Source: Oscillospiraceae bacterium
GTDB lineage: Bacteria > Bacillota > Clostridia > Oscillospirales > Oscillospiraceae
Assembly: GCA_902801295.1 (NCBI GenBank)
Contig: CADCHN010000004.1
Coordinates: 1-64,000 of the forward strand
Direction of reading: 5' to 3'
Length of the DNA stretch: 64,000 nt
Below are positions 1 through 64,000 of the stretch, piece by piece. A model generated the notes under the pieces. It was not told where the DNA came from, did no database searches, and saw only the letters and a program-made list of their open reading frames with translations. The stretch's first letter is position 1; every line of letters begins with the position of its first letter. Both the position numbers and the translations under genes were made by a program.

Positions 1-1
1 T

Positions 2-703
2 ACGACCCAGACCAAGGTGATCGAGAACATCGACGCACTGGGCCATGAGTGGAACGAGCCGAGCTACAGCTGGGCGGACGACTACAGCACCGTGACCGCG
101 ACCCGTAGCTGCAAGCACGACGCAAGCCACGTTGAGACCGAGACTGTAGATACCACATATGAAGTAATTGCCGAACCGACGGCTACGACAGAGGGTATGG
201 GCCGTTATACGGCGGTATTTGATGCGGAATTCTTTATCACTCAGACGAAGGATGTACCCATCGAAAAGCTGCCTGGTTATGTGATCAGCCTGGAAGACTA
301 CACCAAGGACAATGCGGCCTGCGACATTGATACCACAACGGTATACAACGGTGAGGTGAAGTTTACCGTCCGCGCCAACTCGGCGGTGCTTGTCGCGCTT
401 AGAACAAAGGATGGCATTGCAGCGCTGCCCTGCACGACGGACGAGGAGGGCAATCATAACTTCTCAGTTAACGTGAAGGAAAACATAACGATCCTTCTGG
501 TGTTCAAGGGCGATGTGAATCTGGATGGCAGCGTGACTCTGAAAGATTCGCTGGCCATGAAGAAACATATTGCCGGGGCGGAAGAGATCACGGATCCGTT
601 TGTGCTGCTGGTTGGTGATATCAACGGTGACGGCGCAATCAAGCTGAAAGATTCTCTTGCAGTCAAGAAAAACATTGCCGGCACAGAATATATCGCCTGG
701 TAA
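2..703 (+). CDS. C-terminal part of a dockerin-bearing surface protein (5' end outside window)
   Basis: The frame is open from the first base, so this is the last 233 residues of a larger, probably secreted protein. It starts in a repeat module seen again in the next gene (motifs LGHEWNEPSYSWADDY, then ETETVDTTYEVIAEPT and TKDVPIEKL). It ends in a two-repeat dockerin-like module: GDVNLDGSVTLKDSLAMKKH and GDINGDGAIKLKDSLAVKKN, each with a D-x-N-x-D-G calcium loop and a following KK helix. Such modules normally bind cohesins or stabilise surface proteins. The protein ends IAGTEYIAW, nearly the same as the next gene's IAGTDYLTW, so the two are tandem paralogues at least at their C-termini. The catalytic or binding part lies upstream and cannot be named. 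Confidence 0.85.
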   Translation, partial: TTQTKVIENIDALGHEWNEPSYSWADDYSTVTATRSCKHDASHVETETVDTTYEVIAEPTATTEGMGRYTAVFDAEFFITQTKDVPIEKLPGYVISLEDYTKDNAACDIDTTTVYNGEVKFTVRANSAVLVALRTKDGIAALPCTTDEEGNHNFSVNVKENITILLVFKGDVNLDGSVTLKDSLAMKKHIAGAEEITDPFVLLVGDINGDGAIKLKDSLAVKKNIAGTEYIAW

Positions 704-726
704 GCCGAGAATCGAATGACAAACAG

Positions 727-763
727 AAACAGAGTGTGCTCAACGCAGCACACTCTGTTTTTG
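727..763 (+). terminator. Rho-independent terminator of the first gene
   Basis: A perfect 14-bp stem (727-740 with 747-760), a 6-nt loop and a run of T lie 24 bases after the stop codon. It separates the first surface gene from the next one. Confidence 0.9.
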
Positions 764-853
764 TTGATTAGTGAGCTATCCCTTAGCGTTCAAGGACAGA
801 ACAGGTATATTTGCTAACAGAAATAGAGTTGCGCAAAAGGAGGATTCGCGCAG

Positions 854-943
854 GAAACGGAGACTGGTGAAACCACCTATGAGGTCATCGCCGAGCCGAC
901 AGTTACGTCCGAGGGACTGGGTCTTTATACGGCGACCTTCCGT
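854..943 (+). pseudogene. Relic of the surface-protein repeat module
   Basis: Read in the frame starting at 854, this stretch gives ETETGETTYEVIAEPT followed by VTSEGLGLYTATFR. This matches the ETETVxxxYxVxxEPTATxEGLGRYTATF repeat of both flanking surface proteins. It has no start codon or SD, it sits downstream of a terminator, and homology stops abruptly at the hairpin at 941. I read it as debris from a third copy lost by recombination between tandem paralogues. Confidence 0.75.
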
Positions 944-966
944 GCGCGCTCACATGAGCGCGCACG
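941..966. repeat. Perfect 12-bp inverted repeat at the end of the relic
   Basis: The arms 941-952 and 955-966 are exact reverse complements rich in CG, with only two bases between them and no T tract on either strand. It is therefore not an ordinary terminator. It marks the exact border where homology to the repeat module ends. Confidence 0.6.
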
Positions 967-1011
967 GCTGCTATTTGTCATCATTTTCCCATTTGAAAGT
1001 CCTTTCGCGTC

Positions 1012-1040
1012 TTGAAAAAAAGTTTTGCGAGGTTTATACT
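1012..1040 (+). promoter_or_regulatory. Sigma-A-type promoter of the subtilase gene
   Basis: TTGAAA at 1012-1017, a 17-bp spacer and TATACT at 1035-1040, each one base off consensus. It leaves an untranslated leader of roughly 110 bases before the ATG at 1157. Confidence 0.7.
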
Positions 1041-1156
1041 TTATCAAGGTGAGACAGTGAGATTTTATACGATTTTTTTGGGCGCGTATGGATTCGCTGT
1101 CCGGAATTTCTCCCGACGTTTTACACTCGGGCAATTCGAGATCAGGAGGAAGCACT

Positions 1157-4100
1157 ATGAAGTCAGCATGGAAGCGCATCTTGTCCCTGCTTCTGATTGC
1201 AGCAATGGTTCTGTCGTTCGGTGCGACGGGCTATGCTGTGGACGACGATGACGATATTGTCATCATCGACCCGGAAGCTGCGGCCGCTGCCGAACAGCAG
1301 CTGGATCCCGTCACCGACGGAACGGAATTGGAACTGGAGGATCTTGACCCTGCGACACTGGGCGTACATAAGCTCGGTGAGGACGCGGAGGAGGATGAGA
1401 TTTCCGTTCTTGAAACCGAGGAAGAGCTCTCCGCAAAGGAGCTTGATCCGGACGAACTCATCCGCGTCTCCATCTTCCTTGACGATGCGGCCACGCTGGA
1501 CGCCGGCTACCCGATGCGCGGCGTCGGTACCAACTCCTCCGCTGCCGCATACCGCGACAGCCTTCGCGTGCGTCAGAATGCGCTGACTGCGCGGATCGCT
1601 GCGGAAACCGGTCATGAGCCGGATGTGCAGTGGAACATGACGCTGGCAGTCAATGCGATCTCTGCGTATGTCCGTGCCGGCGATATCCCTGTGATCAGCA
1701 AGATGGCCGGCGTGCGTTCGATCGTGCGCGAGAACTATTACGAGGCGCCGAAGGATGAGGTGGCTGATCCGAATACCGCCAATACCAGCGAGAACATGGT
1801 CGGTGCGGTTGAAGCCTGGAGTTCCGGCTACACAGGCGCCGGCAGCCGCATCGCCATCATCGACACCGGCATCGACACGACGCATCAGTCCTTCGCGGCG
1901 GAGCCCTTTACCTATTCCGTCGGCCTGGCCGGCGCGAACAGCGAGCTGATGACGCAGGCACAGGTGCAGGCTCTGGCCAGCCAGCTCAACAGCAAGAGCG
2001 GCAACTATGTCAGCGCCAAGATTCCCTATGGCTATAACTACGTCGATAGTAATACGACGATTAACCATATGAGCGATACCAACGGCGAGCATGGCTCGCA
2101 CGTGGCCGGTATCGCGGCGGCCAACCGCTACATCGGCTCGGCGCACAATGACGCGGCCAGCACGGTCGGCGCGGTCGGCATGGCGCCGGACGCCCAGCTG
2201 TTTATCATGAAGGTCTTTGGCGCAAAGGGCGGCGCCTACGATTCCGACTACATGGTCGCCATCGAGGACGCGATCGTGCTCGACTGCGACGTGGTGAACC
2301 TGTCTCTCGGCTCCAGCGTGCAGGGCTGGACCTTTGACGACACTTATCAGGAAATTCTGAATAATCTGACCAACAGAGAGCATAACGAGGGCATGGTTGT
2401 CAGCATTTCCGCAGGCAATGCATACGACTTTGCCTACATGACCTCGGCTAAAGAACTGTACAGAGACGACGTCTACTACCACACCGGCGGCTCTCCCGGC
2501 ACCTTTGTCAACAGCCTCTGTGTGGCGGCGGCTCAGAACACCATCGTCAAGGGCACCCCGATGCAGTTCAACGGCAGCCAGGATGTCTACTATTACGAGT
2601 CCACCGAGAACTCCGAAGGCGAAGCGTACACAAATCCCAAGCTGACCACCATTGTCGGTACCTACAACTACGTATACATTGACTCTGTCGGTACGGCGGC
2701 TGAATACAGCGCCATCAACAGCGCCGTCAGCCTGTCCGGCAAGGTCGTCATTGTCAACCGCGGCGAGCTTTCCTTCGTGGAGAAGGGCGAAAACGCCAAG
2801 AGCTACAGCCCCAAGGCCGTAATCATCGCCAACAATGCGGAAGGCACGATCTACATGGATCTGAGCGACTTCACCGGCACCTTCCCGATGGTTACCATCA
2901 CGCAGAAGGACGCCAATCTCATCAAAGAGGGCGGCACGGCGCACACGGCCAACGGCATTACCTATTACACCGGCAGCATGAAGGTGACCAACACCGAGAA
3001 GAGCGTCGTCATCGACCGCTCCGAGGCGACCATCACCGACTTCAGCTCCTGGGGCGTGCCCGGCTCTCTGCTGATGAAGCCGGAAATCACGGCGCCCGGC
3101 GGCGACATCTACTCCGTGGCCGGTACCAACAAAACCACCAACGGCAGTACGGCCGGCGGCCCCGATCAGTATGAAAACATGAGCGGCACCTCGATGGCAG
3201 CGCCTCACATCACGGGCCTGTCCGGCGTGGTTGCCGAGTATCTGCGTGAAAATCCCATCTCCGACCGCAACAGCGAGCTGGCCGCCAACTACTCCACCCG
3301 CGCCATCATCCAGAGCCTGCTGATGAGCACGGCGACGGCGATGCGGCCGGAGGGCAATTATCTGCCTGTCCTGCAGCAGGGCGCCGGCCTGGCGGACGTC
3401 AGCAAAGCCGTTTCTGCGCCCTCTGTGCTGATGATCGGCGATGAGGGCAATACCCTGACGGTAAAAACCGGCGCCAATGCCGACGGCAAGGTCAAGGTCG
3501 AGTTCGGCGACGATCCCGAGCATGAGGGCGTGTACAGCTACAGCTTTACGCTTTATAACCTCAGCGACCAGGACCTGAGCTATACGCTCCGTACGGACCT
3601 CTTCACACAGAAGACCGACGGAACCTACTCGTACAGAAAGACGATGGATCTGCCCGCCGGCGGCGTCCGGTATACCTGGAACGGTGCCGCTGCCGCGCCG
3701 ACGGAAGAGCATGACGTCAACAGGGACGGTCGGACCGACGAGGCTGACGCGCAGGCAATCCTGGATTATCTGGCCTACCTGGTCGAGGAAGAGGATGTGA
3801 ACCTCGATGTGGCGGACATGGACGGAGACGGAAACATCACGTCCTATGACGCCCACCTGCTGCTGAATGATGAGCCGGAGAGCGGTGCTGCCGGCGACTA
3901 TGTGCTGGCAGCGCACGGTACGGCGACGGTCGAGGTCACCATCGAGCTGACTGCCGCGCAGCGCAGCTTCCTGGAGGAGAATTTCCCCTGCGGCGCCTAT
4001 CTGGAGGGCTTTACCTATGTGATCGGCTCCGGCAGCACCAGGGAAGGGCAGAGCCTTGACCACACGCACTCGATCCCCCTTTTGGGCTTCTACGGCAGTT

Positions 4101-7100
4101 GGACCGGCCCCTCGATGTTCGACAATATGTCCTATGTCGACGGCCTGTACGGCGCTGAGCGTCTGGCCTATTCCGGCAATAGCGACACCAACTACCTGAT
4201 GGTGAACTACAATGGATCCAACATCAAGTTCTCCGGCAACCCATACACGGTGGAAAAGGATTTCCCGGCTGATTGCCTGGCTCTGAACTCCGGCACCAAT
4301 CTGATTCGCATTTCCTATAATCTGGTTCGTGCGGCCGGCACAACCGGCTACGCCGTAACCAAACTGGACGAGAACGGACAGGTCACCGACGTTCTGAATT
4401 CCGCCATTACGGGCAACAACGTCTACGGCATGTTTTATTCGCCCAACGGCGGCTGGCAGAACACGGGCACCAAGCTCTACACCATCAACAAGACGGTTTC
4501 CTCCTACGGCCTGAAGGAGGGCGAGCGTTTCCGTCTCGGCTTCTACGCGATCCCCGAGTACAACGCGATGCTTGTCAATGAAAGCTATAACGCCGCAGAC
4601 TCCGGCACGCTCGGCCAGGCGGGCTTCAACAAGCTGCTCAAGAGCAATGTGCTCGGCATGGGCGCTCTGGTCGGCTATGACTTCGTGATAGACAATACCG
4701 AGCCCACCATCGATCAGGCGCAGCTCAGCGGCAGCAAAATCACCGTCACGGCAAGCGATAACGAGAACCTGGCCTATGTGGCGGTCATGTCTCTCGACGG
4801 CACGGTCAAATATGCCGAGGCGGCGCCCGGCAGCAGCAGCTACAGCATCACCTTCGACGCGACCGACGCGATCGCCAACGCCAGAGGCTATGTAGCCGTC
4901 TTCGCCGGCGACTACGCGGGCAACGAAGTTGCCAAGGCCGTCAAGGTCAATGACAACGCCTTTGAGGATAAGACCGTTTATGTGCTGACGGATTCGCTGA
5001 CCGCCGGCAATGATTATCTGATCGTCAGCCGCAATACAGTCGGCAGCGGCTATGCGCTCGGTCACAGCGGAACGACCGTGGCAACCAATGCCGTTACGGT
5101 GAAGGCCGGCATCACCGCTACCGATAACAAGCCCTACATCGACAGCGCCGACGTGGCGAACACCTCCGTGTGGACCGCCTCCAACGGCATCAAGCTGAAG
5201 AACGGGAACTACTACCTCCGCAGGAACAGCAACTCCGGCTCAACGCTGCAGGTTTCCACGACCAACAGCTACAACTCCTGGTCTTACACCGGAACGAGCA
5301 GCAAGCTCAGATTCACTGACCGCGCGACGTATCTGCGTTACACCAACAACACCTTCAGCCTGACCACCACGGCCAGCAGCATTTATCTCTTCCAGAAGAC
5401 GGTTATCCGCACGGAAATTGACCCCTACACGGCAACCGGTATTACCGTGACGCCGACGAGCCTGGATCTCTACAGGGGCAACACCGCGGATCTGATCGCC
5501 AAGGTCACGCCGATCACCGCGGAGGACCGCACGGTAACCTGGGCCAGCAGCAACAACAGTATTGCCACGGTGGACGCCAATGGCCATGTGGAGGCAAAGG
5601 CGGCCGGTACCGCTACCATTACTGCCACGTCCAACGGCAATGGCGCTGTGTCTGCTGCCTGCACGGTGACGGTCACGAGCATCAACAAAGCGCTCAACGG
5701 CATCGTCTGGGATGAAGAGGGCGGCGTGTATTTCTCCAGCTTCAACACCAATAACCTGCCCGCCTGGACCAAGCTGCACAACGACAACAAGAACCTGCAG
5801 CTCTGCAGCGCCTATATGGCGGATGCCTCTACGCTGTATGCCGCGACGTTGGATACCAGCTCGCAGGAGAGCACCATTTACACAGTCAACCGCAGCACCT
5901 ATGCGCTGACCGAATTCGGCAACAACTATGTCATGGCCTTCGGCATGGCCCGCGCCTCTACCAGATATACGGATTATTTCGTTTACGGCTTTGCCAAATA
6001 TCTGATCTTCGGCAATCTGACGCCGACGGACGACGGCGAGGGCGGTACCTTCTCCGGCCTGCCCTACGGTCTGCTCGACCTTTCTACGACAAGCGTCGGC
6101 GACGCCTATGTCTGCGGCGTCTGTGCCAAAACGATCAGCAGTACCTCTTCCAGCTTCTATTTCCTGGATGAGACCGGCAAGATCTGGCAGACCACGATGT
6201 CGATCGGCAGCAGCGTTTCCTTCGGCACGCCGACCCTGGTGATTGACACCGGCATTGGCACATCCTTCCTCTATCAGTCGATCTACTATGACGGAACGTA
6301 TATCTACTGGTCTCACCAGACGGATAACGAGGCCGAGATGATCATCATCAATCCGAGCGCCGGCAAAGTTTACCATGCCGGCAACTTCGGCGAGGGTGTC
6401 TGGCCCGCCGCCGGCCTGTATGTCAACGGCTCTGCGGCTCCCGCTGCGGTCGATGAGGAAGAACCCATGGCGCTCGATCTGCAGCCCGTGGCGCTCCGCG
6501 AGGACCTGCTGACCAAGGAAGTCTGCCAGCGTCTGGGCATCGCGCTTACCGGCAACGAAAAGACCGAGGTCGATTACGAGATCATCGACATGCTCGATGA
6601 CGCCGCCGTCGAGGAGGAGAGCCCTGAAATCATTGAGATCGAACCCATTGGCACGCTCAATGCTTTCCGCGGCCACTCCGCACTGCTGGGCAAGGGCGAG
6701 GTCACGCCGGATGATGAAGGCCTGGTCAAGATCGAGATCCGCGAGGACAGCGCCAGCACAAACGGCATTCTCTCCCTGGCCTATGACCCCACGCTCCTGG
6801 CTGTGGACAAAGAGGGAACAAAGTGCAATCTGGAGCACTACGCTCTGTTCATTGACGACAGTGAGGAAAAGGGCGTGATTACCTTCGCCTATGCCAACAA
6901 GACCGAGCTTCCTGCCGACACAGTTTTGCTTGAAATCGTCTTCCGGCCGGCCTGCGAGGACTCCGACGTCTATGTGGACAGACTGGAGCACAATGAGGAC
7001 TTTGATCTGGCGGATGAACTGGATGAGTTCAACATCATGGGCAGCGGCCATGCCTGGGGCGAACCGAACTGGACCTGGGCTGAGGATTACAGCAGCGCCA

Positions 7101-7948
7101 CGGCAAGCTTCGTCTGTGAGAATAACGACAGCCATACCGAAGAACTGGATGCGACCGTGACAGTTGAGACGACGGAAGCCACCTGCGACACCGAAGGCAG
7201 CACGACCTACACCGCGACCGTCGAACTCGACGGTGAGCAGTATGAGGACCAACAGGTCGTCACAACACCCGCCCTCGGCCATGACTATGATGTTCCAACC
7301 TATGAGTGGACGGAGACTGCCGGCGGTTACAATGTGACAGCAAAAGCTGTCTGCAAGCGCGACGCGTCTCATGTCGAGACAGAGACTGTAACGGCAGCCT
7401 ATGCGGTCGTTACGGAGCCGACGGCGACTGCTGAAGGCCTTGGCCGCTACACCGCAACCTTTACCAATCCGCTTTTTGAGACGCAGACCAAGGATGTTCC
7501 CATTGAGAAGCTTGGCTGCAAGATCGCGGTCGTTGACTACACCCAGGGTAAGGCTTCGTGCAGTATTGACACAGAACAGTTCTACCACGGTGAACTGAGC
7601 TTCACGGTGTCGTCGGAGGAAGATCAGGCGGTTCTGGTTGCGCTGAAGAACGGCGAAGATTACACGGTGCTTGATTGCACAACGGATGCGGATGGCACGC
7701 ACAGCTTCACGGTCGATGTTCAGAGCAATCTGGAAATCGTGCTTGTCTTCAAGGGAGACGTGACGCTCGACGGCAATGTGAATCTGAAGGATAATCTGAC
7801 GATCAAGAAACACATTGCCGGTTCTGCAGAACTGACGGATCCTCTGGCACTGCTGGCCGGAGACGTTGACGGCGATCACGAGATCAAACTCAAAGATACG
7901 CTGGCAGTCAAGAAGAACATCGCCGGTACCGATTATCTGACGTGGTAA
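1157..7948 (+). CDS. Giant secreted subtilase (S8) with PA, Ig-like, cohesin-like and dockerin-like modules
   Basis: A cell-surface serine protease of 2263 residues, lactocepin-like in its N-terminal half. The ATG at 1157 is chosen because AGGAGG precedes it and a signal peptide follows (MKSAWKR, a hydrophobic core, then GYA). An I9-like propeptide spans about 90-200. The triad is visible: Asp236 in IAIIDTGID, His312 in EHGSHVAG, Ser679 in GTSMAAPH, with oxyanion Asn421 in ISAGN. A PA-like insert lies at about 475-612. Further modules are a dockerin-like pair (about 853-906), a Big_2 Ig-like domain (about 1427-1510), a cohesin-like fold (about 1828-1935), two surface repeats (about 1962-2119) and a C-terminal dockerin-like pair (about 2200-2263). 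There is no LPXTG motif or membrane anchor, so retention probably depends on the non-catalytic modules. Substrate unknown; extracellular protein or peptide is likely. Confidence 0.93.
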   Translation: MKSAWKRILSLLLIAAMVLSFGATGYAVDDDDDIVIIDPEAAAAAEQQLDPVTDGTELELEDLDPATLGVHKLGEDAEEDEISVLETEEELSAKELDPDELIRVSIFLDDAATLDAGYPMRGVGTNSSAAAYRDSLRVRQNALTARIAAETGHEPDVQWNMTLAVNAISAYVRAGDIPVISKMAGVRSIVRENYYEAPKDEVADPNTANTSENMVGAVEAWSSGYTGAGSRIAIIDTGIDTTHQSFAAEPFTYSVGLAGANSELMTQAQVQALASQLNSKSGNYVSAKIPYGYNYVDSNTTINHMSDTNGEHGSHVAGIAAANRYIGSAHNDAASTVGAVGMAPDAQLFIMKVFGAKGGAYDSDYMVAIEDAIVLDCDVVNLSLGSSVQGWTFDDTYQEILNNLTNREHNEGMVVSISAGNAYDFAYMTSAKELYRDDVYYHTGGSPGTFVNSLCVAAAQNTIVKGTPMQFNGSQDVYYYESTENSEGEAYTNPKLTTIVGTYNYVYIDSVGTAAEYSAINSAVSLSGKVVIVNRGELSFVEKGENAKSYSPKAVIIANNAEGTIYMDLSDFTGTFPMVTITQKDANLIKEGGTAHTANGITYYTGSMKVTNTEKSVVIDRSEATITDFSSWGVPGSLLMKPEITAPGGDIYSVAGTNKTTNGSTAGGPDQYENMSGTSMAAPHITGLSGVVAEYLRENPISDRNSELAANYSTRAIIQSLLMSTATAMRPEGNYLPVLQQGAGLADVSKAVSAPSVLMIGDEGNTLTVKTGANADGKVKVEFGDDPEHEGVYSYSFTLYNLSDQDLSYTLRTDLFTQKTDGTYSYRKTMDLPAGGVRYTWNGAAAAPTEEHDVNRDGRTDEADAQAILDYLAYLVEEEDVNLDVADMDGDGNITSYDAHLLLNDEPESGAAGDYVLAAHGTATVEVTIELTAAQRSFLEENFPCGAYLEGFTYVIGSGSTREGQSLDHTHSIPLLGFYGSWTGPSMFDNMSYVDGLYGAERLAYSGNSDTNYLMVNYNGSNIKFSGNPYTVEKDFPADCLALNSGTNLIRISYNLVRAAGTTGYAVTKLDENGQVTDVLNSAITGNNVYGMFYSPNGGWQNTGTKLYTINKTVSSYGLKEGERFRLGFYAIPEYNAMLVNESYNAADSGTLGQAGFNKLLKSNVLGMGALVGYDFVIDNTEPTIDQAQLSGSKITVTASDNENLAYVAVMSLDGTVKYAEAAPGSSSYSITFDATDAIANARGYVAVFAGDYAGNEVAKAVKVNDNAFEDKTVYVLTDSLTAGNDYLIVSRNTVGSGYALGHSGTTVATNAVTVKAGITATDNKPYIDSADVANTSVWTASNGIKLKNGNYYLRRNSNSGSTLQVSTTNSYNSWSYTGTSSKLRFTDRATYLRYTNNTFSLTTTASSIYLFQKTVIRTEIDPYTATGITVTPTSLDLYRGNTADLIAKVTPITAEDRTVTWASSNNSIATVDANGHVEAKAAGTATITATSNGNGAVSAACTVTVTSINKALNGIVWDEEGGVYFSSFNTNNLPAWTKLHNDNKNLQLCSAYMADASTLYAATLDTSSQESTIYTVNRSTYALTEFGNNYVMAFGMARASTRYTDYFVYGFAKYLIFGNLTPTDDGEGGTFSGLPYGLLDLSTTSVGDAYVCGVCAKTISSTSSSFYFLDETGKIWQTTMSIGSSVSFGTPTLVIDTGIGTSFLYQSIYYDGTYIYWSHQTDNEAEMIIINPSAGKVYHAGNFGEGVWPAAGLYVNGSAAPAAVDEEEPMALDLQPVALREDLLTKEVCQRLGIALTGNEKTEVDYEIIDMLDDAAVEEESPEIIEIEPIGTLNAFRGHSALLGKGEVTPDDEGLVKIEIREDSASTNGILSLAYDPTLLAVDKEGTKCNLEHYALFIDDSEEKGVITFAYANKTELPADTVLLEIVFRPACEDSDVYVDRLEHNEDFDLADELDEFNIMGSGHAWGEPNWTWAEDYSSATASFVCENNDSHTEELDATVTVETTEATCDTEGSTTYTATVELDGEQYEDQQVVTTPALGHDYDVPTYEWTETAGGYNVTAKAVCKRDASHVETETVTAAYAVVTEPTATAEGLGRYTATFTNPLFETQTKDVPIEKLGCKIAVVDYTQGKASCSIDTEQFYHGELSFTVSSEEDQAVLVALKNGEDYTVLDCTTDADGTHSFTVDVQSNLEIVLVFKGDVTLDGNVNLKDNLTIKKHIAGSAELTDPLALLAGDVDGDHEIKLKDTLAVKKNIAGTDYLTW

Positions 7949-7970
7949 TCTGACCAACCCGAAAACCCTC

Positions 7971-8006
7971 AAAAACCACCTTCGCTACCGCGAAGGTGGT
8001 TTTTTC
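7971..8006 (+). terminator. Rho-independent terminator of the subtilase gene
   Basis: A 13-bp perfect stem (7973-7985 with 7990-8002), a tetraloop and a six-base T run, 22 bases after the stop. Confidence 0.92.
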
Positions 8007-8014
8007 AATCTCGC

Positions 8015-8043
8015 TTGTCAAAGCGGCGGAAGTATGCGATAAT
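8015..8043 (+). promoter_or_regulatory. Promoter of the dUTPase gene
   Basis: TTGTCA at 8015-8020, a 17-bp spacer and GATAAT at 8038-8043, ending about 30 bases before the dUTPase ATG. It lies directly after the preceding terminator. Confidence 0.65.
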
Positions 8044-8072
8044 AAGGAAAAACGCAGGCGAGGTGCGAATAA

Positions 8073-8489
8073 ATGAAATTGCGAGTGGTTTTGGACGAAG
8101 GCGCGAAAATGCCGCTGCGCGCCCACCCCTATGACGCGGGAATGGATCTGTTTTCCCGGACGGATACCCTGATCCCGGCGCGCGGCAGCGCAATCTTCGA
8201 TACGGGCGTGCATGTGGAGATCCCGGAGGGCTATGTGGGCTTCATCAAGAGCAAAAGCGGGCTGAACATGAAAAAGAACCTGCTGGCCGAGGGCGTGATC
8301 GACGCGGGCTATACGGGGCCGATCATCGTCAAGGTCTACAACCACGGCGACAGCGACTGCCTGCTCCAGGCCGGCGACAAGCTGACGCAGCTTGTGATTC
8401 TGCCGGTCGCGCTGCCGGAACTGGAACTCGCAGAGAGCCTGACGGAGACAGAACGCGGCGCGGGCGGCTTCGGCAGCACGGGAAGGTGA
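8073..8489 (+). CDS. dut: dUTP diphosphatase (dUTPase)
   Basis: Hydrolyses dUTP to dUMP and pyrophosphate, keeping uracil out of DNA and feeding dTMP synthesis; cytoplasmic trimer. The 138-residue length is typical of the trimeric family, and all five motifs are present in order: DAGMDL, SKSGL (commonly GRSGL), GVIDAGYTG with the catalytic Asp, KLTQLVILPV, and the C-terminal ERGAGGFGSTG arm that closes over the nucleotide. A GAGGTG SD precedes the ATG. The stop codon almost touches the thioesterase gene, so the two are probably co-transcribed. Confidence 0.96.
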   Translation: MKLRVVLDEGAKMPLRAHPYDAGMDLFSRTDTLIPARGSAIFDTGVHVEIPEGYVGFIKSKSGLNMKKNLLAEGVIDAGYTGPIIVKVYNHGDSDCLLQAGDKLTQLVILPVALPELELAESLTETERGAGGFGSTGR

Positions 8490-8494
8490 AACGC

Positions 8495-9187
8495 ATGGAA
8501 AGATTAAAAAAGGCCCTCCGGCCGGAGGGCACAATGAAAAGCTCGGATCTGCTGCGTCTGCTGCAGGATGTTGCCGGCGAGGACGCAACGCGCCGCGGCG
8601 GCGGGCAGACGGTGCTGCTGAGCCGCGGCTGCACCTGGGTGCTGGTGAAAAACCATCTGGAAATCAGCCGCTGGCCCGAGGCGGGCGAGGAGCTGACGCT
8701 TACGACATGGCCGATGCAGGGGCGCTTTACGCTCTACCCCCGCTGCTTTGAGCTGCGGGACGCGGCCGGAGAACTGCTTGTCAAGGTCGAGAGTATCTGG
8801 GCGATCATGGATGTGGAGAGCCGCACGATGCTGCGCGGCGAAGAACGCGGCATCGAGCTCGAGGGCGTAGAGGAAGGCCGTCTGCGGCCGCAGCGCCGGA
8901 TCACGCTGCCGGAGGGCGGCGAGATCTTTCCCCTGACGCCGACGCCGGAGCAGATCGACGATAACGGCCACATGAATAACGCGGCGTATCTGGACGCGGT
9001 GGAGCCCATGCTGCCGGAGACCCTGCGGGACAGACGCCCCTGCGCCATCAGCATCGACTATGAGCACGAGATCCTGCCCGGGTGCAGCGCCGAGGTGCGC
9101 GTTGTCGCGGAAGGGGAGAGCTGCTTCTTCGAGGGCAGTATGGAGGGCAAGTCCTGCTTCCGCTTACGCGAGGAGTTTCCCGTTTAA
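8495..9187 (+). CDS. Acyl-ACP thioesterase (double hotdog fold)
   Basis: Predicted to release fatty acids from acyl carrier protein in the cytoplasm (PF01643-type family). The C-terminal hotdog half carries DDNGHMNNAAYLDAVE, the Asn/His catalytic stretch of the family, and length (230 residues) fits bacterial members. The start is uncertain: ATG 8495 has GGAAGG eight bases upstream; ATG 8534 has GGAGGG just upstream and begins closer to the conserved MKSSDLLRLLQD; GTG 8486 would overlap the dut stop. The 3' end overlaps the convergent Nudix gene by 24 bases. Why this enzyme follows dut is not obvious from the sequence. Confidence 0.85.
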   Translation: MERLKKALRPEGTMKSSDLLRLLQDVAGEDATRRGGGQTVLLSRGCTWVLVKNHLEISRWPEAGEELTLTTWPMQGRFTLYPRCFELRDAAGELLVKVESIWAIMDVESRTMLRGEERGIELEGVEEGRLRPQRRITLPEGGEIFPLTPTPEQIDDNGHMNNAAYLDAVEPMLPETLRDRRPCAISIDYEHEILPGCSAEVRVVAEGESCFFEGSMEGKSCFRLREEFPV

Positions 9188-9631
9188 CACGGCCTCGGCC
9201 AACTGATCGCCCCGATAGCGGAGCTTGAGCGAGAAAAAGGGCGCGTCCTCGTCTATGAGGCGCAGGAAGATCCTGTCGCCCTCCCAGATGGGCAGCTGCG
9301 GCAGCCGCTCCCAGGGCAGCCATTCCAGCACGCCCTCGTCGCAGTCCTTGAGCTTGCCGTGAAATTCATCGGCGGTGAAGAGGTGCATGTATTCGGTGCC
9401 CCACTCGTCGGAGACGAAGGTGACGATCCCGCGATAGCGCCAGGCCTCGAGCGTCAGCCCGGTCTCCTCGCGCACTTCGCGCAGCAGGCAGTCCTCGGGG
9501 CTTTCGCCCTCCTCGAACTTGCCGCCGATCCCGATCCATTTGTCGCGGTTTTCGTCGTTCTCCTTTTTGACGCGGTGCAGCAGCAGCACCTCGCCGCCCC
9601 GGCGGATGTAACAAAGCGTGGTGTTTCTCAT
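9164..9631 (-). CDS. Nudix hydrolase (MutT/8-oxo-dGTPase type)
   Basis: A 155-residue Nudix protein that cleaves a nucleoside diphosphate linked to another group. The box reads GKFEEGESPEDC, then LLREVREETGL, matching G-x5-E-x7-REVxEExGL completely. The N-terminal CYIRRGGEVLLLHR and NRDKWIGIGG resemble 8-oxo-dGTP diphosphatases of the MutT/NUDT1 type, so nucleotide-pool sanitation is likely but substrate cannot be proven by sequence. The ATG at 9631 is preferred because GGAGG lies nine bases upstream; an in-frame GTG at 9649 has no such site. It is convergent with the thioesterase and overlaps its end. Confidence 0.9.
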   Translation of the reverse strand: MRNTTLCYIRRGGEVLLLHRVKKENDENRDKWIGIGGKFEEGESPEDCLLREVREETGLTLEAWRYRGIVTFVSDEWGTEYMHLFTADEFHGKLKDCDEGVLEWLPWERLPQLPIWEGDRIFLRLIDEDAPFFSLKLRYRGDQLAEAVLNGKLLA

Positions 9632-9786
9632 CTTGACTCGCCTCCGCACCGAGTATAATGACTATAGGATGGCGAAAAGCCAAAAAAGCTTTTCACCGCA
9701 TCGCTTTGTGACGCAGCAAAACAGCACAGCTGTTTTGCCATATGTTCATTATAGCACAGAAAGCGGCAAAAGAAAACAAAAAAGCC

Positions 9787-9814
9787 TTGTCAAAGTGGCA
9801 GTATATGTTATAAT
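9787..9814 (+). promoter_or_regulatory. Promoter of the heterodimeric ABC exporter operon
   Basis: TTGTCA at 9787-9792, a 16-bp spacer and a perfect TATAAT at 9809-9814, about 35 bases before the first exporter ATG. Small inverted repeats lie just upstream (around 9718-9736). Confidence 0.75.
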
Positions 9815-9849
9815 AACGAGGCAATCAATACTTTTTCAGGACAAAACAT

Positions 9850-11676
9850 ATGAAAACGAACGAACAACAAACAAAAAGCAATGCTGCGTTGATCCTGGAT
9901 TTTCTCCGCGGCAGCAAGCGCTTCTTCGCCGTGGCGATTTTGTCCGCGGCGGTGAGCTCGCTGTCGGAGATGATCAACCCCCAGATCATCCGCATCGCGC
10001 TGGACCATGTGATCGGCAGCCAGCCAACGGATGGGTTGTCCGCGCCGGTGATTGCGCTGGTGGAGCGCTTCGGCGGCTTTGCCTATCTGCGGCAGCATCT
10101 GTGGATCATGGCGATCGCCATCGTGATCGTGGCCTTCTTCGGCGTGCTCGGGCAGTACCTGTTCCGCGTCAGCAATACCAAGGGCGCGGAAACCCTGGTC
10201 AAAACGATGCGCGACCGGCTCTACGCCCACATCGCGCGTCTGCCCTTCGGCTGGCACATGAAGAACCGCACCGGCGACATCATCCAGCGCTGCACCTCGG
10301 ACATTGACACGCTCAAGCGCTTTGTGGCCGAGCAGCTGACCTCTCTGTTCCGTATCGCGATTCTGCTGGTGCTCTCTCTGACATTCATGATCAGCATGAA
10401 CCCGCTGCTGACGCTGATCGCCTTTCTGCCGATGCCGTTTATCATCGCCTATTCTCTGCGTTTCCACAAGAAGATCGGCGCGGGCTTCCTCGACTGCGAC
10501 GAGAACGAGGGCAAGCTCTCGGCCATGGCGCAGGAGAACCTCACCGGCGTGCGTGTGGTGCGCGCTTTCGGCCGCGAGCGCTATGAAAAGGATCGCTTTG
10601 AGGCGCACAACGAGTACTACACCGGCCTTTGGGTCAAGCTTTCGCGCGTGATGAGCACCTACTGGAGTTCGGCGGACGTGTTTTCCGGTCTGCAGGTGAT
10701 GCTGGTAGTGGTTTTCGGCGCGGTCTTCTGTCTCAAGGGTCGGATGATCCCGGGCGAATACGTCGCCTTTCTGTCCTACAACCAGCTGCTGGTCTGGCCG
10801 ATCCGTATGCTGGGCCGCATGATCTCGGAGATGAGCAAGGCGGGCGTTTCCATCGACCGTATCGCCTACATCATGAACTCCGAGGAGGAGCAGGACGAGC
10901 CGGGGGCCTTCGACGCCGACATGACGGGCGATATCCGCTTTGAACATGTGAATTTCGGGTATGAAAACAGCCCGCAAATGCTTTATGACATCGACTTTAC
11001 CATCCCCGCCGGCACGACGCTGGGCATTCTCGGCGGCACCGGCAGCGGCAAATCCACGATGATGGCGCTGCTCGACAAGCTCTATCCCGTCGAGCCCGAC
11101 CAGGGCCGAATCACGATCGGCGGCGTGGACCTCCGCCAGATCCGCACCGAGCACCTGCGCCGCCATATCGGCATGGTGCTGCAGGAGCCCTATCTCTTCT
11201 CGCGCACGCTGGAGGAGAACATCGCTATCACGCGGCCGGAGCTGAGCCGCGATGAAGTGCGCGAGGCTGCCAGGGCCGCCTGCCTGGACGAGACGATCGA
11301 CAGCTTCGCCAAGGGCTACGAGACCTTCGTGGGTGAGCGCGGCGTGACCCTCTCCGGCGGACAGAAGCAGCGCGCGGCCATCGCCCGCACGCTGACCCAG
11401 AACACCCCGATCATGATTTTTGACGATTCGCTGTCCGCCGTGGACACGGAGACGGACGCGAAGATCCGCGCCGCGCTGCAAAAGCGCTTCGGCAAGGCCA
11501 CCGTGATCCTGATTTCTCACCGCATCACCACGCTCTCCAAGGCCGACCAGATCCTGGTGCTCGATAAGGGCCGTATCGCAGAACGCGGCAGTCACGATGA
11601 GCTGAAAGCCGCCGGCGGCATCTACCAGAAAATCTATGAGATCCAATCCGGTATGGGAGAGGAGGCGGCGGTATGA
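9850..11676 (+). CDS. ABC exporter half-transporter, subunit 1 (permease plus ATPase, degenerate catalytic site)
   Basis: 608 residues: an N-terminal six-helix exporter domain (about 20-320) followed by an ATPase domain with GGTGSGKST, LSGGQKQR and the H-loop ISHR. Walker B ends IMIFDDSLS: the residue after the aspartate is Asp rather than the usual catalytic Glu. With the altered signature of its partner, this is the pattern of heterodimeric multidrug exporters such as BmrCD/LmrCD, which keep one degenerate and one active ATP site. The stop overlaps the next start (ATGA), indicating coupled translation. Likely exports lipophilic compounds or peptides; substrate unknown. Confidence 0.93.
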   Translation: MKTNEQQTKSNAALILDFLRGSKRFFAVAILSAAVSSLSEMINPQIIRIALDHVIGSQPTDGLSAPVIALVERFGGFAYLRQHLWIMAIAIVIVAFFGVLGQYLFRVSNTKGAETLVKTMRDRLYAHIARLPFGWHMKNRTGDIIQRCTSDIDTLKRFVAEQLTSLFRIAILLVLSLTFMISMNPLLTLIAFLPMPFIIAYSLRFHKKIGAGFLDCDENEGKLSAMAQENLTGVRVVRAFGRERYEKDRFEAHNEYYTGLWVKLSRVMSTYWSSADVFSGLQVMLVVVFGAVFCLKGRMIPGEYVAFLSYNQLLVWPIRMLGRMISEMSKAGVSIDRIAYIMNSEEEQDEPGAFDADMTGDIRFEHVNFGYENSPQMLYDIDFTIPAGTTLGILGGTGSGKSTMMALLDKLYPVEPDQGRITIGGVDLRQIRTEHLRRHIGMVLQEPYLFSRTLEENIAITRPELSRDEVREAARAACLDETIDSFAKGYETFVGERGVTLSGGQKQRAAIARTLTQNTPIMIFDDSLSAVDTETDAKIRAALQKRFGKATVILISHRITTLSKADQILVLDKGRIAERGSHDELKAAGGIYQKIYEIQSGMGEEAAV

Positions 11677-13484
11677 GTGAGAAAAAAGAAAACCGCAAGT
11701 CTCTGCCCTTCTTCGGCGTGCCGAAACTCTTCCCCTATGTGAAGCAGTACGGGCCTCACCTGATCAAGATGGTCTTCTTCGGCCTGATGGGAAGCGTGAT
11801 CGACGTCATCCTGCCGCTGTTCCAGCGCTACGCCCTCAACCACTACGTGGGCGAGCGGACGCTGGATACCCTGGCGATCTTTGTCGTACTCTATGTGGCG
11901 GCGATCGTTTTCTCAGCGGTGATGAACTTCTTTGCCACCTACAAGGCCTCCTGTGTGGAGGTATGGATCGACCGGGACCTGCGAAACCTGGCCTTCGACC
12001 ATCTGCAGACCCTGTCCTTCTCCTACTTCAACCAGAACAGCGTAGGCTATATCCACTCCCGCGTGATGAGCGACACCTCGCGCATCGGCGTGCTCTTTGC
12101 CTGGAGCCTGATCGACGCGGTGTGGCACCTGTCCTACCTCGTCGGCGCGGTGGCGGTGATGCTGGTGGTGAACACCAGGCTCGCTCTGCTCGTGATGCTG
12201 ATTCTGCCGCTGGTCTCGGTGCTGTTTTCCGTGTTCCAGACCAAGCTCATCCGCGTCAACCGCAAGGTGCGCGAGATCAACTCCAAGATCACCGGCAACT
12301 TCAACGAGGGCATCACCGGCGCCCGCACCATCAAGACCCTCGCCATCGAGGACAAGATGGACAAGGACTTCGTCGCCGACACCGCGGAAATGCGCAAGAC
12401 CTCCGTGCGGGCGGCGCGCCTGCGCGGTCTCTTCTCCGCCACGATGAGCTTTGCCTCCTCGCTGGCGCTGGCCATCGTCCTCTGGAAGGGCGGCGTCATT
12501 GCCGAGAGCGAGGTTGGCACCTTCACGATGTTCATGTCCTACGCCCAGGGCATGATGGAGCCCGTGCGCTGGCTCATCGACGCGATCTCCGACCTCATCA
12601 CCACCCAGGTCAACATCGAGCGCCTGACGCGCCTGTTGGAGACCAAGTCCGACGTGACCGACACCGCCGAGGTCATCGAGCTCTACGGCGACAGCTTTGA
12701 GCCCAAAAAGGAAAACTGGGAAGAGCTGCGCGGCGACATCGAGTTTGAGGACGTCTCCTTCAAATATCCCGACGGTGAGGAAATGGTGCTCGAGCACTTC
12801 AACCTGAAGATCCCCTTCGGCTCCAATATCGCCATCGTGGGCGAAACAGGCGCGGGCAAATCCACCCTTGTCAACCTCGTCTGCCGCTTCTATGAGCCGA
12901 CCGAGGGCCGCGTGCTGATCGACGGGCGCGACGCCCGCGAGCGCAGCCAGCTCTGGCTGCACTCCGCCATCGGCTACGTCCTGCAGACGCCGCACCTTTT
13001 CTCAGGCACCGTGCGTGAGAATCTGCTCTACGGCAACCCCAACGCCACCGAGGAGCAGATCAGCCGCGCGCTGGAGCTCGTCTCCGCCACCGAAGTCGTG
13101 CAGCGCCTGGAAAAGGGCCTGGACAACGACGTGGGCGAGGGCGGCGATCTGCTGTCCACCGGCGAGAAGCAGCTGATCAGCTTTGCCCGTGCCATCCTGG
13201 CCGATCCGAAGATCCTGGTGCTCGACGAAGCCACGAGCTCCGTCGACACGATGACCGAGCAGAAGATCCAGCACGCCATTGACACCATCGTCCACGGCCG
13301 CACCTCCATCGTCATTGCGCACCGCCTCTCCACTGTCCAGAACGCCGACTGCATCCTCGTCGTCAAAAACGGCAAGATCGTGGAGCGCGGCACCCACCGC
13401 GAGCTGCTGGCCCTGAACGGCTACTATAAGCAGCTCTATACGCGCCAGTATGAGGACGAGGCCACCCAGACCATCCTTGCCTGA
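11673..13484 (+). CDS. ABC exporter half-transporter, subunit 2
   Basis: 603 residues with the same exporter-plus-ATPase layout and membrane location as the preceding gene. Walker A is GETGAGKST, and Walker B ILVLDEATSS keeps the catalytic Glu. The signature is LSTGEKQL instead of LSGGQ. In the heterodimer this aberrant signature should face the Asp-containing Walker B of subunit 1, making one site degenerate, while subunit 1's LSGGQ pairs with this subunit's intact Walker site. The start overlaps the upstream stop by four bases and a terminator follows, so the operon has two genes. Confidence 0.93.
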   Translation: MSEKKENRKSLPFFGVPKLFPYVKQYGPHLIKMVFFGLMGSVIDVILPLFQRYALNHYVGERTLDTLAIFVVLYVAAIVFSAVMNFFATYKASCVEVWIDRDLRNLAFDHLQTLSFSYFNQNSVGYIHSRVMSDTSRIGVLFAWSLIDAVWHLSYLVGAVAVMLVVNTRLALLVMLILPLVSVLFSVFQTKLIRVNRKVREINSKITGNFNEGITGARTIKTLAIEDKMDKDFVADTAEMRKTSVRAARLRGLFSATMSFASSLALAIVLWKGGVIAESEVGTFTMFMSYAQGMMEPVRWLIDAISDLITTQVNIERLTRLLETKSDVTDTAEVIELYGDSFEPKKENWEELRGDIEFEDVSFKYPDGEEMVLEHFNLKIPFGSNIAIVGETGAGKSTLVNLVCRFYEPTEGRVLIDGRDARERSQLWLHSAIGYVLQTPHLFSGTVRENLLYGNPNATEEQISRALELVSATEVVQRLEKGLDNDVGEGGDLLSTGEKQLISFARAILADPKILVLDEATSSVDTMTEQKIQHAIDTIVHGRTSIVIAHRLSTVQNADCILVVKNGKIVERGTHRELLALNGYYKQLYTRQYEDEATQTILA

Positions 13485-13488
13485 ACCG

Positions 13489-13525
13489 TTTTCTCCCGGC
13501 TTCTGCGGAAGCCGGGAGAATTTTA
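13489..13525 (+). terminator. Terminator of the ABC exporter operon
   Basis: A 12-bp perfect stem (13491-13502 with 13509-13520), a 6-base loop and a short T run, directly after the stop codon of subunit 2. Confidence 0.85.
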
Positions 13526-13618
13526 TGCAAACTGATATATGTAAATCAAATTATGTATATTTAAGTACGTAAACAATATTATGTAAATCTTAATAAAGCG
13601 GCGGCCCTGTGCTTTCGC

Positions 13619-13645
13619 TTGACTTTTTCCGCGAATTGCTATACA
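13619..13645 (+). promoter_or_regulatory. Probable mntP promoter
   Basis: TTGACT at 13619-13624 is followed by TATACA at 13640-13645 with a short 15-bp spacer; TACAGT two bases further gives a 17-bp spacer. Upstream, an AT-rich tract (about 13533-13590) contains a direct repeat of TATGTAAATC. No yybP-ykoY riboswitch could be made out in the short leader. Confidence 0.5.
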
Positions 13646-13678
13646 GTAACCAGGCCTTTTGAGAGAGGGGAGAGAGAC

Positions 13679-14248
13679 ATGAGACTATTGGAGCTGCTGC
13701 TGATCGCGGTCGGCCTGAGCATGGACGCCTTTGCCGTGTCGGTCTGCAAGGGACTGAGCGTTCGGCGTCTGGAAGTGCGCCACGCGCTGCTCGCCGGGCT
13801 GTATTTCGGCGGCTTTCAGTTTTTGATGCCGGTCATTGGCTGGCTGCTCGGCGTTCGCTTTGAGCATCTGATCCAGAGCGTGGATCATTGGATCGCCTTC
13901 GGCCTGCTTTCGATCATCGGCCTGAGCATGATTCGTGAATCCCGCAGTCAGGCGGAGGAGCTCAACGATGATTTCGGCTTCAAAACGATGCTGCTGCTCG
14001 CCGTTGCCACCAGCATCGACGCGCTGGCCGTCGGCGTTACTTTCGCCTTCCTGCAGGTCAGCATCCTGCCCGCGGCTGGGCTGATCGGCGTGACGACCTT
14101 CCTGCTCTCGGCGCTGGGCATTTACATCGGCAGCGTCTTCGGTGCGCGCTTCAAATCCGGCGCGGAACTCGCCGGCGGCGTGATCCTGATCCTGATCGGA
14201 CTGAAAATCCTTCTGGAGCACCTGGGTCTGGTAAAGTTTCCCTTTTGA
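13679..14248 (+). CDS. mntP: Manganese efflux pump MntP
   Basis: A 189-residue, six-helix inner-membrane protein exporting Mn2+ to prevent toxicity. Two homologous halves each carry the family Asp motif: [15 protein letters not shown] near the N-terminus and [15 protein letters not shown] in the middle. The C-terminal helix [17 protein letters not shown] is also characteristic. The ATG at 13679 is chosen because a GGGGAGAGA purine tract precedes it and the first helix starts at once. It is a single gene with its own promoter. Confidence 0.93.
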
Positions 14249-14382
14249 GGAAAATTCTTAATATTCTGAAAAAATAGCTTAATTTTATTAAGAATTCGCG
14301 GAAAGGATACAAAAGCCCGAGAAATTGCGGTATACTGTCAGCGTAAAAAAAGACCATATCGCAGAAGATCGGAGGGATGCCT

Positions 14383-15081
14383 GTGGAGATACGAACAAGG
14401 CAGCCTCGAGCAAAAAAGAAACCCTTGATTCTTCTGGCTGTGATACTTCTGGTTGTTCTGAGTCTCGTTTTCCTGGCGACGCGACTGCACGTTTGGGTGC
14501 AGGAGAAGGAAAAGACAAAGCTGTTGACGCTGGTGGACCGGGAGCATCCGGTGGAAGATGATTATAACGTGAAATTTACCCTGCTGGGCGAGGGCCAGAT
14601 GGTCGATTCCCGCTGTGTGGACGATCTGGAGGCCATGCTGGCCGATTGCCGCCGCGCCGGCGGGCAGCCGGAGCTGACAGCGAGCTTTCGTACCTGGGGC
14701 GCACAGGAGCGTGCCTGGGAGGAAGCGCTGGACGAGCTGATCAAAGCGGGCCTGAGCCGTGAAGCGGCAGAACGGCAGCTGGAGAGGCAGATGGAGCTGC
14801 CGGGCTTCAGCGAGCATCAGCTGGGCCTTGCGGTCGATCTGCTGCATCAGGGGACCGAGCAGAGCGTCGAGCAGCAGGATGATACGGCGACGATCCGCTG
14901 GCTGCGCGAGCACTGCTGGCGCTACGGCTTCATCCTCCGCTATCCGGCGGATAAGACAGAGATCACCGGCAAGGATTACCGCCCCTGGCATTACCGCTAC
15001 GTGGGACGGGATGCCGCTGCGCAGATCCGCGAGCTGAATCTGAGCCTTGAAGAGTACATAGAGATGTTCTATGCATCATAA
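14383..15081 (+). CDS. M15/VanY-like D,D-carboxypeptidase homologue with altered catalytic Glu
   Basis: A membrane-anchored extracellular protein of 232 residues with one N-terminal helix (about 15-38) and an M15B domain. Family landmarks are SEHQLGLAVDL (two zinc ligands), WLREHCWRYGFILRYP and PWHYRYVG (third zinc ligand). VanY/LdcB enzymes trim the terminal D-Ala of peptidoglycan stems. The catalytic base normally read as E-P-W-H is Arg here (DYRPWHYRYVG; codon CGC at 14980), so hydrolysis may be lost or altered. The GTG at 14383 is preferred because GGAGGG ends six bases upstream; the ATG at 14377 directly abuts that site. Confidence 0.85.
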   Translation: MEIRTRQPRAKKKPLILLAVILLVVLSLVFLATRLHVWVQEKEKTKLLTLVDREHPVEDDYNVKFTLLGEGQMVDSRCVDDLEAMLADCRRAGGQPELTASFRTWGAQERAWEEALDELIKAGLSREAAERQLERQMELPGFSEHQLGLAVDLLHQGTEQSVEQQDDTATIRWLREHCWRYGFILRYPADKTEITGKDYRPWHYRYVGRDAAAQIRELNLSLEEYIEMFYAS

Positions 15082-15085
15082 GAAA

Positions 15086-15117
15086 ACCGCCCTTTCGGCA
15101 TTGACCGAAAGGGCGGT
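15086..15117. terminator. Bidirectional terminator between convergent genes
   Basis: A 13-bp perfect stem (15086-15098 with 15105-15117) with a 6-base loop lies between the M15 gene and the pullulanase. The T-rich tail is better on the minus strand, so it mainly ends pullulanase transcription. Confidence 0.8.
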
Positions 15118-15137
15118 ATTATCTGTTTTGAGGACTT

Positions 15138-17795
15138 TTATCTGCGGACAAGCAGGATGCCCATGGCCGGGACGGAAATGCCGCCGCTGACGGTCTCGCC
15201 GCCCTCGGGGTAAATCTCGTCGCCGTTCATCAGCAGAGTCCAGCTGCCCTCCGGCAGCGCGTAGGTCATCGCGGCGCTGTTGGGGTTGATGACCGCGTAG
15301 GCCTCGGGCTTGCCGTGGTAGGTGTAGGTGAGAAAGATGGCGTTGCCGTCGAGCAGTTCGCCCCGGACTTCACCCGTGGTGAGGAAGGCATTGGCCTTGC
15401 GCATGGCGATCAGCGCCTTGTAGTACTCCATCATGTTCCAGGCGTCGCTGTCGGGGCTCAGCACGCTCCAGTCGATGTTGTTGATCTCATCGGAGGAGGC
15501 GTAGCTGTTCGAGTCGCCGTCTTTCGTGCGCAGCATCTCCTCGCCGGCGAGGAAGAAGGGCGTGCCCTTGCTGATCATCACGATGCCTGCGCCCAGGCGG
15601 TTCATGGCCAGGCGCTCTTCCACGGCGGTGTCGGGATTCGTCAGCAGCAGCTTGTCCCAGAGGGTGTTATTGTCGTGGGCGGACATGTAGTTGACGACCA
15701 TGGCTTTGTCCACGCTCCAGTTGACGGAGGCGGACTTCGTGCCGCCCTGCAGGCCGAAGAGCACCTTGCCGGCGGTCAGCTTGCTGACTTTGCCGTTGAT
15801 ATAGCCCGCGTCCTTGGCGTCAAACACGCTGCCCTTCAGACCGTCGCGGATCGCGTCGTTAAAGACCGCAATGCTGCCGATGCCGCCGTTCGTGGCGATG
15901 ACCTGGCGGATGTTGGTCTGGGTGGCCTGGAGGTTTGGATTGAGCGCGCTGGTGCCTCCGGTCCAGCCCTCGCCGTAGATGATGGCCTTGGGGTTGATTT
16001 TGTGCAGAGCGCTCTCGATGGCCTGCATGGTCTCAAGGTCGTGCAGGGCCATCAGGTCGAAGCGGAAGCCGTCCACCTTGTATTCCTCCGCCCAGTAGCA
16101 GACGGAATCGACCATATACTTGCGGAACATCGCGCGGTCGGAGGCTGTCTCGTTTCCGCAGCCGCTGCCGTTGGAGGGAGCACCATCGGCGGTGAAGCGG
16201 TAATAGTAATAGGGGACGATGCGGTTGAGATTGGAGTCGAGAGAGTAGGTGTGGTTGTACACCACGTCCATCACGACGCCCATGCCGTTTTCGTGCAGAC
16301 TCTGCACCATCTGCTTGAATTCATTGACGCGCACCTCGCCGTGGTAGGGGTCGGTGGAGTAGCTGCCCTCGGGCACGTTGTAGTTTTTCGGGTCATAGCC
16401 CCAGTTGAACTGCGGCGCGTCGGAGCTCTCGTCCACGGTGGCGTAGTCGTAGACCGGCTGGAGATGCACATGGGTGATGCCGAGCTCCTTCAGATAATCC
16501 ACGCCCACGGAGGCGCCGCTGCGGTTTTGCAGGCCGGTCTCGGTGAAGGCGAGGTACTTGCCCGGGTACATGGAATCCTCAAGCCGATTGGAGAAGTCGC
16601 GGACATGCACCTCCCAGATGATGGCCTGTTCATAGGAGTCGATGCCCTGGTAGTAGCCGCTGTCGCGGAATCCGCGCGGATCGGTGAGGCTGAGGTCGAT
16701 CACCATACCGCGGTTGCCGTTGACGCCGGCGGAGCGGGCATAGGGATCGACGGCCTCCTGCGTGCCGAGGGAGGTCGTGACGGAGTAGGTGTAGTAGGTG
16801 CCGTGGCCGCAGTCGGCCTCTGCCGACCAGACGCCCTTGTCGCCGAGCGTCATCGGCAGAGTCTCATAGGCGTCCACACCGTCGCCCGCGGTAAAGAGGT
16901 TCAGCACCACGGCGCTCGCCGTCGGCGCCCAGACCTTGAACACGGTCTTGTCCCCGTCGATCACGGCGCCCAGATCGTCGCCGTCGTAGACGTAGGCGTC
17001 GATGAAGTCCTGGCTGTCAAAGAGGCCGGTTGGCACGGCGGCTTTGCTGCCGTAGCCCTCCAGCTCCACCGTGTAGCTGCGGCTGAGATCGAGGGGCTCG
17101 GCCAGGGTGATGACGCCGGTGACAACCTCATTGTTGAGGCTGCTGAGATCGGCGATCTCGAGCGCCTCACCATCGCAGAGCACTTTTAGCTCGCTGAGGG
17201 AGGCGATGCGCTTGGCCGGGCTGATGAAGTACTGGATCTCCGTGGGCGAGACGATGCCCGCCATGGTAAAGAGCCGGATCGGATTCAAGGTTTTTCCACC
17301 GTCCTCGCTGGTATACTGCATTTTGTCGCCGGGCCTGAGGTAAATCACCGTGTCCGCCCCAGTCATCACGGCAAAGCGGTCCTCGTCGTAGTCCTTGGTG
17401 GCCTCGCCCCAGGAGCTGCCGCCGGGATCCGAGCAGTCGCGGCGCACGATAAATCCCACCTCGCTCACTTCCTCCGGCACGTTCACGATGATCTTCGCGC
17501 CGTAGGGACATTCGTGGAACAGCTCGCCGTGCCCGTCCATGCCGGGGAACCAGACCCAGACGTCGCACTTGTCGTAATTGCCGCTCGGGTGATTCCAGTA
17601 TAGCGTCAGCTGGTTGCAGCCGTCGGCCCGAGGGATCGTGTATTCATCCGGCATGGGCTCACTCACGGCGTCCTGCTGGCCGACGGATTCGGGAGCGGCG
17701 GTCTGAGCGGGCGCGGGCGCATCGGTGCAGCCGGCGAGCATACCCAGCAGCATCAGCGCGGCCATCAGAAGGGCAAGAGCCTGTTTGAACTTCAT
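15138..17795 (-). CDS. Pullulanase type I, lipoprotein (GH13_14)
   Basis: Cleaves alpha-1,6 branch points of pullulan, starch and glycogen at the cell surface. The 885-residue precursor has a lipobox ending LAGC (Cys23), a low-complexity linker, a CBM41-like starch-binding domain (about 50-155), a CBM48-like domain (about 265-370) and the GH13 barrel. The pullulanase marker NWGYDPKNYNVPEGSYSTDP is present. Catalytic residues are Asp580 (GFRFDLMA), Glu609 (YGEGWTGG) and Asp708 (SAHDNN), with region I DVVYNHT. The ATG at 17795 has AGGTGG upstream; a GTG at 17804 is a weaker alternative. It is a single gene with a promoter at 17832-17860. Confidence 0.95.
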   Translation of the reverse strand: MKFKQALALLMAALMLLGMLAGCTDAPAPAQTAAPESVGQQDAVSEPMPDEYTIPRADGCNQLTLYWNHPSGNYDKCDVWVWFPGMDGHGELFHECPYGAKIIVNVPEEVSEVGFIVRRDCSDPGGSSWGEATKDYDEDRFAVMTGADTVIYLRPGDKMQYTSEDGGKTLNPIRLFTMAGIVSPTEIQYFISPAKRIASLSELKVLCDGEALEIADLSSLNNEVVTGVITLAEPLDLSRSYTVELEGYGSKAAVPTGLFDSQDFIDAYVYDGDDLGAVIDGDKTVFKVWAPTASAVVLNLFTAGDGVDAYETLPMTLGDKGVWSAEADCGHGTYYTYSVTTSLGTQEAVDPYARSAGVNGNRGMVIDLSLTDPRGFRDSGYYQGIDSYEQAIIWEVHVRDFSNRLEDSMYPGKYLAFTETGLQNRSGASVGVDYLKELGITHVHLQPVYDYATVDESSDAPQFNWGYDPKNYNVPEGSYSTDPYHGEVRVNEFKQMVQSLHENGMGVVMDVVYNHTYSLDSNLNRIVPYYYYRFTADGAPSNGSGCGNETASDRAMFRKYMVDSVCYWAEEYKVDGFRFDLMALHDLETMQAIESALHKINPKAIIYGEGWTGGTSALNPNLQATQTNIRQVIATNGGIGSIAVFNDAIRDGLKGSVFDAKDAGYINGKVSKLTAGKVLFGLQGGTKSASVNWSVDKAMVVNYMSAHDNNTLWDKLLLTNPDTAVEERLAMNRLGAGIVMISKGTPFFLAGEEMLRTKDGDSNSYASSDEINNIDWSVLSPDSDAWNMMEYYKALIAMRKANAFLTTGEVRGELLDGNAIFLTYTYHGKPEAYAVINPNSAAMTYALPEGSWTLLMNGDEIYPEGGETVSGGISVPAMGILLVRR

Positions 17796-17831
17796 AAGAC
17801 CCACCTCGCAATAGTATTATTCTCTTTGATT

Positions 17832-17860
17832 ATCGTATCATTTTCGACCCCGATAGTCAA
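17832..17860 (-). promoter_or_regulatory. Promoter of the pullulanase gene
   Basis: On the minus strand TTGACT (17855-17860), a 17-bp spacer and TACGAT (17832-17837), about 37 bases upstream of the ATG. Confidence 0.65.
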
Positions 17861-17894
17861 CGAAAAACGTGCGGGGAAATGCGGCGGCGCACAG

Positions 17895-17935
17895 GAAAAA
17901 ACTCCCTCCCGTGAGCATCGGCGGGAGGGAGCTTT
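17895..17935 (-). terminator. Terminator of the LacI/transporter/GH5 operon
   Basis: A 10-bp stem (17902-17911 with 17922-17931) followed, on the minus strand, by a T run (A run at 17895-17901 of the plus strand). It lies just after the GH5 stop. Confidence 0.85.
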
Positions 17936-17962
17936 CAACGGCTTGCGGCATTTTTTCCCATA

Positions 17963-18916
17963 TCAGAGCAGGGGGAGGAGCTTCTGACGGACGGCGTCCA
18001 TGCGGGGATCGGACAGCCCAAAATCCATCTGCTTGTAGCTCCAGAGACTGCGGGCGATCCCGTGGCGCTCGAAGACCGCGTGCAGATCGCGAAACCACGG
18101 CAGCGCCTCCTCGGGCGGTACAACGTCGATCACGCCGTATTCGCCGCAGTAGAGCTCACAGCCCTCGCGGCGCGCTTTTTCCAGAGCCGGCGCGAGGAAT
18201 TTTTCAAAATAGCGCTCCGACGCGCCGCTTTCGGCGTAGGTATAGCGTGCGCTGACGTCGCGGTACGGCGCTTCCCAGTATGCGCCCTGATGGGTGAAGG
18301 CATGCGGCTCATAAAAGTGGAAGTTATAGAAAACGCGGCTGTCATAGGGCGCGTCCAGCGCGGGCAGGGTCTGGGCGCTGTTCCATTGATAGCTGCCCAG
18401 CAAAATCAGGGCTTCCGGCGCATGCTGTCGGATGCGGCGCACGCACTCTCGGCTGATGCGCTTCCAGGCTTCCAGATAGCGCGCCTCGGTGACCTCGTTG
18501 AGCAGATCAAACATCACATGCGTGGGCTTATTTCCGTAGCGGGCGGCAAAGCAGTCCCAGACGGCGTAAAAGTACGCCTGATATGTCTCACTCTCAAAAA
18601 AGCCCTCTTCGTGTTCTCCGGCGTCGAAGGAAAAGCCCTGGGTCTTGTGCAGATCCAATACGACGTTCAGCCCGTGCTTTTCAGCCAGCTCAATGGCCCG
18701 GTCAACCCGGCGCAGCCCGTCCTCCTTCATGCTGCCGTCGGGGTTCTGGATCACGTCGTAATCGACGGGGAGACGCACGTGGTCAAAGCCCCAGCGCGCG
18801 ATCTGAGCGAAGTCCGCCTCGGTGATAAAGCCGTCCATCCGTGCGGCGCTGTAATCGCACTGGCTCAGCCAGCCGCCGAGGTTGACGCCCCGGTAAAATC
18901 CAAGCTCTTTTAACAT
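17963..18916 (-). CDS. Cytoplasmic glycoside hydrolase family 5 (cellulase-like fold)
   Basis: A retaining beta-glycosidase of 317 residues, essentially one TIM barrel. YRGVNLGGWLSQ opens the domain; the acid/base is Glu141 in FDLLNEV and the nucleophile Glu259 in YCGEYGV, with HVRLPVDYD and FHFYEPHAFTHQG between. There is no signal peptide, so it should act on imported oligosaccharides. It is the last gene of the sugar-transport operon, and a divergent GH94 phosphorylase suggests short beta-glucans as substrate. The ATG at 18916 is chosen because AAGGAG lies eight bases upstream; a terminator-like hairpin runs into that SD, so expression may be attenuated. Confidence 0.9.
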   Translation of the reverse strand: MLKELGFYRGVNLGGWLSQCDYSAARMDGFITEADFAQIARWGFDHVRLPVDYDVIQNPDGSMKEDGLRRVDRAIELAEKHGLNVVLDLHKTQGFSFDAGEHEEGFFESETYQAYFYAVWDCFAARYGNKPTHVMFDLLNEVTEARYLEAWKRISRECVRRIRQHAPEALILLGSYQWNSAQTLPALDAPYDSRVFYNFHFYEPHAFTHQGAYWEAPYRDVSARYTYAESGASERYFEKFLAPALEKARREGCELYCGEYGVIDVVPPEEALPWFRDLHAVFERHGIARSLWSYKQMDFGLSDPRMDAVRQKLLPLL

Positions 18917-18930
18917 GATATGCACTCCTT

Positions 18931-18961
18931 AAAAAACGGCTCTCCGCGCGGGAGAGCCGTT
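18931..18961 (-). terminator. Terminator-like hairpin between the MalG-type permease and GH5
   Basis: An 11-bp perfect stem (18935-18945 with 18951-18961) is followed, on the minus strand, by a run of six T that passes straight into the AAGGAG SD of the GH5 gene. It probably causes partial termination and so sets the ratio of transporter to GH5. Confidence 0.7.
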
Positions 18962-18973
18962 GCATTTTTTTCC

Positions 18974-19837
18974 TTAACCTTTGACCGAGCCTGCGGTCAC
19001 GCCCTTGATGATGGACTTGGAGAGAATGATATAGACGATCAGCACCGGCAGAATCGCGAGCAGGATGAACATATACACCTTGCCCATGTCAAACTTCGAG
19101 TAGTCCGCCGAGCGGAGCTGAGCGATCATGATCGGGACGGTCTTCATCTCGGCCTTGTCCAGCAGCAGCGCGGGGATAAAGTAGTTGTTCCAGCTGGAGA
19201 CGAAGGAGAAGATCATCTGCACGGCCAGCGCCGGCTTCATGATCGGCAGCACAATCCGGTTGAAGGTGTAGAACTCATTGGCGCCGTCCATCCGGGCCGC
19301 CTCCACCATCTCCATCGGCAGGACACTCTCCAGATACTGCTTCATGTAGAAGAAGACGACCGGAGCCGCGATGCTGGGCAGAATGAGCGGGAGATAGTTG
19401 TTGGTGAGCTTGAGCTTGTACATCAGCTGGATGAAGCCGACCGCCGAAACCTGCGGCGGAATCATCATCACGGCCAGGATGAAGTAAAAGGCAAACTTCC
19501 TGAGCTTAAAGCGGTAAACGTGGATGCCGTAAGCCGTCAGCGCAGAAAAATAGGTGGTCAGAACGGAGGTGCAGGCGGCGATCAGAAAGCTGTTGAGCAT
19601 GCCGCGCGGGATGTTGATGGAGGCGTCGGTCCAGGCGTTCTTCAGATTGACGAAAAAGTTGTTGTTCGGCATCAGCGTGAAACCGGCCTGGAGCTGGGCA
19701 TTGGAGCGCGTGGAGTTGATAATCAGCATATAAAAGCTGAACAGGCAGAGAATGCTGAGGAAAATCAGAATCGCATAGGCGACCGTCCGCGCGACGATGA
19801 GCTGAATCCTGCCGCGGGTGTTTTCTTTGTTATTCAT
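18974..19837 (-). CDS. Sugar ABC transporter permease, MalG type
   Basis: An inner-membrane permease of 287 residues with about six helices. The EAA loop that docks the ATPase reads EAARMDGANEFYTFNRIVLP. With the MalF-type permease upstream and the lipoprotein binding protein it forms a CUT1-type oligosaccharide importer. No ATPase gene is in the operon, so a shared MsmK-type ATPase encoded elsewhere is expected, as is common in Firmicutes. The cargo is inferred from neighbours (GH5, GH94) to be short beta-glucans such as cellobiose or cellodextrins. Confidence 0.93.
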   Translation of the reverse strand: MNNKENTRGRIQLIVARTVAYAILIFLSILCLFSFYMLIINSTRSNAQLQAGFTLMPNNNFFVNLKNAWTDASINIPRGMLNSFLIAACTSVLTTYFSALTAYGIHVYRFKLRKFAFYFILAVMMIPPQVSAVGFIQLMYKLKLTNNYLPLILPSIAAPVVFFYMKQYLESVLPMEMVEAARMDGANEFYTFNRIVLPIMKPALAVQMIFSFVSSWNNYFIPALLLDKAEMKTVPIMIAQLRSADYSKFDMGKVYMFILLAILPVLIVYIILSKSIIKGVTAGSVKG

Positions 19838-19852
19838 GGCAAAACCCCTCCT

Positions 19853-20815
19853 TTACAGCCGATTGCGGCGCCGGGGCGCCTGGGAATACTGCCGGGAGAG
19901 CGAATTGTAAACAAACAGGCTGAGCCCGGCGGACACGATGAACAGCACGACGCTGACCGCGCCTGCCATGCCGTAGTTCTTGCTGGTCTGGAGATAATTG
20001 TTCAGATACATGACCATTGTCATGCTGGTGCGGTCGGGCGTTCCCTTGGCGTTGGTGAGGATCTGCGGGACGTCGAACATCTGCAGGCCGCCGATCATGG
20101 CAGTGATAATCGTGTAAACGAGGATGGGAGCCAGCAGCGGCAGGGTCACGCGGAAGAACACCTGCAGGGAGCTGGCGCCGTCGATCTCCGCCGCCTCGAA
20201 CATGCTCTGGTCGATGCCCTGGATGCCGGCCATCAGCAGAATCGTCGTGTTGCCGAACCACATCAGAAAGTTCATCAGTGAGATCAGCAGCCGGACGGGG
20301 ACCTTCAGCGCGAGAAAGTCGATGCTCTTGTCAATCCAGCCTGCGGAGAGCAGAACCTGATTCACCGGACCGACAGGGGAGAAGAGCGTGAAGAACAGCA
20401 TCGAGAAGGCGGCCGCCATAATCAGGTTCGGCATGTAGATGACCGTCTTGAAAAACTGCTGGCCCTTAAGGTTCAGCCGGTAGCTCGTAAAGAATACGGC
20501 CAGCAGCAGCGCAACGAGGATCTGCGGCACCGCGCCGAGCAGCCACAGGACGATGGTGTTGCCGAAATACTTGAGCATGCCGATCGTGCCGGAATTGTCC
20601 GGGCTGAAGAGCTTGACGTAGTTTTTCAGCCCTACGAAGTTGGGACCGACCTGCGTCAGACCGTCGCGGTAGTTTTCAAACAGGCTGTTGTAAAAGGTCA
20701 TCAGCTGCGGGATGAGCGTGAAGCAGATGTAGGCGATGAAAAAGGGCAGAATGAAAAGATAGCCCCATTTGGCATAGCTGACGCCTTTGCCCGCGGATGG
20801 TTTTTTGCGGTTCAT
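19853..20815 (-). CDS. Sugar ABC transporter permease, MalF type
   Basis: 320 residues with about six membrane helices, the first starting at WGYLFILPFFIAYICFTLIP. The EAA loop reads EAAEIDGASSLQVFFRVTLP. The ATG at 20815 is chosen because AGGAAGGGG lies nine bases upstream; another ATG nine bases earlier directly abuts that SD. It pairs with the MalG-type subunit, whose gene begins 15 bases downstream, and the two are translated from one message. Confidence 0.93.
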   Translation of the reverse strand: MNRKKPSAGKGVSYAKWGYLFILPFFIAYICFTLIPQLMTFYNSLFENYRDGLTQVGPNFVGLKNYVKLFSPDNSGTIGMLKYFGNTIVLWLLGAVPQILVALLLAVFFTSYRLNLKGQQFFKTVIYMPNLIMAAAFSMLFFTLFSPVGPVNQVLLSAGWIDKSIDFLALKVPVRLLISLMNFLMWFGNTTILLMAGIQGIDQSMFEAAEIDGASSLQVFFRVTLPLLAPILVYTIITAMIGGLQMFDVPQILTNAKGTPDRTSMTMVMYLNNYLQTSKNYGMAGAVSVVLFIVSAGLSLFVYNSLSRQYSQAPRRRNRL

Positions 20816-20903
20816 GGAATGCATCCCCTTCCTGTGGTTTGCTTGAAAAAGCACATCGCAAAGCGCGGCCTGGCGCGCCCTCCGAGCTGCCTTTTATGGG
20901 AAA

Positions 20904-20932
20904 CCGGGGCAAGGCAAAGTGCCTTGCCCCGG
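20904..20932 (-). terminator. Strong intergenic hairpin after the binding-protein gene
   Basis: A perfect 13-bp GC-rich stem (20904-20916 with 20920-20932) and a 3-base loop lie between the binding protein and the permeases. The T tail on the minus strand is short. Such hairpins usually stabilise the binding-protein message and reduce read-through, giving more binding protein than permease. Confidence 0.6.
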
Positions 20933-20971
20933 ACGTTTCAAAACTGTGCGAGGATGGTTGACGCCGATCGG

Positions 20972-22372
20972 TCAGGGAGTGACGATGGCGGGGTAGGTCT
21001 CGTTGACGTAGTTGTAGAAGTTCTTGAGAGCGGTCTCCTTGTCGACGGTGCCCTTGAAGTACTCCTGCAGGTAGGTCTGCAGACCCTCGTTGAGGAGCTG
21101 GTCATAAATGGTGTGGTTCTCCCAGACAATGTTGTCGGTCATGGCAGAGAACACAGCCACGTCGTTCTGGCCGCCCAGGAAGGCGCTGCCGTAGTTGGGA
21201 TCTTCCGCGAACTTGGCGTTGACCTTCTGGTTGTTGGAGAACTGCTTTTCATCGGAGACGAGCTTGGAGCAGACTTCCTCATTGTTGATGAAGGTGTTCA
21301 TGATGTCGGCCAGCATGGTCGGGTTGTCGGTGCCGGCAGGCGCGAGCAGCCAGGTGCCGCCCCAGAAGTGAGCAGCGGGGCCTTCGCAGATGGCCCAGTC
21401 GCCGGAGCAGCCCTTATCGGGATCCTGCGCGTTGCCCATGCAGAAGTTGAAGTACCAGGCAGGTCCGAAGAAGCACATGGTCTTGCCGTCGGCAAACATC
21501 TGGTCGTTCTTCTCCTGATCCCACACGCCGGCGGTCAGGGTGTAGCCGTTGTTGACAAAGTCCTCGGTCTGGGCGATCCAGGCTTCGATCTGGGGGTCAA
21601 ACTGCAGGTTGCTGTCCGCATCGACCCAGGGACTGGTGCAGTTGTTGGAGAACACGCGGTAGGTCTCGGCGAAGGAGGCGGTCATGTAGTAGCCCTTCTC
21701 CTTGGCGTCGGCAGCGACAGCATTGAACTTATCCCAGCTGTCGAGCAGAGCCTGGACCTCGGCGGGATCGGAGGTGCCGAGCACGTCCTCAGCGATGGAG
21801 CGGCGGTAGATCAGCGCGGAGGGGCAGCACTGGAAGGAAACGCCCTTCACAACGCCGTCGGGATCGGAAGCGGCCTGCACGGTGTAGGCATAGGTGTTGG
21901 AGAAATCGGTGACGCCGAGCTTGGTGATGTCCTGGGTAGCGTCGGCATTGACGTACTTCAGAATGTAGTCGGCCTCGGCCAGGAACATGTCGACCTTGTC
22001 GTCGTCGGCGGCATTGGCCTGGTTGAGCAGAGCCTCATCCAGCTTCTGCTGGTAGGCGCCGTTGTCGCTGGGGGTGATGACCCAGTTGACGGTCACGCCT
22101 TCGGGAACGGTGTAGTACTTCTCAAAGAAGCCCTTGAACTCCTCGTTCCAGGCATAGATGTTGAACACCTTGCCCTCACCGGACTCGGCTTCGGCAGGGG
22201 TGTTCTCAGCGGGCGTGCCCTCGGCGGGCGTGCCCTCGGCGGGCGTGCCCTCGGCGGGCGTACCCTCTGCGGGCGTGCCTTCGGCAGGCTTCTCGGCGGG
22301 AGCGGTGGCTCCGCAGGCGCAGAGCGCAAAGACCATCACGAGAGCCAGCAGCAATGCGATAAGCTTTTTCAT
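20972..22372 (-). CDS. Extracellular solute-binding lipoprotein (CUT1 sugar importer)
   Basis: A 466-residue lipoprotein that captures the sugar and delivers it to the two permeases. The N-terminus MKKLIALLLALVMVFALCAC gives a lipobox variant with Cys20, followed by an E/P/T/A linker made of GTPAE repeats and then a family 1-type binding fold (from about VFNIYAWNEEFKG). Many aromatic residues fit carbohydrate binding. The ATG at 22372 has a perfect AGGAGG eight bases upstream. The gene starts 52 bases after the LacI gene in the same operon. Cargo inferred as a beta-gluco-oligosaccharide; not provable from sequence. Confidence 0.93.
   Translation of the reverse strand: MKKLIALLLALVMVFALCACGATAPAEKPAEGTPAEGTPAEGTPAEGTPAEGTPAENTPAEAESGEGKVFNIYAWNEEFKGFFEKYYTVPEGVTVNWVITPSDNGAYQQKLDEALLNQANAADDDKVDMFLAEADYILKYVNADATQDITKLGVTDFSNTYAYTVQAASDPDGVVKGVSFQCCPSALIYRRSIAEDVLGTSDPAEVQALLDSWDKFNAVAADAKEKGYYMTASFAETYRVFSNNCTSPWVDADSNLQFDPQIEAWIAQTEDFVNNGYTLTAGVWDQEKNDQMFADGKTMCFFGPAWYFNFCMGNAQDPDKGCSGDWAICEGPAAHFWGGTWLLAPAGTDNPTMLADIMNTFINNEEVCSKLVSDEKQFSNNQKVNAKFAEDPNYGSAFLGGQNDVAVFSAMTDNIVWENHTIYDQLLNEGLQTYLQEYFKGTVDKETALKNFYNYVNETYPAIVTP
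22195..22290 (-). repeat. 15-bp tandem repeats in the binding-protein linker
   Basis: About five head-to-tail copies of a 15-bp unit encode GTPAE pentapeptides between the lipidated Cys and the binding domain. Copies are nearly identical in DNA, so the number could vary by slippage without breaking the frame. Confidence 0.85.
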
Positions 22373-22424
22373 TTCTTTTCCTCCTGTTTTGTGATTGTAT
22401 GTGCGGCGGGATCGCTCCCGCAGA

Positions 22425-23441
22425 TCACCGGGTTCGAAGATCGGCCACGCTGCTGCCTTCCAGCAGCCGGCCGGAAACGACATAGCGGTCAATCAGCGCG
22501 GTCTTGGGGTGCTCGATCAGTTCAATGAGATGCGCGGCAGCCTCACGGCCCAGTTCCTCGGTGTCCTGCCGCCAGGTGGTCAGCGCAGGGCTCATCACCT
22601 CGGCCAGACGGATGCCGTCGTAGCCGACGGCTGAAATGTCCTCGGGGATCCGAAGACCGGCCTCCGTGATCGCGTTAAAGCCGCCGATATAGGAAAAGTC
22701 GTCGGGGAAGAAAATGCAGGTGGGGCGCTCCGCAAAACTCAGCAGCTGCTTCGTCGCCTCATAGCAGCGCCCGACGTCGTGGAAGGCGCCTTCGATGATG
22801 CACTCGTTCCGCACGGGGAGCTCCATCGACTCACAGGCGCGGAAAAAGCCGGTCAGGCGGCCGTCGGTGACGGTTGTGCGCTCGCCGTGGATGTAAGCCA
22901 GGCGGCGGTGACCCTTTTCCGCAACGTAGCGTGTCAGCGCCTCCATACCGGCGACGTTGTCGCTCATCACCGCCATGCGGCCGTTGAACATGTGGTCGAT
23001 CGTCACAACGGGAAGCCCGGAGTGGATCAGCTCCAGCACCATGGGGTCGGTGAAATCGACGGACGCGATCACCACGCCGTCCACGCCGCGGTACAGGCAG
23101 TGCTGCAGGTAGGTCGTCTGCCTGCGGCCGACGTTGCGATTGATAAAGGTAATGTCGTAGCCGCAGCGCTCGCTTTCCACGCGGATGCTGTCGAGCACGG
23201 AGGAGAAGAACTCGTGCGCCAGGCCGCTCTGCATCGGATCGACGAACAGAACGCCGATGTTGTAGCTCCGGCTGGTCTTCAGCGCGCGGGCGGAGGCATT
23301 GGTCATGTAGCCCATCTCGTCGGCGATTTGCCGGATCTTTTCCCGCGTCTCGCGGCCGATGTCCTGCTGGCCGTTCAGCGCTTTGCTGACGGTGGCCACG
23401 GATACGCCGCACTTGCGGGCGATGTCTTTCATGGATACCAT
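22425..23441 (-). CDS. LacI-family transcriptional regulator of the beta-glucoside locus
   Basis: 338 residues: an N-terminal helix-turn-helix and hinge (MKDIARKCGVSVATVSKALN, then ALKTSRSYNIGVLFVDP), followed by a periplasmic-binding-protein-like sensor domain. It is the first gene of the sugar operon and divergent from the GH94 gene, so it probably represses both until the inducing sugar binds. Two AAACGATTA half-site-like boxes flank the shared control region. ATG 23441 and ATG 23432 are both possible; the nearest AGGAGG is unusually far upstream (about 17 bases). Confidence 0.93.
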   Translation of the reverse strand: MVSMKDIARKCGVSVATVSKALNGQQDIGRETREKIRQIADEMGYMTNASARALKTSRSYNIGVLFVDPMQSGLAHEFFSSVLDSIRVESERCGYDITFINRNVGRRQTTYLQHCLYRGVDGVVIASVDFTDPMVLELIHSGLPVVTIDHMFNGRMAVMSDNVAGMEALTRYVAEKGHRRLAYIHGERTTVTDGRLTGFFRACESMELPVRNECIIEGAFHDVGRCYEATKQLLSFAERPTCIFFPDDFSYIGGFNAITEAGLRIPEDISAVGYDGIRLAEVMSPALTTWRQDTEELGREAAAHLIELIEHPKTALIDRYVVSGRLLEGSSVADLRTR

Positions 23442-23469
23442 GCCGGGCGCCTGCCTTCCTCCTGATACT

Positions 23470-23478
23470 TAATCGTTT
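23470..23478 (-). promoter_or_regulatory. Candidate LacI operator (leftward side)
   Basis: On the minus strand the sequence reads TTGCGAAAACGATTAAG, containing the 9-mer AAACGATTA that recurs at 23721. It is 29 bases upstream of the regulator's start codon, fitting autoregulation. Confidence 0.45.
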
Positions 23479-23671
23479 TCGCAATTCAAAAATAGCGCAT
23501 TTCTTCAAAAAAAGCAAGAAAAGCTTGCGAAAAAATATGACGAAAAATGATTTTTGGCAAACTTGTACATTTTGCAAGCGAAAAACTGTCTCTTTTGCAC
23601 GCTTAAATTTTTCGTAAACGAACACAAAACGAAAAATACTGTGAAATTTTATAAATTATCCGAAAAATCCC

Positions 23672-23700
23672 TTGCATTTTTGGATAAAATCCGTTACTTT
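23672..23700 (+). promoter_or_regulatory. Probable promoter of the GH94 gene
   Basis: TTGCAT at 23672-23677, a 17-bp spacer and a weak TACTTT at 23695-23700. The candidate operator at 23721 follows it at once. The rest of the 23442-23758 gap is AT-rich and shows no gene. Confidence 0.45.
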
Positions 23701-23720
23701 ATTGAGTGCAAGAATAACTT

Positions 23721-23729
23721 AAACGATTA
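23721..23729 (+). promoter_or_regulatory. Candidate LacI operator (rightward side)
   Basis: AAACGATTA, the same 9-mer as on the minus strand at 23470-23478, sits about 20 bases downstream of the GH94 -10 and 30 bases before the start codon, a usual position for a repressor block. Confidence 0.45.
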
Positions 23730-23758
23730 CGATACCGAGAGAGAAGGAGGCTGGCCAC

Positions 23759-26194
23759 ATGCAATACGGCCATTTTGATGATGCCCGCCGGGAGTACGTG
23801 ATTACGACGCCGCAGACGCCGCTGCCCTGGATCAACTATCTGGGCAGTGAGGAATTCTTCGCGCTCTGCTCCAACACGGCCGGCGGCTATGCCTTTTTCC
23901 GGGACGCCCGACTGCGCCGCCTGACGCGCTACCGTTATAATAACGCGCCGCTCGACCAGGAGGGCTTTCACCTCTATATCCGCGACGGGGAGACTGTGTG
24001 GAACCCGGGCTGGCAGCCCGTTCAGACGCCGCTTGACAGCTACAGCTGCCGCCACGGCCTTGGCTACACGGTCATCCGGGGTGAGAAAAACGCCGTCGCC
24101 GTGACGCAGGAGCTGTTTGTGCCGCAGGGCGACAACTGCCTGCTGATGCGCGTCACCGTGAAAAACAACAGCGGGGCGGAAAAGAAGCTGCGCGTGCTTC
24201 CTTATCTGGAATTCTGCCTCTGGGACGCGATGGACGACAGCTCCAACTTCCAGCGGAACTACTCGATCGGCGAGGTGGAGGTCATCGGCTCCGCCATCTA
24301 CCACAAGACCGAGTACCGTGAGCGTCGCGACCACTATGCGGTATTTTGGGCGAACCGGGAACCGGACGGCTTTGATACCTCTCGTGAGGCCTTCCTCGGC
24401 GTCTATGGCAGCCCTGCACACCCGGAGGCCGTGTTCGGGGACGGTTGCACGAACAGCGTTGCCCACGGCTGGCAGCCCGTCGCCGCCCAGCAATTTCATA
24501 TGGTTCTGCAGCCCGGGGAGGAGCGACGGCTGATCTTCGGTCTCGGCTATCTCGAAAACCCGCGGGATGCCAAATGGGAGAGTCCGGGCATCATCAACAA
24601 GACCGGCGCAAAGGCCATGATGGCCCGCTATGCCGACGACGCCGCCTTCGACGCGGCGCTTGCCGCGCTGGGCGCGTACTGGGAGGAGCTGCTGGGGGCG
24701 TATCAGCTGTCCAGCGGCGAGGAAAAGCTCGACCGCATGGTCAACATCTGGAACCAGTATCAGTGCATGGTGACCTTCAACATGAGCCGCTCAGCCAGCT
24801 ATTTCGAGAGCGGCATGGGGCGCGGCATGGGCTTTCGGGATTCCTGCCAGGATCTGCTGGGCTTTGTACATATGATTCCCGCGCGGGCGCGCGAGCGCAT
24901 CCTGGACATTGCCGCCACCCAGTTTCCCGACGGCAGCGCCTATCATCAGTATCAGCCCCTGACCAAGAAGGGCAATCTGGCTGTCGGCAGCGGCTTCAAC
25001 GATGATCCGCTCTGGCTGATTGCCGGCACGGACGCCTATCTGCGGGAGACCGGCGACTGGAGCATCCTCGACGAGCCGGTGGATTTTGATAACGACCCGG
25101 CGCTGGCACAGCCTCTGCTCGAGCATCTGCGCCGCAGCTTCCAATATACCAGAACACACCTCGGACCTCACGGCCTGCCGCTGATCGGCAGAGCCGACTG
25201 GAACGACTGCCTGAATCTCAACTGCTTCTCCGAGCATCCGGGAGAGAGCTTCCAGATCACCGGCCCCAGCGAGGGACCCGTGGCCGAGAGCGTGTTTATC
25301 GCCGGCATGTTTGTCAAATACGGACGCGCCTGGGCGGAGATCTGCCGCCATCTTGGCCTGACCGCAGAGGCGGAGGAAGCCCTGGCGGACATCGACCGCA
25401 TGGAGAAAACGGTGCTGAGCGCCGGCTGGGACGGCGCGTGGTTCCGCCGCGCCTACGACGCCTTCGGCCATGTGGTCGGCGGACGGGACTGCGAGGAAGG
25501 GCAGATTTTCATCGAGCCGCAGGGCATGTGCGTGATGGCCGGCATCGGAAAGGAAAGCGGCGAGGCGGCGCGCGCCCTGCAGAGCGTGGAGGAGCGCCTG
25601 GATACCAAATACGGCATCGTCCTGCTGCAGCCCGCCTATACCCGCTACCATCTGGAGCTCGGCGAAATCAGCAGTTATCCGCCCGGATACAAGGAGAACG
25701 CCGGCATCTTCTGCCACAATAATCCCTGGATCGTCTGCGCCGAGGCAGAGCTCGGCCATGGCGAGCGCGCCTTTGAGCTCTACCGCCGCACCGCGCCCGC
25801 CTATACGGAGGACATCAGCGAGATCCATCGCACCGAGCCCTATGTGTACAGCCAGATGATCGCCGGCAAGGACGCGCCGAGCTTTGGTGAGGCGAAAAAC
25901 AGCTGGCTGACCGGCACGGCCGCCTGGACCTTCCTGAGCGTTTCCCAGGCGATCCTCGGCATCAAGCCCACGCTGGACGGCCTGCGCATCGACCCCTGCG
26001 TGCCGCCGTTTCTCAAGCACTTTACCGTCGTCCGCCGGTTCCGCGGCGCGGTCTATGAGATCACGGTTGACAATCCCAACGGCGCGGCGCACGGCGTGAC
26101 CGAGATCACGCTGGACGGCAAAACAATCCAAAGTAGTATTCTCCCCGTGCAGGAAAAGGGCCGGAAGGTTCATGTCCTCGTCCGGATGGGATAA
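23759..26194 (+). CDS. Cellobiose-type phosphorylase, GH94
   Basis: Cytoplasmic enzyme that phosphorolyses beta-1,4-linked glucose disaccharides (cellobiose to glucose 1-phosphate and glucose), saving ATP. The 811-residue length matches cellobiose phosphorylases. Landmarks: the N-terminal beta-sandwich ([20 protein letters not shown]), [20 protein letters not shown], the catalytic acid region [12 protein letters not shown] (Asp483 in DWND), and [18 protein letters not shown]. An AGAAGGAGG SD precedes the ATG. It is divergent from the LacI/transport operon and completes a plausible import-then-phosphorolysis route. Cellodextrin or laminaribiose phosphorylase activity cannot be excluded. Confidence 0.92.
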
Positions 26195-26197
26195 AGA

Positions 26198-26244
26198 AAA
26201 CGGACAGGAGGTCACACATGATTTGTGTGACCTCCTGTCCGTTT
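26198..26244. terminator. Bidirectional terminator with a 20-bp perfect stem
   Basis: Arms 26198-26217 and 26225-26244 are exact reverse complements around a 7-base loop, with A and T runs at the base on both sides. It ends both the GH94 gene and the convergent aminotransferase gene. Confidence 0.92.
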
Positions 26245-26261
26245 ATTGGCTTTATTGCGGC

Positions 26262-27539
26262 TTATGCGGCCAGGAGCTTTCGCAGGGCGGCGAGCTTCAT
26301 GCTGGCGCAGTAGATTTCCATGGCCTTCTCCAGCTGCTCGATGGGGGGCAGGGAGGGCGCCACGCGCATGTTGCTGTCCTTCGGATCCTTGCCGTAGGGG
26401 AAGGTTGCGCCGGCGCCGGTGAGCGTCAGGCCGGCCTCCTTGCACAGCTGCCAGGTGGCCTTAGCGATGCCGGGCATCGTGTTCACGCTGACAAAGTAGC
26501 CGCCGTTCGGGCGCTGCCACTCGGCGATGCCGAGCGGGGCGATCTCCTTGTCCAGCGCGTCGAGGACGCAGCGAAACTTGGGACCGAGGATAGCCGCGTG
26601 CTTCTTCATCAGCGCCAGCAGGCCGTCCTTGTCCTTGAAATAGCGGATATGACGCAGCTGGTTGACCTTGTCGTAGGAGATGATCTGGGCGTTGAGCAGG
26701 GTCTTCATGTATTCCATGTTGTGCGTGCTGCAGGCAAAGACGGACACGCCTGCGCCGGGGAAGGTGATCTTGGAGGTGGAGGCAAACTCAAACACCATGT
26801 CCTCGTTGCCGTACTTGGCGCACTCGCTCAGAATGTCGGGGAAGGGGACGTAGTCGCCGAAGAACTCGTGGATGCAGTAGGCGTTGTCCCACATCAGCAG
26901 GAAATCCTTGGCGGCGGGCTTCATCGAGGCGATGCGGCGGATGGTTTCGGCGCTGTAAATGATGCCGTCGGGGTTGGAGTACTTGGGCACGCACCACATA
27001 CCCTTGACCTCGGGATCGCGGATCAGCTCCTCGACCACATCCATGTCCGGGCCGGTCGGGGTCATCGGCACGGTAATCATCTGCATGCCGAAGCTCTCCG
27101 ATACCTTGAAGTGACGGTCATAGCCGGGGGCGGGGCAGAGCCATTTCACCACGTCGAGCTTGGCCCAGGCTTTGTCGCTGTTGACGCGGCCGTGGGTGTA
27201 GCACTTGGCGATGGTGTCATACATCAGCTGCAGCGAGGCGCTGCCGCCGATAAAGATGTTCTCCGGCTGTACGCCGAGCACGTCGGCGAAGAGCTTGCGG
27301 CAGGAGGGGAGACCCTCAAGGTTGCCGTAGTTGCGTGCGTCGATGCCGTCGCACATGAAGTCACTGTCAGCCTTGAGCACCTCGGTGATGTCGCTGACCA
27401 TGTCGAGCTGTTCCTTGCCCGGCTTGCCGCGGGCCATATTGAGGGTGAGGTGCTGATCCTTCAGCTCCTGATAGCGCTTCTCCACAAGCTCCAGCTCAGC
27501 CTGGAGCTCAGCCTTGGTCATTTCCGCGTATTTCTTCAT
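26262..27539 (-). CDS. PLP-dependent aminotransferase (class I/II, aspartate-aminotransferase-like)
   Basis: A cytoplasmic fold-type I enzyme of 425 residues that transfers an amino group between an amino acid and a 2-oxo acid. Lys257 in FASTSKITFPGAG should bind PLP, and PKYSNPDGIIYS and LLMWDNAYCIHEF match the co-factor-binding stretches. The N-terminal ARGKPGKEQLD and IDARNYGNLEG resemble the PF12897-type alternative aspartate aminotransferases of Clostridia. The ATG at 27539 is chosen because AAAGGA lies seven bases upstream and MKKYAEMTKAELQAEL is a natural start; longer readings run into the promoter region. Confidence 0.9.
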   Translation of the reverse strand: MKKYAEMTKAELQAELELVEKRYQELKDQHLTLNMARGKPGKEQLDMVSDITEVLKADSDFMCDGIDARNYGNLEGLPSCRKLFADVLGVQPENIFIGGSASLQLMYDTIAKCYTHGRVNSDKAWAKLDVVKWLCPAPGYDRHFKVSESFGMQMITVPMTPTGPDMDVVEELIRDPEVKGMWCVPKYSNPDGIIYSAETIRRIASMKPAAKDFLLMWDNAYCIHEFFGDYVPFPDILSECAKYGNEDMVFEFASTSKITFPGAGVSVFACSTHNMEYMKTLLNAQIISYDKVNQLRHIRYFKDKDGLLALMKKHAAILGPKFRCVLDALDKEIAPLGIAEWQRPNGGYFVSVNTMPGIAKATWQLCKEAGLTLTGAGATFPYGKDPKDSNMRVAPSLPPIEQLEKAMEIYCASMKLAALRKLLAA

Positions 27540-27786
27540 TGTCCGTTCCTTTCGTTTTCCGCGGCGGTCAGTCGCTGCTGCGCCGCTGTAGTAGTCGCAG
27601 GGGTCGAGACAGAAATGCTTTTTCCTTTTGAAGGAAGGGATAAACGCCCGTCCGACAATCATCATAACATAATTGGAAATATTCAGCAATACATGGAAAT
27701 AAAAACTTTTTTCCGCACAAAAATGCTCTTTTCGCGGGCAGAAGCCTGTGATACAATCAAAGCATCGAAAAAGGCGGTGATTATCT

Positions 27787-28545
27787 GTGACTTTAACGCT
27801 TCCGATGGTTCTGATCGTGGTCGTCGGCGTGCTTCTTGCCTCGTTTGTGGACGGCATCGCGGGCGGCGGCGGGATCATCTCCGTGCCTGCCTATCTGCTG
27901 GCAGGCCTTCCGGCGCATCTGGCGCTCGGCACGAACAAGCTCTCCTCCTGCATCGGCACGGCGGTGTCCACCGGACGCTTTGCCCGCGGAGGGTATATTG
28001 ACTGGAAGCTGGGCATCCCCTCGGTGCTGCTGGCGCTGCTTGGCGCGCATTTCGGCACCCGGCTGCAGCTGGCGCTGGATGAGCGCGTGCTGCAATGGAT
28101 GCTGCTGATCGTGCTGCCAGTGGTGGCCTTCGTCGTGCTGCGCGAAAAGCGGCTGCCGGAGGAGCGGGGAGAGATCGCGCCGCGGAAACAGACGGCTATC
28201 GTGCTGGCCGCCTCACTGATCGTCGGCGCTTACGACGGTTTTTACGGCCCGGGCACCGGCACCTTCCTGATCCTGATCTTCTGCCAGCTCGGCAAGCTCG
28301 ATCTGCGCACGGCCTCGGGCAACGTCAAGCTCGTCAATCTTGCGAGTAACATCGGCGCGCTCGCGACCTCGCTGATGAACGGCAAGGTTTTTCTCACGCT
28401 GGGTCTGATCGGCGCCGTGGCCTCGGTTACGGGACACTATCTCGGCTCCGGCCTCGCCATCCGGGACGGCTCGAAGATCGTCCGCCCGATCATTCTGCTG
28501 GTGCTCCTGCTGCTGGCCGTCAAGGTAATCAGCGAACTGTTGTGA
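27787..28545 (+). CDS. TSUP-family (TauE/SafE) membrane permease
   Basis: A 252-residue membrane protein of about eight helices in two repeated halves, family PF01925, often linked to export of sulfite, sulfoacetate or other organic anions. The N-terminal FVDGIAGGGGIISVPAYL and GLPAHLALGTNKLSS, and the second-half VGAYDGFYGPGTGTF and ASGNVKLVNLASNIGAL, are the family repeats. The GTG at 27787 is preceded by AAGGCGGTGA; an ATG at 27805 is an alternative. TACAAT at 27752 with a preceding TG may be its -10. No neighbour reveals the substrate. Confidence 0.92.
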   Translation: MTLTLPMVLIVVVGVLLASFVDGIAGGGGIISVPAYLLAGLPAHLALGTNKLSSCIGTAVSTGRFARGGYIDWKLGIPSVLLALLGAHFGTRLQLALDERVLQWMLLIVLPVVAFVVLREKRLPEERGEIAPRKQTAIVLAASLIVGAYDGFYGPGTGTFLILIFCQLGKLDLRTASGNVKLVNLASNIGALATSLMNGKVFLTLGLIGAVASVTGHYLGSGLAIRDGSKIVRPIILLVLLLLAVKVISELL

Positions 28546-28602
28546 AATCCGGCGCTGACACAAGTTCAAAATTTTTTCGTTCGAGTCCCGACGAAAGATA
28601 TC

Positions 28603-28643
28603 AAAAACAAATCAGCCCACCTCACGGTGAGCTGATTGTTTTT
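28603..28643. terminator. Bidirectional terminator between the TSUP gene and the tRNAs
   Basis: A stem of seven pairs (28610-28616 with 28631-28637) with additional inner CACC/GGTG pairing, A-rich on the left and T-rich on the right, so it can end both the permease gene and the leftward tRNA transcript. Confidence 0.75.
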
Positions 28644-28717
28644 GGTGACCCGTACGGGACTCGAACCCATGTTACCGCCGTGAAAGGGCGGTGTCTTAAC
28701 CACTTGACCAACGGGCC
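28643..28717 (-). tRNA. tRNA-Glu (anticodon TTC)
   Basis: The minus strand folds as a full cloverleaf: acceptor GGCCCGT pairs with ACGGGTC (one G-U), anticodon stem CCGCC/GGCGG with loop CTTTCAC giving anticodon TTC, and T-loop TTCGAGT. Discriminator A and CCA are encoded. It lies 30 bases downstream of tRNA-Met in the same direction. Confidence 0.97.
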
Positions 28718-28747
28718 AGATATGGCGCGATCTAATGATCGCGCCTC

Positions 28748-28824
28748 TGGTAGCGGCACCTGGATTCGAACCGGGGACACTTCGGGTATGAACCGAATGC
28801 TCTGGCCAACTGAGCTATGCCGCC
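28748..28824 (-). tRNA. tRNA-Met (anticodon CAT)
   Basis: Acceptor GGCGGCA pairs with TGCCGCT (terminal G-U), D-stem GCTC/GAGC, anticodon stem TTCGG/CCGAA around TTCATAC giving CAT, T-loop TTCGAAT, and encoded ACCA. Paired position 1, and the absence of the C1-A72 mismatch of initiators, indicates elongator Met. The T-stem CCCGG/CCAGG has a C-A mismatch in its middle pair. Confidence 0.94.
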
Positions 28825-28911
28825 ATGTGCTGCCGAAACAGCATAGGAATTATATCAGCCACAGGCCCAGTTGTCAACAGTTATTTTTGCTTTTTTCGGG
28901 GGCTTTTCGGA

Positions 28912-29652
28912 TTATCCAACCAGATAGTCCTGAGGGTCTACTTCGTTTCCGTTTACCTGGATCGAAAAGTGCAGGTGGGAGGGCTGGCCGATTTCGCACA
29001 GAGCGGTGTGGCCAACGGTGCCGATCGCCTGACCGGCCTCCACATGCTGACCTTCCGTCACCTCGGGGGAGTCCTCAAGGTTTGCGTAGATCGTTTTGCT
29101 GCCGTCGGCGTGACCGATGGTGACGACCGTGCCGAACATGTCGTCCCGGCGGACGCTTTCCACCGTTCCGGCGCAGGAAGCCTGCACCACGGCGCCGAGC
29201 TCGGCCAGAATATCAATGCCCTCGTGGCTGCGCCAGTCCTGCATCGTTACGTCGTAAACCAGGCGGTCACCGCTGTGGCCGCGGTCCAGCTCGCCGCTGA
29301 GCGGCCAAACATAGACGGGAGCGGCAACTTCGACGGGAGTGCTGTCGATGTTGTCGACGGGTGCGGTCACGTCGGCCGGCCCCTCGTCGGAGACAGCGGG
29401 CGCCTCCGACTCGATGTCGGGATCGAACACAGCCGGATTCTCCGGGCGGGCCGGAATAATCACGGTTTCCACACGGCGGCTTTCCTGATTGCTGACACTG
29501 GTCTGCAGGGCGTCGTTGCTCATAGTCTCATTCCCGGCCGCCATCATCCAGGCGGAAACGCCGATCACCGCGGCGCACAGGAAAAGGACTATGTAGAAGC
29601 CCTTTCCGGAAAGAAAACTCTCCAGCCCTTTGCCGGAGCTGTTGCTGTTCAT
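28912..29652 (-). CDS. spoIIQ: SpoIIQ-like M23 (LytM) peptidase of the sporulation channel
   Basis: A 246-residue bitopic protein: one N-terminal helix (about 19-40), a linker, then an M23 domain. YDVTMQDWRSHEGIDI has the SpoIIQ-type lead-in with HxxxD intact, and PSHLHFSI supplies the HxH, so the zinc site looks complete, unlike B. subtilis SpoIIQ. In spore formers SpoIIQ is made in the forespore, pairs with SpoIIIAH across the septum and supports engulfment. GGAGG lies nine bases before the ATG. A sigma-F-type promoter upstream supports the name. A general M23 endopeptidase is the alternative. Confidence 0.85.
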   Translation of the reverse strand: MNSNSSGKGLESFLSGKGFYIVLFLCAAVIGVSAWMMAAGNETMSNDALQTSVSNQESRRVETVIIPARPENPAVFDPDIESEAPAVSDEGPADVTAPVDNIDSTPVEVAAPVYVWPLSGELDRGHSGDRLVYDVTMQDWRSHEGIDILAELGAVVQASCAGTVESVRRDDMFGTVVTIGHADGSKTIYANLEDSPEVTEGQHVEAGQAIGTVGHTALCEIGQPSHLHFSIQVNGNEVDPQDYLVG

Positions 29653-29660
29653 AAAAAATA

Positions 29661-29712
29661 CCTCCGTTTACGAGAATTGGATTGCAATGCTATTCTTTCC
29701 TGTAAACGGAGG
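29661..29712. repeat. 11-bp inverted repeat spanning the spoIIQ promoter and SD
   Basis: CCTCCGTTTAC at 29661-29671 and GTAAACGGAGG at 29702-29712 are exact reverse complements 30 bases apart. One arm contains the spoIIQ SD; the other lies between the -35 and -10 of the sigma-F promoter. Confidence 0.8.
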
Positions 29713-29720
29713 CTTTATAC
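29691..29720 (-). promoter_or_regulatory. Sigma-F-type promoter of spoIIQ
   Basis: On the minus strand GTATA (29716-29720), a 15-bp spacer and GGAAAGAATA (29691-29700) fit the forespore sigma-F consensus GYATA-N15-GGNNANAHTR at every fixed position. Transcription would begin around 29684, about 30 bases before the ATG. Confidence 0.75.
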
Positions 29721-29739
29721 ATTTTTTTGTTTGAGGCCG

Positions 29740-30546
29740 TTATCCTCGCTGCTTTTTCAGCCGCATGCTCAGATAGGCCAGAGCAGCAAGCGAAGACAGG
29801 GCGGAGAGGCTCCAGGCAAGCAGATTCGAATCATCGCCTGTAGGAGGCCTGTTAGGATCATAGATGTTTTTAAATTCCGTAACACCTTGATTCAGTCCGC
29901 TGACCGCGGCAGACAGTTTGCCGTTTCCGTCATCGGTGCGCCGTCGGTCACAGCTTCCAGTCGGAAGCTGAAGGAATCGTCCTGACTCCAGCTTCTGCCG
30001 CTGAACTCTTTGGTCACTTCCACAGCCGCGGAGGCTGGATCCGGCGCGTCCAGCGGGGTGTTCTCCACATGGACAGCGACAATGTCCTGATGCTGCACGG
30101 TAACAGTTCCGTCCTCGTCAACGACTTCAACGGAAGAGGGGATTGTCACATAGAAGGGATCTGCCGGAGCCTTTACTTTGTTACTGGCTTGCTCGACCAC
30201 AAGATATGTGCCTTTTTCCAGTGCAAGGAAGGCATAACCGGTGGAATCAGTGGTGAGAGCGCCGGCCAGGTGATCTTCCGTTGCGCACTTGCTGCTTTCT
30301 TCTTCAGTAGGTTTTCCGCTGAGTGAGGTGCCTTCCTCATGATCAACGCGATCGACGTCAAAGGTGATACCGGAGATGGGAATCTTGGTTTCTTCCGTTG
30401 TCTTGAAGATGCGCAGACCCATGTCGATATCCTTCTCAAAAACGAAAGAGGTTTCGGCGTGGATTCTGGTCTCGCCTTCTCCGATGCCGACCAGGGCCTG
30501 AGACTTAATCTTGGCGCCTCCCGCCTTGCCTCGCGGTGAGAACTAT
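29740..30546 (-). pseudogene. Decayed pilin-like (Cna-B/isopeptide-domain) surface protein
   Basis: Two frames must be joined. The upstream frame, open from about 30546 with no plausible start, reads SFVFEKDIDMGLRIFKTTEE, ISGITFDVDRVDHE, YAFLALEKGTYLVVEQAS and FSFRLEAVTDGAPM, typical of SpaA/Spy0128-like pilin domains, then hits a stop at 29892. A second frame continues GNGKLSAAVSGLNQGVTEF, then RPPTGDDSN, a hydrophobic helix and RLKKQRG: a sortase-type C-terminal anchor. The 5' end, signal peptide and most of the last domain are missing, so this is a remnant cut at both the start and the junction. It occupies most of the gap between spoIIQ and the first DUF218 gene. Confidence 0.8.
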
Positions 30547-30606
30547 GATATAAAAATATTAACAAAAACAGAAATGTGGGGAATAAAGAACAGGAGAAGA
30601 TCACCA

Positions 30607-31560
30607 TTGAAAAAACGACCTGTTTTCATTGCGCTGACATGCGCCGCCCTGCTGTTGGCGCTGTCTGCTCTCGTGCTCATGCCGCAGGGGGAAAAAAGCC
30701 TGACGCTGCAGGATGATACCGAAAACTTCGGTCAACTGCTCACTCACCTCGTGCAGGCCTATGAGAGCCCGTCTGATCGGGATGCGCAGCTCATTAACGC
30801 GGATCTGGCGGCGATCCGGGCTGTGAACAACAAGGATTATGCCCTGGCGAAATCAATCGCCGACCACTGGCGCAGTGTCTTTCTGGATCCAGACTATCCG
30901 CTCTACATCTACCAGGGGGATGGCACTGCGCCGGAGCTGGCCGAAGCCGGTATTCCCAACAGCCGCAGCCATGCCATTGTCGTGCTCGGCTATGAACTGA
31001 TGAACGGCGAGATGCAGCCGGAGCTGATGGGGCGCTGCGACGCGGCTGCCGCGGCGGCGAGGGCTTTCCCGGAGACGATTCTGGTCTGCTCAGGAGGCGC
31101 TACGGGAGAGAACAATCCGAAGGGGAACACCGAGGCCGGCCTGATGAAAGACTATCTGACCGGGCATTGCGGGATCGACGAGGCACGGATTTACATCGAT
31201 GAAAAGGCGATGACCACGGCGGAAAATGCTGTGAATACCTTCCAAATCCTGCAGGAGAACGAGGTTCACACGATGACCATCGTGACTTCTGCCTATCATA
31301 TGCGCTGGGGGCAGGCGGTCTATCATGTGCTGGCGGAGCTGTACCGTGAGCAGCGGGGCTACAGTATTGAAAGTATCGCCAACTTCTGCCTTGACATAGA
31401 GCCGTCTGTGGAAGTCTATCAGGCCGGAGACCGCTTCGCCGCCTATCAGATCGCCGGTATTCTGGGGCTTCCGAACGAGGTGATCCGATCTCTTCCGTCG
31501 CCGACAGAAAAAGTGCGGGAAGAAACGATAGGCAAGCAGCCGGCGGGAACTGCGGCATGA
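30607..31560 (+). CDS. Membrane-anchored DUF218 (YdcF/SanA-like) protein
   Basis: 317 residues: one N-terminal helix (about 5-25), a variable region, then a DUF218 domain with HAIVVLGYELMNGEMQPEL, ILVCSGGATGEN, ENAVNTFQIL and TIVTSAYHMRWGQAVYH. The family is linked to envelope functions (ElyC, SanA) but biochemistry is poorly known. TTG 30607 is favoured because AGGAG lies ten bases upstream and the helix follows; ATG 30574 has no clear SD. It is followed by a second DUF218 gene. I cannot assign a specific function. Confidence 0.8.
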   Translation: MKKRPVFIALTCAALLLALSALVLMPQGEKSLTLQDDTENFGQLLTHLVQAYESPSDRDAQLINADLAAIRAVNNKDYALAKSIADHWRSVFLDPDYPLYIYQGDGTAPELAEAGIPNSRSHAIVVLGYELMNGEMQPELMGRCDAAAAAARAFPETILVCSGGATGENNPKGNTEAGLMKDYLTGHCGIDEARIYIDEKAMTTAENAVNTFQILQENEVHTMTIVTSAYHMRWGQAVYHVLAELYREQRGYSIESIANFCLDIEPSVEVYQAGDRFAAYQIAGILGLPNEVIRSLPSPTEKVREETIGKQPAGTAA

Positions 31561-31595
31561 TATAAACACCTATAAGGATTGAGAGAAAAACTGAC

Positions 31596-32384
31596 ATGAC
31601 AGGGAGAATAACAAGAAGAGTCCTCGGCGATCTTCTGCTCGCTGCGTTTACGCTGCTGACTGCGGACGTTGTGATCGTCATGCTGCACAGGATCCGCGTG
31701 GTCGTGCTGAAGGCGGATTACCGGAATATCTTTCACCATGAACTCATCCTCTGCGGCGTACTGCTGTTGCTTGCGCTGGATGTCCGGCTCGATCTCTTCG
31801 CAAAGCTCAAAAGCGGGGTAGGGAAAGCCATCGGCTGGGGATTGCGCGTCGGAGTGATTCTTCTCTCCGCCGTAATTCTGTTTTTCTGCGGCAGAGTGGT
31901 GATCGGCGGACTGATCAGCACGGCGGAGCCTGCCAATTACGCGATTGTGCTCGGCATGGCGCTGCAGGACGGGAAGCCCACGAAGGATCTGATCTCGCGG
32001 CTCGATACCGCGCAGCAATACCTCGAAGCTGCGCCGGAGGCGGTTTTGATTCTGACCGGGGGCAACCCTGACGCATCCGGCCGCACCGAGGCGGAGGTCA
32101 TGCGTCAGCTCCTGGCGAAGCGCGGCGTTGCGGCCGATCAGATGCTGCTGGAGGATCAGGCGGAGACGACGAAGGAAAACTTCAAGAATACGGCGCGAAT
32201 GCTTCCTTCGAATGATCCTGTTGTACTGATCAGCAGCGATTATCACATGGACAGGGCGGTCGGCACGGCGAAAAGCGCGGGATTTACGCGGGTGCTTCGC
32301 CTTCCGGCGCCGTCCGACTTCTTCGCTTACGGCGCCAATATGATGTGGGAAGTCATTCTGGATCTCCATGAATGGATAAAATAA
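31596..32384 (+). CDS. Multi-helix membrane DUF218 (YdcF-like) protein
   Basis: 262 residues with about three N-terminal helices (about 10-32, 48-66, 82-105) and a C-terminal DUF218 domain: YAIVLGMALQDGKPTKDL, AVLILTGGNPDASGR, ETTKENFKNTARML and VVLISSDYHMDRAVGTAKSAGF. The layout is like YdcF/ElyC proteins involved in envelope polymer metabolism. It starts 36 bases after the previous DUF218 gene, so they are probably one operon, yet the two differ in topology and are not a recent duplication. The SD is weak. Confidence 0.85.
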   Translation: MTGRITRRVLGDLLLAAFTLLTADVVIVMLHRIRVVVLKADYRNIFHHELILCGVLLLLALDVRLDLFAKLKSGVGKAIGWGLRVGVILLSAVILFFCGRVVIGGLISTAEPANYAIVLGMALQDGKPTKDLISRLDTAQQYLEAAPEAVLILTGGNPDASGRTEAEVMRQLLAKRGVAADQMLLEDQAETTKENFKNTARMLPSNDPVVLISSDYHMDRAVGTAKSAGFTRVLRLPAPSDFFAYGANMMWEVILDLHEWIK

Positions 32385-32571
32385 AAGCAAAAGAATCGGC
32401 TGTTGAGACGGTCGCGGTTGAAGCTTGCTGCTAGCAGGTTCTTTCTCGCCTCACAGATACACGGGTTACATAACAATGGACAATAGAAGCTGCGACGCAG
32501 AGCTTCCTAAAAAACTCCAAAAAAACAAGCAAAGAGAGCCATTTTTTGTCAAACAAATGGAATGGTTTTTA

Positions 32572-32600
32572 TTGACACAGCCTAAGATTTGTAATAAAAT
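32572..32600 (+). promoter_or_regulatory. Strong promoter of the surface-protein/peptide-modification operon
   Basis: Perfect TTGACA at 32572-32577, a 17-bp spacer and TAAAAT at 32595-32600. A leader of about 157 bases runs to the GTG at 32765. The preceding stretch (32385-32571) shows only short inverted repeats and no gene. Confidence 0.8.
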
Positions 32601-32764
32601 AACCATGATGTATTGGGTGTATTGCGCCTGTTGACGAGTTACCCAGATTTTCCCATCCATGCGGAATGTCAACGGAAATTTTCTCCATGGTTTTCACATT
32701 CTGCGAAGGATCGGGAACATCCCAATCTTTGTAAACTATTTTTCCTGAAAGGGAGGAATTCGAA

Positions 32765-35700
32765 GTGAAGCATACCCTGAAGAGAACCCTGTCCTTCCTG
32801 CTCGCACTGACGATGGTCCTGTCTCTCGGCCTGCCGGCCTATGCGCTGGACACTGCCGGCAACGAGGGATCCCTGACCGGCGAGCGGCTTCCTGCGGAAC
32901 GCCCCGACCTGGAGGTCGACGTTCCCTCTGTGCAGCCCGTTGAGGAACCCGTGATCGACGAGCCCGTTACTGAGCCCGTCGAGGAAACTGTAGAGGAGCC
33001 CGTCGAGGAACCCACTGAGGAACCCGTTGAGGAGCCCGTCGAGGAACCCGTCGAGGAACCCGTTGAGGAGCCCGTTGAGGAGCCCGTCGAGGAACCTGTC
33101 GAGGAACCTGTCGAGGAACCTGTCGAGGAGCCCGTCGAGGAACCCGCGGTCGAGCTCCAGCCGGTCAACGACGGCATCGTCAACCGGCCGGTCGATGGCG
33201 ACGAGATCATCTCCGTGGACGATTCCATCGGCCTGGAGAAGGGCGAGATCACCGAAAAGGAAGCGATCTACCCCGAGAACGAGTTTACTTATGAGGAAGT
33301 CGAGAGCGGCTTTGCCGTCGATGTTTACGCGCCCTTCGGCGCGCTGCCCGAGGGCACGGAGATGCGCGTGAGCCGTCTGGCCGATCTGGCCGCGGTGCAG
33401 AGCGCGGTGGACGCAGCAGAGAACATGACCGGCGACGTGCAGCTGGCGGCCGATATCAGCTTCTGGTATGAAGGCGAGGAAATCGAGCCCACCGAGGGCA
33501 CGAAGCTCCTGGTTCGTATGAGCGCGCCCGAAATTGAGGGCATTGCGGCGCCCGTCGTCATCCACATCCCCGACGGTGAGAACGCCGTGCCCGAGATCGT
33601 GGATCAGGTGAACAACTCCGAGGACCTCATTATGCTGAACACCGTCTCCTTCGAGGCGGAGAAGTTCTCCGTGTACGCTGTCATCGATGGCGGCACCGAT
33701 GATGAAGCCCGCGTTGCTGTCAACTTCTATAATAACCACCTCGAAGGCGACAAACTCATTGCCACTTACTATGTCAAGAACGGCGACCTTCTCCTCGGCA
33801 ATGGCGAGCGCGATAATACCAAGTCCTATATCGAGGACATCGTGACCGACCCCGGCATTGGCGAGACGCTGGCGAAGGGCTTCCTGTTCCTCGGCTGGAC
33901 CATTGACGATCCGAACGCGAACACGGCTGTGGAAGGCAAGGACTATGACACCGCTCACTACGGCGCCAACTACACCATCAAGACCCACGCCTATGACATT
34001 GACGAGGTCCGTGATTATCTCTCCAAGCTGAATATCACCGAAGGCATGGCTCCTGTCAACGTCTACGCGATGGTCGTCAAGATCTTCGTGGTTACCTATC
34101 TTGACAATGGCGGGATCTCGCTTGGCTCGGAAGACGTGCTGCTGGGCCTGAATGAAAGCTCTGCCCCTTATACCATCACCATGGGCTACACGCCGCTGAG
34201 CCAGGACGAGAACTTCGAGGGCTGGAACGTGGCGGAAGGCACCGTGGCCAACGCGACGGTTGAGAATGAAGAGGGCGAAACCGTACCTGCAACCGCCCCA
34301 TATGCAGTCGGCACCACGATGACGATCTCCGGTGACGTGACCTTCTCCGTCAACGCGCCGAGGGGCCACTGGCTGGTCTTTGAGGAAGTGCAGAAGGGTG
34401 CCACCTATAACGCCCCTGTCTTCGTCCACGAGGGCCAGGTGGCCAATGATTATCGCCCCGACAAGTCTCTGCCGGCGAATATGAAGTGCACCGGCTATAC
34501 CTTCGTGGATTGGTATGAAGCCCAGACGGATGAAAACGGCGTTCCTCTGAAGGATGAGAACAACAATGTCATTCTGAAGACCACCCCCTTCGACTGGAAC
34601 ACGGTCATCGATAAGCGTACGGTGCTGTACGCCAAATGGAATGTGGCGGCCACGGCGACCTACACGGTCATCGTCTGGAAGCAGTCCGTCGTTGATGACA
34701 AAAATGCGGCCGACGCCGATAAGACCTACGACTTCGGGCTCTCCGTTCAGCTGAGCGACGCACCGGATACCAAGGTGGTAGATCTGATAGCCACTGATCT
34801 TGCGCCCTACCTGGGCAAGGACGGCGACAGCATTGGTGACGTTAGTCTGTTCGGCTTCAAGCAGAATACGACGCAGGTCGCCAAAGCAAACAGCGGCAAC
34901 AAGACCATCAAAGTAGACAATGAGGTTACCGGCATTGTGGCCAGCAGCGAAAAAATCGCGGCCAACGGTACTACGGTCATCAACATCTACTACGACCGCG
35001 AGCTGGTGACCTATGATTTCCAGGTTGAAGGATATTATTATAATTACACAACGTATTATTATGGCAGCTATGGACTCGTAGACGGTGTGTATGTTTATCT
35101 AGGTTCATCTGGTAGTTCTCGGTATTATTTAACCTATGAAGATGGTACACCTGTCCCTGCGGATACTACCGTTTATTATAGAAGTAACTATAGCTATAGT
35201 TGGAGCTCTAGTACACAACCTCCATATTATTCTAATTATATCTATGAAGATGTTAACGACAACAGATTAGTGTGGAAGCAGTATACTGGGGATCGGTATA
35301 GCCGTAGCCAAAGTTATGGGTGGCATAACATACAAACTATGACCGGTTTGTATGGCCAGAAACTTTCTAAATATAACTACACATGGCCGACAGATTATAG
35401 GTGGTATATTGGTCCGAACACGACCAGCTTTATAAGTATCGTGGAGATGTTCACCCGGAGTCAAAACGAGAATCCGTCATCTCCATTCAATATGATCTGG
35501 TACGGCAAAAGTACCGAATCAGGTGCCACGATTTATCATTACCTGCAAAATACTGATGAATCCTGGCCTGATTCTGCAACGCATACTGTACCAACGGGAA
35601 TTGGTAGCGGAATGACTTTCCGCGACTTCGCCGGCTTCAAACCGAAAGAGTTCCGGGTAAAATTGCCGAGCGGAGTTACGCAGTATAGGATCGTAACTGC

Positions 35701-38356
35701 AATCAATTCGGGCACTTATACGTACGGCGACACCAAAACCTCAACAAACGGCTGGACAGAATGGCTGGATGACAGCGTTTCCGTTGAGATCAAGAACGGA
35801 AATACAACTTATCATACCAGTTATATTTATCAGAAGCCTGTTGCGGCGTCGGGCGGCATTGAGTTCCGCTATGAGCGCGAAACCTATATCCTGAACTTCA
35901 TGGTCGGCAAGTTCGTCAACGGCAAGAAGGAAGAAATGCCCACCAATGCTGTGGCCGGTCTGCCCAAGACAGTGACCGACATCGCCTATGAGGCTTCTCT
36001 GGCCTCCTACGCCAAGGGCGGCGCCGATTACTTCGATCCGTTCACCAACACGGCCAATGAGCAGCTCGCCGAGCAGTACGTCTTCGACGGCTGGTATGTG
36101 GATGACGCCTGCACGCAGAAATTCGACTTTGCAAAAGCCACCATGCCCCTCGACGGCGTGACCGTCTATGGCAAGTGGATCCAGAAGCAGTACCGTGTGT
36201 TCCTCCATCCGAACGCCACGAGGCCCGACGGCACAGATGACCCTGCTCTTGACTGGGGCTCCGACAGCCAGAGCCTGAACTTCCGCATTGATTACGGCGG
36301 AACGCTCAGCGCGCCGACGCCTCGACGTGAGGCCAGCGGTTATGAATTCATCGGCTGGTACACCGACGAAGCCTGCAAAAACGCGTTTAACCTTGAAACC
36401 AAAATGACTGACGACACGGTCACGACCCCCTATGCGAAGACCGAGTTCACCGATCCGCTCGACAAGTTCGGCAATGTGGAAGAAGGTAAGACCGGCTACA
36501 ACTCCGATATCACCGGCTACAACGGCGGCGACCGTTTCTGGATCACCACGAAGCTGGATCTGTACGGCAAGTGGGGCGCTATCCTGGCCGGCGCTCAGGG
36601 CATTATGATCAAGTACGACGCCAACGGCGGCAGCGGTACCCCGGATGACAGCAGATACTACAAGGATAACGTCGACGCGGTCGCCCAGGCTGCCACAACG
36701 CCTCCCGCACCGACCGAGCAGGATCCCACTGAAAAGCAGTTCCTTTACTGGGTCATGCAGAAGTGGGTCGGAGATGCGGAGACCGGTTCCTATCAGGATA
36801 TTCCCGGCTCCAAGATTTATCCGGGCGATGCGTTCACCGTGCTGAAGTCCAACGCCAAGATCGTTGTAACTGAATATGACGAGAACGACAGCACAAAGAT
36901 CAAGACTGCTACGTACACGGTGCAGCTGCGTGCCGAATACGGCCAGAAGAAAGCTCCCACCGACACGCACATCAATTTCTATGCCAATATCGGCAATGGC
37001 ACTATCGGAGAAGGTGCTGTTGAAAGTCACATTGGTTTGCAGGTCAATGAAGCGATCCTGATTCCGACGGTCGAGACCTACAACCCCGTTGAAATCGATC
37101 ACTCCGATGACACAGCCAACAGAGCTACCAACGAAAACGAAGAGGCTCTCGGCCTGCACAACAACGGCCAGGTCTTCCTTGGCTGGGCAAAGCTGGAAGA
37201 AAGAGCAGACGGCAAGACTTACAGCTATGTAACCGGCAATGTAATTTCGGATACCACAACCCTGACTGAAGCTGACCTGTGGCTCAAGTGGGTAGAAGCT
37301 ACAGACACTTTGCCGGCACATTACGAGTACAATACCTCCAGCGTCACAAAGGTTGCAGCAGACGAAGCCAGCCCCTACCAGGATCTGTACGCGGTATGGC
37401 AGCGCGCCTTCTATGTGTACCACACCTCCACCGGTAAGGTCGAGCGCGTGCTTCTCACCAATGATGTTGATACGGTTAACCTCATCGAGTTGGTTGACAC
37501 GGCTAATTGCCTGTATGGCGGCTATTACAAGGGTTACTCCCTCGCTTCCGATACTTTCAAAGCTGACGCCAATGATCTGCAGTGGACGACTCCGAGCGAA
37601 GTCACCAGTTTCGTAACGGGCAGTACCACCTTTAGTACCCTTGCTGGAAAGAACCTTGTCAAAACTGCAACAGATAGCGGCACAACGTATACTACAACGG
37701 CTGCCATCACGAATGCTGAATGGACAGATGCTTTTGAAACCCGCGGTGACCAGGTGAATCCCACAGCTGATGCCTTGAATCTTCAGAAAGGCGAAGCGCT
37801 GGTGTACTATATCAAGGAAGTTCCCATTGAGAGCTACCTGCGTCCGAACATTAAGTACACCTACAGCCATGGCACCAGAGCGATCGGTACCATTTGGGTC
37901 GTCTCCGGTGTTGATGATGATTCCTACACCAAGGCCGGATTTATAATTGGTGATCAGACTTATGAGTTCGACAAATCCGGTTTCCAGAATCAGATCATCT
38001 TCCACCCGGTCAATGCGAATGAAGACGGCGCCCAGGACATCACCTGCACCTATGAGAATCAGTTCAAGAAATACGGTATTACAAATGGTAAGCTGTATTA
38101 TCTGTGCGTCTTCAATAATTCCGCAGCAGATTCCACCGGTCAGACTGGCGAAGATGTCAATATTCTGACGAATAATGCGCTGGTGTCTCAGTATTGGGTC
38201 ACGCCTGACGGCGCTACTGTCACTGGTAAGTATGCGCGCGCATATCAGGGTATTGAATCCAAAGACAATTTGAAGCCGGTGCCATACGGCGACGGTGACA
38301 ACGCTAAATTGGGCTTTAATCCCGTTGGCTCCACGATTACCTTCCCTGAAGGCTGA
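32765..38356 (+). CDS. Giant secreted surface protein with InlB/Flg_new-type repeats
   Basis: A secreted protein of 1863 residues starting at GTG with GGGAGG upstream. A signal peptide (MKHTLKR, hydrophobic core, PAYA) is followed by a VEEP repeat stalk (about 58-129), a beta-rich N-domain and several Listeria-Bacteroides repeats with the GWY...YxKW pattern (for example FDGWYVDDACTQKFDF, VTVYGKW, FIGWYTDEACKNAF, IKYDANGGSGTP). Residues about 755-950 form a Tyr/Ser-rich segment encoded by AT-rich DNA. It ends GSTITFPEG with no LPXTG, membrane helix, SLH or dockerin module, so how it is retained is unclear. An adhesin-like role is inference. It heads an operon with a small peptide, kinase, PqqD-like protein and nucleotidyltransferase. 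Confidence 0.9.
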   Translation: MKHTLKRTLSFLLALTMVLSLGLPAYALDTAGNEGSLTGERLPAERPDLEVDVPSVQPVEEPVIDEPVTEPVEETVEEPVEEPTEEPVEEPVEEPVEEPVEEPVEEPVEEPVEEPVEEPVEEPVEEPAVELQPVNDGIVNRPVDGDEIISVDDSIGLEKGEITEKEAIYPENEFTYEEVESGFAVDVYAPFGALPEGTEMRVSRLADLAAVQSAVDAAENMTGDVQLAADISFWYEGEEIEPTEGTKLLVRMSAPEIEGIAAPVVIHIPDGENAVPEIVDQVNNSEDLIMLNTVSFEAEKFSVYAVIDGGTDDEARVAVNFYNNHLEGDKLIATYYVKNGDLLLGNGERDNTKSYIEDIVTDPGIGETLAKGFLFLGWTIDDPNANTAVEGKDYDTAHYGANYTIKTHAYDIDEVRDYLSKLNITEGMAPVNVYAMVVKIFVVTYLDNGGISLGSEDVLLGLNESSAPYTITMGYTPLSQDENFEGWNVAEGTVANATVENEEGETVPATAPYAVGTTMTISGDVTFSVNAPRGHWLVFEEVQKGATYNAPVFVHEGQVANDYRPDKSLPANMKCTGYTFVDWYEAQTDENGVPLKDENNNVILKTTPFDWNTVIDKRTVLYAKWNVAATATYTVIVWKQSVVDDKNAADADKTYDFGLSVQLSDAPDTKVVDLIATDLAPYLGKDGDSIGDVSLFGFKQNTTQVAKANSGNKTIKVDNEVTGIVASSEKIAANGTTVINIYYDRELVTYDFQVEGYYYNYTTYYYGSYGLVDGVYVYLGSSGSSRYYLTYEDGTPVPADTTVYYRSNYSYSWSSSTQPPYYSNYIYEDVNDNRLVWKQYTGDRYSRSQSYGWHNIQTMTGLYGQKLSKYNYTWPTDYRWYIGPNTTSFISIVEMFTRSQNENPSSPFNMIWYGKSTESGATIYHYLQNTDESWPDSATHTVPTGIGSGMTFRDFAGFKPKEFRVKLPSGVTQYRIVTAINSGTYTYGDTKTSTNGWTEWLDDSVSVEIKNGNTTYHTSYIYQKPVAASGGIEFRYERETYILNFMVGKFVNGKKEEMPTNAVAGLPKTVTDIAYEASLASYAKGGADYFDPFTNTANEQLAEQYVFDGWYVDDACTQKFDFAKATMPLDGVTVYGKWIQKQYRVFLHPNATRPDGTDDPALDWGSDSQSLNFRIDYGGTLSAPTPRREASGYEFIGWYTDEACKNAFNLETKMTDDTVTTPYAKTEFTDPLDKFGNVEEGKTGYNSDITGYNGGDRFWITTKLDLYGKWGAILAGAQGIMIKYDANGGSGTPDDSRYYKDNVDAVAQAATTPPAPTEQDPTEKQFLYWVMQKWVGDAETGSYQDIPGSKIYPGDAFTVLKSNAKIVVTEYDENDSTKIKTATYTVQLRAEYGQKKAPTDTHINFYANIGNGTIGEGAVESHIGLQVNEAILIPTVETYNPVEIDHSDDTANRATNENEEALGLHNNGQVFLGWAKLEERADGKTYSYVTGNVISDTTTLTEADLWLKWVEATDTLPAHYEYNTSSVTKVAADEASPYQDLYAVWQRAFYVYHTSTGKVERVLLTNDVDTVNLIELVDTANCLYGGYYKGYSLASDTFKADANDLQWTTPSEVTSFVTGSTTFSTLAGKNLVKTATDSGTTYTTTAAITNAEWTDAFETRGDQVNPTADALNLQKGEALVYYIKEVPIESYLRPNIKYTYSHGTRAIGTIWVVSGVDDDSYTKAGFIIGDQTYEFDKSGFQNQIIFHPVNANEDGAQDITCTYENQFKKYGITNGKLYYLCVFNNSAADSTGQTGEDVNILTNNALVSQYWVTPDGATVTGKYARAYQGIESKDNLKPVPYGDGDNAKLGFNPVGSTITFPEG
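32936..33150 (+). repeat. VEEP-coding tandem repeat (stalk)
   Basis: Repeated 12-bp units encode P-V-E-E with occasional T or I changes for about 70 residues. The array is highly acidic and Pro-rich and should form an extended stalk between the signal peptide and first domain. Near-identical units allow in-frame length change. Confidence 0.85.
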
Positions 38357-38375
38357 GAAATAGAGGTGAATGAAA

Positions 38376-38663
38376 ATGAATAGAAAAAGTTTTTCGGTTC
38401 CTCTTGTCTTCTTGGCGGAAGCCACGTCTGATCCTGTCCCCGGCGGCTACAGTGGCGGCGGCGGCGATGAATGGAACAAACTCAAACCCATCCCGATGAG
38501 CTTCGGCGAGTGGGCGCAGAGCCGTTGGTGCGCGGACTACGACAACAGCGGCAACGTGACCGCTGACGACTACGCCAGATGGTGGGCTCAGTGCGGCCTC
38601 GGCTCCGAAAACTGGGTACAGTTCAACCCCGACGTCGCCTGGAACGACGAATGGACCAAGTAA
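38376..38663 (+). CDS. 95-residue peptide with one EF-hand/dockerin-like loop; candidate modification substrate
   Basis: ATG 38376 follows GAGGTG by seven bases (an ATG at 38370 is too close to it). The N-terminal part, MNRKSFSVPLVFLAEATSDP then VPGGYSGGGG, has a Gly-rich hinge. The C-terminal part is rich in Trp and carries DYDNSGNVTADD, matching the 12-residue calcium loop D-x-D-x-S-G-x-V-x-x-x-D seen in EF-hands and dockerins, between two cysteines (WCADYD and WAQCGLG). It is 19 bases after the giant gene and is followed by an attenuator-like hairpin, then a kinase and a PqqD-like RRE. That context suggests a RiPP-like precursor or a small calcium-binding partner of the surface protein. 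No function recognised. Confidence 0.7.
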   Translation: MNRKSFSVPLVFLAEATSDPVPGGYSGGGGDEWNKLKPIPMSFGEWAQSRWCADYDNSGNVTADDYARWWAQCGLGSENWVQFNPDVAWNDEWTK

Positions 38664-38682
38664 TCCAACCATAATGCAATGA

Positions 38683-38720
38683 GAAATAGCGTGGGGGCTT
38701 CTCCACGCTATTTCCTTTCA
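38683..38720 (+). terminator. Attenuator-like hairpin between the small peptide and the kinase
   Basis: A perfect 12-bp stem (38683-38694 with 38703-38714) and an 8-base loop, followed by a short pyrimidine tract, lie between the peptide stop and the kinase SD. The weak tail suggests partial termination, keeping the peptide more abundant than the downstream enzymes. Confidence 0.65.
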
Positions 38721-38730
38721 GAGGGAATCT

Positions 38731-39462
38731 ATGGAAAAAGTATATGAGGCGGAATATGCGGGCCATCCCGTTCGTTTCGCCTTCCTGGAGCCGCAGACGC
38801 GGAAGCATTTCAAATTCTGGCTCAAGCCCGTCGAGGGTGAGTACTATGATATCAAGGCCACGCCCGAGCTCGTTAAACACGTCCTCGCACATATGCCGGA
38901 GGAAAACCCCGAATACTACGCTGAATACAAAGCTCTGATCGGGCCAACCAGTGCGTTCCTGCTGCGCTTTCGCTGCTGCATTTTTCATGCAGTAGCGTTC
39001 CTCTGGCAAGGCAAAGCCTGGCTGTTGACTGCCCCAAGCGGAACGGGAAAATCTACGCAGTTTATGAATTGGCGTCGCCTTCACCCCGCCGAAATCACGA
39101 TGATCTGCGGAGATATGCCGGTGTTGGAACTGCGGGAGGACGACTCCGTCTGGGTGCACTCCAGTAACTGGAACGGTAAGGAGGGCATCGGCAGCAAGAC
39201 AAGCGCACCGCTCGGTGGCGTAATTCTTTTGGAGCAGGGAAAGGTGAACCAGATTACCCCACTTTCAGCACATGAGGCCGTCCCGGCATTATTGTGCCAA
39301 TTTGCTGTGAGTTATGACACTGAGGAGCAGATCCTCACGGTCTGCGGCATGCTGGATCGGATGCTGAGCAGTTATCCCGCCTGGAAGATGGTTAATTTAG
39401 GCGACAATGACTCGACAGAGCTGCTGCGGAGCACGATTGGAGGATCGAATGGAACGGTATAA
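38731..39462 (+). CDS. HPr-kinase-like ATP-binding protein (HprK-related)
   Basis: 243 residues, cytoplasmic. A P-loop APSGTGKST (about 101-109) is followed by MICGDMPVLEL (about 124-134), SNWNGKEGIGSKTSAPLGGV and ILLEQGKVNQI. This order resembles the HprK-related proteins found next to PqqD-like proteins, including the ScmC-like group and the tailoring kinases of some lasso-peptide clusters; true HPr kinase has a longer N-domain and acts on HPr Ser46. Here it probably phosphorylates a peptide or protein of this operon. GAGGG lies six bases before the ATG. Its end overlaps the PqqD-like gene by 14 bases, indicating coupled translation. Confidence 0.85.
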   Translation: MEKVYEAEYAGHPVRFAFLEPQTRKHFKFWLKPVEGEYYDIKATPELVKHVLAHMPEENPEYYAEYKALIGPTSAFLLRFRCCIFHAVAFLWQGKAWLLTAPSGTGKSTQFMNWRRLHPAEITMICGDMPVLELREDDSVWVHSSNWNGKEGIGSKTSAPLGGVILLEQGKVNQITPLSAHEAVPALLCQFAVSYDTEEQILTVCGMLDRMLSSYPAWKMVNLGDNDSTELLRSTIGGSNGTV

Positions 39463-39754
39463 GACAAGAGACGGTGTTGTGCTGACCACGGTCTGCGGCG
39501 AAATTCTGCTGGTGGCAGCCAGTGCCCTGAGGGAACTTTGCCCCTTCGTCACCGTCGTAAATGACAGCTCCGCTTTTCTCTGGCAGCGACTAAAGATGGG
39601 CGCGACACTTGAGGAACTGGAGCAGGCGGTCAAAGATGAATACGAGATAGACGATCCGGCTATGGTCGAGGGCGTCATCAAGGATTTTGTGAACCAGATG
39701 CTTGAGCTTCACTATCTGGTTGAGGATGAGCAAGGAGAAGGGCATGAAGAATAG
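39449..39754 (+). CDS. PqqD-like RiPP recognition element
   Basis: A 101-residue protein of the PqqD fold: a three-strand/three-helix peptide chaperone that binds a leader sequence and presents it to modifying enzymes. Visible pattern: TVVNDSSAFLWQRLKMGAT, then LEELEQAVKDEYEID and the helix VEGVIKDFVNQMLELHYL, as in stand-alone RREs. ATG 39449 follows GGAGG by five bases inside the kinase gene, and its own end overlaps the next gene. Close coupling of RRE and kinase suggests they act on the same peptide. The likely partner in this window is the 95-residue peptide. Confidence 0.88.
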   Translation: MERYKTRDGVVLTTVCGEILLVAASALRELCPFVTVVNDSSAFLWQRLKMGATLEELEQAVKDEYEIDDPAMVEGVIKDFVNQMLELHYLVEDEQGEGHEE

Positions 39755-40199
39755 AACGATATGGATCATTGCGCTGTGTGTGCTCTTGCTGTTGGGGATT
39801 GTTGCCTTGGCTACGGCTAACAGAGCGACCCCGGGTACTGATTTGCTGGAAGAACGGCCGACGGTGAGCGATACTGAGCAAACAGCTGCAGAACTTGAGT
39901 CTGTAAAGCCGGAAGGTGAAGTCCCCATCGATACCGACCCGGCAAAGGCAACGGAGTCCCCGACTGGTGAAGTACCCGTGGAGAGCAAACCCGCACAGCC
40001 AGAGGCGTCATCCGGAGAAGCCCCCGTTGAAAGTGAGCCGGCGCAGCAAGATCAGGATCAGACCGCGCCGCAGAATACGGAGGCCCCGAGTGGAGAAGCG
40101 CCTTCCGAAAGCGTCGACCCATCTCAGACGACTGAGGAGGAGACGGAGGACGGCGTTGTGATTACCATTCCCGACGGCATGGGCATTGGCGAACTGTAA
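39744..40199 (+). CDS. Membrane-anchored Pro/Glu/Ser-rich low-complexity protein
   Basis: 151 residues: a basic start, one helix (IWIIALCVLLLLGIVALATA, about 5-24), then an acidic, Pro/Ser-rich outer part with degenerate repeats such as SPTGEVPVES, SSGEAPVESEPAQ and PSGEAPSES, ending DGVVITIPDGMGIGEL. ATG 39744 has AAGGAG upstream and overlaps the end of the PqqD-like gene. No known family was recognised. Its Ser/Thr-rich tail could itself be a substrate for the neighbouring kinase or nucleotidyltransferase, but the tail should lie outside the membrane, which argues against that unless modified before export. Confidence 0.7.
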   Translation: MKNRTIWIIALCVLLLLGIVALATANRATPGTDLLEERPTVSDTEQTAAELESVKPEGEVPIDTDPAKATESPTGEVPVESKPAQPEASSGEAPVESEPAQQDQDQTAPQNTEAPSGEAPSESVDPSQTTEEETEDGVVITIPDGMGIGEL

Positions 40200-40203
40200 G
40201 GGT

Positions 40204-41418
40204 ATGGACGAAGCAAAAAAGCTGTTGCTGCATGTACTGCGCGATGCGATACGCGGAGAGAACGCCAATCCGTCAGCGATTCCGATGGAAATGCGCTGGG
40301 AGCTCTATCAGCTTGCTATGGAACACCATGTGCTTCCGCTGGTGACGGACGCACTGCATGTTGAGAGCACTGATAAAAGGAAAAAGCTTGGCGTTGAGGA
40401 GCAGGCAAAGCAGCTTGTCATTGCACAGGCACAGCATACGGCGGACTTCCTGCTGCTGTTGAAAGATCTGGAACAGCATGGTCTGCGGCCGCTTGTAGTA
40501 AAGGGGATCGTCTGCCGAAATTGTTATCCCGAGCCGGAGTTGCGCCCTTCGGTGGACGAGGACCTGCTGATCCGTCCGGAGGAATACGCTGCATATCGTA
40601 CGGCTCTTGAAGCAGCGGGATTTCAGACCGATGACACCAGTGACGGAGAGAACTATGAGGTCTCTTTCCTCCATCCGGGCAGCCATCTCTGTGTCGAGAT
40701 CCACACTTGTCTGTTTCCTGCTGAGTCGGAGGCTTACGGCGACTGCGCCCGTTACTTTGACGGCGCGATGGACCGGGCGGTTGAGCGAGAAATCGAAGGA
40801 ATGACCCTCAAAACGCTTGCACCGACGGATCATCTGCTCTTTCTGCTCTGTCATGCGTACAAGCATTTCCTGCACGGCGGCGTTGGCATCCGACAGCTCT
40901 GCGACATGGCGCTGATGGCGGAGAAAGACGGAGATCGGATCGACTGGCCTTATATTCGCAGCGCTTGCGATGAACTGCATATCGCTGTATTTTCAGCGGC
41001 GATGCTTCGCATTTGCGACAAGCAGCTCGGCTTTGCAATGCCGGAAGTTTTTGCAGACATTGCAGTAGATGAAAGCGATTTGCTGAAGGATATTCTCAGC
41101 GGCGGACTCTATGGGGTCGAGGACATCGACCGGGCACACAGCAGCACGATGACGCTGGAGGCGGTGTCGGCTGCCCGCAGCGGGCGAAAACGCAAGGGCG
41201 CGCTGCACTCGGTGTTTTTGCCGCTGGACGCGATGCGTGGCCATTTCCCGTATCTCCGGCGGTACCCATGGCTGCTGTCGGTGGCATGGGCGCAGCGAAT
41301 CTGTCGCTATCTTGCGCGGAAGAGCCACCCGGATCCCGTCAGCCCTGCCAGAAGCCTCCAGATCGCCCGTGAGCGCATTGCTCTGTTGGCGGAGTACAAG
41401 TTGATCGATCAATTATGA
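40204..41418 (+). CDS. PF14907-type nucleotidyltransferase-fold protein
   Basis: 404 residues, cytoplasmic. The N-terminal half holds a nucleotidyltransferase fold of the type found near PqqD-like and HprK-like genes: LRPLVVKGIVCRNCYPEPEL, then RPSVDEDLLI with the metal-binding D-x-D-like acidic pair, and VEIHTCLFP. The middle HLLFLLCHAYKHFLHGGVG and IRQLCDMALM are also typical. Members occur in kinase-containing lasso-peptide and polysaccharide clusters; the reaction is not established. ATG 40204 has only a short AAGGG site; coupling to the preceding stop (five bases away) probably drives initiation. A terminator follows, closing the operon. Confidence 0.85.
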   Translation: MDEAKKLLLHVLRDAIRGENANPSAIPMEMRWELYQLAMEHHVLPLVTDALHVESTDKRKKLGVEEQAKQLVIAQAQHTADFLLLLKDLEQHGLRPLVVKGIVCRNCYPEPELRPSVDEDLLIRPEEYAAYRTALEAAGFQTDDTSDGENYEVSFLHPGSHLCVEIHTCLFPAESEAYGDCARYFDGAMDRAVEREIEGMTLKTLAPTDHLLFLLCHAYKHFLHGGVGIRQLCDMALMAEKDGDRIDWPYIRSACDELHIAVFSAAMLRICDKQLGFAMPEVFADIAVDESDLLKDILSGGLYGVEDIDRAHSSTMTLEAVSAARSGRKRKGALHSVFLPLDAMRGHFPYLRRYPWLLSVAWAQRICRYLARKSHPDPVSPARSLQIARERIALLAEYKLIDQL

Positions 41419-41420
41419 CG

Positions 41421-41452
41421 AAAGACCTCCCTTGCTTGGGAGGTCTTTTCTC
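41421..41452 (+). terminator. Terminator closing the peptide-modification operon
   Basis: An 11-bp perfect stem (41421-41431 with 41438-41448) and a T run directly after the nucleotidyltransferase stop. Confidence 0.92.
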
Positions 41453-41518
41453 GTATTTTTCGCAGTAGAAAAAAGGAAAATTTAGTATAAATAACTAAGT
41501 TTGAAATGCCGGTTTTGG

Positions 41519-41547
41519 TTGCATTTTCAGTAAGCTGAATGTATAAT
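41519..41547 (+). promoter_or_regulatory. Promoter of the exopolysaccharide locus
   Basis: TTGCAT at 41519-41524, a 17-bp spacer and a perfect TATAAT at 41542-41547. It lies about 50 bases before the ABC exporter start, after the preceding operon's terminator. Confidence 0.8.
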
Positions 41548-41597
41548 AACATATTGGATTGATAGATCAAAATGGGTGACGTATGCGGAGAAGCGGC

Positions 41598-43382
41598 ATG
41601 GAAAAACCGAACGATGAAAACAAAGCGCTGTTTCAGTCGCTGCATATCCTGAAAACCCGCTGGAAGAATGGCACCTTCGGTGAAATCCTCGACGACTGGC
41701 GCTGGATCTTCGGCTACAGCAGGCGCTATAAGCTCGCCATTGTGTTCTATACGCTGCTCGGCGTTTTCAGCACGACGCTTGGCCTTGTCGCGAGCGTTGC
41801 GAGCAAGTATGTCATCGATATCATCACAGGCTATGAAACCAGCAAACTCGGCGCGATGATCGCCATCATGCTGGGCAGCGCGCTATTCAGCCTGGCCTTT
41901 TCCAATCTCATCAACCGCATTTCCACCAAGCTCAGCATTGACATCAACAACGACATCCAGGCCGACATTTTCGATCAGATCATCGACGTTGATTGGAAGG
42001 CAATCAATGCCTACAGCAGTGGCGACCTGCTCAACCGCTTCAACAGCGACGTCGGCACGGTCAGCAAAAACGCCATCAGCTGGCTGCCGTCGATCATCAT
42101 CGCGGTCTACAACTTCATCGTCACCTTCGCGCTGATCTGGCATTACAATCGGGTCATGTCCCTGCTGGCCTTCGCCAGCGCGCCGATCCTGCTGCTGATG
42201 AGCAAGTATTTCATCAAAAAGCAGCGGGAATACGCGCGGCAGGTCAAGGAAACCGGCAGTGAGATGATGGGCTTCGAGGTCGAGACCTTTTACAACTTCG
42301 ACACCATCAAGTCCTTCGGCGTGATGGAAAATTACGGACGCAAGCTGCGTGCCTGGCAGCGGCGCCTGAAATCCATCACCCTCGACTATAATCTCTTCAC
42401 GATCAAGACTAATGTCTTTATGTCGATCCTTGGCATGATCGTGCAGTACGCGGCCTTCGGTTACAGCCTGTTTCTGCTCTGGTCGCACCAGATCACCTAC
42501 GGCACGATGACGCTGTTTCTCGAGCAGCGCGGCCGCCTCTCCAGCGCCTTCAACAGCGTGGTGGGCATCATTCCGTCCTTCCTGACAAGCTCCGTCTCCG
42601 CACACCGTATCCGCGAGCTCATTGAGCTGCCGCGTGAGCGGCACCTGTCGGAGAGTGAGGGACTCAAGGAACTGGCCGACCGCGGCTTTGAGGTGAACAT
42701 GCGCGACCTCAGCTTTGCCTATGTGGACGGAAAGAAGGTCATTGTCGACTCGGCGTTCCGCGCCTGCCCGGGAGAGATCGTCGCGCTGGTCGGGCCTTCC
42801 GGCGAGGGCAAGACGACAATGATCCGGCTGATGCTCGGACTCATCCGCCCTGACGAGGGGAAAGCCTTTCTGCGTGCTGCCGATGGCAGTGAAGTGGAGA
42901 TGAACGCGGACAGCCGCGGCCTCTTCTCCTATGTGCCGCAGGGCAACACGATCCTCTCCGGCACCGTGGCGGAGAACCTGCGTCTCGTAAAAGAGAACGC
43001 CAGCGACGAGGAGCTTGAGGAAGCGCTGAAAACCGCCTGCGCCTGGGACTTCGTCTCGAAGCTGCCGGACGGCATGAATACCCGGGTAGGGGAGCGCGGC
43101 CGGGGTTTTTCCGAAGGCCAGGCCCAGCGCATCGCCATCGCCCGCGCCGTGCTGCGCGACGCACCGATCCTGCTGCTCGACGAGGCCACCTCGGCGCTCG
43201 ACGTGGCGACCGAACGGCAGGTGCTGCGCAACATCATCCGTCAGCGGCCGAATAAAACCTGCATCGTGACGACCCACCGCCCTACTGTGCTGAACCTGTG
43301 CCAGCGGGTATACCGCGTGATGGACAAGCGCGTGACCGAGCTGAGCGAAGAGGAGTCCAGCCGCATGGCGATGGACTTTTGA
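41598..43382 (+). CDS. ABC exporter (permease plus ATPase) heading the EPS locus
   Basis: 594 residues: a six-helix exporter domain and an ATPase with GPSGEGKTT, the variant signature FSEGQAQR, Walker B ILLLDEATSALD and a TTHR switch. The exporter halves form a homodimer. ATG 41598 has GGAG seven bases upstream; ATG 41583 lacks an SD. It could flip lipid-linked sugars (PglK/MsbA-like) for the polysaccharide genes that follow, or export the peptide of the operon just upstream, since exporters of this type are the D component of lasso-peptide clusters. No C39 peptidase domain is present. Function left open. Confidence 0.88.
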   Translation: MEKPNDENKALFQSLHILKTRWKNGTFGEILDDWRWIFGYSRRYKLAIVFYTLLGVFSTTLGLVASVASKYVIDIITGYETSKLGAMIAIMLGSALFSLAFSNLINRISTKLSIDINNDIQADIFDQIIDVDWKAINAYSSGDLLNRFNSDVGTVSKNAISWLPSIIIAVYNFIVTFALIWHYNRVMSLLAFASAPILLLMSKYFIKKQREYARQVKETGSEMMGFEVETFYNFDTIKSFGVMENYGRKLRAWQRRLKSITLDYNLFTIKTNVFMSILGMIVQYAAFGYSLFLLWSHQITYGTMTLFLEQRGRLSSAFNSVVGIIPSFLTSSVSAHRIRELIELPRERHLSESEGLKELADRGFEVNMRDLSFAYVDGKKVIVDSAFRACPGEIVALVGPSGEGKTTMIRLMLGLIRPDEGKAFLRAADGSEVEMNADSRGLFSYVPQGNTILSGTVAENLRLVKENASDEELEEALKTACAWDFVSKLPDGMNTRVGERGRGFSEGQAQRIAIARAVLRDAPILLLDEATSALDVATERQVLRNIIRQRPNKTCIVTTHRPTVLNLCQRVYRVMDKRVTELSEEESSRMAMDF

Positions 43383-43398
43383 CAAGGAGACCCCGCGC

Positions 43399-44148
43399 AT
43401 GATCGATATTCACAGCCATGTTCTCCCGGGTATCGACGACGGGTCGGTGGACATGGATATGAGCCTGGAGATGCTCGCGATGGCGGCGGAGAGCGGCGTT
43501 CACACGATCGTTGCCACACCCCACTGCAACATCCCCGGAGAATATGATAATTACCGCTCGGCGGAGTTGGAGGAGCTCTTTCAGGAGCTTCGCTACGAGG
43601 CTGAGCGGGATGAGATCCCCGTTTGCCTCTGCCGCGGCATGGAGATTTACGCGACGCCCGAGCTGCCTGCACTGCTGCGCGAAAAGCGCGTCTGGACGCT
43701 CAACGGCGGTCCGTATTTCCTGATGGAGTTTTCCTTTGGTGAAAACCCGGACTTTTGCTGGGAGATTCTGCGGCAATGCGTCGACCTCGGATATCGGCCG
43801 ATCATCGCGCACCCTGAACGCTACTACTTCCTGCAGGACGACCCGGCACTTGCCTACGAGTGGTGCACCGCGGGCTTCGGTCTGCAGCTCAACAAAGGCA
43901 GCCTCCTCGGCCGCTTCGGGCCGGAGGTGCGCACTACGGCGGAACTGCTGCTGCGCCACGGTCTTGCTGCCTGTGTCGCGAGCGATGCCCATCGCCCCTT
44001 CGCGCGCAGCACCCACATGGCTGAGGTGCGGGCGTATTTGGACGAATATTTCGGCGAGGATTACCGCCGGCTGTTGCTGGAGGAAAATCCGGCCCGCATC
44101 CTGAACGGACGGGCGCTTCTCGGCTATGAGCCGATTCCCATTGATTGA
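43399..44148 (+). CDS. CpsB/YwqE-type tyrosine phosphatase (PHP fold)
   Basis: Manganese-dependent phosphatase of 249 residues that dephosphorylates the capsule tyrosine kinase. PHP metal ligands are visible in MIDIHSHVLPGIDDG, VATPHCN, AHPERYYFL and ASDAHRPFARS. Adjacent BY-kinase genes provide its expected substrate (phosphotyrosines in their C-terminal tails). It starts 16 bases after the ABC exporter with AAGGAG upstream and belongs to the same transcript. Confidence 0.94.
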   Translation: MIDIHSHVLPGIDDGSVDMDMSLEMLAMAAESGVHTIVATPHCNIPGEYDNYRSAELEELFQELRYEAERDEIPVCLCRGMEIYATPELPALLREKRVWTLNGGPYFLMEFSFGENPDFCWEILRQCVDLGYRPIIAHPERYYFLQDDPALAYEWCTAGFGLQLNKGSLLGRFGPEVRTTAELLLRHGLAACVASDAHRPFARSTHMAEVRAYLDEYFGEDYRRLLLEENPARILNGRALLGYEPIPID

Positions 44149-44173
44149 ATATATACACGAAGAGGAACAAGGT

Positions 44174-45049
44174 ATGAGCATTAAGACTTTCAGAACCATC
44201 ATTACGGCGTTTTTCCTGTGCGTCTTTGTCGTCTTCGCCGTCTATCGGGTGAGGATGTTCATGACTTCTGATAACAAGGCGCCGGTGATTACCGCCGAGT
44301 CGGATGTGATGAAAGCCAGCGTTTCGGTCACGGACGAGGAGCTGCTGGCCGGAATGCGCGCGGATGATAATGTTGACGGGGATGTGACCGATTCGCTGGT
44401 CGTCGCTTCCAAGTCCAAATTCATTAAAAAGGGGACCCTCCGTGTCAACTACGCGGCCTTTGACAAGAGCAACAACGTCGGCGTATATACAAGGGAACTG
44501 ACTTATACCGACTATGAGTCGCCGAAATTCCGGATCACGCGTCCGCTGCGCGTGATGGCCGGCGATTCGCGGCAGAATGTTGTCGAGTTTATCCGTGCCA
44601 ATGACTGTCTCGACGGCGAGATCACCCAGCAGATCATGTACACGCTGGGCGAGAGAAAAATGGTCAGCGACAAGGCCAGCGTCCAGACGCTGAATCTCCA
44701 GGTCACCAACAGCGCCGGCGATACCTCTCTGCTGGAGCTTGAGATCAGCTATGACGACTATGATACCTATTATACACAGGCACCGCTGCTGAGTGACTAT
44801 CTGATCTATACAAAGGTCGGAGAGACGCCGAACTATCGCGGTCTGTTGGCGGGCATCTGGGTCGGCGGCATGACCCATCCCTTCGCTGAGACCAATTTTG
44901 AGCCGTCCGACGTCAAGGTGAACAGCAAAATCGTGGACATTTATCGTCCGGGCATGTATACGGTGTATTATGTGCTCAACAAAACGAACCCGAACGGAAG
45001 CCATGAAACGCTTGGCACGGCCAGGCTGATCGTGATTGTGGAGGAATAA
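44174..45049 (+). CDS. Membrane protein with DUF5011-like Ig domains
   Basis: 291 residues: one N-terminal helix (about 7-28), then two to three extracellular beta-sandwich repeats of the DUF5011/HYR kind (ADDNVDGDVTDSLVV and NYAAFDKSNNVGVYTRELTY; a second copy with ANDCLDGEITQQIMY). ATG 44174 has AGAGGA upstream. It lies between the phosphatase and the kinases, so it may be a structural part of the polysaccharide assembly complex. No specific function recognised. Confidence 0.75.
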   Translation: MSIKTFRTIITAFFLCVFVVFAVYRVRMFMTSDNKAPVITAESDVMKASVSVTDEELLAGMRADDNVDGDVTDSLVVASKSKFIKKGTLRVNYAAFDKSNNVGVYTRELTYTDYESPKFRITRPLRVMAGDSRQNVVEFIRANDCLDGEITQQIMYTLGERKMVSDKASVQTLNLQVTNSAGDTSLLELEISYDDYDTYYTQAPLLSDYLIYTKVGETPNYRGLLAGIWVGGMTHPFAETNFEPSDVKVNSKIVDIYRPGMYTVYYVLNKTNPNGSHETLGTARLIVIVEE

Positions 45050-45052
45050 GGC

Positions 45053-46534
45053 ATGGAAGAGAAAACTGGTTTTACCGCTTTTTCGGATCAGCTTGACCTC
45101 TACAGCCTGATCCGCGACGTAGTCAAGAACATCGCCTTTATTCTGCTGGCGGCGCTTGCCGCCGCCATGATCGCAGATGTCGTTGTACGCGATAATTATC
45201 AAAACTCTTATTCTACCACCGCGACCTTCGTTGTCACCAGCAAAAACTCCAGCAACTATGCTTTCAGCAATTTGAACGCGGCTTCTGCCATGGCCGACAG
45301 CTACAGCAATATCCTCAACAGCAACCTCCTGCGCAAAAAAGTCTGCCAGGATCTGAATGTCCCCAGCTTCGACGCCCAGGCGAGTTCCCGCGTTGTCTCC
45401 GGAACCAACCTGATGACTTTGCGCGTCACCTCCAGTACACCCCAGAAGGCTTACATGACCATTCGTTCCATCATGCGCACGATCAACAGTCTGACTGGTT
45501 ACGTCTCGGACAACATGGTCATGGAGGTGCTCCAGGAGCCGCAGGTTCCGACGAGCCCGGATTCCTCTGTCTCTGTCAAGCGGCAAACGCGGCGCGCCTT
45601 CCTCATTGCCGCCGCCCTCAGCACCGCCGGCTTCCTCTATCTGTCCTACATGCGCGACACCGTCAAGGGCGAGGACGAAATGAAGGACAAGCTGGATGCG
45701 GACTCTCTGGGCGCGCTGTATCACGATCCGAGCTATCACTCCGTGAGCGACTTTTTCCGCCGCGCCAAGAGCAAGCATCTGGTCTCTGATCTTAACGCAC
45801 GCTTTGAATATGTGGAACGCAACAAAAAGATCGCCACAATGATCTCCGGCATTGCGCGGAAAAAGGGCGCCAAGACGATCCTGGTCACCAGCGTGCGCGA
45901 GCACGAGGGCAAATCCACCTTCTCGGCAAACCTTGCCCTGACGCTCGCCCGGCAATCCGCCTCGGTGCTCCTGATTGACGGCGATATGCGCCGCCCGACG
46001 CTCAACAAGCTGTTCCTGAAGCCGGGCGAAAAGCTGGAGGCCTGCCTGGGCGATATGCTGCAAGGTAAGGCCAGCATGACAAACGTCATATACAACGATA
46101 AAGATCACGGCATTGATCTGCTGCTTAACGACAAAGACTACCCGAATTCCACCGATATCGTTTCTTCTCATTATATGGAACGACTGGTGGAGGTGGCCTC
46201 CAAAAGCTTTGACTATATCGTCATCGACTCGCCTCCCATGTCCATTATGGCGGACGCCGAGGTGCTGGCGAGCCTGGCGGATCTGAGCCTGCTGGTTGTC
46301 GGCTACGATACGGTGCCGACGCCGGAGATCAACGACGCCATCGACTCTCTGCGCGACTGTCGGGCGGAATTCATCGGCTGCGTGCTCAACAACGTTCACA
46401 CGCTGCCCGGCGCTCACCGTACCGTCGGCGGCTACGGCGGTTACGGCAGATACAGCCGTTACAGCAAGTATTCGCACTATCAGCGCTACGGGAAATACGG
46501 CGGCTACGGCCACTACGGCGACGGCTCCAAGTAA
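45053..46534 (+). CDS. Chain-length regulator/BY-type tyrosine kinase fusion, copy 1
   Basis: 493 residues: a Wzz-like membrane part (helices at about 25-45 and 180-198) fused to a BY-kinase. The P-loop is atypical, SVREHEGKST instead of the usual PGEGKS; Walker A' is LLIDGDMRRP and Walker B VIDSPP. The tail is a Tyr/Gly/His-rich cluster (for example YGRYSRYSKYSHYQRYGKY), the autophosphorylation site. Together these control polymer length through the phosphatase upstream. GGAGG precedes the ATG, and the start is three bases after the preceding stop. Confidence 0.93.
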   Translation: MEEKTGFTAFSDQLDLYSLIRDVVKNIAFILLAALAAAMIADVVVRDNYQNSYSTTATFVVTSKNSSNYAFSNLNAASAMADSYSNILNSNLLRKKVCQDLNVPSFDAQASSRVVSGTNLMTLRVTSSTPQKAYMTIRSIMRTINSLTGYVSDNMVMEVLQEPQVPTSPDSSVSVKRQTRRAFLIAAALSTAGFLYLSYMRDTVKGEDEMKDKLDADSLGALYHDPSYHSVSDFFRRAKSKHLVSDLNARFEYVERNKKIATMISGIARKKGAKTILVTSVREHEGKSTFSANLALTLARQSASVLLIDGDMRRPTLNKLFLKPGEKLEACLGDMLQGKASMTNVIYNDKDHGIDLLLNDKDYPNSTDIVSSHYMERLVEVASKSFDYIVIDSPPMSIMADAEVLASLADLSLLVVGYDTVPTPEINDAIDSLRDCRAEFIGCVLNNVHTLPGAHRTVGGYGGYGRYSRYSKYSHYQRYGKYGGYGHYGDGSK

Positions 46535-46557
46535 TGCAAATCGGGAAGGACACAGGC

Positions 46558-48030
46558 ATGAACGAAAACGCTACAAATACTGCGGTGAAACCCGAGAACG
46601 CAGACAGCATCGAGCTGACCTCTCTTGCCAGAGACATGCTGCACCGGCTCAAACGCTTCTGGTGGGTGATTGTCCTCTTAACGGCTCTCGTTGCCTTTCT
46701 CTTCTATTACCATTCCAGCACCTCCTATACGGCCCGCTATGTTGCGGAGGCCACGGTCTCTGTGGAAATCGTCAACGGCGGCCAGTATGCCAACCAGAAC
46801 ACCGCCGAGCAGATGGGCAAGGTTTTCCCCTATATTCTGACCAGCGGCGCCCTCTCCGATGTCATTGCCAACGACCTTGGTACGACAGATGTGCCCGGTA
46901 CGATCCAGGTTACCAGCATTCGCGGCACGAACCTGCTGACGATTGACGTCACCGCCAGCGACCCCGAAATGGCGTACAACATCCTGCAGTCGGTGCTGAA
47001 AAACTACCCGGAGGTTGCCAAGTTCGTCGTCGGTCAGACAAATCTGACAATGGTTGACGACAGCGGCATTCCCAGCGATACCGGTCGCAGCTCGGTGCTG
47101 CGCGGCTCGCTGCGTCGCGGCGCGCTGATTGGTTTTGCGCTCGGCGTCCTTCTGCTTTTGGCTTACACGCTCAATACCCGCACCATCCGCGGCGAGGCGG
47201 AGCTGCGAGCGCTGCTGAACATTCCCTGCTTCGGCTCTCTGCCGCTGGTCCGGCGCAAGCGCCGCACCCAGGTCATCAACAGCGAGATCAATATGCTCTT
47301 TGACCGCAACTGCGAGGATTATATCGAGGCCATGCGTTTGATCCGCACCCGCCTGGAGCGCCAGCTCGGCAATAAAAAGGTCATCATGGTCACAAGCTCC
47401 ATCCCCGGCGAGGGCAAGTCCACGGTCGCGGCAAACCTCGCGATCTCCTTTGCTCAGAAGGGGAAGAAGGTCATCCTCGTCGACTGCGACCTGCGCAATC
47501 CCTCGCAGGGCAGCATTTTCAACCTCGCGGGAGGCTATCCCGGTCTGGCTTCCATCCTCAAGGGTGAATCCAAGCTGGAGGATTCTCTCGTCGAAGTGAC
47601 CCACAATGATGCTCCGATCGGCCTTACCGTTCTCTCCGGCGGCGACAAGCAGACGCGCTCGGTCGAGATCATGGGCAGCGATGAAATGGGCGAGCTGCTC
47701 GAAAACCTCAGTGCCCGGGCCGATCTCGTCATCCTCGACACGCCGCCCTCCGCAATGCTGGTCGACGCGATGATCCTGGCCCGCCATGCAGACGGTGTGG
47801 TCTACGTCGTCATGAACGACTATGCCAAGCGCCGCTTCATCTACAAGGGCATTGAGGAACTGACCGAAAACTCCGTGCCGGTGCTCGGATGCCTGCTCAA
47901 CGGCGCGCACGGCCGCCTCGGCCGCTACGGCTATTACGGCCACTACGGCCACTATGGCCGCTACGGTTACGGATACGGCTACAGCAGCAAGAACTACAAG
48001 AGCAAAACGAGCGAGAAAGACAAGACCTGA
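46558..48030 (+). CDS. Chain-length regulator/BY-type tyrosine kinase fusion, copy 2
   Basis: 490 residues with the same Wzz-plus-kinase layout: helices at about 37-55 and 190-205, canonical P-loop SSIPGEGKST, Walker A' ILVDCDLRNP and Walker B VILDTPPS. The tail YGYYGHYGHYGRYGYGYGYS is again Tyr-rich but differs from copy 1. ATG 46558 is preferred because AAGGA lies upstream; ATG 46534, overlapping the previous stop, has no SD. The low similarity to copy 1 outside motifs argues for an old duplication or separate origin. Confidence 0.93.
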   Translation: MNENATNTAVKPENADSIELTSLARDMLHRLKRFWWVIVLLTALVAFLFYYHSSTSYTARYVAEATVSVEIVNGGQYANQNTAEQMGKVFPYILTSGALSDVIANDLGTTDVPGTIQVTSIRGTNLLTIDVTASDPEMAYNILQSVLKNYPEVAKFVVGQTNLTMVDDSGIPSDTGRSSVLRGSLRRGALIGFALGVLLLLAYTLNTRTIRGEAELRALLNIPCFGSLPLVRRKRRTQVINSEINMLFDRNCEDYIEAMRLIRTRLERQLGNKKVIMVTSSIPGEGKSTVAANLAISFAQKGKKVILVDCDLRNPSQGSIFNLAGGYPGLASILKGESKLEDSLVEVTHNDAPIGLTVLSGGDKQTRSVEIMGSDEMGELLENLSARADLVILDTPPSAMLVDAMILARHADGVVYVVMNDYAKRRFIYKGIEELTENSVPVLGCLLNGAHGRLGRYGYYGHYGHYGRYGYGYGYSSKNYKSKTSEKDKT

Positions 48031-48066
48031 GCGACCCACAGACCTGCGAAGTCGAATAATCATCCA

Positions 48067-48939
48067 ATGAAAAAACTACTCTGGATTCGTATTCTTCTGA
48101 TTCTCGCCGTGCTGGTGTTTCTGCTGGTAGCGCTCTGCGCGTTTTCCGCATATCAGTCCGCGCACACGCTCATTGTGACAAACTATGAGCTGTCCGCTCC
48201 CATCCAAAACCCGCTGCGTATCGTTCAGCTGACCGATCTGCATTGTCGCTCTTTTGGGGAGGGCAATCAGGAACTGCTTGACATCATCCGCGGACTGAAT
48301 CCGGATCTCATTCTGATGACCGGTGACATGGTCAATGGTGGGGAAGAAGAAATCGACGTGGTTCTGCGCTTGATCGAGCAGCTGAAGGAACACTCTCCCG
48401 TCTATTTCGGATACGGCAACCATGAGACGGATTGGGAGAAACGCTTCGGCCCGCTGCGCCCCGCGCTGGAGGAAGCCGGCGCCATCGTCCTGAATACAGA
48501 GTATCTGGATGTTGAATACTGCGGAAACGCGCTGCGCGTCGGCGGCTACGCCGGATACTACCGCGCGCCGGTTATGACGACGAGCGACCGGGAACAGCGC
48601 GCGTACGAACTGCGGTTTGCCGATGAGTTTGAAGCCACTGAACGCTATACCATCCTCTTAAGCCACGTTCCCACGGCCTGGCTCGACTGGGAGCATCGCG
48701 ATGATTATTTCGTCGACCTGGCCTTCTGCGGCCACTATCACGGCGGCCAAATCCGGCTGCCGCTGATCGGCGGCCTGATTGCCCCGAATATCGGGTATTT
48801 TCCGCCCTATACCAAAGGCCTTTACATAGGCAAAACCGCCGCGGTCGTGCTGTCGGCCGGCCTCGGATCGGAGCAAAAGTTCCCTCGCATCAATAATCCC
48901 GGCGAGATCGTCTGCCTGGACCTTCTCCCACTGTCATAA
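48067..48939 (+). CDS. Membrane-anchored metallophosphoesterase (YkuE-like)
   Basis: 290 residues: one N-terminal helix (about 7-29), then a calcineurin-like fold with all metal motifs: IVQLTDLHC, LILMTGDMV, YGNHETDW, LSHVPTAW and CGHYHGGQ. Homologues act on phospholipid head groups or lipid-linked phosphates at the envelope; here, among polysaccharide genes, it may recycle a lipid phosphate carrier (inference). It starts 36 bases after the second kinase; no strong SD was seen. Confidence 0.9.
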   Translation: MKKLLWIRILLILAVLVFLLVALCAFSAYQSAHTLIVTNYELSAPIQNPLRIVQLTDLHCRSFGEGNQELLDIIRGLNPDLILMTGDMVNGGEEEIDVVLRLIEQLKEHSPVYFGYGNHETDWEKRFGPLRPALEEAGAIVLNTEYLDVEYCGNALRVGGYAGYYRAPVMTTSDREQRAYELRFADEFEATERYTILLSHVPTAWLDWEHRDDYFVDLAFCGHYHGGQIRLPLIGGLIAPNIGYFPPYTKGLYIGKTAAVVLSAGLGSEQKFPRINNPGEIVCLDLLPLS

Positions 48940-48952
48940 GAGGTGGAAGCCA

Positions 48953-49558
48953 ATGTACAAAAACGGGGTCAAGCGTGTGCTTGACTGTGTGATCGCCGCG
49001 CTGCTGCTGCTCGTGGGGGCGATCCCAATGGGGCTGATCGCGCTCGCGGTCAAGATTGACTCTCCCGGACCGGCTCTCTTCCGGCAAAAGCGCATCGGCA
49101 AAGACGGCAGGATCTTTGAAATGCTGAAGTTTCGCAGCATGTGTCTCAACGCCGAGCACACTGGCAGCGGCGTCTACTCCGAGAAGGGCGACCGCCGCGT
49201 GACGCGTGTTGGAAGATTCCTCCGCGCCACCAGTCTGGACGAGCTGCCCCAGGCCATCAACATCCTGCGCGGCGATATGTCGCTGATCGGGCCGCGGCCT
49301 CCGCTGACCTATCACCCCTGGCCCTATGAACAATATACCGCCGAGCAGAGACGAATGTTTGAGGTGCGTCCCGGCCTCACCGGGTGGGCGCAGATCAACG
49401 GCCGCAAGGGCGTGGAATGGCACAAACGCATCGAACTGAACATCTGGTACGTCGATCATGTGTCGTTTCTGCTCGATCTCAAGATTTTCTTTTTGACTAT
49501 TTTTAAAGTCCTCCGCAATGAGGACAATGTGAACCAGGGCGTAACATTGAAAGAATAA
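48953..49558 (+). CDS. Initiating undecaprenyl-phosphate sugar transferase
   Basis: A short (201-residue) polyprenyl-phosphate hexose-1-phosphate transferase with one membrane helix (about 10-35). It puts the first sugar phosphate on the lipid carrier. Typical stretches: [54 protein letters not shown] and [18 protein letters not shown] precedes the ATG. It lacks the extra N-terminal helices of WbaP/WcaJ and so resembles PglC-like and EpsL-like enzymes. The sugar cannot be deduced. Confidence 0.95.
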
Positions 49559-49573
49559 AAGGAAGATGTCAAC

Positions 49574-50425
49574 ATGGCTTTGAAGATGATGTACATCACG
49601 CGCAACCCGGACGTCGCCCGTATTGCCGAGGAGGCAGGCGTCGACCGCATCTGGGTGGATCTTGAATATATCGGAAAGGCCGAGCGGCAGGTCGGTATCG
49701 ACTCCGTACAGTCGCACCACAGCATTGAGGATATCAGGACGATCCGTGCTGTCGTCAGCCGATCGGAGCTTCTGGTACGGGTCAATCCCATTCATGAGGC
49801 CACCGCGGACTACGGCGATTCCCGGTCCGAGATCGAGGATGCCATCGCCGCCGGCGCGGATCTGCTGATGCTGCCGTATTTCAAAACCGTCGCGGAGGTT
49901 GAGACCTTTTTGCGCATTGTCGACGGCCGCGTCAAGACCGTCCTGCTGCTCGAGACGCCGGAGGCTGTTGAACTGGTCGATGAGATTCTGCGTCTGCCCG
50001 GAATTGACGAGATCCACATCGGACTCAATGATCTGAGCCTGGGTTACAAGCTTCCGTTCATGTTTGAGCTGCTGGCCAACGGCACGGTCGAACGCCTGTG
50101 CCTCAAGTTCCGTGAGGCGGGCATTCCCTACGGCTTTGGCGGCATCGCCTCACTCGGCAAGGGCTTGCTCCCGGCAGAGGACGTCATTCGCGAGCATTAT
50201 CGGCTTGGCTCGACCCGCGTGATTCTGTCCCGCAGCTTCTGCAACGCCATGAATATCAAGGATGTTGACGAAGTGCGGCGCGTGTTCCTTGAGGGCATCC
50301 GAAAGATTCGCGCCTATGAGCAGGAATGCGAGCGGCACGCCGCCTTCTTCTGGGACAACCGGAGAGAGGCGGTATCCGTGATCCGCGCCGTCAGTGAGCG
50401 GCTTGCTAAAGAGAGGAAAGTATGA
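49574..50425 (+). CDS. HpcH/HpaI-type aldolase/citrate-lyase family enzyme
   Basis: 283-residue TIM barrel. RIWVDLEYIG, SELLVRVNP, GADLLMLPYFKTVAEVE, VLLLETPEAVE and HIGLNDLSLG correspond to the metal- and pyruvate-binding stretches of the HpaI family, which make or split 4-hydroxy-2-oxo acids with a divalent metal. The stop overlaps the next start by four bases (ATGA), so it is translationally coupled to the 2-hydroxyacid dehydrogenase. The pair may supply a hydroxy-acid substituent for the polysaccharide. Substrate unknown. Confidence 0.88.
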   Translation: MALKMMYITRNPDVARIAEEAGVDRIWVDLEYIGKAERQVGIDSVQSHHSIEDIRTIRAVVSRSELLVRVNPIHEATADYGDSRSEIEDAIAAGADLLMLPYFKTVAEVETFLRIVDGRVKTVLLLETPEAVELVDEILRLPGIDEIHIGLNDLSLGYKLPFMFELLANGTVERLCLKFREAGIPYGFGGIASLGKGLLPAEDVIREHYRLGSTRVILSRSFCNAMNIKDVDEVRRVFLEGIRKIRAYEQECERHAAFFWDNRREAVSVIRAVSERLAKERKV

Positions 50426-51378
50426 ACCTGCTGATCGGCGGCTCCTGGCAGGGAGCGAAAGACTATCTGGACGAGATCCGCGCCATGGGGCACGAGGTTG
50501 TTTTCCTGCAGCAGGAACGCGATCCCGTCCCGGTCGATCCCAGTTGGGTGGAGGGCGTGATCGGCAACGGCTTTTTCCTCTACCATCCGATCAATGATTA
50601 TGTAAACCTGAAATACATTCAGGTTATCAGCGCCGGTCTGGACCGCGTCCCGGTGGACGAGGTTCGGCGGCGCGGCATCACGCTGAAGAATGCCCGCGGC
50701 GTTTACAGCGGCCCGATGTCGGAGCACGCCGTCTGGGCGGTGCTGACGCTCTATCGGCAAAAGGCGTATTTCATGGAGAACCAGGCGAAGCACGTCTGGA
50801 ACAAGCTCCGGATGATTCCGGAGCTTGGCGGAAAGACCGTGTGCGTCCTCGGCTGCGGCAGCGTTGGCACGGCCTGTGCGGAACGCTTCGGCGGCATGGG
50901 CTGCCGCGTGATCGGCGTCAACCGCACGCCGCGTGAGAATGCGGCCTTTGAAAGGATCTATTCCTTTTCCGAGATGGCGAATGCGCTGAATATGGCCGAT
51001 ATCGTCGTCGTGACCCTGCCGCTCCATGACGAGACGAGGGGCCTTGTGAACGCCGAGCGTTTTGCGCAGATGAAAGAAGGCGCGATCCTCGTGAACATCG
51101 CCCGCGGCCCGCTGGTGGATACGGCGGCGCTGCTTGACGCGCTGGACGCTCGCCTCGGAGACACCGAATCGACCGGCCGTCCCGGAGACACCGAATCGAC
51201 CGGCCGCCTCGGCGGCGCGGCGCTTGATGTCTTCGAAACCGAACCTCTCCCCGCGGACAGTCCCCTCTGGGACCGCCCCGACGTCCTCATCACCCCCCAC
51301 AACAGCTTCATGGGGGAGGGCAACGCCGAGCGGTTGAACGCGCTCATCATGAAAAACCTCGCGCAGATGGAGAAATAA
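50422..51378 (+). CDS. NAD-dependent D-2-hydroxyacid dehydrogenase with tandem-duplicated insert
   Basis: 318 residues. The Rossmann domain shows VLGCGSVGTACAERF; catalytic Arg is in NIARGPLVD, Glu in FETEPLP and His in TPHNSF. The enzyme reversibly reduces a 2-oxo acid to a D-2-hydroxy acid. Between DALDAR and LGGAALDVF, where relatives run straight through, an extra two-copy segment LGDTESTGR/PGDTESTGR is encoded by a 27-bp tandem duplication. AGAGGAAAG precedes the ATG within the aldolase gene. Confidence 0.9.
   Translation: MNLLIGGSWQGAKDYLDEIRAMGHEVVFLQQERDPVPVDPSWVEGVIGNGFFLYHPINDYVNLKYIQVISAGLDRVPVDEVRRRGITLKNARGVYSGPMSEHAVWAVLTLYRQKAYFMENQAKHVWNKLRMIPELGGKTVCVLGCGSVGTACAERFGGMGCRVIGVNRTPRENAAFERIYSFSEMANALNMADIVVVTLPLHDETRGLVNAERFAQMKEGAILVNIARGPLVDTAALLDALDARLGDTESTGRPGDTESTGRLGGAALDVFETEPLPADSPLWDRPDVLITPHNSFMGEGNAERLNALIMKNLAQMEK
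51154..51207 (+). repeat. 27-bp in-frame tandem duplication in the dehydrogenase gene
   Basis: The two units 51154-51180 and 51181-51207 differ by only a couple of bases and add about 18 residues to an otherwise conserved loop before the catalytic Glu. Confidence 0.85.
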
Positions 51379-51399
51379 TATCAATTGGAGTTTGTACCG

Positions 51400-52509
51400 A
51401 TGAAGATTCTCTATGTGGCCACCGTCCGCAGTCATATCGGTCAATTTCATATGCCGGTGATCCGGGAGCTGAAAAAGACCGGGCACGAGGTACATGCTGC
51501 TTTCCATGATAATTCGTCAGACAAACCGGGACTGGATCTCAGCCCGATCAATCAGACCTTTGAAGTGCCCTTTGTGCGCAGCCCGTACAGCTTGCAGAAT
51601 ATCAAAGCCTACCAGGTGTTGAAGAAGATCATCGACCGCGAAAACTATGACATCATTCACTGTCACACACCGATGGGGGCTGTTGTTACCAGGCTTGCCG
51701 CGCGGAATGCCCGGAAGCGGGGGACGAAAGTCTTTTATACTGCGCACGGTTTTCATTTCTACCAAGGCGCACCGATGAAAAACTGGCTGTTTTTCTATCC
51801 GGTCGAAAAGTACCTCTCTCAATATACCGACGTTTTGATTACAATCAATCAGGAAGACTATGATCTTGCCCAAAAGCGCCGTTTCAGAGCAGGAAAGATC
51901 GTCAAAGTGAACGGCGTCGGTGTGGATTTATCCAGATTCCATGTTGCGACAGAGAAGGAAAAACAGGCGGCTAGAGCCGAACTTGGGCTGAAATCGAATC
52001 AATTCGTTTTGCTCTATGCGGCCGATTTATCCGTGCGCAAGAATCAGCCGATGATCTTCCGGGCCATGGCACGGCTCAAGGATGAGTGCCCGAACCTGAT
52101 TGCCTTGATGCCCGGGCAGCCGATCTTGAAGGATGAATACGAAAAGCAGTGCAGCGAGCTTGGTATTTCTCAGATGGTGCAGCTCATGGGATACCGTCGG
52201 GATATTGATAAGCTGCTGGCCGCCTGCGATTGCGTGATTTCGTCCAGTCGTCAGGAAGGCTTGCCGATGAATCTCATCGAAGCTGCCGCCAGCGGTAAGT
52301 TCATCATTGCCACAAATGTCCGCGGCAATGCCGACGTCGTCAGACAGACCGGCTCCGGCGTTCTGGTGCCTTTGAATGATGACACTGCAATGGCAGATGA
52401 AATCCGAAAAACAATGGATAACCGTCCCGGGGCCAACTGCAGCAGAGTCAGTGTGTTTGACGAGAAAGAGATCGTTCAAACAGTGCTTGACTTGTATCGG
52501 TCTTGTTAA
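51400..52509 (+). CDS. Glycosyltransferase family 4 (GT-B)
   Basis: 369 residues. The N-terminal acceptor domain (MKILYVATVRSHIGQFHMPV, IIHCHTPMGAVVTRLAA, FYTAHGFHFYQGAPMKNW) and the C-terminal donor domain (LLYAADLSVRKNQPM, SSRQEGLPMNLIEAAASG with the E-x7-E signature) are typical of GT4 enzymes such as EpsD. It adds a sugar to the lipid-linked repeat unit on the cytoplasmic side. ATG 51400 has GGAG ten bases upstream; the earlier in-frame TTG has no good SD. Confidence 0.93.
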   Translation: MKILYVATVRSHIGQFHMPVIRELKKTGHEVHAAFHDNSSDKPGLDLSPINQTFEVPFVRSPYSLQNIKAYQVLKKIIDRENYDIIHCHTPMGAVVTRLAARNARKRGTKVFYTAHGFHFYQGAPMKNWLFFYPVEKYLSQYTDVLITINQEDYDLAQKRRFRAGKIVKVNGVGVDLSRFHVATEKEKQAARAELGLKSNQFVLLYAADLSVRKNQPMIFRAMARLKDECPNLIALMPGQPILKDEYEKQCSELGISQMVQLMGYRRDIDKLLAACDCVISSSRQEGLPMNLIEAAASGKFIIATNVRGNADVVRQTGSGVLVPLNDDTAMADEIRKTMDNRPGANCSRVSVFDEKEIVQTVLDLYRSC

Positions 52510-52550
52510 AAGAACGAACTTAGTTCGGAGCAAAAGAAAGGATAGCTCCT

Positions 52551-53537
52551 GTGTTTGATTTTATCTATCTGCTGCGCATCATCGCGGCGATCTTAATAAC
52601 AAATTCGCACTATGAGGCAATCTACCCGCACTCGATGATTGCAAACGGCGGCTTGTTGGGAGACGTTATTTTCTTCGCGGTCTCCGGTTTTTGCCTTTTC
52701 CCGGTGAAGCAAGGATTCCCCAAGTGGTACGGTCGGAGACTGAAGCGTATTTATCCATTAGTCTGGATCATCACGCTTATCTATCTTCTGTTCGGTTTTT
52801 ATCAGGCAAACTCGGTAAAAACGTTCGTGAAGCTTCTGGTTTATCCGACTTATTATCACTTTGTGGCATCAATCATTCTTCTCTACATCGTTTTTTATGT
52901 TGTAGCACGGATTCTTCAGTCGGAACCGAAACTGTTTGCCCGCAGGTTTTTTGCAATCATCACAGTGTTGGTCATAGCCTATGGCGTAATCTACGGCACG
53001 GTTTACGATCGCTCGTTCTATCATATCGATACAGTTCGCGAGCCGATGATCGAGTTCCTGTATTTCCTCGCCATGATGATCGGCCTGTGGTTCAGGCATA
53101 ATAAGGAACGCTATCTGGGACATGGAAAGGCATGGCCTTGGCTGGCCGCCCTGTTTCTCTTTGCCGCCTATTTTGCATCAAAGCTGGCTTTTTCAAGAGG
53201 AATGATCAGTAGCGATTATCAGTTTTTGAATCAGATGATTCTGCTTCTGCTGCTGCTTTGCCTGTTCCGCGGTTTTGTCGGTTTGGAAAACAAGTTGAAT
53301 CATATGCCGAGAAAGCTGCACGGCGCAATGGTTTTTGTCGCCGGCTTTGCTTTTGAGATTTACCTGGTTCAGTATGCCTTGATCCCAAGGCTGAACCTCG
53401 GCCCGTTCCCGGTCAATTTCCTGCTCGTTTCCGGCACGATCTTCCTGTCAGCTCTTGCGCTGCACAGGCTGCATGACTGGATTATGGGGAGAATTGAAAG
53501 AAACGGAATAACCGAAGATAAATCAAATTGTGTATAA
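52551..53537 (+). CDS. Membrane acyltransferase (acyltransferase-3 family)
   Basis: 328 residues with about ten hydrophobic helices. The N-terminal FIYLLRIIAAILITNSHYEA and DVIFFAVSGFCLFP followed by RRLKRIYPLVWI are the acyltransferase-3 landmarks (membrane arginine/His region), though the usual catalytic His appears as NSHYE. Members O-acetylate or succinylate surface sugars. GTG start 52551 has AAAGGA nine bases upstream. It is the last gene before a shift to AT-rich DNA. Confidence 0.85.
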   Translation: MFDFIYLLRIIAAILITNSHYEAIYPHSMIANGGLLGDVIFFAVSGFCLFPVKQGFPKWYGRRLKRIYPLVWIITLIYLLFGFYQANSVKTFVKLLVYPTYYHFVASIILLYIVFYVVARILQSEPKLFARRFFAIITVLVIAYGVIYGTVYDRSFYHIDTVREPMIEFLYFLAMMIGLWFRHNKERYLGHGKAWPWLAALFLFAAYFASKLAFSRGMISSDYQFLNQMILLLLLLCLFRGFVGLENKLNHMPRKLHGAMVFVAGFAFEIYLVQYALIPRLNLGPFPVNFLLVSGTIFLSALALHRLHDWIMGRIERNGITEDKSNCV

Positions 53538-53561
53538 ACGGGTTGAAAGACGACAAATTGA

Positions 53562-53590
53562 TTCAATATCTGTATGTATTATCCTATAAT
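53562..53590 (+). promoter_or_regulatory. Internal promoter at the start of the AT-rich block
   Basis: TTCAAT at 53562-53567, a 17-bp spacer and a perfect TATAAT at 53585-53590. It lies about 87 bases before the LicD gene, in the longest gap of the polysaccharide locus. Confidence 0.55.
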
Positions 53591-53639
53591 GAGCAAAAAG
53601 CACAACAAAAAAGCCATTTTCCCGCGATTCCCTTTAGCA

Positions 53640-53657
53640 TTGTATTATCGTATACAA
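53640..53657. repeat. TTGTAT-N6-ATACAA inverted repeat
   Basis: A perfect 6-bp inverted repeat with a 6-base centre, 20 bases upstream of the LicD ATG and downstream of the internal promoter. Its position suits an operator; no known regulator site was recognised. Confidence 0.4.
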
Positions 53658-53676
53658 ATAGAAGAGAGAATTTAGC

Positions 53677-54495
53677 ATGGATGATATTTTAAAAGAGCTA
53701 TGGTCTGTTGAATTAAGTATTCTTGATGTATTCCACCAAGTTTGCTGCGATAATCACTTGGTGTATTCTTTATCGTATGGAACTCTATTAGGGGCTGTTC
53801 GACATAAGGGCTTTATTCCTTGGGATGATGACGTGGATGTGATGATGCCAAGGAAGGATTATGAAAAACTGATTCAGATCTGGGATGAGTGTGCACCAAA
53901 GGATTATACTATAGAAACAGAAAAGTCATCAGATGAGTATAATAACAATTTTTCAAAGATAAGAAAGGCGCATACTACATTTCTGCAATCTGATAAGGAC
54001 CGAGAGCGAGATATCCAAAAAGGAATATTTATTGATGTATTTCCCATGGATCGACGAGCTCGAGGACCTCTATTTGGCCGACTGCAGTATTTAGAGTTTG
54101 CCCTGAACCTTCTTTTTAATCGAGGCTATCCAAGCGGGTCAAGTGGTGCGGTTGGTTTTATAGAAAAGGTATTGCTGGGTGTTGTGCCAAAGAGATGTTA
54201 TCGAAAGTTGAGCATATGGTTTGGGGAAATAAGCCGCGTATGGAATAGCGATCCACTGTTGAAAATCGTTTCTGCGAGTACTATTTCCGATACTAATAAA
54301 CTATATGATAAAGACCTTTTTGAAAACTGTACGCTGATCGAGTTTCAGGGAAGACACTATTATGCAATTAAGGACACAGATTCATTTTTACGAATCTGTT
54401 ATGGAGACTATATGACTCTTCCTCCGAAAGAGGAAAGAACGTGGAAGCACCATCCTGTCCTTGTCGATTTTGAACATAACTATGAAGAAATATGA
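53677..54495 (+). CDS. LicD-family phosphotransferase, AT-rich
   Basis: 272 residues. The N-terminal SLSYGTLLGAVRHKGFIPWD then DDVDVMMPRKDYEKL is the LicD nucleotidyltransferase-like core, with FIDVFPMD following. LicD proteins attach phosphocholine or other phospho-groups to teichoic acids, capsules or glycans. Codon use (many ata, tta, aat) is unlike the GC-rich flanks, suggesting acquisition. Its end overlaps the next gene by 14 bases. Confidence 0.92.
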   Translation: MDDILKELWSVELSILDVFHQVCCDNHLVYSLSYGTLLGAVRHKGFIPWDDDVDVMMPRKDYEKLIQIWDECAPKDYTIETEKSSDEYNNNFSKIRKAHTTFLQSDKDRERDIQKGIFIDVFPMDRRARGPLFGRLQYLEFALNLLFNRGYPSGSSGAVGFIEKVLLGVVPKRCYRKLSIWFGEISRVWNSDPLLKIVSASTISDTNKLYDKDLFENCTLIEFQGRHYYAIKDTDSFLRICYGDYMTLPPKEERTWKHHPVLVDFEHNYEEI

Positions 54496-55507
54496 AGCAA
54501 TATCAGACATTAATAAGACAATAAGATACTCTGTTATTGTTCCTTTATTCAATGCTGAAAAAACAATTAGACGTTGTTTGGACAGCCTACTTAGTGAAAA
54601 GTATAAAGCGGCAGAAATCATTATAGTAAATGATGGGTCAACGGATGACAGTGAAAAAATTTGTCAACTGTTTTCCCAAAAAAACGCTTGCATTAGGTAT
54701 ATAAAAAAAGAAAACGGCGGAGTCTCTACAGCACGAAACGAAGGACTTGATATTGCAGGGGGTGAATACGTGCTCTTCGTGGACAGCGACGATTATGTAG
54801 TTCCAAACTTTTTTGCTACACTGGATGCAGCTCGGGAGAAGGAAGATGCTGATTTTCGCATGTTTTCTTGTAGCTATGATAACGGAAAAACAAAGAAAGA
54901 TCGGATTCTACCCACTGTGTCATATGCGGATCGATGTTCCGCCATGCCTGCAATTATCAATGCAATATGCAGAAAAACAATAAATGGGCCTGTTGCAAAG
55001 ATTTATAAGCGATCAATAATTAATGAGCACCAGATACGTTTCCCGGTCGGTGCCTCCGTAGCAGAAGATAGAGCCTTTAATATCTGTTATTCCATGTTTA
55101 TCAATAGTTTCTCTATTTCAGAGGAAGTGCTTTATATTGTCAACACAGATAATAATCAGTCCTTGTCGCGACGGAGACATGATGATCTGAGAAATCAATT
55201 TGCAATAGCAAAACGGTGTTTTGAGGATACTTTGGCCGTTGCACCGATCCCTGAAAGCGAGAAAGAACAGTATCGTTGTGCGATTAATTTCGGCGATTGT
55301 CGGTATATATACCATGAAGCAAAATTACTGTTTGCTGATCAAGTCGGTTGGATTAAGCGCCAAATAATACTTGGAAAACACTGTGATGAGATCAATCATA
55401 AACAGATGAGATATCCTCATACACGATACTGCACGCTGATCACATTACCAGTGCGACTTCGATTGACTTGGGTGATCGACGCTATTGCATGGAAGTTGAC
55501 TCATTGA
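54482..55507 (+). CDS. Glycosyltransferase family 2, AT-rich
   Basis: 341 residues, GT-A fold: YSVIVPLFNAEKTIRRCLDS, IIIVNDGSTDDS, NGGVSTARNEGLD and the metal-binding FVDSDDY, then SVAEDRAFN. Adds a sugar from a nucleotide donor in the cytoplasm. ATG 54482 lies inside the end of the LicD gene with no clear SD, so translation is probably coupled. It shares the AT-rich composition of the LicD gene, and the two probably arrived together. Confidence 0.93.
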   Translation: MKKYEAISDINKTIRYSVIVPLFNAEKTIRRCLDSLLSEKYKAAEIIIVNDGSTDDSEKICQLFSQKNACIRYIKKENGGVSTARNEGLDIAGGEYVLFVDSDDYVVPNFFATLDAAREKEDADFRMFSCSYDNGKTKKDRILPTVSYADRCSAMPAIINAICRKTINGPVAKIYKRSIINEHQIRFPVGASVAEDRAFNICYSMFINSFSISEEVLYIVNTDNNQSLSRRRHDDLRNQFAIAKRCFEDTLAVAPIPESEKEQYRCAINFGDCRYIYHEAKLLFADQVGWIKRQIILGKHCDEINHKQMRYPHTRYCTLITLPVRLRLTWVIDAIAWKLTH

Positions 55508-55580
55508 GATTGAAAGAAAGTAATTTTACATACTGTACTTTAACTAAAATGATTTGCTTTCGGTTGGGGAAAACTGAAAT

Positions 55581-56681
55581 ATGATTCGAATACTACAGAT
55601 TACTGCCTCCCTTCGCATAGGCGGCGCTGAAAAAGTAGCCAAAGATATTGGCCTATACGGTAGAGTCACTGGCTTGTCAGTGGATTATCTTGTGTTTGGG
55701 GATGCCGTCTGTGGCTATGAGCCGGAGCTGATACAACATGGCTGCAAAGTGATTCATTTCCCATCTCCGTCTGTTAATTATGTGCAGTATTATAAATCGC
55801 TAAAAAAACTGATTCACGATAACAACTACAGCGTTGTCCATGCTCACACCATGTTCAACGCCGGTTGGGCTATGCTGGTCGCAAGGCAGGAGGGGGTTCC
55901 GATCCGAATTGCTCATGCTCACTCGGCACTGAACGATGGACATGATTTTATGAAACAAGCCTATGAGCATGTGATGCGGCGGCTGATTCTCCGCAATGCC
56001 ACGGATTTGGTCGCTTGTGGAGATACGGCGGGAATCCGACTTTTCGGGAAAAGTGCATATGAAAAGCGTGGAAAATGTATTCTAAACGGAATTGATGTAA
56101 ATCAATTTGCATACAGTCAGAAAGATAGAATAAGAATCAGAGCGAATCTTCACATTCAGGACGATTTTGTGATTGGGCATGTTGGACATTTGGCTGCTGT
56201 CAAGAATCAGGCTTTTTTGATTCGGATGATGCCGCAGATTCTTGAGAGAAAACCCAATGCAAAGTTACTGATGCTTGGCGACGGGGAAGACCGGTCAATG
56301 CTGCAGAAGATAGTTCGTGACAGAGGCTTAACCGATCGAGTGATCATGACCGGAAATGTCAGCAACGTATCAGATTATCTCAGCGCGATGGATGTGTTTG
56401 CGTTTCCGTCGCTGTACGAGGGCATGCCGCTCTCAATCATCGAAGTGCAAGCTAATGGTTTGCCATGTATTCTTTCGACCGGTGTGCCAAAAGATGTTTA
56501 TCTGACGGATTTGATTATGCCGTTGCCTCTGGAAAGGCCGGAACAATGGGTTGAGGAAATATGTAAGGCTGATCGCCGCGAACCGGGAAAATACGCTTCG
56601 GAGATCAGGCGGCAGGGCCTTGACACAAACACGGTTATGCGGCAATATATGGAACTCTACGAAAGAACTGAAAGATATTGA
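55581..56681 (+). CDS. Glycosyltransferase family 4 (EpsF-like)
   Basis: 366 residues. ILQITASLRIGGAEKVAKDI, VVHAHTMFNAGWAML and IAHAHSALN mark the acceptor domain; GHVGHLAAVKNQAFLI, LLMLGDGEDR and FPSLYEGMPLSIIEVQANG mark the donor domain with the E-x7-E signature. ATG 55581 follows a GGTTGGGG tract. The stop overlaps the next start (TTGA). Composition is intermediate between the AT-rich block and the rest of the locus. Confidence 0.93.
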   Translation: MIRILQITASLRIGGAEKVAKDIGLYGRVTGLSVDYLVFGDAVCGYEPELIQHGCKVIHFPSPSVNYVQYYKSLKKLIHDNNYSVVHAHTMFNAGWAMLVARQEGVPIRIAHAHSALNDGHDFMKQAYEHVMRRLILRNATDLVACGDTAGIRLFGKSAYEKRGKCILNGIDVNQFAYSQKDRIRIRANLHIQDDFVIGHVGHLAAVKNQAFLIRMMPQILERKPNAKLLMLGDGEDRSMLQKIVRDRGLTDRVIMTGNVSNVSDYLSAMDVFAFPSLYEGMPLSIIEVQANGLPCILSTGVPKDVYLTDLIMPLPLERPEQWVEEICKADRREPGKYASEIRRQGLDTNTVMRQYMELYERTERY

Positions 56682-57787
56682 TTAAAATTCTTTTTTTCAT
56701 TGAAACGCTGACCGGCGGTGGAGCGGAAAAGGTGCTGCGAGATCTGGTCAATCATATGAATCAGACGAAGTTTGACATCACCGTGCAAACTGTCTGGCCA
56801 TGTGACGCTTCGAAATCTCTGGTACCGGGAATCCGCTACAAATCGACCTTCAGCGCAAAGAATAGAATCAATCGGCTGAGATACCGCTTTGAAGCGGAGG
56901 CGGGGATCCTCTATCGTCTCCACATCAAAGATGATTATGACGTTGAATGCGCCTATCTGGAGATGGGGCCGACCAAGGTTATGGCCGCGTCTACCAATAA
57001 GAAAGCAAAGAAGCTTGCCTGGGTGCACTGCGATTTGTCGAAGGCATTGAGTAATCCGGAATCCTTTGCCAAGAAAACGGCATTTTGGTATGCGAAGTAT
57101 GACCAGGTCGTGTGCGTATCACAGAGTGTGAAAGAAAGGTTTGACGAGTTGTTTCATAATCGCTTTGACTCTACAGTCTTGTACAACGTGATTGACGATA
57201 GGACTATTTGGAACAAATCTCTCCTACCGTTGCCGAATAAGGCCCAAAAAAGCAGATTCACGGTACTTTCTGTTGGCCGCTTTTCCCCTCCAAAAAACTA
57301 TATGCGCCTGTTGCAGACACACAAGAGACTGCTGGACGAAGGACTGGAGCACGATCTTTGGATCCTCGGCGATGGTTCGGAACGTGAAAAGCTGGAAGCC
57401 TATGTGGCGGAAAACAAGTTAGAGAAATCCGTATGGATGCCGGGCTTTATAGAAAACCCGTATCCGTATATACGCGAGGCAGATTTGTTGGCCTGTTCGT
57501 CGGTTTACGAGGGATACAGTACTTTTGCGACCGAGGGCGTGATCCTCGGAAAACCGATTGTGACGACGGATGTATCCGGTATGCGTGAACTGCTGGGTGA
57601 TTCTGAATACGGCTTGATCGTCGACAATGATGATGAGGCATTTTATCAGGGCATGAAAAGCATGCTGATGGATCCAGCCCTGCGATTGCAATATGCCCAA
57701 AAAGCAGGGGAGCATGGGAAAACATTCTCCGCAGAAGCGTTGACCAGGAAAACGGAAGAACTGTTTGTATCGATGGCAGAACAATAA
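56678..57787 (+). CDS. Glycosyltransferase family 4
   Basis: 369 residues, starting at TTG that overlaps the previous stop. FFIETLTGGGAEKVLRDLVN, VECAYLEMGPTKVMA and KLAWVHCDLSK form the acceptor half; VLSVGRFSPPKNYMRLL, LWILGDGSEREKL and CSSVYEGYSTFATEGVILG the donor half. It acts in the same repeat-unit pathway as the other GT4 enzymes here. Donor and acceptor cannot be deduced. Confidence 0.92.
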   Translation: MIKILFFIETLTGGGAEKVLRDLVNHMNQTKFDITVQTVWPCDASKSLVPGIRYKSTFSAKNRINRLRYRFEAEAGILYRLHIKDDYDVECAYLEMGPTKVMAASTNKKAKKLAWVHCDLSKALSNPESFAKKTAFWYAKYDQVVCVSQSVKERFDELFHNRFDSTVLYNVIDDRTIWNKSLLPLPNKAQKSRFTVLSVGRFSPPKNYMRLLQTHKRLLDEGLEHDLWILGDGSEREKLEAYVAENKLEKSVWMPGFIENPYPYIREADLLACSSVYEGYSTFATEGVILGKPIVTTDVSGMRELLGDSEYGLIVDNDDEAFYQGMKSMLMDPALRLQYAQKAGEHGKTFSAEALTRKTEELFVSMAEQ

Positions 57788-57875
57788 CCTTTCCCGAGAA
57801 ATGAATGTGCTTATTGCGGAAAAAGAACTGCGCTAACCCGCCAGAGTGCTACGTAGTTCTTATAAGGATGAGAGA

Positions 57876-58958
57876 ATGAATATTTACATGATCATGGCGG
57901 CATCAGTACTTCTGCTGGCGCTGCTCATGAGGGGAGACCTTCCGAAAAACAAGCGATATATTATATGGGCCTGCCTTCTGATGTTTGCGGTTTACGGCCT
58001 AAGAGATGCGTATACTGTCGGAAATGACGTAACATCATCATATCTTCATTTTTTTCAGAGCTTGAAGGATACGACCTGGGAGGAGTTGCGCGCCGACTCT
58101 GATTTGAATGATAACCTTGGCTGGCGTTTTCTTGCTAAGCTGGGATTTGTTATGCTGAACGGCGATTATCAACTGTTTATTATGCTTATTTCCGCCTTTG
58201 TCACATATGTGTTCGGTCGCTTTATCTACCGCTATTCTGCCAGCCCGGTACAGAGCTTCGTATACTATTGGGGGCTCTGGTTTTACACCTTTAACTTCAG
58301 CGCTTTGAAACAGAGCATTGCCATGTCGCTGATTCTGCTCGCCTTTGACGCGGTTATGGATCGAAAACTGATCCGCTTCCTGATCATCATGGCAGTGGCA
58401 ACCCAGTTCCATTTTCCATCCATCGTATTCCTTCCTGCGTTCTTTCTTGTGAAACTTAATCCAAGGCGCGGATTTCTTGTGGTTATTGCCGCTGCGTTCC
58501 TTGCGGTTTATCTCTGGCGAGATCAAATCTTGGATTATATGCTCCAATTTTATTATGAGGGGCAGGACTTCGTTGGAGAAGACCGTTTTCTGACAGGAAA
58601 AGTAACCGTTATGCTGGCGCTGGTTCTTGTTGCCTATTTCCTCAGAATGCCGACAGCAGACAATCCTGCCTATTCGGCCAGCCTGCAATTTGTGGCAATT
58701 GCAACGGTGATCCAGCTGTTTTCAGTATATAACAATGTGTTCGAAAGACTTGCGGATTACTATTTTCAATTCTCTGTGATTTTCGTGCCGTTTATCTTCG
58801 ATACCAGGGGCAATAAAAACAATTATTCCGGCCGGTTCAGGGTGGCGTCACTTGCGCCTTATGTTTTGGGCATCCTTTGCTTAATTCGGTTTAATGATAT
58901 CGTTACAAGACAGTCATCCATGCTGCTGCCGTTTAAATTTTTCTTCAATCAACCGTGA
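57876..58958 (+). CDS. EpsG/Wzy-like polysaccharide polymerase
   Basis: 360 residues with about ten to eleven helices. RDAYTVGNDVTSSYLHFF in the first outer loop and WFYTFNFSALKQSIAMSLIL, then ATQFHFPSIVFLPAF, are typical of EpsG-family membrane polymerases, which join lipid-linked repeat units outside the membrane. ATG 57876 has AAGGA eight bases upstream. Pairing with the Wzz-like proteins upstream supports a Wzy-type pathway. Confidence 0.88.
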   Translation: MNIYMIMAASVLLLALLMRGDLPKNKRYIIWACLLMFAVYGLRDAYTVGNDVTSSYLHFFQSLKDTTWEELRADSDLNDNLGWRFLAKLGFVMLNGDYQLFIMLISAFVTYVFGRFIYRYSASPVQSFVYYWGLWFYTFNFSALKQSIAMSLILLAFDAVMDRKLIRFLIIMAVATQFHFPSIVFLPAFFLVKLNPRRGFLVVIAAAFLAVYLWRDQILDYMLQFYYEGQDFVGEDRFLTGKVTVMLALVLVAYFLRMPTADNPAYSASLQFVAIATVIQLFSVYNNVFERLADYYFQFSVIFVPFIFDTRGNKNNYSGRFRVASLAPYVLGILCLIRFNDIVTRQSSMLLPFKFFFNQP

Positions 58959-59002
58959 GCAAACCTTGATTATCGTTTTATTTCCTGTTCTTGGAGGGAA
59001 AA

Positions 59003-60325
59003 ATGTCATTATATGATAGAATCAAATCCGGCGAAGCTGCACTCTCTCTTATCGGTCTCGGCTATGTCGGAATGCCTCTTGCGGTGGCTTTTGCTGCCAA
59101 AGGCGTCAGGGTGATCGGCTTCAACCGCAACCAGGCGCGCATCGACCTTTACAAGTCCGGCATTGATCCGACGCATGAAGTCGGCGACGAGGTGATCGCA
59201 AATACCGCTGTTGACTTCACTTCTGACGAAACGCGACTGCGTGAGGCGAGCTTTCACATAGTTGCCGTACCGACGCCGATCAATCAGGATCACACTCCCG
59301 ACCTGGAGCCCGTGGAGAACGCCAGCCGCATCGTCGGCCGCAATCTTTCCAAGGGTTCTATCGTCGTATACGAATCGACTGTGTATCCCGGTGTGACGGA
59401 GGATATCTGCGTTCCCATTCTGGAGCGGGAGTCCGGCCTCAAATGCGGCCTTGACTTCAAAGTCGGCTATTCTCCCGAACGCATCAATCCGGGCGACAAG
59501 GTCCATCGTCTGGAAAACATCAAAAAAATCGTTTCCGGCATGGATGCGGAGACGCTGGAAGAGATCCGGAATATTTATAATATCGTCATTGAAGTCGGTA
59601 CCTACCCGGTTTCCAACATCAAGACCGCCGAAGCGATCAAGGTCGTCGAGAACAGCCAGCGCGACATCAACATTGCGTTCATGAACGAGCTGGCGATGGT
59701 CTTTGATAAGATGGGCATTGATACCCGCGAGGTCATTGACGGCATGAAGACCAAGTGGAACGCGCTGAACTTTTTCCCCGGTCTTGTCGGCGGACACTGC
59801 ATCGGCGTGGATCCCTATTACTTTACCTACGAGGCTGAGAGGCTTGGCTATCACAGCCAGATCATAGCCGCGGGCCGCAAGGTCAATGACGGCATGGGCG
59901 CTTTCGTCGCCGATGCGACGATCAAGCAGTTGATCCTGGCGGGGAAGCGAGTTCGTGATGCCAAGGTCGTGATCCTTGGCGTTACCTTCAAAGAGAACTG
60001 CCCGGATACCCGCAACAGTAAGGTGCACGACATCAGCCGCAGACTGAATGAGTACGGCATCACCCCTGTTCTTGTCGATCCTCAGGCCGATCCGGAAGGA
60101 GCCAGAAAAGAATGCCCCACGCCGCTTGTCCCGCTGGAGAGTGTGAAAGATGCAGACTGCGTGATCCTTGCTGTGGCGCATCAGGAGTTCTGTGAGCTCT
60201 CGCTGGAGCAGTTGGACGCGCTGTTTGCCCCGATGCCGAATGAGGAAAAAATCGTGATCGACGTCAAGAGCGTACTGAATAAGGCCGCTCTGGAGACGGC
60301 CGGTTACCGTTATTGGAGACTGTAA
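59003..60325 (+). CDS. Nucleotide-sugar dehydrogenase (UDP-HexNAc 6-dehydrogenase, WbpO/TviB type)
   Basis: 440 residues. Oxidises a UDP-sugar (probably UDP-GlcNAc or UDP-GalNAc) at C6 to the uronic acid with 2 NAD+. LIGLGYVGMPLAVAF binds NAD, SPERINPGDKVH and KVVENSQRDINIAFMNELA are typical of the WbpO/TviB branch, and the catalytic Cys266 is in GGHCIGVDPYY. GGAGGG is five bases before ATG 59003. It shows that the polymer contains an acidic sugar. The stop shares a base with the next start. Confidence 0.93.
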   Translation: MSLYDRIKSGEAALSLIGLGYVGMPLAVAFAAKGVRVIGFNRNQARIDLYKSGIDPTHEVGDEVIANTAVDFTSDETRLREASFHIVAVPTPINQDHTPDLEPVENASRIVGRNLSKGSIVVYESTVYPGVTEDICVPILERESGLKCGLDFKVGYSPERINPGDKVHRLENIKKIVSGMDAETLEEIRNIYNIVIEVGTYPVSNIKTAEAIKVVENSQRDINIAFMNELAMVFDKMGIDTREVIDGMKTKWNALNFFPGLVGGHCIGVDPYYFTYEAERLGYHSQIIAAGRKVNDGMGAFVADATIKQLILAGKRVRDAKVVILGVTFKENCPDTRNSKVHDISRRLNEYGITPVLVDPQADPEGARKECPTPLVPLESVKDADCVILAVAHQEFCELSLEQLDALFAPMPNEEKIVIDVKSVLNKAALETAGYRYWRL

Positions 60326-61437
60326 TGAAAGGTTATTACCTTTTCGCGCCGGTTGAAAAGGGCAATGTCGGCCCGGATTCCGGGGTAGAACGCAAGGTAC
60401 GCGCGCAATGCAAGGCTTTGAATGAGTACTTAAACTGCGAATTGGTCATTCTCCCGCCGGTTGAGTATACAGGCAGTTTGACTGAAAAGATCGTTCGCCG
60501 CCTTCCGTTTACGGCCGCCTGGCGAAAGTGGAAGTATGAGGGCGAGTTCGATGATGCGGATTTTCTGTATATCCGACAGGTCTATCATGACGCTTCTTTC
60601 GTTCGGTATCTGAGAGCTATAAGAAAACGAAACCCGCGCATTAAAGTTATATATGAGATACCTACATATCCCTACGACACAGAAACAACGATTTCAAGAG
60701 CAAATGCGGCTTTCGTTGCAAAAGAACGGCGAAATCGCGTAAAAGCCGCCCGGTTTATGGATCGGATCGTCACCTTTTATGGCCAGGATTCTATTTGGGG
60801 TGTTCCGTGTATTTCGCTGATCAATGGCTATGATTTCTCGGCGGTAGAGCTTCCAGAACGTGTAAAGACAGACACGATTCATGTGATTTCCGTTGCCCTG
60901 ACTGCGTTTTGGCATGGATATGACCGCTTCCTTGCCGGCCTCGCGGCGTATTATGAAAATGGCGGCACGGAAGACATTGTCTATCACTATGTCGGCAGCG
61001 TGATGCCGGAGCATGAACAGTTTGTCCACGATCACCATTTGGAAAACCACGTCATCTTCCATGGCAAACAGTCAGGAGAGCCTCTGAAAGCCCTTCTCAA
61101 AGAAAGCTTTCTCGGCATTGATGTGCTTGGGGGCCACCGGAAAAACTACCCCATCAGCAGTTCTTTAAAATCCAGAGAGTACTTTGCGTATGGAATGCCG
61201 CTGATCACGTCGTCTCCTGTAGATTTCTTGCCCAAGGATTATCCGTTCCAGTTCCTTGCTCCATATGATGACAGCCCTGTTGACATGGAGAGCGTGATCC
61301 GTTTTTATCACGGAATCTATGACGGTAAAGACTGCAATCAGGTTGCGGCGGAGATCCGAACCTATGCGGAAGCTCGCTGCGATATGAAAATCACCATGAA
61401 GCCAGTGGCGGACTGGCTGATGAACGAAACGAAATGA
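60325..61437 (+). CDS. Probable glycosyltransferase (GT4-like GT-B fold)
   Basis: 370 residues. YYLFAPVEKGNVGPDSGVER, VIYEIPTYPYDTE and RIVTFYGQDSIWGVPCISLI resemble the acceptor half of capsule GT4 proteins; ISVALTAFWHGYDRFLAGL, HVIFHGKQSGEPLKALL and SSLKSREYFAYGMPLITSS the donor half. The E-x7-E signature is not clear, so the family call is weaker than for its neighbours. ATG 60325 has GGAG seven bases upstream and overlaps the previous stop; its own end overlaps the next start by four bases. Confidence 0.8.
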   Translation: MKGYYLFAPVEKGNVGPDSGVERKVRAQCKALNEYLNCELVILPPVEYTGSLTEKIVRRLPFTAAWRKWKYEGEFDDADFLYIRQVYHDASFVRYLRAIRKRNPRIKVIYEIPTYPYDTETTISRANAAFVAKERRNRVKAARFMDRIVTFYGQDSIWGVPCISLINGYDFSAVELPERVKTDTIHVISVALTAFWHGYDRFLAGLAAYYENGGTEDIVYHYVGSVMPEHEQFVHDHHLENHVIFHGKQSGEPLKALLKESFLGIDVLGGHRKNYPISSSLKSREYFAYGMPLITSSPVDFLPKDYPFQFLAPYDDSPVDMESVIRFYHGIYDGKDCNQVAAEIRTYAEARCDMKITMKPVADWLMNETK

Positions 61438-62594
61438 AACTTCTTTTCATGACCGGGCCTTTGTATCCCAAACCCGGCAATAATGCCAACTTGATAGGAA
61501 AACTGATCCCACACTTTCTGGCGGCCGGTCATGAAGTCTGCCTGTTTTCTGCTGCGTTCGGGGAGAACGAGAATGAGCTGCCGCTCGAATGCTTTGGTAT
61601 TCCGGTACATTGGGCAACAGACCAGAAGAAAGACTGGAAGCGGAAACTGCTCTATCCTGGCATTGCCAAAGCAATTGACCCAAACGGCTTTTCGGACGCG
61701 CTGCAGGTGCAGATCCTGCAGAGAGCACTGAAAGATGTCCGCCGACGGTTTCCCTTTGATGCTGTGATCTCCACCTCAGAGCCTTATCCTATGGCGGTGA
61801 CGGCCTCGCAAATCAAAGAGGGAAAAAAGGCGCTTTATATCATGGATCCTCCCGCAACCGTAAGCAAGGGCACAGAAACAGTTTTTCGCCGCCGGATTTT
61901 ACCGTCGATGCTGGAAAACCAGACGGTGTTGATTACAACGCCGTTTATCCGGGACGCGCTCCTTACGCATGGCTATCAGCTTCCGAGCAGGACAGAAACA
62001 TTGGGCTTTCCCATGATCGGGCAAGTCCGGCCGGAGAGAAAGCGCCTAACTGAGGACAAGATCCGTCTGCTCTTCTGCGGCTGGCTCTATTCCGACATCC
62101 GTTCCCCCCGCTATTTTCTTGACATCGTCTCTCGCCTGGACGAGCGCTTTGAAGTGACCTTCATGGGGAGGGAATGCGAACTTCTGCAGGAGCGTTTTCC
62201 GATCGAAACCAAAGCCAAACTCATCACCCTGCCGCAGCAACCCTATGAGACGGCGCTGCAGGCGATGGCGGACGCCGATATCATGATCAATATCGGCAAC
62301 AGCGTACCGGTGCATATGCCGTCGAAAACGCTGGAATATATCAACACGGGCAAGCCGATGGTGAACTTCTACAAGATGGAAGACTGCCCGACCCTCTATT
62401 ACACCAAACGCTATCCGCTGGCCCTGAACCTTTATGAGGGCAATGCGGATATCGATCAAGCGGCGAAGACCTTTGTTCAATTCTGCGAGGAGAACAAGGG
62501 AAAGACGGTAGATCGCGGCTACATTCTCCGCGAATATGCCGACTGCACGCCGGAATATATCGCACAGAAGATACTGGATTGCCTGGAGAACTGA
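61434..62594 (+). CDS. Probable glycosyltransferase (GT-B fold)
   Basis: 386 residues. MTGPLYPKPGNNANLIGKLI and PFDAVISTSEPYPMAVTASQ suit an acceptor domain; IRLLFCGWLYSDIRSPRYFL, LITLPQQPYETALQAMADAD and HMPSKTLEYINTGKPMVNFY a donor domain close to GT4 enzymes. Overlap (ATGA) with the upstream gene and a one-base gap to the downstream permease show tight operon structure. Specific sugar unknown. Confidence 0.83.
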   Translation: MKLLFMTGPLYPKPGNNANLIGKLIPHFLAAGHEVCLFSAAFGENENELPLECFGIPVHWATDQKKDWKRKLLYPGIAKAIDPNGFSDALQVQILQRALKDVRRRFPFDAVISTSEPYPMAVTASQIKEGKKALYIMDPPATVSKGTETVFRRRILPSMLENQTVLITTPFIRDALLTHGYQLPSRTETLGFPMIGQVRPERKRLTEDKIRLLFCGWLYSDIRSPRYFLDIVSRLDERFEVTFMGRECELLQERFPIETKAKLITLPQQPYETALQAMADADIMINIGNSVPVHMPSKTLEYINTGKPMVNFYKMEDCPTLYYTKRYPLALNLYEGNADIDQAAKTFVQFCEENKGKTVDRGYILREYADCTPEYIAQKILDCLEN

Positions 62595-62595
62595 C

Positions 62596-63456
62596 ATGGA
62601 TGAAAAACGCCCGGTCACCGTCATCCGACCCAAGTCGGGATGGTTTGACCTTCCAATCAAAGAGCTGTTCCGGTACAAGGATCTGATCCTGCTGTTTGTC
62701 AAGCGCGACTTTGTCTCGCTCTATAAGCAGACGATCCTCGGCCCGGCCTGGGCAGTGATCCAGCCCTTTCTGACCACGATCGTGTTTTCGCTGGTCTTTG
62801 GCCGTATCGCAGGACTTGCGGCCGAGGGTGTGCCGACCTTTATTTTTTACCTCAGCGGCAACGTGGTCTGGCACTATTTCTCCAACTGCCTGACCCAGAC
62901 CTCCAACACGTTCATTGCAAACAGCAACATCCTGGGCAAAGTCTATTTTCCCAGACTGGTCATGCCGGTTTCGACTGTCATCTCCAAGCTGATCGACTTT
63001 GCCATCCAGTTTTCATTCATGTTGATCTTTGTCGTGTATTACTGGGCGACGAACGCGGGGGTGCACCCGAACTGGTTTGTGCTGATGACCCCGGTGCTGC
63101 TGCTGCAGCTTGCGATGCTCAGCCTCGGCTGCGGCGTGATTATTTCTGCGGCGACGACGAAATACCGCGATCTGCGCATGCTTGTCACCTTCGGCGTGCA
63201 GCTTTGGATGTACGGCACGCCGATCGCCTACGATATGTTCTCCATGGGCGTTTTCGCACCCGGTTCCAAATACTACGGTCTGTATATGTGCAACCCCGTG
63301 ACACCGATCGTCAACATCTTCCGCTACGGCTGGCTCGGCATCGGGCAGATCGACTGGTTTTACTACGGCGTCGGCTGGATGGTGACGCTGGTGATTCTCT
63401 TCCTCGGCGTGGTGCTCTTCAGCCGCGTGGAAAAGACCTTTATGGATACGGTGTGA
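62596..63456 (+). CDS. ABC-2 type polysaccharide export permease (TagG/Wzm-like)
   Basis: 286 residues with about six helices. LFVKRDFVSLYKQTILGPAW is the family's cytoplasmic lead-in, then IVFSLVFGRIAGL, FYLSGNVVWHYFSN and the C-terminal NPVTPIVNIFRYGWLG. It exports a lipid-linked glycan with an ATPase (Wzt/TagH), which is not in this window and may lie downstream. ATG 62596 has GGAG seven bases upstream. Confidence 0.93.
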   Translation: MDEKRPVTVIRPKSGWFDLPIKELFRYKDLILLFVKRDFVSLYKQTILGPAWAVIQPFLTTIVFSLVFGRIAGLAAEGVPTFIFYLSGNVVWHYFSNCLTQTSNTFIANSNILGKVYFPRLVMPVSTVISKLIDFAIQFSFMLIFVVYYWATNAGVHPNWFVLMTPVLLLQLAMLSLGCGVIISAATTKYRDLRMLVTFGVQLWMYGTPIAYDMFSMGVFAPGSKYYGLYMCNPVTPIVNIFRYGWLGIGQIDWFYYGVGWMVTLVILFLGVVLFSRVEKTFMDTV

Positions 63457-63457
63457 T

Positions 63458-64000
63458 ATGGAAATGACTCGTCTTTCTCTGGAGGAACTGAAGCGCTGTC
63501 AAATTGGAATTCTTGATGCGGTGGCGTCTTTTTGCGACAGCAATGGAATCCGTTACTATCTCTCCGGCGGAACACTGCTTGGCGCTGTCCGGCATAAAGG
63601 TTATATTCCCTGGGATGACGATATCGATATCTGCATGATGCGCGAGGATTATGACAGATTCCTCAGAGAATTCAACCGTGCAAACGACAGATATCAAGTA
63701 TGGTCCATCGAGAACAACCCGGCATTCCTGCGCGAGTATGGAAAAGTGCTGGATACGAGTACGGTATTATATGAGCCGGATGAAAACGGGAAAAAACTCT
63801 GTGTCAACATTGACCTCTTTGTCATGGATTCGGCGCCTTCGGATGACTTGCTGGTGCAAAAACTCTATGACAGACGCGATTTTCTGCGCCGTAGAAAAAT
63901 CAAAAGAGAACAGTCAAAGCAGCAAAAAGTGACGGGACTGCACAGTTTTTTCTATTATCTTCATGGAGTGCTCAGAAGAATCATTCCCGAGCGATACTAT
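63458..64000 (+). CDS. LicD-family protein, 5' part (runs off the window)
   Basis: The first 181 residues of a second LicD protein. YYLSGGTLLGAVRHKGYIPW followed by DDDIDICMMREDYDRFL is the LicD core and NIDLFVMDSAP the second motif. ATG 63458 overlaps nothing but follows the permease stop by one base and has no SD, so translational coupling is likely. Composition fits its GC-rich neighbours, unlike the LicD gene at 53677. The C-terminal part is beyond the window. Confidence 0.9.
   Translation, partial: MEMTRLSLEELKRCQIGILDAVASFCDSNGIRYYLSGGTLLGAVRHKGYIPWDDDIDICMMREDYDRFLREFNRANDRYQVWSIENNPAFLREYGKVLDTSTVLYEPDENGKKLCVNIDLFVMDSAPSDDLLVQKLYDRRDFLRRRKIKREQSKQQKVTGLHSFFYYLHGVLRRIIPERYY

Follow-up and report, generated by a model that had tools for sequence, protein, structure and literature searches.

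Five plus-strand genes between positions 38,376 and 41,418 of the window, the 64,000-nucleotide stretch of Oscillospiraceae DNA analysed here, encode a small peptide, a kinase of the HprK fold, a PqqD-like RRE protein, a low-complexity protein anchored in the membrane and an enzyme of the PF14907 family. Their content and order, the predicted folds and the conserved motifs suggest a RiPP-type tailoring cassette whose peptide would be the dedicated partner of a giant secreted protein whose gene lies immediately ahead, an explanation that in its entirety we rate at about even. A first-pass annotation of this DNA had proposed a RiPP-like system with the small peptide as likely RRE client, and our comparisons support this, as two of its suggested checks came out in favour: gene order is kept in relatives, and peptides are found beside other copies of the cassette.

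Organisation of the locus

The features to which we refer, all on the plus strand, are as follows.

32,572–32,600, +, promoter-like site (TTGACA-17-TAAAAT, 11 of 12 matches; a consensus match only)
32,765–38,356, +, giant secreted protein of 1863 residues with List_Bact_rpt/Flg_new repeats
about 37,574–38,353, +, conserved C-terminal domain of the giant protein
38,376–38,663, +, small peptide of 95 residues, the predicted RRE client
38,391–38,414, +, front strand of the peptide, F6-S-V-P9-L-V-F-L13
38,439–38,465, +, Gly-rich linker P22-G30 with S26, candidate phosphoacceptor region
38,535–38,570, +, EF-hand/dockerin-type loop D54-D65, below Pfam cut-offs
38,731–39,462, +, HprK-fold kinase, Walker A at about 39,034–39,057
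39,449–39,754, +, discrete PqqD-like RRE
39,744–40,199, +, membrane-anchored low-complexity stalk protein with a conserved tail (...VVITIPDGMGIGEL)
40,204–41,418, +, PF14907 nucleotidyltransferase-like enzyme with a KG...DED motif
41,420–41,449, +, terminator-like stem of 12 pairs
41,583–43,382, +, MsbA-like ABC exporter, associated with the cassette genes in relatives

All five genes lie where they had been annotated, and the overlaps described for them amount to 14 bases between kinase and RRE and 11 between RRE and stalk protein. The accompanying proposal of one transcript fares less well. The promoter-like site and the stem are present, but such sites are not clearly commoner in the region than in shuffled sequence (10 promoter-like sites against a shuffle mean of 6.6, sd 2.8, an unclear excess; 8 terminator-like sites against a mean of 9.6, no clear excess), so that a single transcript is only likely. 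A polysaccharide operon adjoins the locus. The source genome (2.0 Mb, 95.5% complete) has its sole PF14907 match and its sole PqqD match above cut-off within this locus, the former scoring 161.9 bits to NTP_transf_5 (Pfam cut-off 31.2) and the latter 31 bits to PF05402 (cut-off 23.4). The kinase has no Pfam match and only sub-threshold NCBIfam matches, the best being ScmC at 20.1 bits (cut-off 125). Its AlphaFold2 model (mean pLDDT 91.9) nevertheless finds as best Foldseek matches the HprK/P of L. casei (1kkl/1kkm, probability 1.00), which confirms by fold the HprK-like identity first assigned; both the fold and the Walker A of the HPr kinase/PEPCK superfamily are present. The RRE gene is next to the kinase in 16 of the 17 loci read and a PF14907 gene is present in 15; at one locus (G043:C53) kinases occur without an RRE.

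The exporter gene follows the terminator-like stem. Despite this stem, judged by gene neighbourhood in relatives, the exporter is part of the cassette: a cassette gene lies directly upstream of 14 of 19 close exporters, and at a locus in another genus (L128) the ABC gene overlaps the PF14907 gene. The remaining five of the 19 have no cassette gene inside the 1.5 kb read upstream, and at one locus (L054) exporter and cassette are divergent. No SpI-type leader peptidase is encoded in the loci. A search of 13 cassette genomes with TIGR02228 gave two matches above cut-off, both on contig C12 of the source genome and outside the cassette. Given this absence from the loci, the leader would either be kept or be cut by an enzyme encoded elsewhere.

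The peptide family and its predicted modification

The peptide (97 residues if read from an in-frame ATG two codons upstream) belongs to a putative precursor family, apparently new, of about 100 proteins that share a front strand with F-x(1-2)-P, a glycine-rich linker containing [T/S] and a core resembling an EF-hand. The front strand is the counterpart of the [Y/W]xxPx[L/V] motif reported to bind RREs (PMC13381572). F-x(1-2)-P occurs in 99 of 108 peptides (shuffles: mean 1.5, maximum 7), with a single residue between F and P in 67 of the 108 and two in the window's own FSVP; the proline, like an Ile, Val or Leu two residues beyond it, is present in all 104 members that have the column. The linker column is Ser or Thr in 106 of 108 aligned peptides, the window peptide being one of the two exceptions (Y25, with S26 one residue further). 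T-G-Q-S is found in 72 and T-x-Q-S in 73 of the 108, and both are absent from the window peptide.

Outside these motifs the sequences are highly variable, while the core is conserved and, in prediction, folded. The EF-like loop is seen in 85 of 108 peptides (shuffles: mean 1.3, maximum 6), and EF-hand proteins are the top PDB profile matches (best E 0.007). A Pfam scan of the window peptide matched no family, and ten relatives all stayed under the Pfam cut-offs, with Dockerin_1 and EF-hand_1 best at 16.5 bits (22.9 and 25.4 required). Confidence in the structure prediction is low for the first 40 residues, and the predicted fold has no PDB match. We think it rather likely that the core binds Ca2+.

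The RRE profile matches the solved leader-bound RREs TbiB1, LppB, TfuB1 and PbaB1 (5v1u, 9x8z, 6jx3 and 9x90; E 9.8e-5 to 0.02). In the linear polyphosphorylated peptide (LPP) system the leader Tyr and Pro are reported to be required for RRE binding (PMC13381572). The position of LppB Asp70 is Asp in 6 of 6 systems with a Tyr leader and in none of 15 with a Phe or Trp leader, counts in which the rows share ancestry; two further loci (L039/L040) have YLIP peptides yet Gly at this position, which makes the Tyr/Asp count 6 of 8 if they are included. The residue with which the LPP RRE holds its leader tyrosine appears, in what we believe is a new observation, to be nonpolar where the leader has phenylalanine; in the window's own RRE the equivalent of Asp70 is Val. 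Such a pairing of Phe leader with nonpolar pocket residue would be a natural third class beyond the published Tyr/Trp rule of leader discrimination. This co-variation points to the peptide as the RRE client, and that the RRE binds it, by gripping the front strand, is the step in which we would place most confidence.

The peptide so held would probably be phosphorylated on its Gly-rich linker by the kinase, by analogy with the LPP kinase, which is reported to phosphorylate its precursor, multiple phosphorylation of a linker Ser being a mark of the LPP class (PMC13381572). The PF14907 enzyme may then decorate the linker phosphate with a nucleotide or a hexose, for which we see roughly equal arguments either way: PsmN is reported to put hexoses onto phospho-Ser (PMC9266682), and in the available sections of the LPP report LppN activity was undetectable in a heterologous host (PMC13381572). 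Export of the peptide would fall to the MsbA-like ABC protein, an assignment we consider reasonably probable.

Pairing with the giant secreted protein

The giant protein has a signal-peptide-like start, and its C-terminal domain occurs in 13 of 102 genomes of the genus. Of these genomes, 22 carry a kinase match at E <= 1e-20; giants occur in 13 of the 22, and the remaining 80 have none. Of 17 cases that could be read, 16 have a short gene 16–33 bases past the C-terminal domain, and 13 of these short genes encode members of the peptide family. Conversely, the family profile matches 14 times in the 102 genomes; 13 of the matches follow a giant, and the remaining one, at a contig edge, precedes the kinase. 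At two loci (L116, L117) the stretches read hold a giant-peptide pair but none of the genes for kinase, RRE and PF14907 enzyme. Two giants of other genera (L126, L127) have neither a kinase nor an RRE gene within the stretch read, and at another locus the short gene behind the giant lacks the motif (L124). The pairing, which appears to be new, moderately favours a physical partnership of the peptide with the giant's C-terminal domain. Outside the cell the peptide would be the dedicated partner, in the proposed scheme probably the tether, of the giant, and we suggest only tentatively that the giant is tethered to the membrane, the stalk protein or polysaccharide. A more speculative and rather doubtful extension is sortase-independent surface display derived from RiPP machinery. 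The giant's docking domain would here replace a wall anchor, and the peptide, its linker bearing phosphate and a sugar or nucleotide added by RRE, kinase and PF14907 enzyme, would after export by the MsbA-like pump lock that domain to polysaccharide or to the conserved-tail membrane stalk.

Might the peptide instead be an ordinary secreted RiPP (a signal, antimicrobial or biofilm compound) from an LPP-type cluster, with the giant merely a co-travelling neighbour? The strong sequence variation outside the motifs would fit, as would the patchy distribution of LPP clusters and their own occurrence in polysaccharide loci (PMC13381572), but we hold this to be unlikely, since the giant-peptide pairing holds in both directions, including the two pairs without cassette genes in the stretches read, and the core is folded and conserved rather than variable. 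It is quite improbable that the kinase, RRE and PF14907 enzyme target the giant, the stalk or a polysaccharide intermediate, with the peptide as adaptor, chaperone or regulator. The conserved stalk tail and the bordering polysaccharide operon speak for such substrates; however, the giant and stalk start with export signals or membrane segments and cytoplasmic enzymes would therefore encounter them only in transit, the co-variation of RRE and leader favours the peptide, and LPP kinases are reported to act on the precursor (PMC13381572). Part of the giant had also been put forward as RRE client; it looks instead like the peptide's partner.

Finally, the RRE, kinase and NTP transferase are common to clusters of the paeninodin/pseudomycoidin type (PMC13381572, PMC9266682), as expected of a decayed lasso-peptide cluster that has lost cyclase and protease. 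We regard such decay as exceedingly improbable, for the reduced set is kept across the genus as well as in further genera, and the peptide core is a conserved domain. The annotated absence of both lasso enzymes holds, with no cyclase in the locus, no PF13471 (B2 protease) match above cut-off in the source genome, and, for PF00733, only two short matches, which lie on other contigs and score 21.0 bits (equal to the cut-off) and 19.9 bits.

Comparison with known systems

The HprK-like and PqqD-like pair recalls ScmC/ScmD of SynChlorMet (TIGR04249, TIGR04248), but the similarity is weak (20.1 bits with 125 required for the first, 13.5 with 100 required for the second). The peptide loop has the D-x-D-x-S-G-x-V-x-x-x-D sequence of type I dockerins and EF-hands, although as a single loop and below Pfam thresholds. 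Kinase-tailored lasso peptides (paeninodin, pseudomycoidin) share the HprK-like kinase, nucleotidyltransferase and discrete RRE, the profile of which matches PbaB1, whereas the present locus lacks a cyclase, the genome an above-cut-off B2 protease and the peptides a conserved C-terminal Ser.

The closest counterpart is the LPP cluster published in 2026 (Nat Commun), with lpp from Paenibacillus alginolyticus as example (PMC13381572). The system had been annotated as undescribed, yet the LPP core consists of an HprK-like kinase, a discrete RRE, an NTP transferase and an MsbA-like exporter, with no lasso cyclase. All four are present, the window's exporter being predicted to lie in a unit of its own. 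By gene content the cassette is a variant of this described kind, an LPP core minus the signal-peptidase-type leader peptidase. Further likenesses are the polysaccharide locus, a precursor with an xxP front motif and the T-x-Q-S site common to 72–73 of 108 family members, though missing from the window's own linker. Neither a role for the peptides nor a function for the NTP transferase is settled in the available sections of the LPP paper (PMC13381572). Function is testable here because the peptide has a sequence-identifiable giant partner and a folded core, and the peptide of this recently described class may hold, carry or mature a giant protein. Were the tether reading true, RiPP enzymes would make a part for protein display or anchoring and not a small-molecule product. 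LPP clusters differ in encoding an SpI (SipW-like) leader peptidase, and in having a leader Tyr with RRE Asp70 and the precursor consensus YxxPxVLxHQxIxFETxxS, where the present system has a leader Phe, no Asp70 and F-x(1-2)-P-x-[IVL]. To the shared core the present locus adds a folded EF-hand-like peptide core, a giant secreted partner and a stalk protein.

Gene content of the window locus and the peptide family

The five genes that the first-pass annotation placed at 38376-41418 are all found there: a small peptide (38376-38663), an HprK-like kinase, a discrete PqqD-like recognition element (RRE), a stalk protein and a PF14907 enzyme, directly following the gene for a giant secreted repeat protein (32765-38356). 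The PqqD-like and PF14907 calls are backed by Pfam, in which neither the small peptide nor the kinase matched a family. The kinase assignment is settled by fold, as the AlphaFold2 model (mean pLDDT 91.9) has L. casei HprK/P as its best Foldseek match (probability 1.00), and PEPCK and HprK/P chains are present in the structural re-alignment. On the 3' side of the terminator-like stem lie an MsbA-like ABC protein (41583-43382) and then a CpsB/Wzz-type polysaccharide operon. A tandem pair of DUF218 proteins (30511-32384) is encoded immediately 5' of the giant gene.

We assembled 108 peptide sequences, 93 from an alignment search (none with a precomputed Pfam domain), 3 from another search, 11 from the loci and 1 from behind a giant. 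The N-terminal front strand, or leader (FSVP in the window), is marked by a proline in all 104 sequences in which the column is present and by Ile, Val or Leu two positions after it, and F-x(1-2)-P is present in 99/108, the spacing being one residue in 67 and two, as in the window, in 33. A Gly-rich linker follows, with Ser/Thr at one column in 106/108; of the two that lack it, one is the window peptide, where Ser26 comes one residue later. The linker of 72 of the 108 peptides contains T-G-Q-S. Linear polyphosphorylated peptide (LPP) precursors are described as cleaved between T and A of T-A-Q-S and phosphorylated on that serine (PMC13381572), and the resemblance therefore points, by analogy, to the linker as a putative modification site, of which the window's GGYSGGGG would be no more than a degenerate form.

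The C-terminal half, in which Trp46 is invariant, is predicted to be a compactly folded domain, with pLDDT 82-92 from position 41 onward. An EF-hand/dockerin-type loop is evident in 85/108 sequences by a relaxed pattern (shuffles: mean 1.3, maximum 6) and in 24 by a strict one (shuffles: 0.1). EF-hand proteins head the PDB profile matches with weak E-values (best 0.007), no PDB match was found for the predicted fold, and assignment of the peptide as a Pfam dockerin or EF-hand was ruled out by Pfam scan. The same window that encodes this dockerin-like peptide also encodes a 2286-residue subtilase-family protein (1088-7948) that has PA and Big_2 domains and, at 50 bits, a real Dockerin type I domain.

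Conservation of the cassette and pairing of giant and peptide

A kinase search over 102 genus genomes found matches at E <= 1e-20 in 22 of them. In the 17 closer-clade loci read, including the window and a named record from an uncultured Oscillospiraceae (L054), the RRE adjoins the kinase in 16 and a PF14907 gene is near it in 15. The exceptions are G043:C53, with two kinases and neither RRE nor PF14907 gene, and a G006 locus cut by the contig end, whose PF14907 gene lies on another contig beside the exporter. Stalk proteins, recognised by criteria we set ourselves (hydrophobic start plus low complexity), are present in 15/18 regions scanned; a low-complexity body precedes a conserved tail with nearly invariant Ile and Pro (11 aligned), and the start is lipoprotein-like in two loci (L060, L125). 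A separate ABC-protein search found 19/102 genus genomes at E <= 1e-180, with a cassette gene directly 5' in 14 (PF14907 gene 10, peptide 2, kinase 2) and none within the 1.5 kb read upstream in 5. The ABC gene is divergent from the cassette in L054 and overlaps the PF14907 gene in L128, from another genus of the family. Given these 14 cases and this overlap, we count the ABC protein as a system member, although in the window it occupies a separate predicted transcription unit.

The middle parts of the giants vary, with List_Bact_rpt repeats in 4/5 relatives scanned and VWA, DUF7601 and DUF7604 in one. Their common C-terminal domain, A5, has 19 matches in 13/102 genus genomes, all among the 22 with a kinase match and none among the other 80. 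Contig ends truncate two matches; of the 17 readable, 16 have a short gene 16-33 bases 3' of the giant, and in the remaining one the stalk gene intervenes before a degenerate peptide at +429. Three of the 16 short proteins (two in G033, one in G026) are diverged, without a peptide-profile match. That profile has 14 matches in 11/102 genomes, 13 behind a giant and the other at a contig edge, before a kinase (G046). For two giant-peptide pairs (L116, and L117, where the stretch stops at a contig end 1.4 kb past the peptide), kinase, RRE and PF14907 genes were not found in the stretches read and are present elsewhere in those genomes. A family-wide sample of 400 genomes has the giant domain in 8, five of which lie outside the genus. 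In three of these five (L124, L125, L128) kinase and RRE adjoin it, and neither was seen in the stretches read in L126 and L127; the short gene 3' of the L124 giant lacks the front motif.

Leader type and the RRE pocket

The RRE profile matches the solved lasso and LPP RREs TbiB1, LppB, TfuB1 and PbaB1. LppB Asp70 is described as holding the leader tyrosine (PMC13381572). When 36 RREs were aligned with the four solved RREs, TbiB1 and TfuB1 shared the Asp of LppB, tryptophan-reading PbaB1 had Gln and the window RRE Val, and a nonpolar residue occupied the position in all nine other cassettes whose Phe leader is visible. Where a precursor was recognised, Asp occurs in 6/6 systems with Tyr leaders versus 0/15 with Phe/Trp leaders (Fisher 1.8e-5, which overstates the case because the rows share ancestry), a count that includes the L125 row read by eye and leaves out 16/36 RREs without a recognised precursor in reach, 9 of them with Asp. 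Two loci with YLIP peptides (L039, L040) have Gly here; counted as Tyr leaders they give Asp in 6/8.

One contig (L038, G033:C45) carries two complete facing cassettes of differing leader and RRE residue types, which obey the rule: a YLSP leader accompanies Asp, and the cassette with Ser has no Tyr-xx-Pro leader. Two further loci (L093, L094; G113:C135, G012:C24) have one RRE between two precursor-like proteins, with a kinase and ABC exporter; the front motif has Phe in one precursor (KKAF-x-MP) and Trp in the other (KKTW-xx-P), and Thr or Ala takes the place of Asp70 in the RRE.

Proposed function and relation to LPP clusters

By analogy with LPP and pseudomycoidin (PMC13381572, PMC9266682), presentation of the peptide would fall to the RRE and phosphorylation of its linker to the kinase, and the PF14907 enzyme would attach a sugar or nucleotide to the linker phosphate; the LPP NTP transferase is described as having no detectable activity in a heterologous host (PMC13381572). 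From LPP gene content, the ABC protein would export the peptide. A role for the peptide as the giant's partner, perhaps its tether, is suggested by their pairing, by the folded, EF-hand-like core and by Pfam scans in which none of six giants had a recognised anchor domain. The firm part of this account is confined to sequence-level and predicted-fold statements.

The SpI peptidase, described as a defining feature of LPP (PMC13381572), is absent from the cassette loci, and the peptide departs from the LPP leader consensus; for these two reasons we rejected filing the system as LPP. Its own genome has two SpI genes, both outside the cassette locus (L063, C12:8000-26000), these archaeal-type signal peptidases lying among proteins with FAKY/FARY-like starts. 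These neighbours look like SipW/TasA-type or TasA/camelysin-like proteins. It is possible that the L063 peptidases act as leader peptidase in trans.

Four loci of the same bacterial order, some in the same genus (L027, L029, L043, L044), are LPP-like, with 32-39-residue YxxP peptides beside a kinase and an Asp70 RRE. A distant kinase/RRE pair (L050, G035:C16), with Asp70 in the RRE and a weak sub-cut-off SpI match nearby (G035:C16:9203-9427), is what one would expect of a canonical LPP cluster; its genome has a Phe-type cassette as well.

Three features are new: leaders of the Phe class, a folded core and a giant partner. A word look-up did not find them in the main text of the LPP paper (PMC13381572), and they do not appear among the hits that our literature searches listed. 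Common to both systems is the LPP core of kinase, RRE, NTP transferase, exporter and a precursor with an xxP leader, in a polysaccharide locus and with no cyclase. The system is a variant of that kind and by this analogy would work like LPP.
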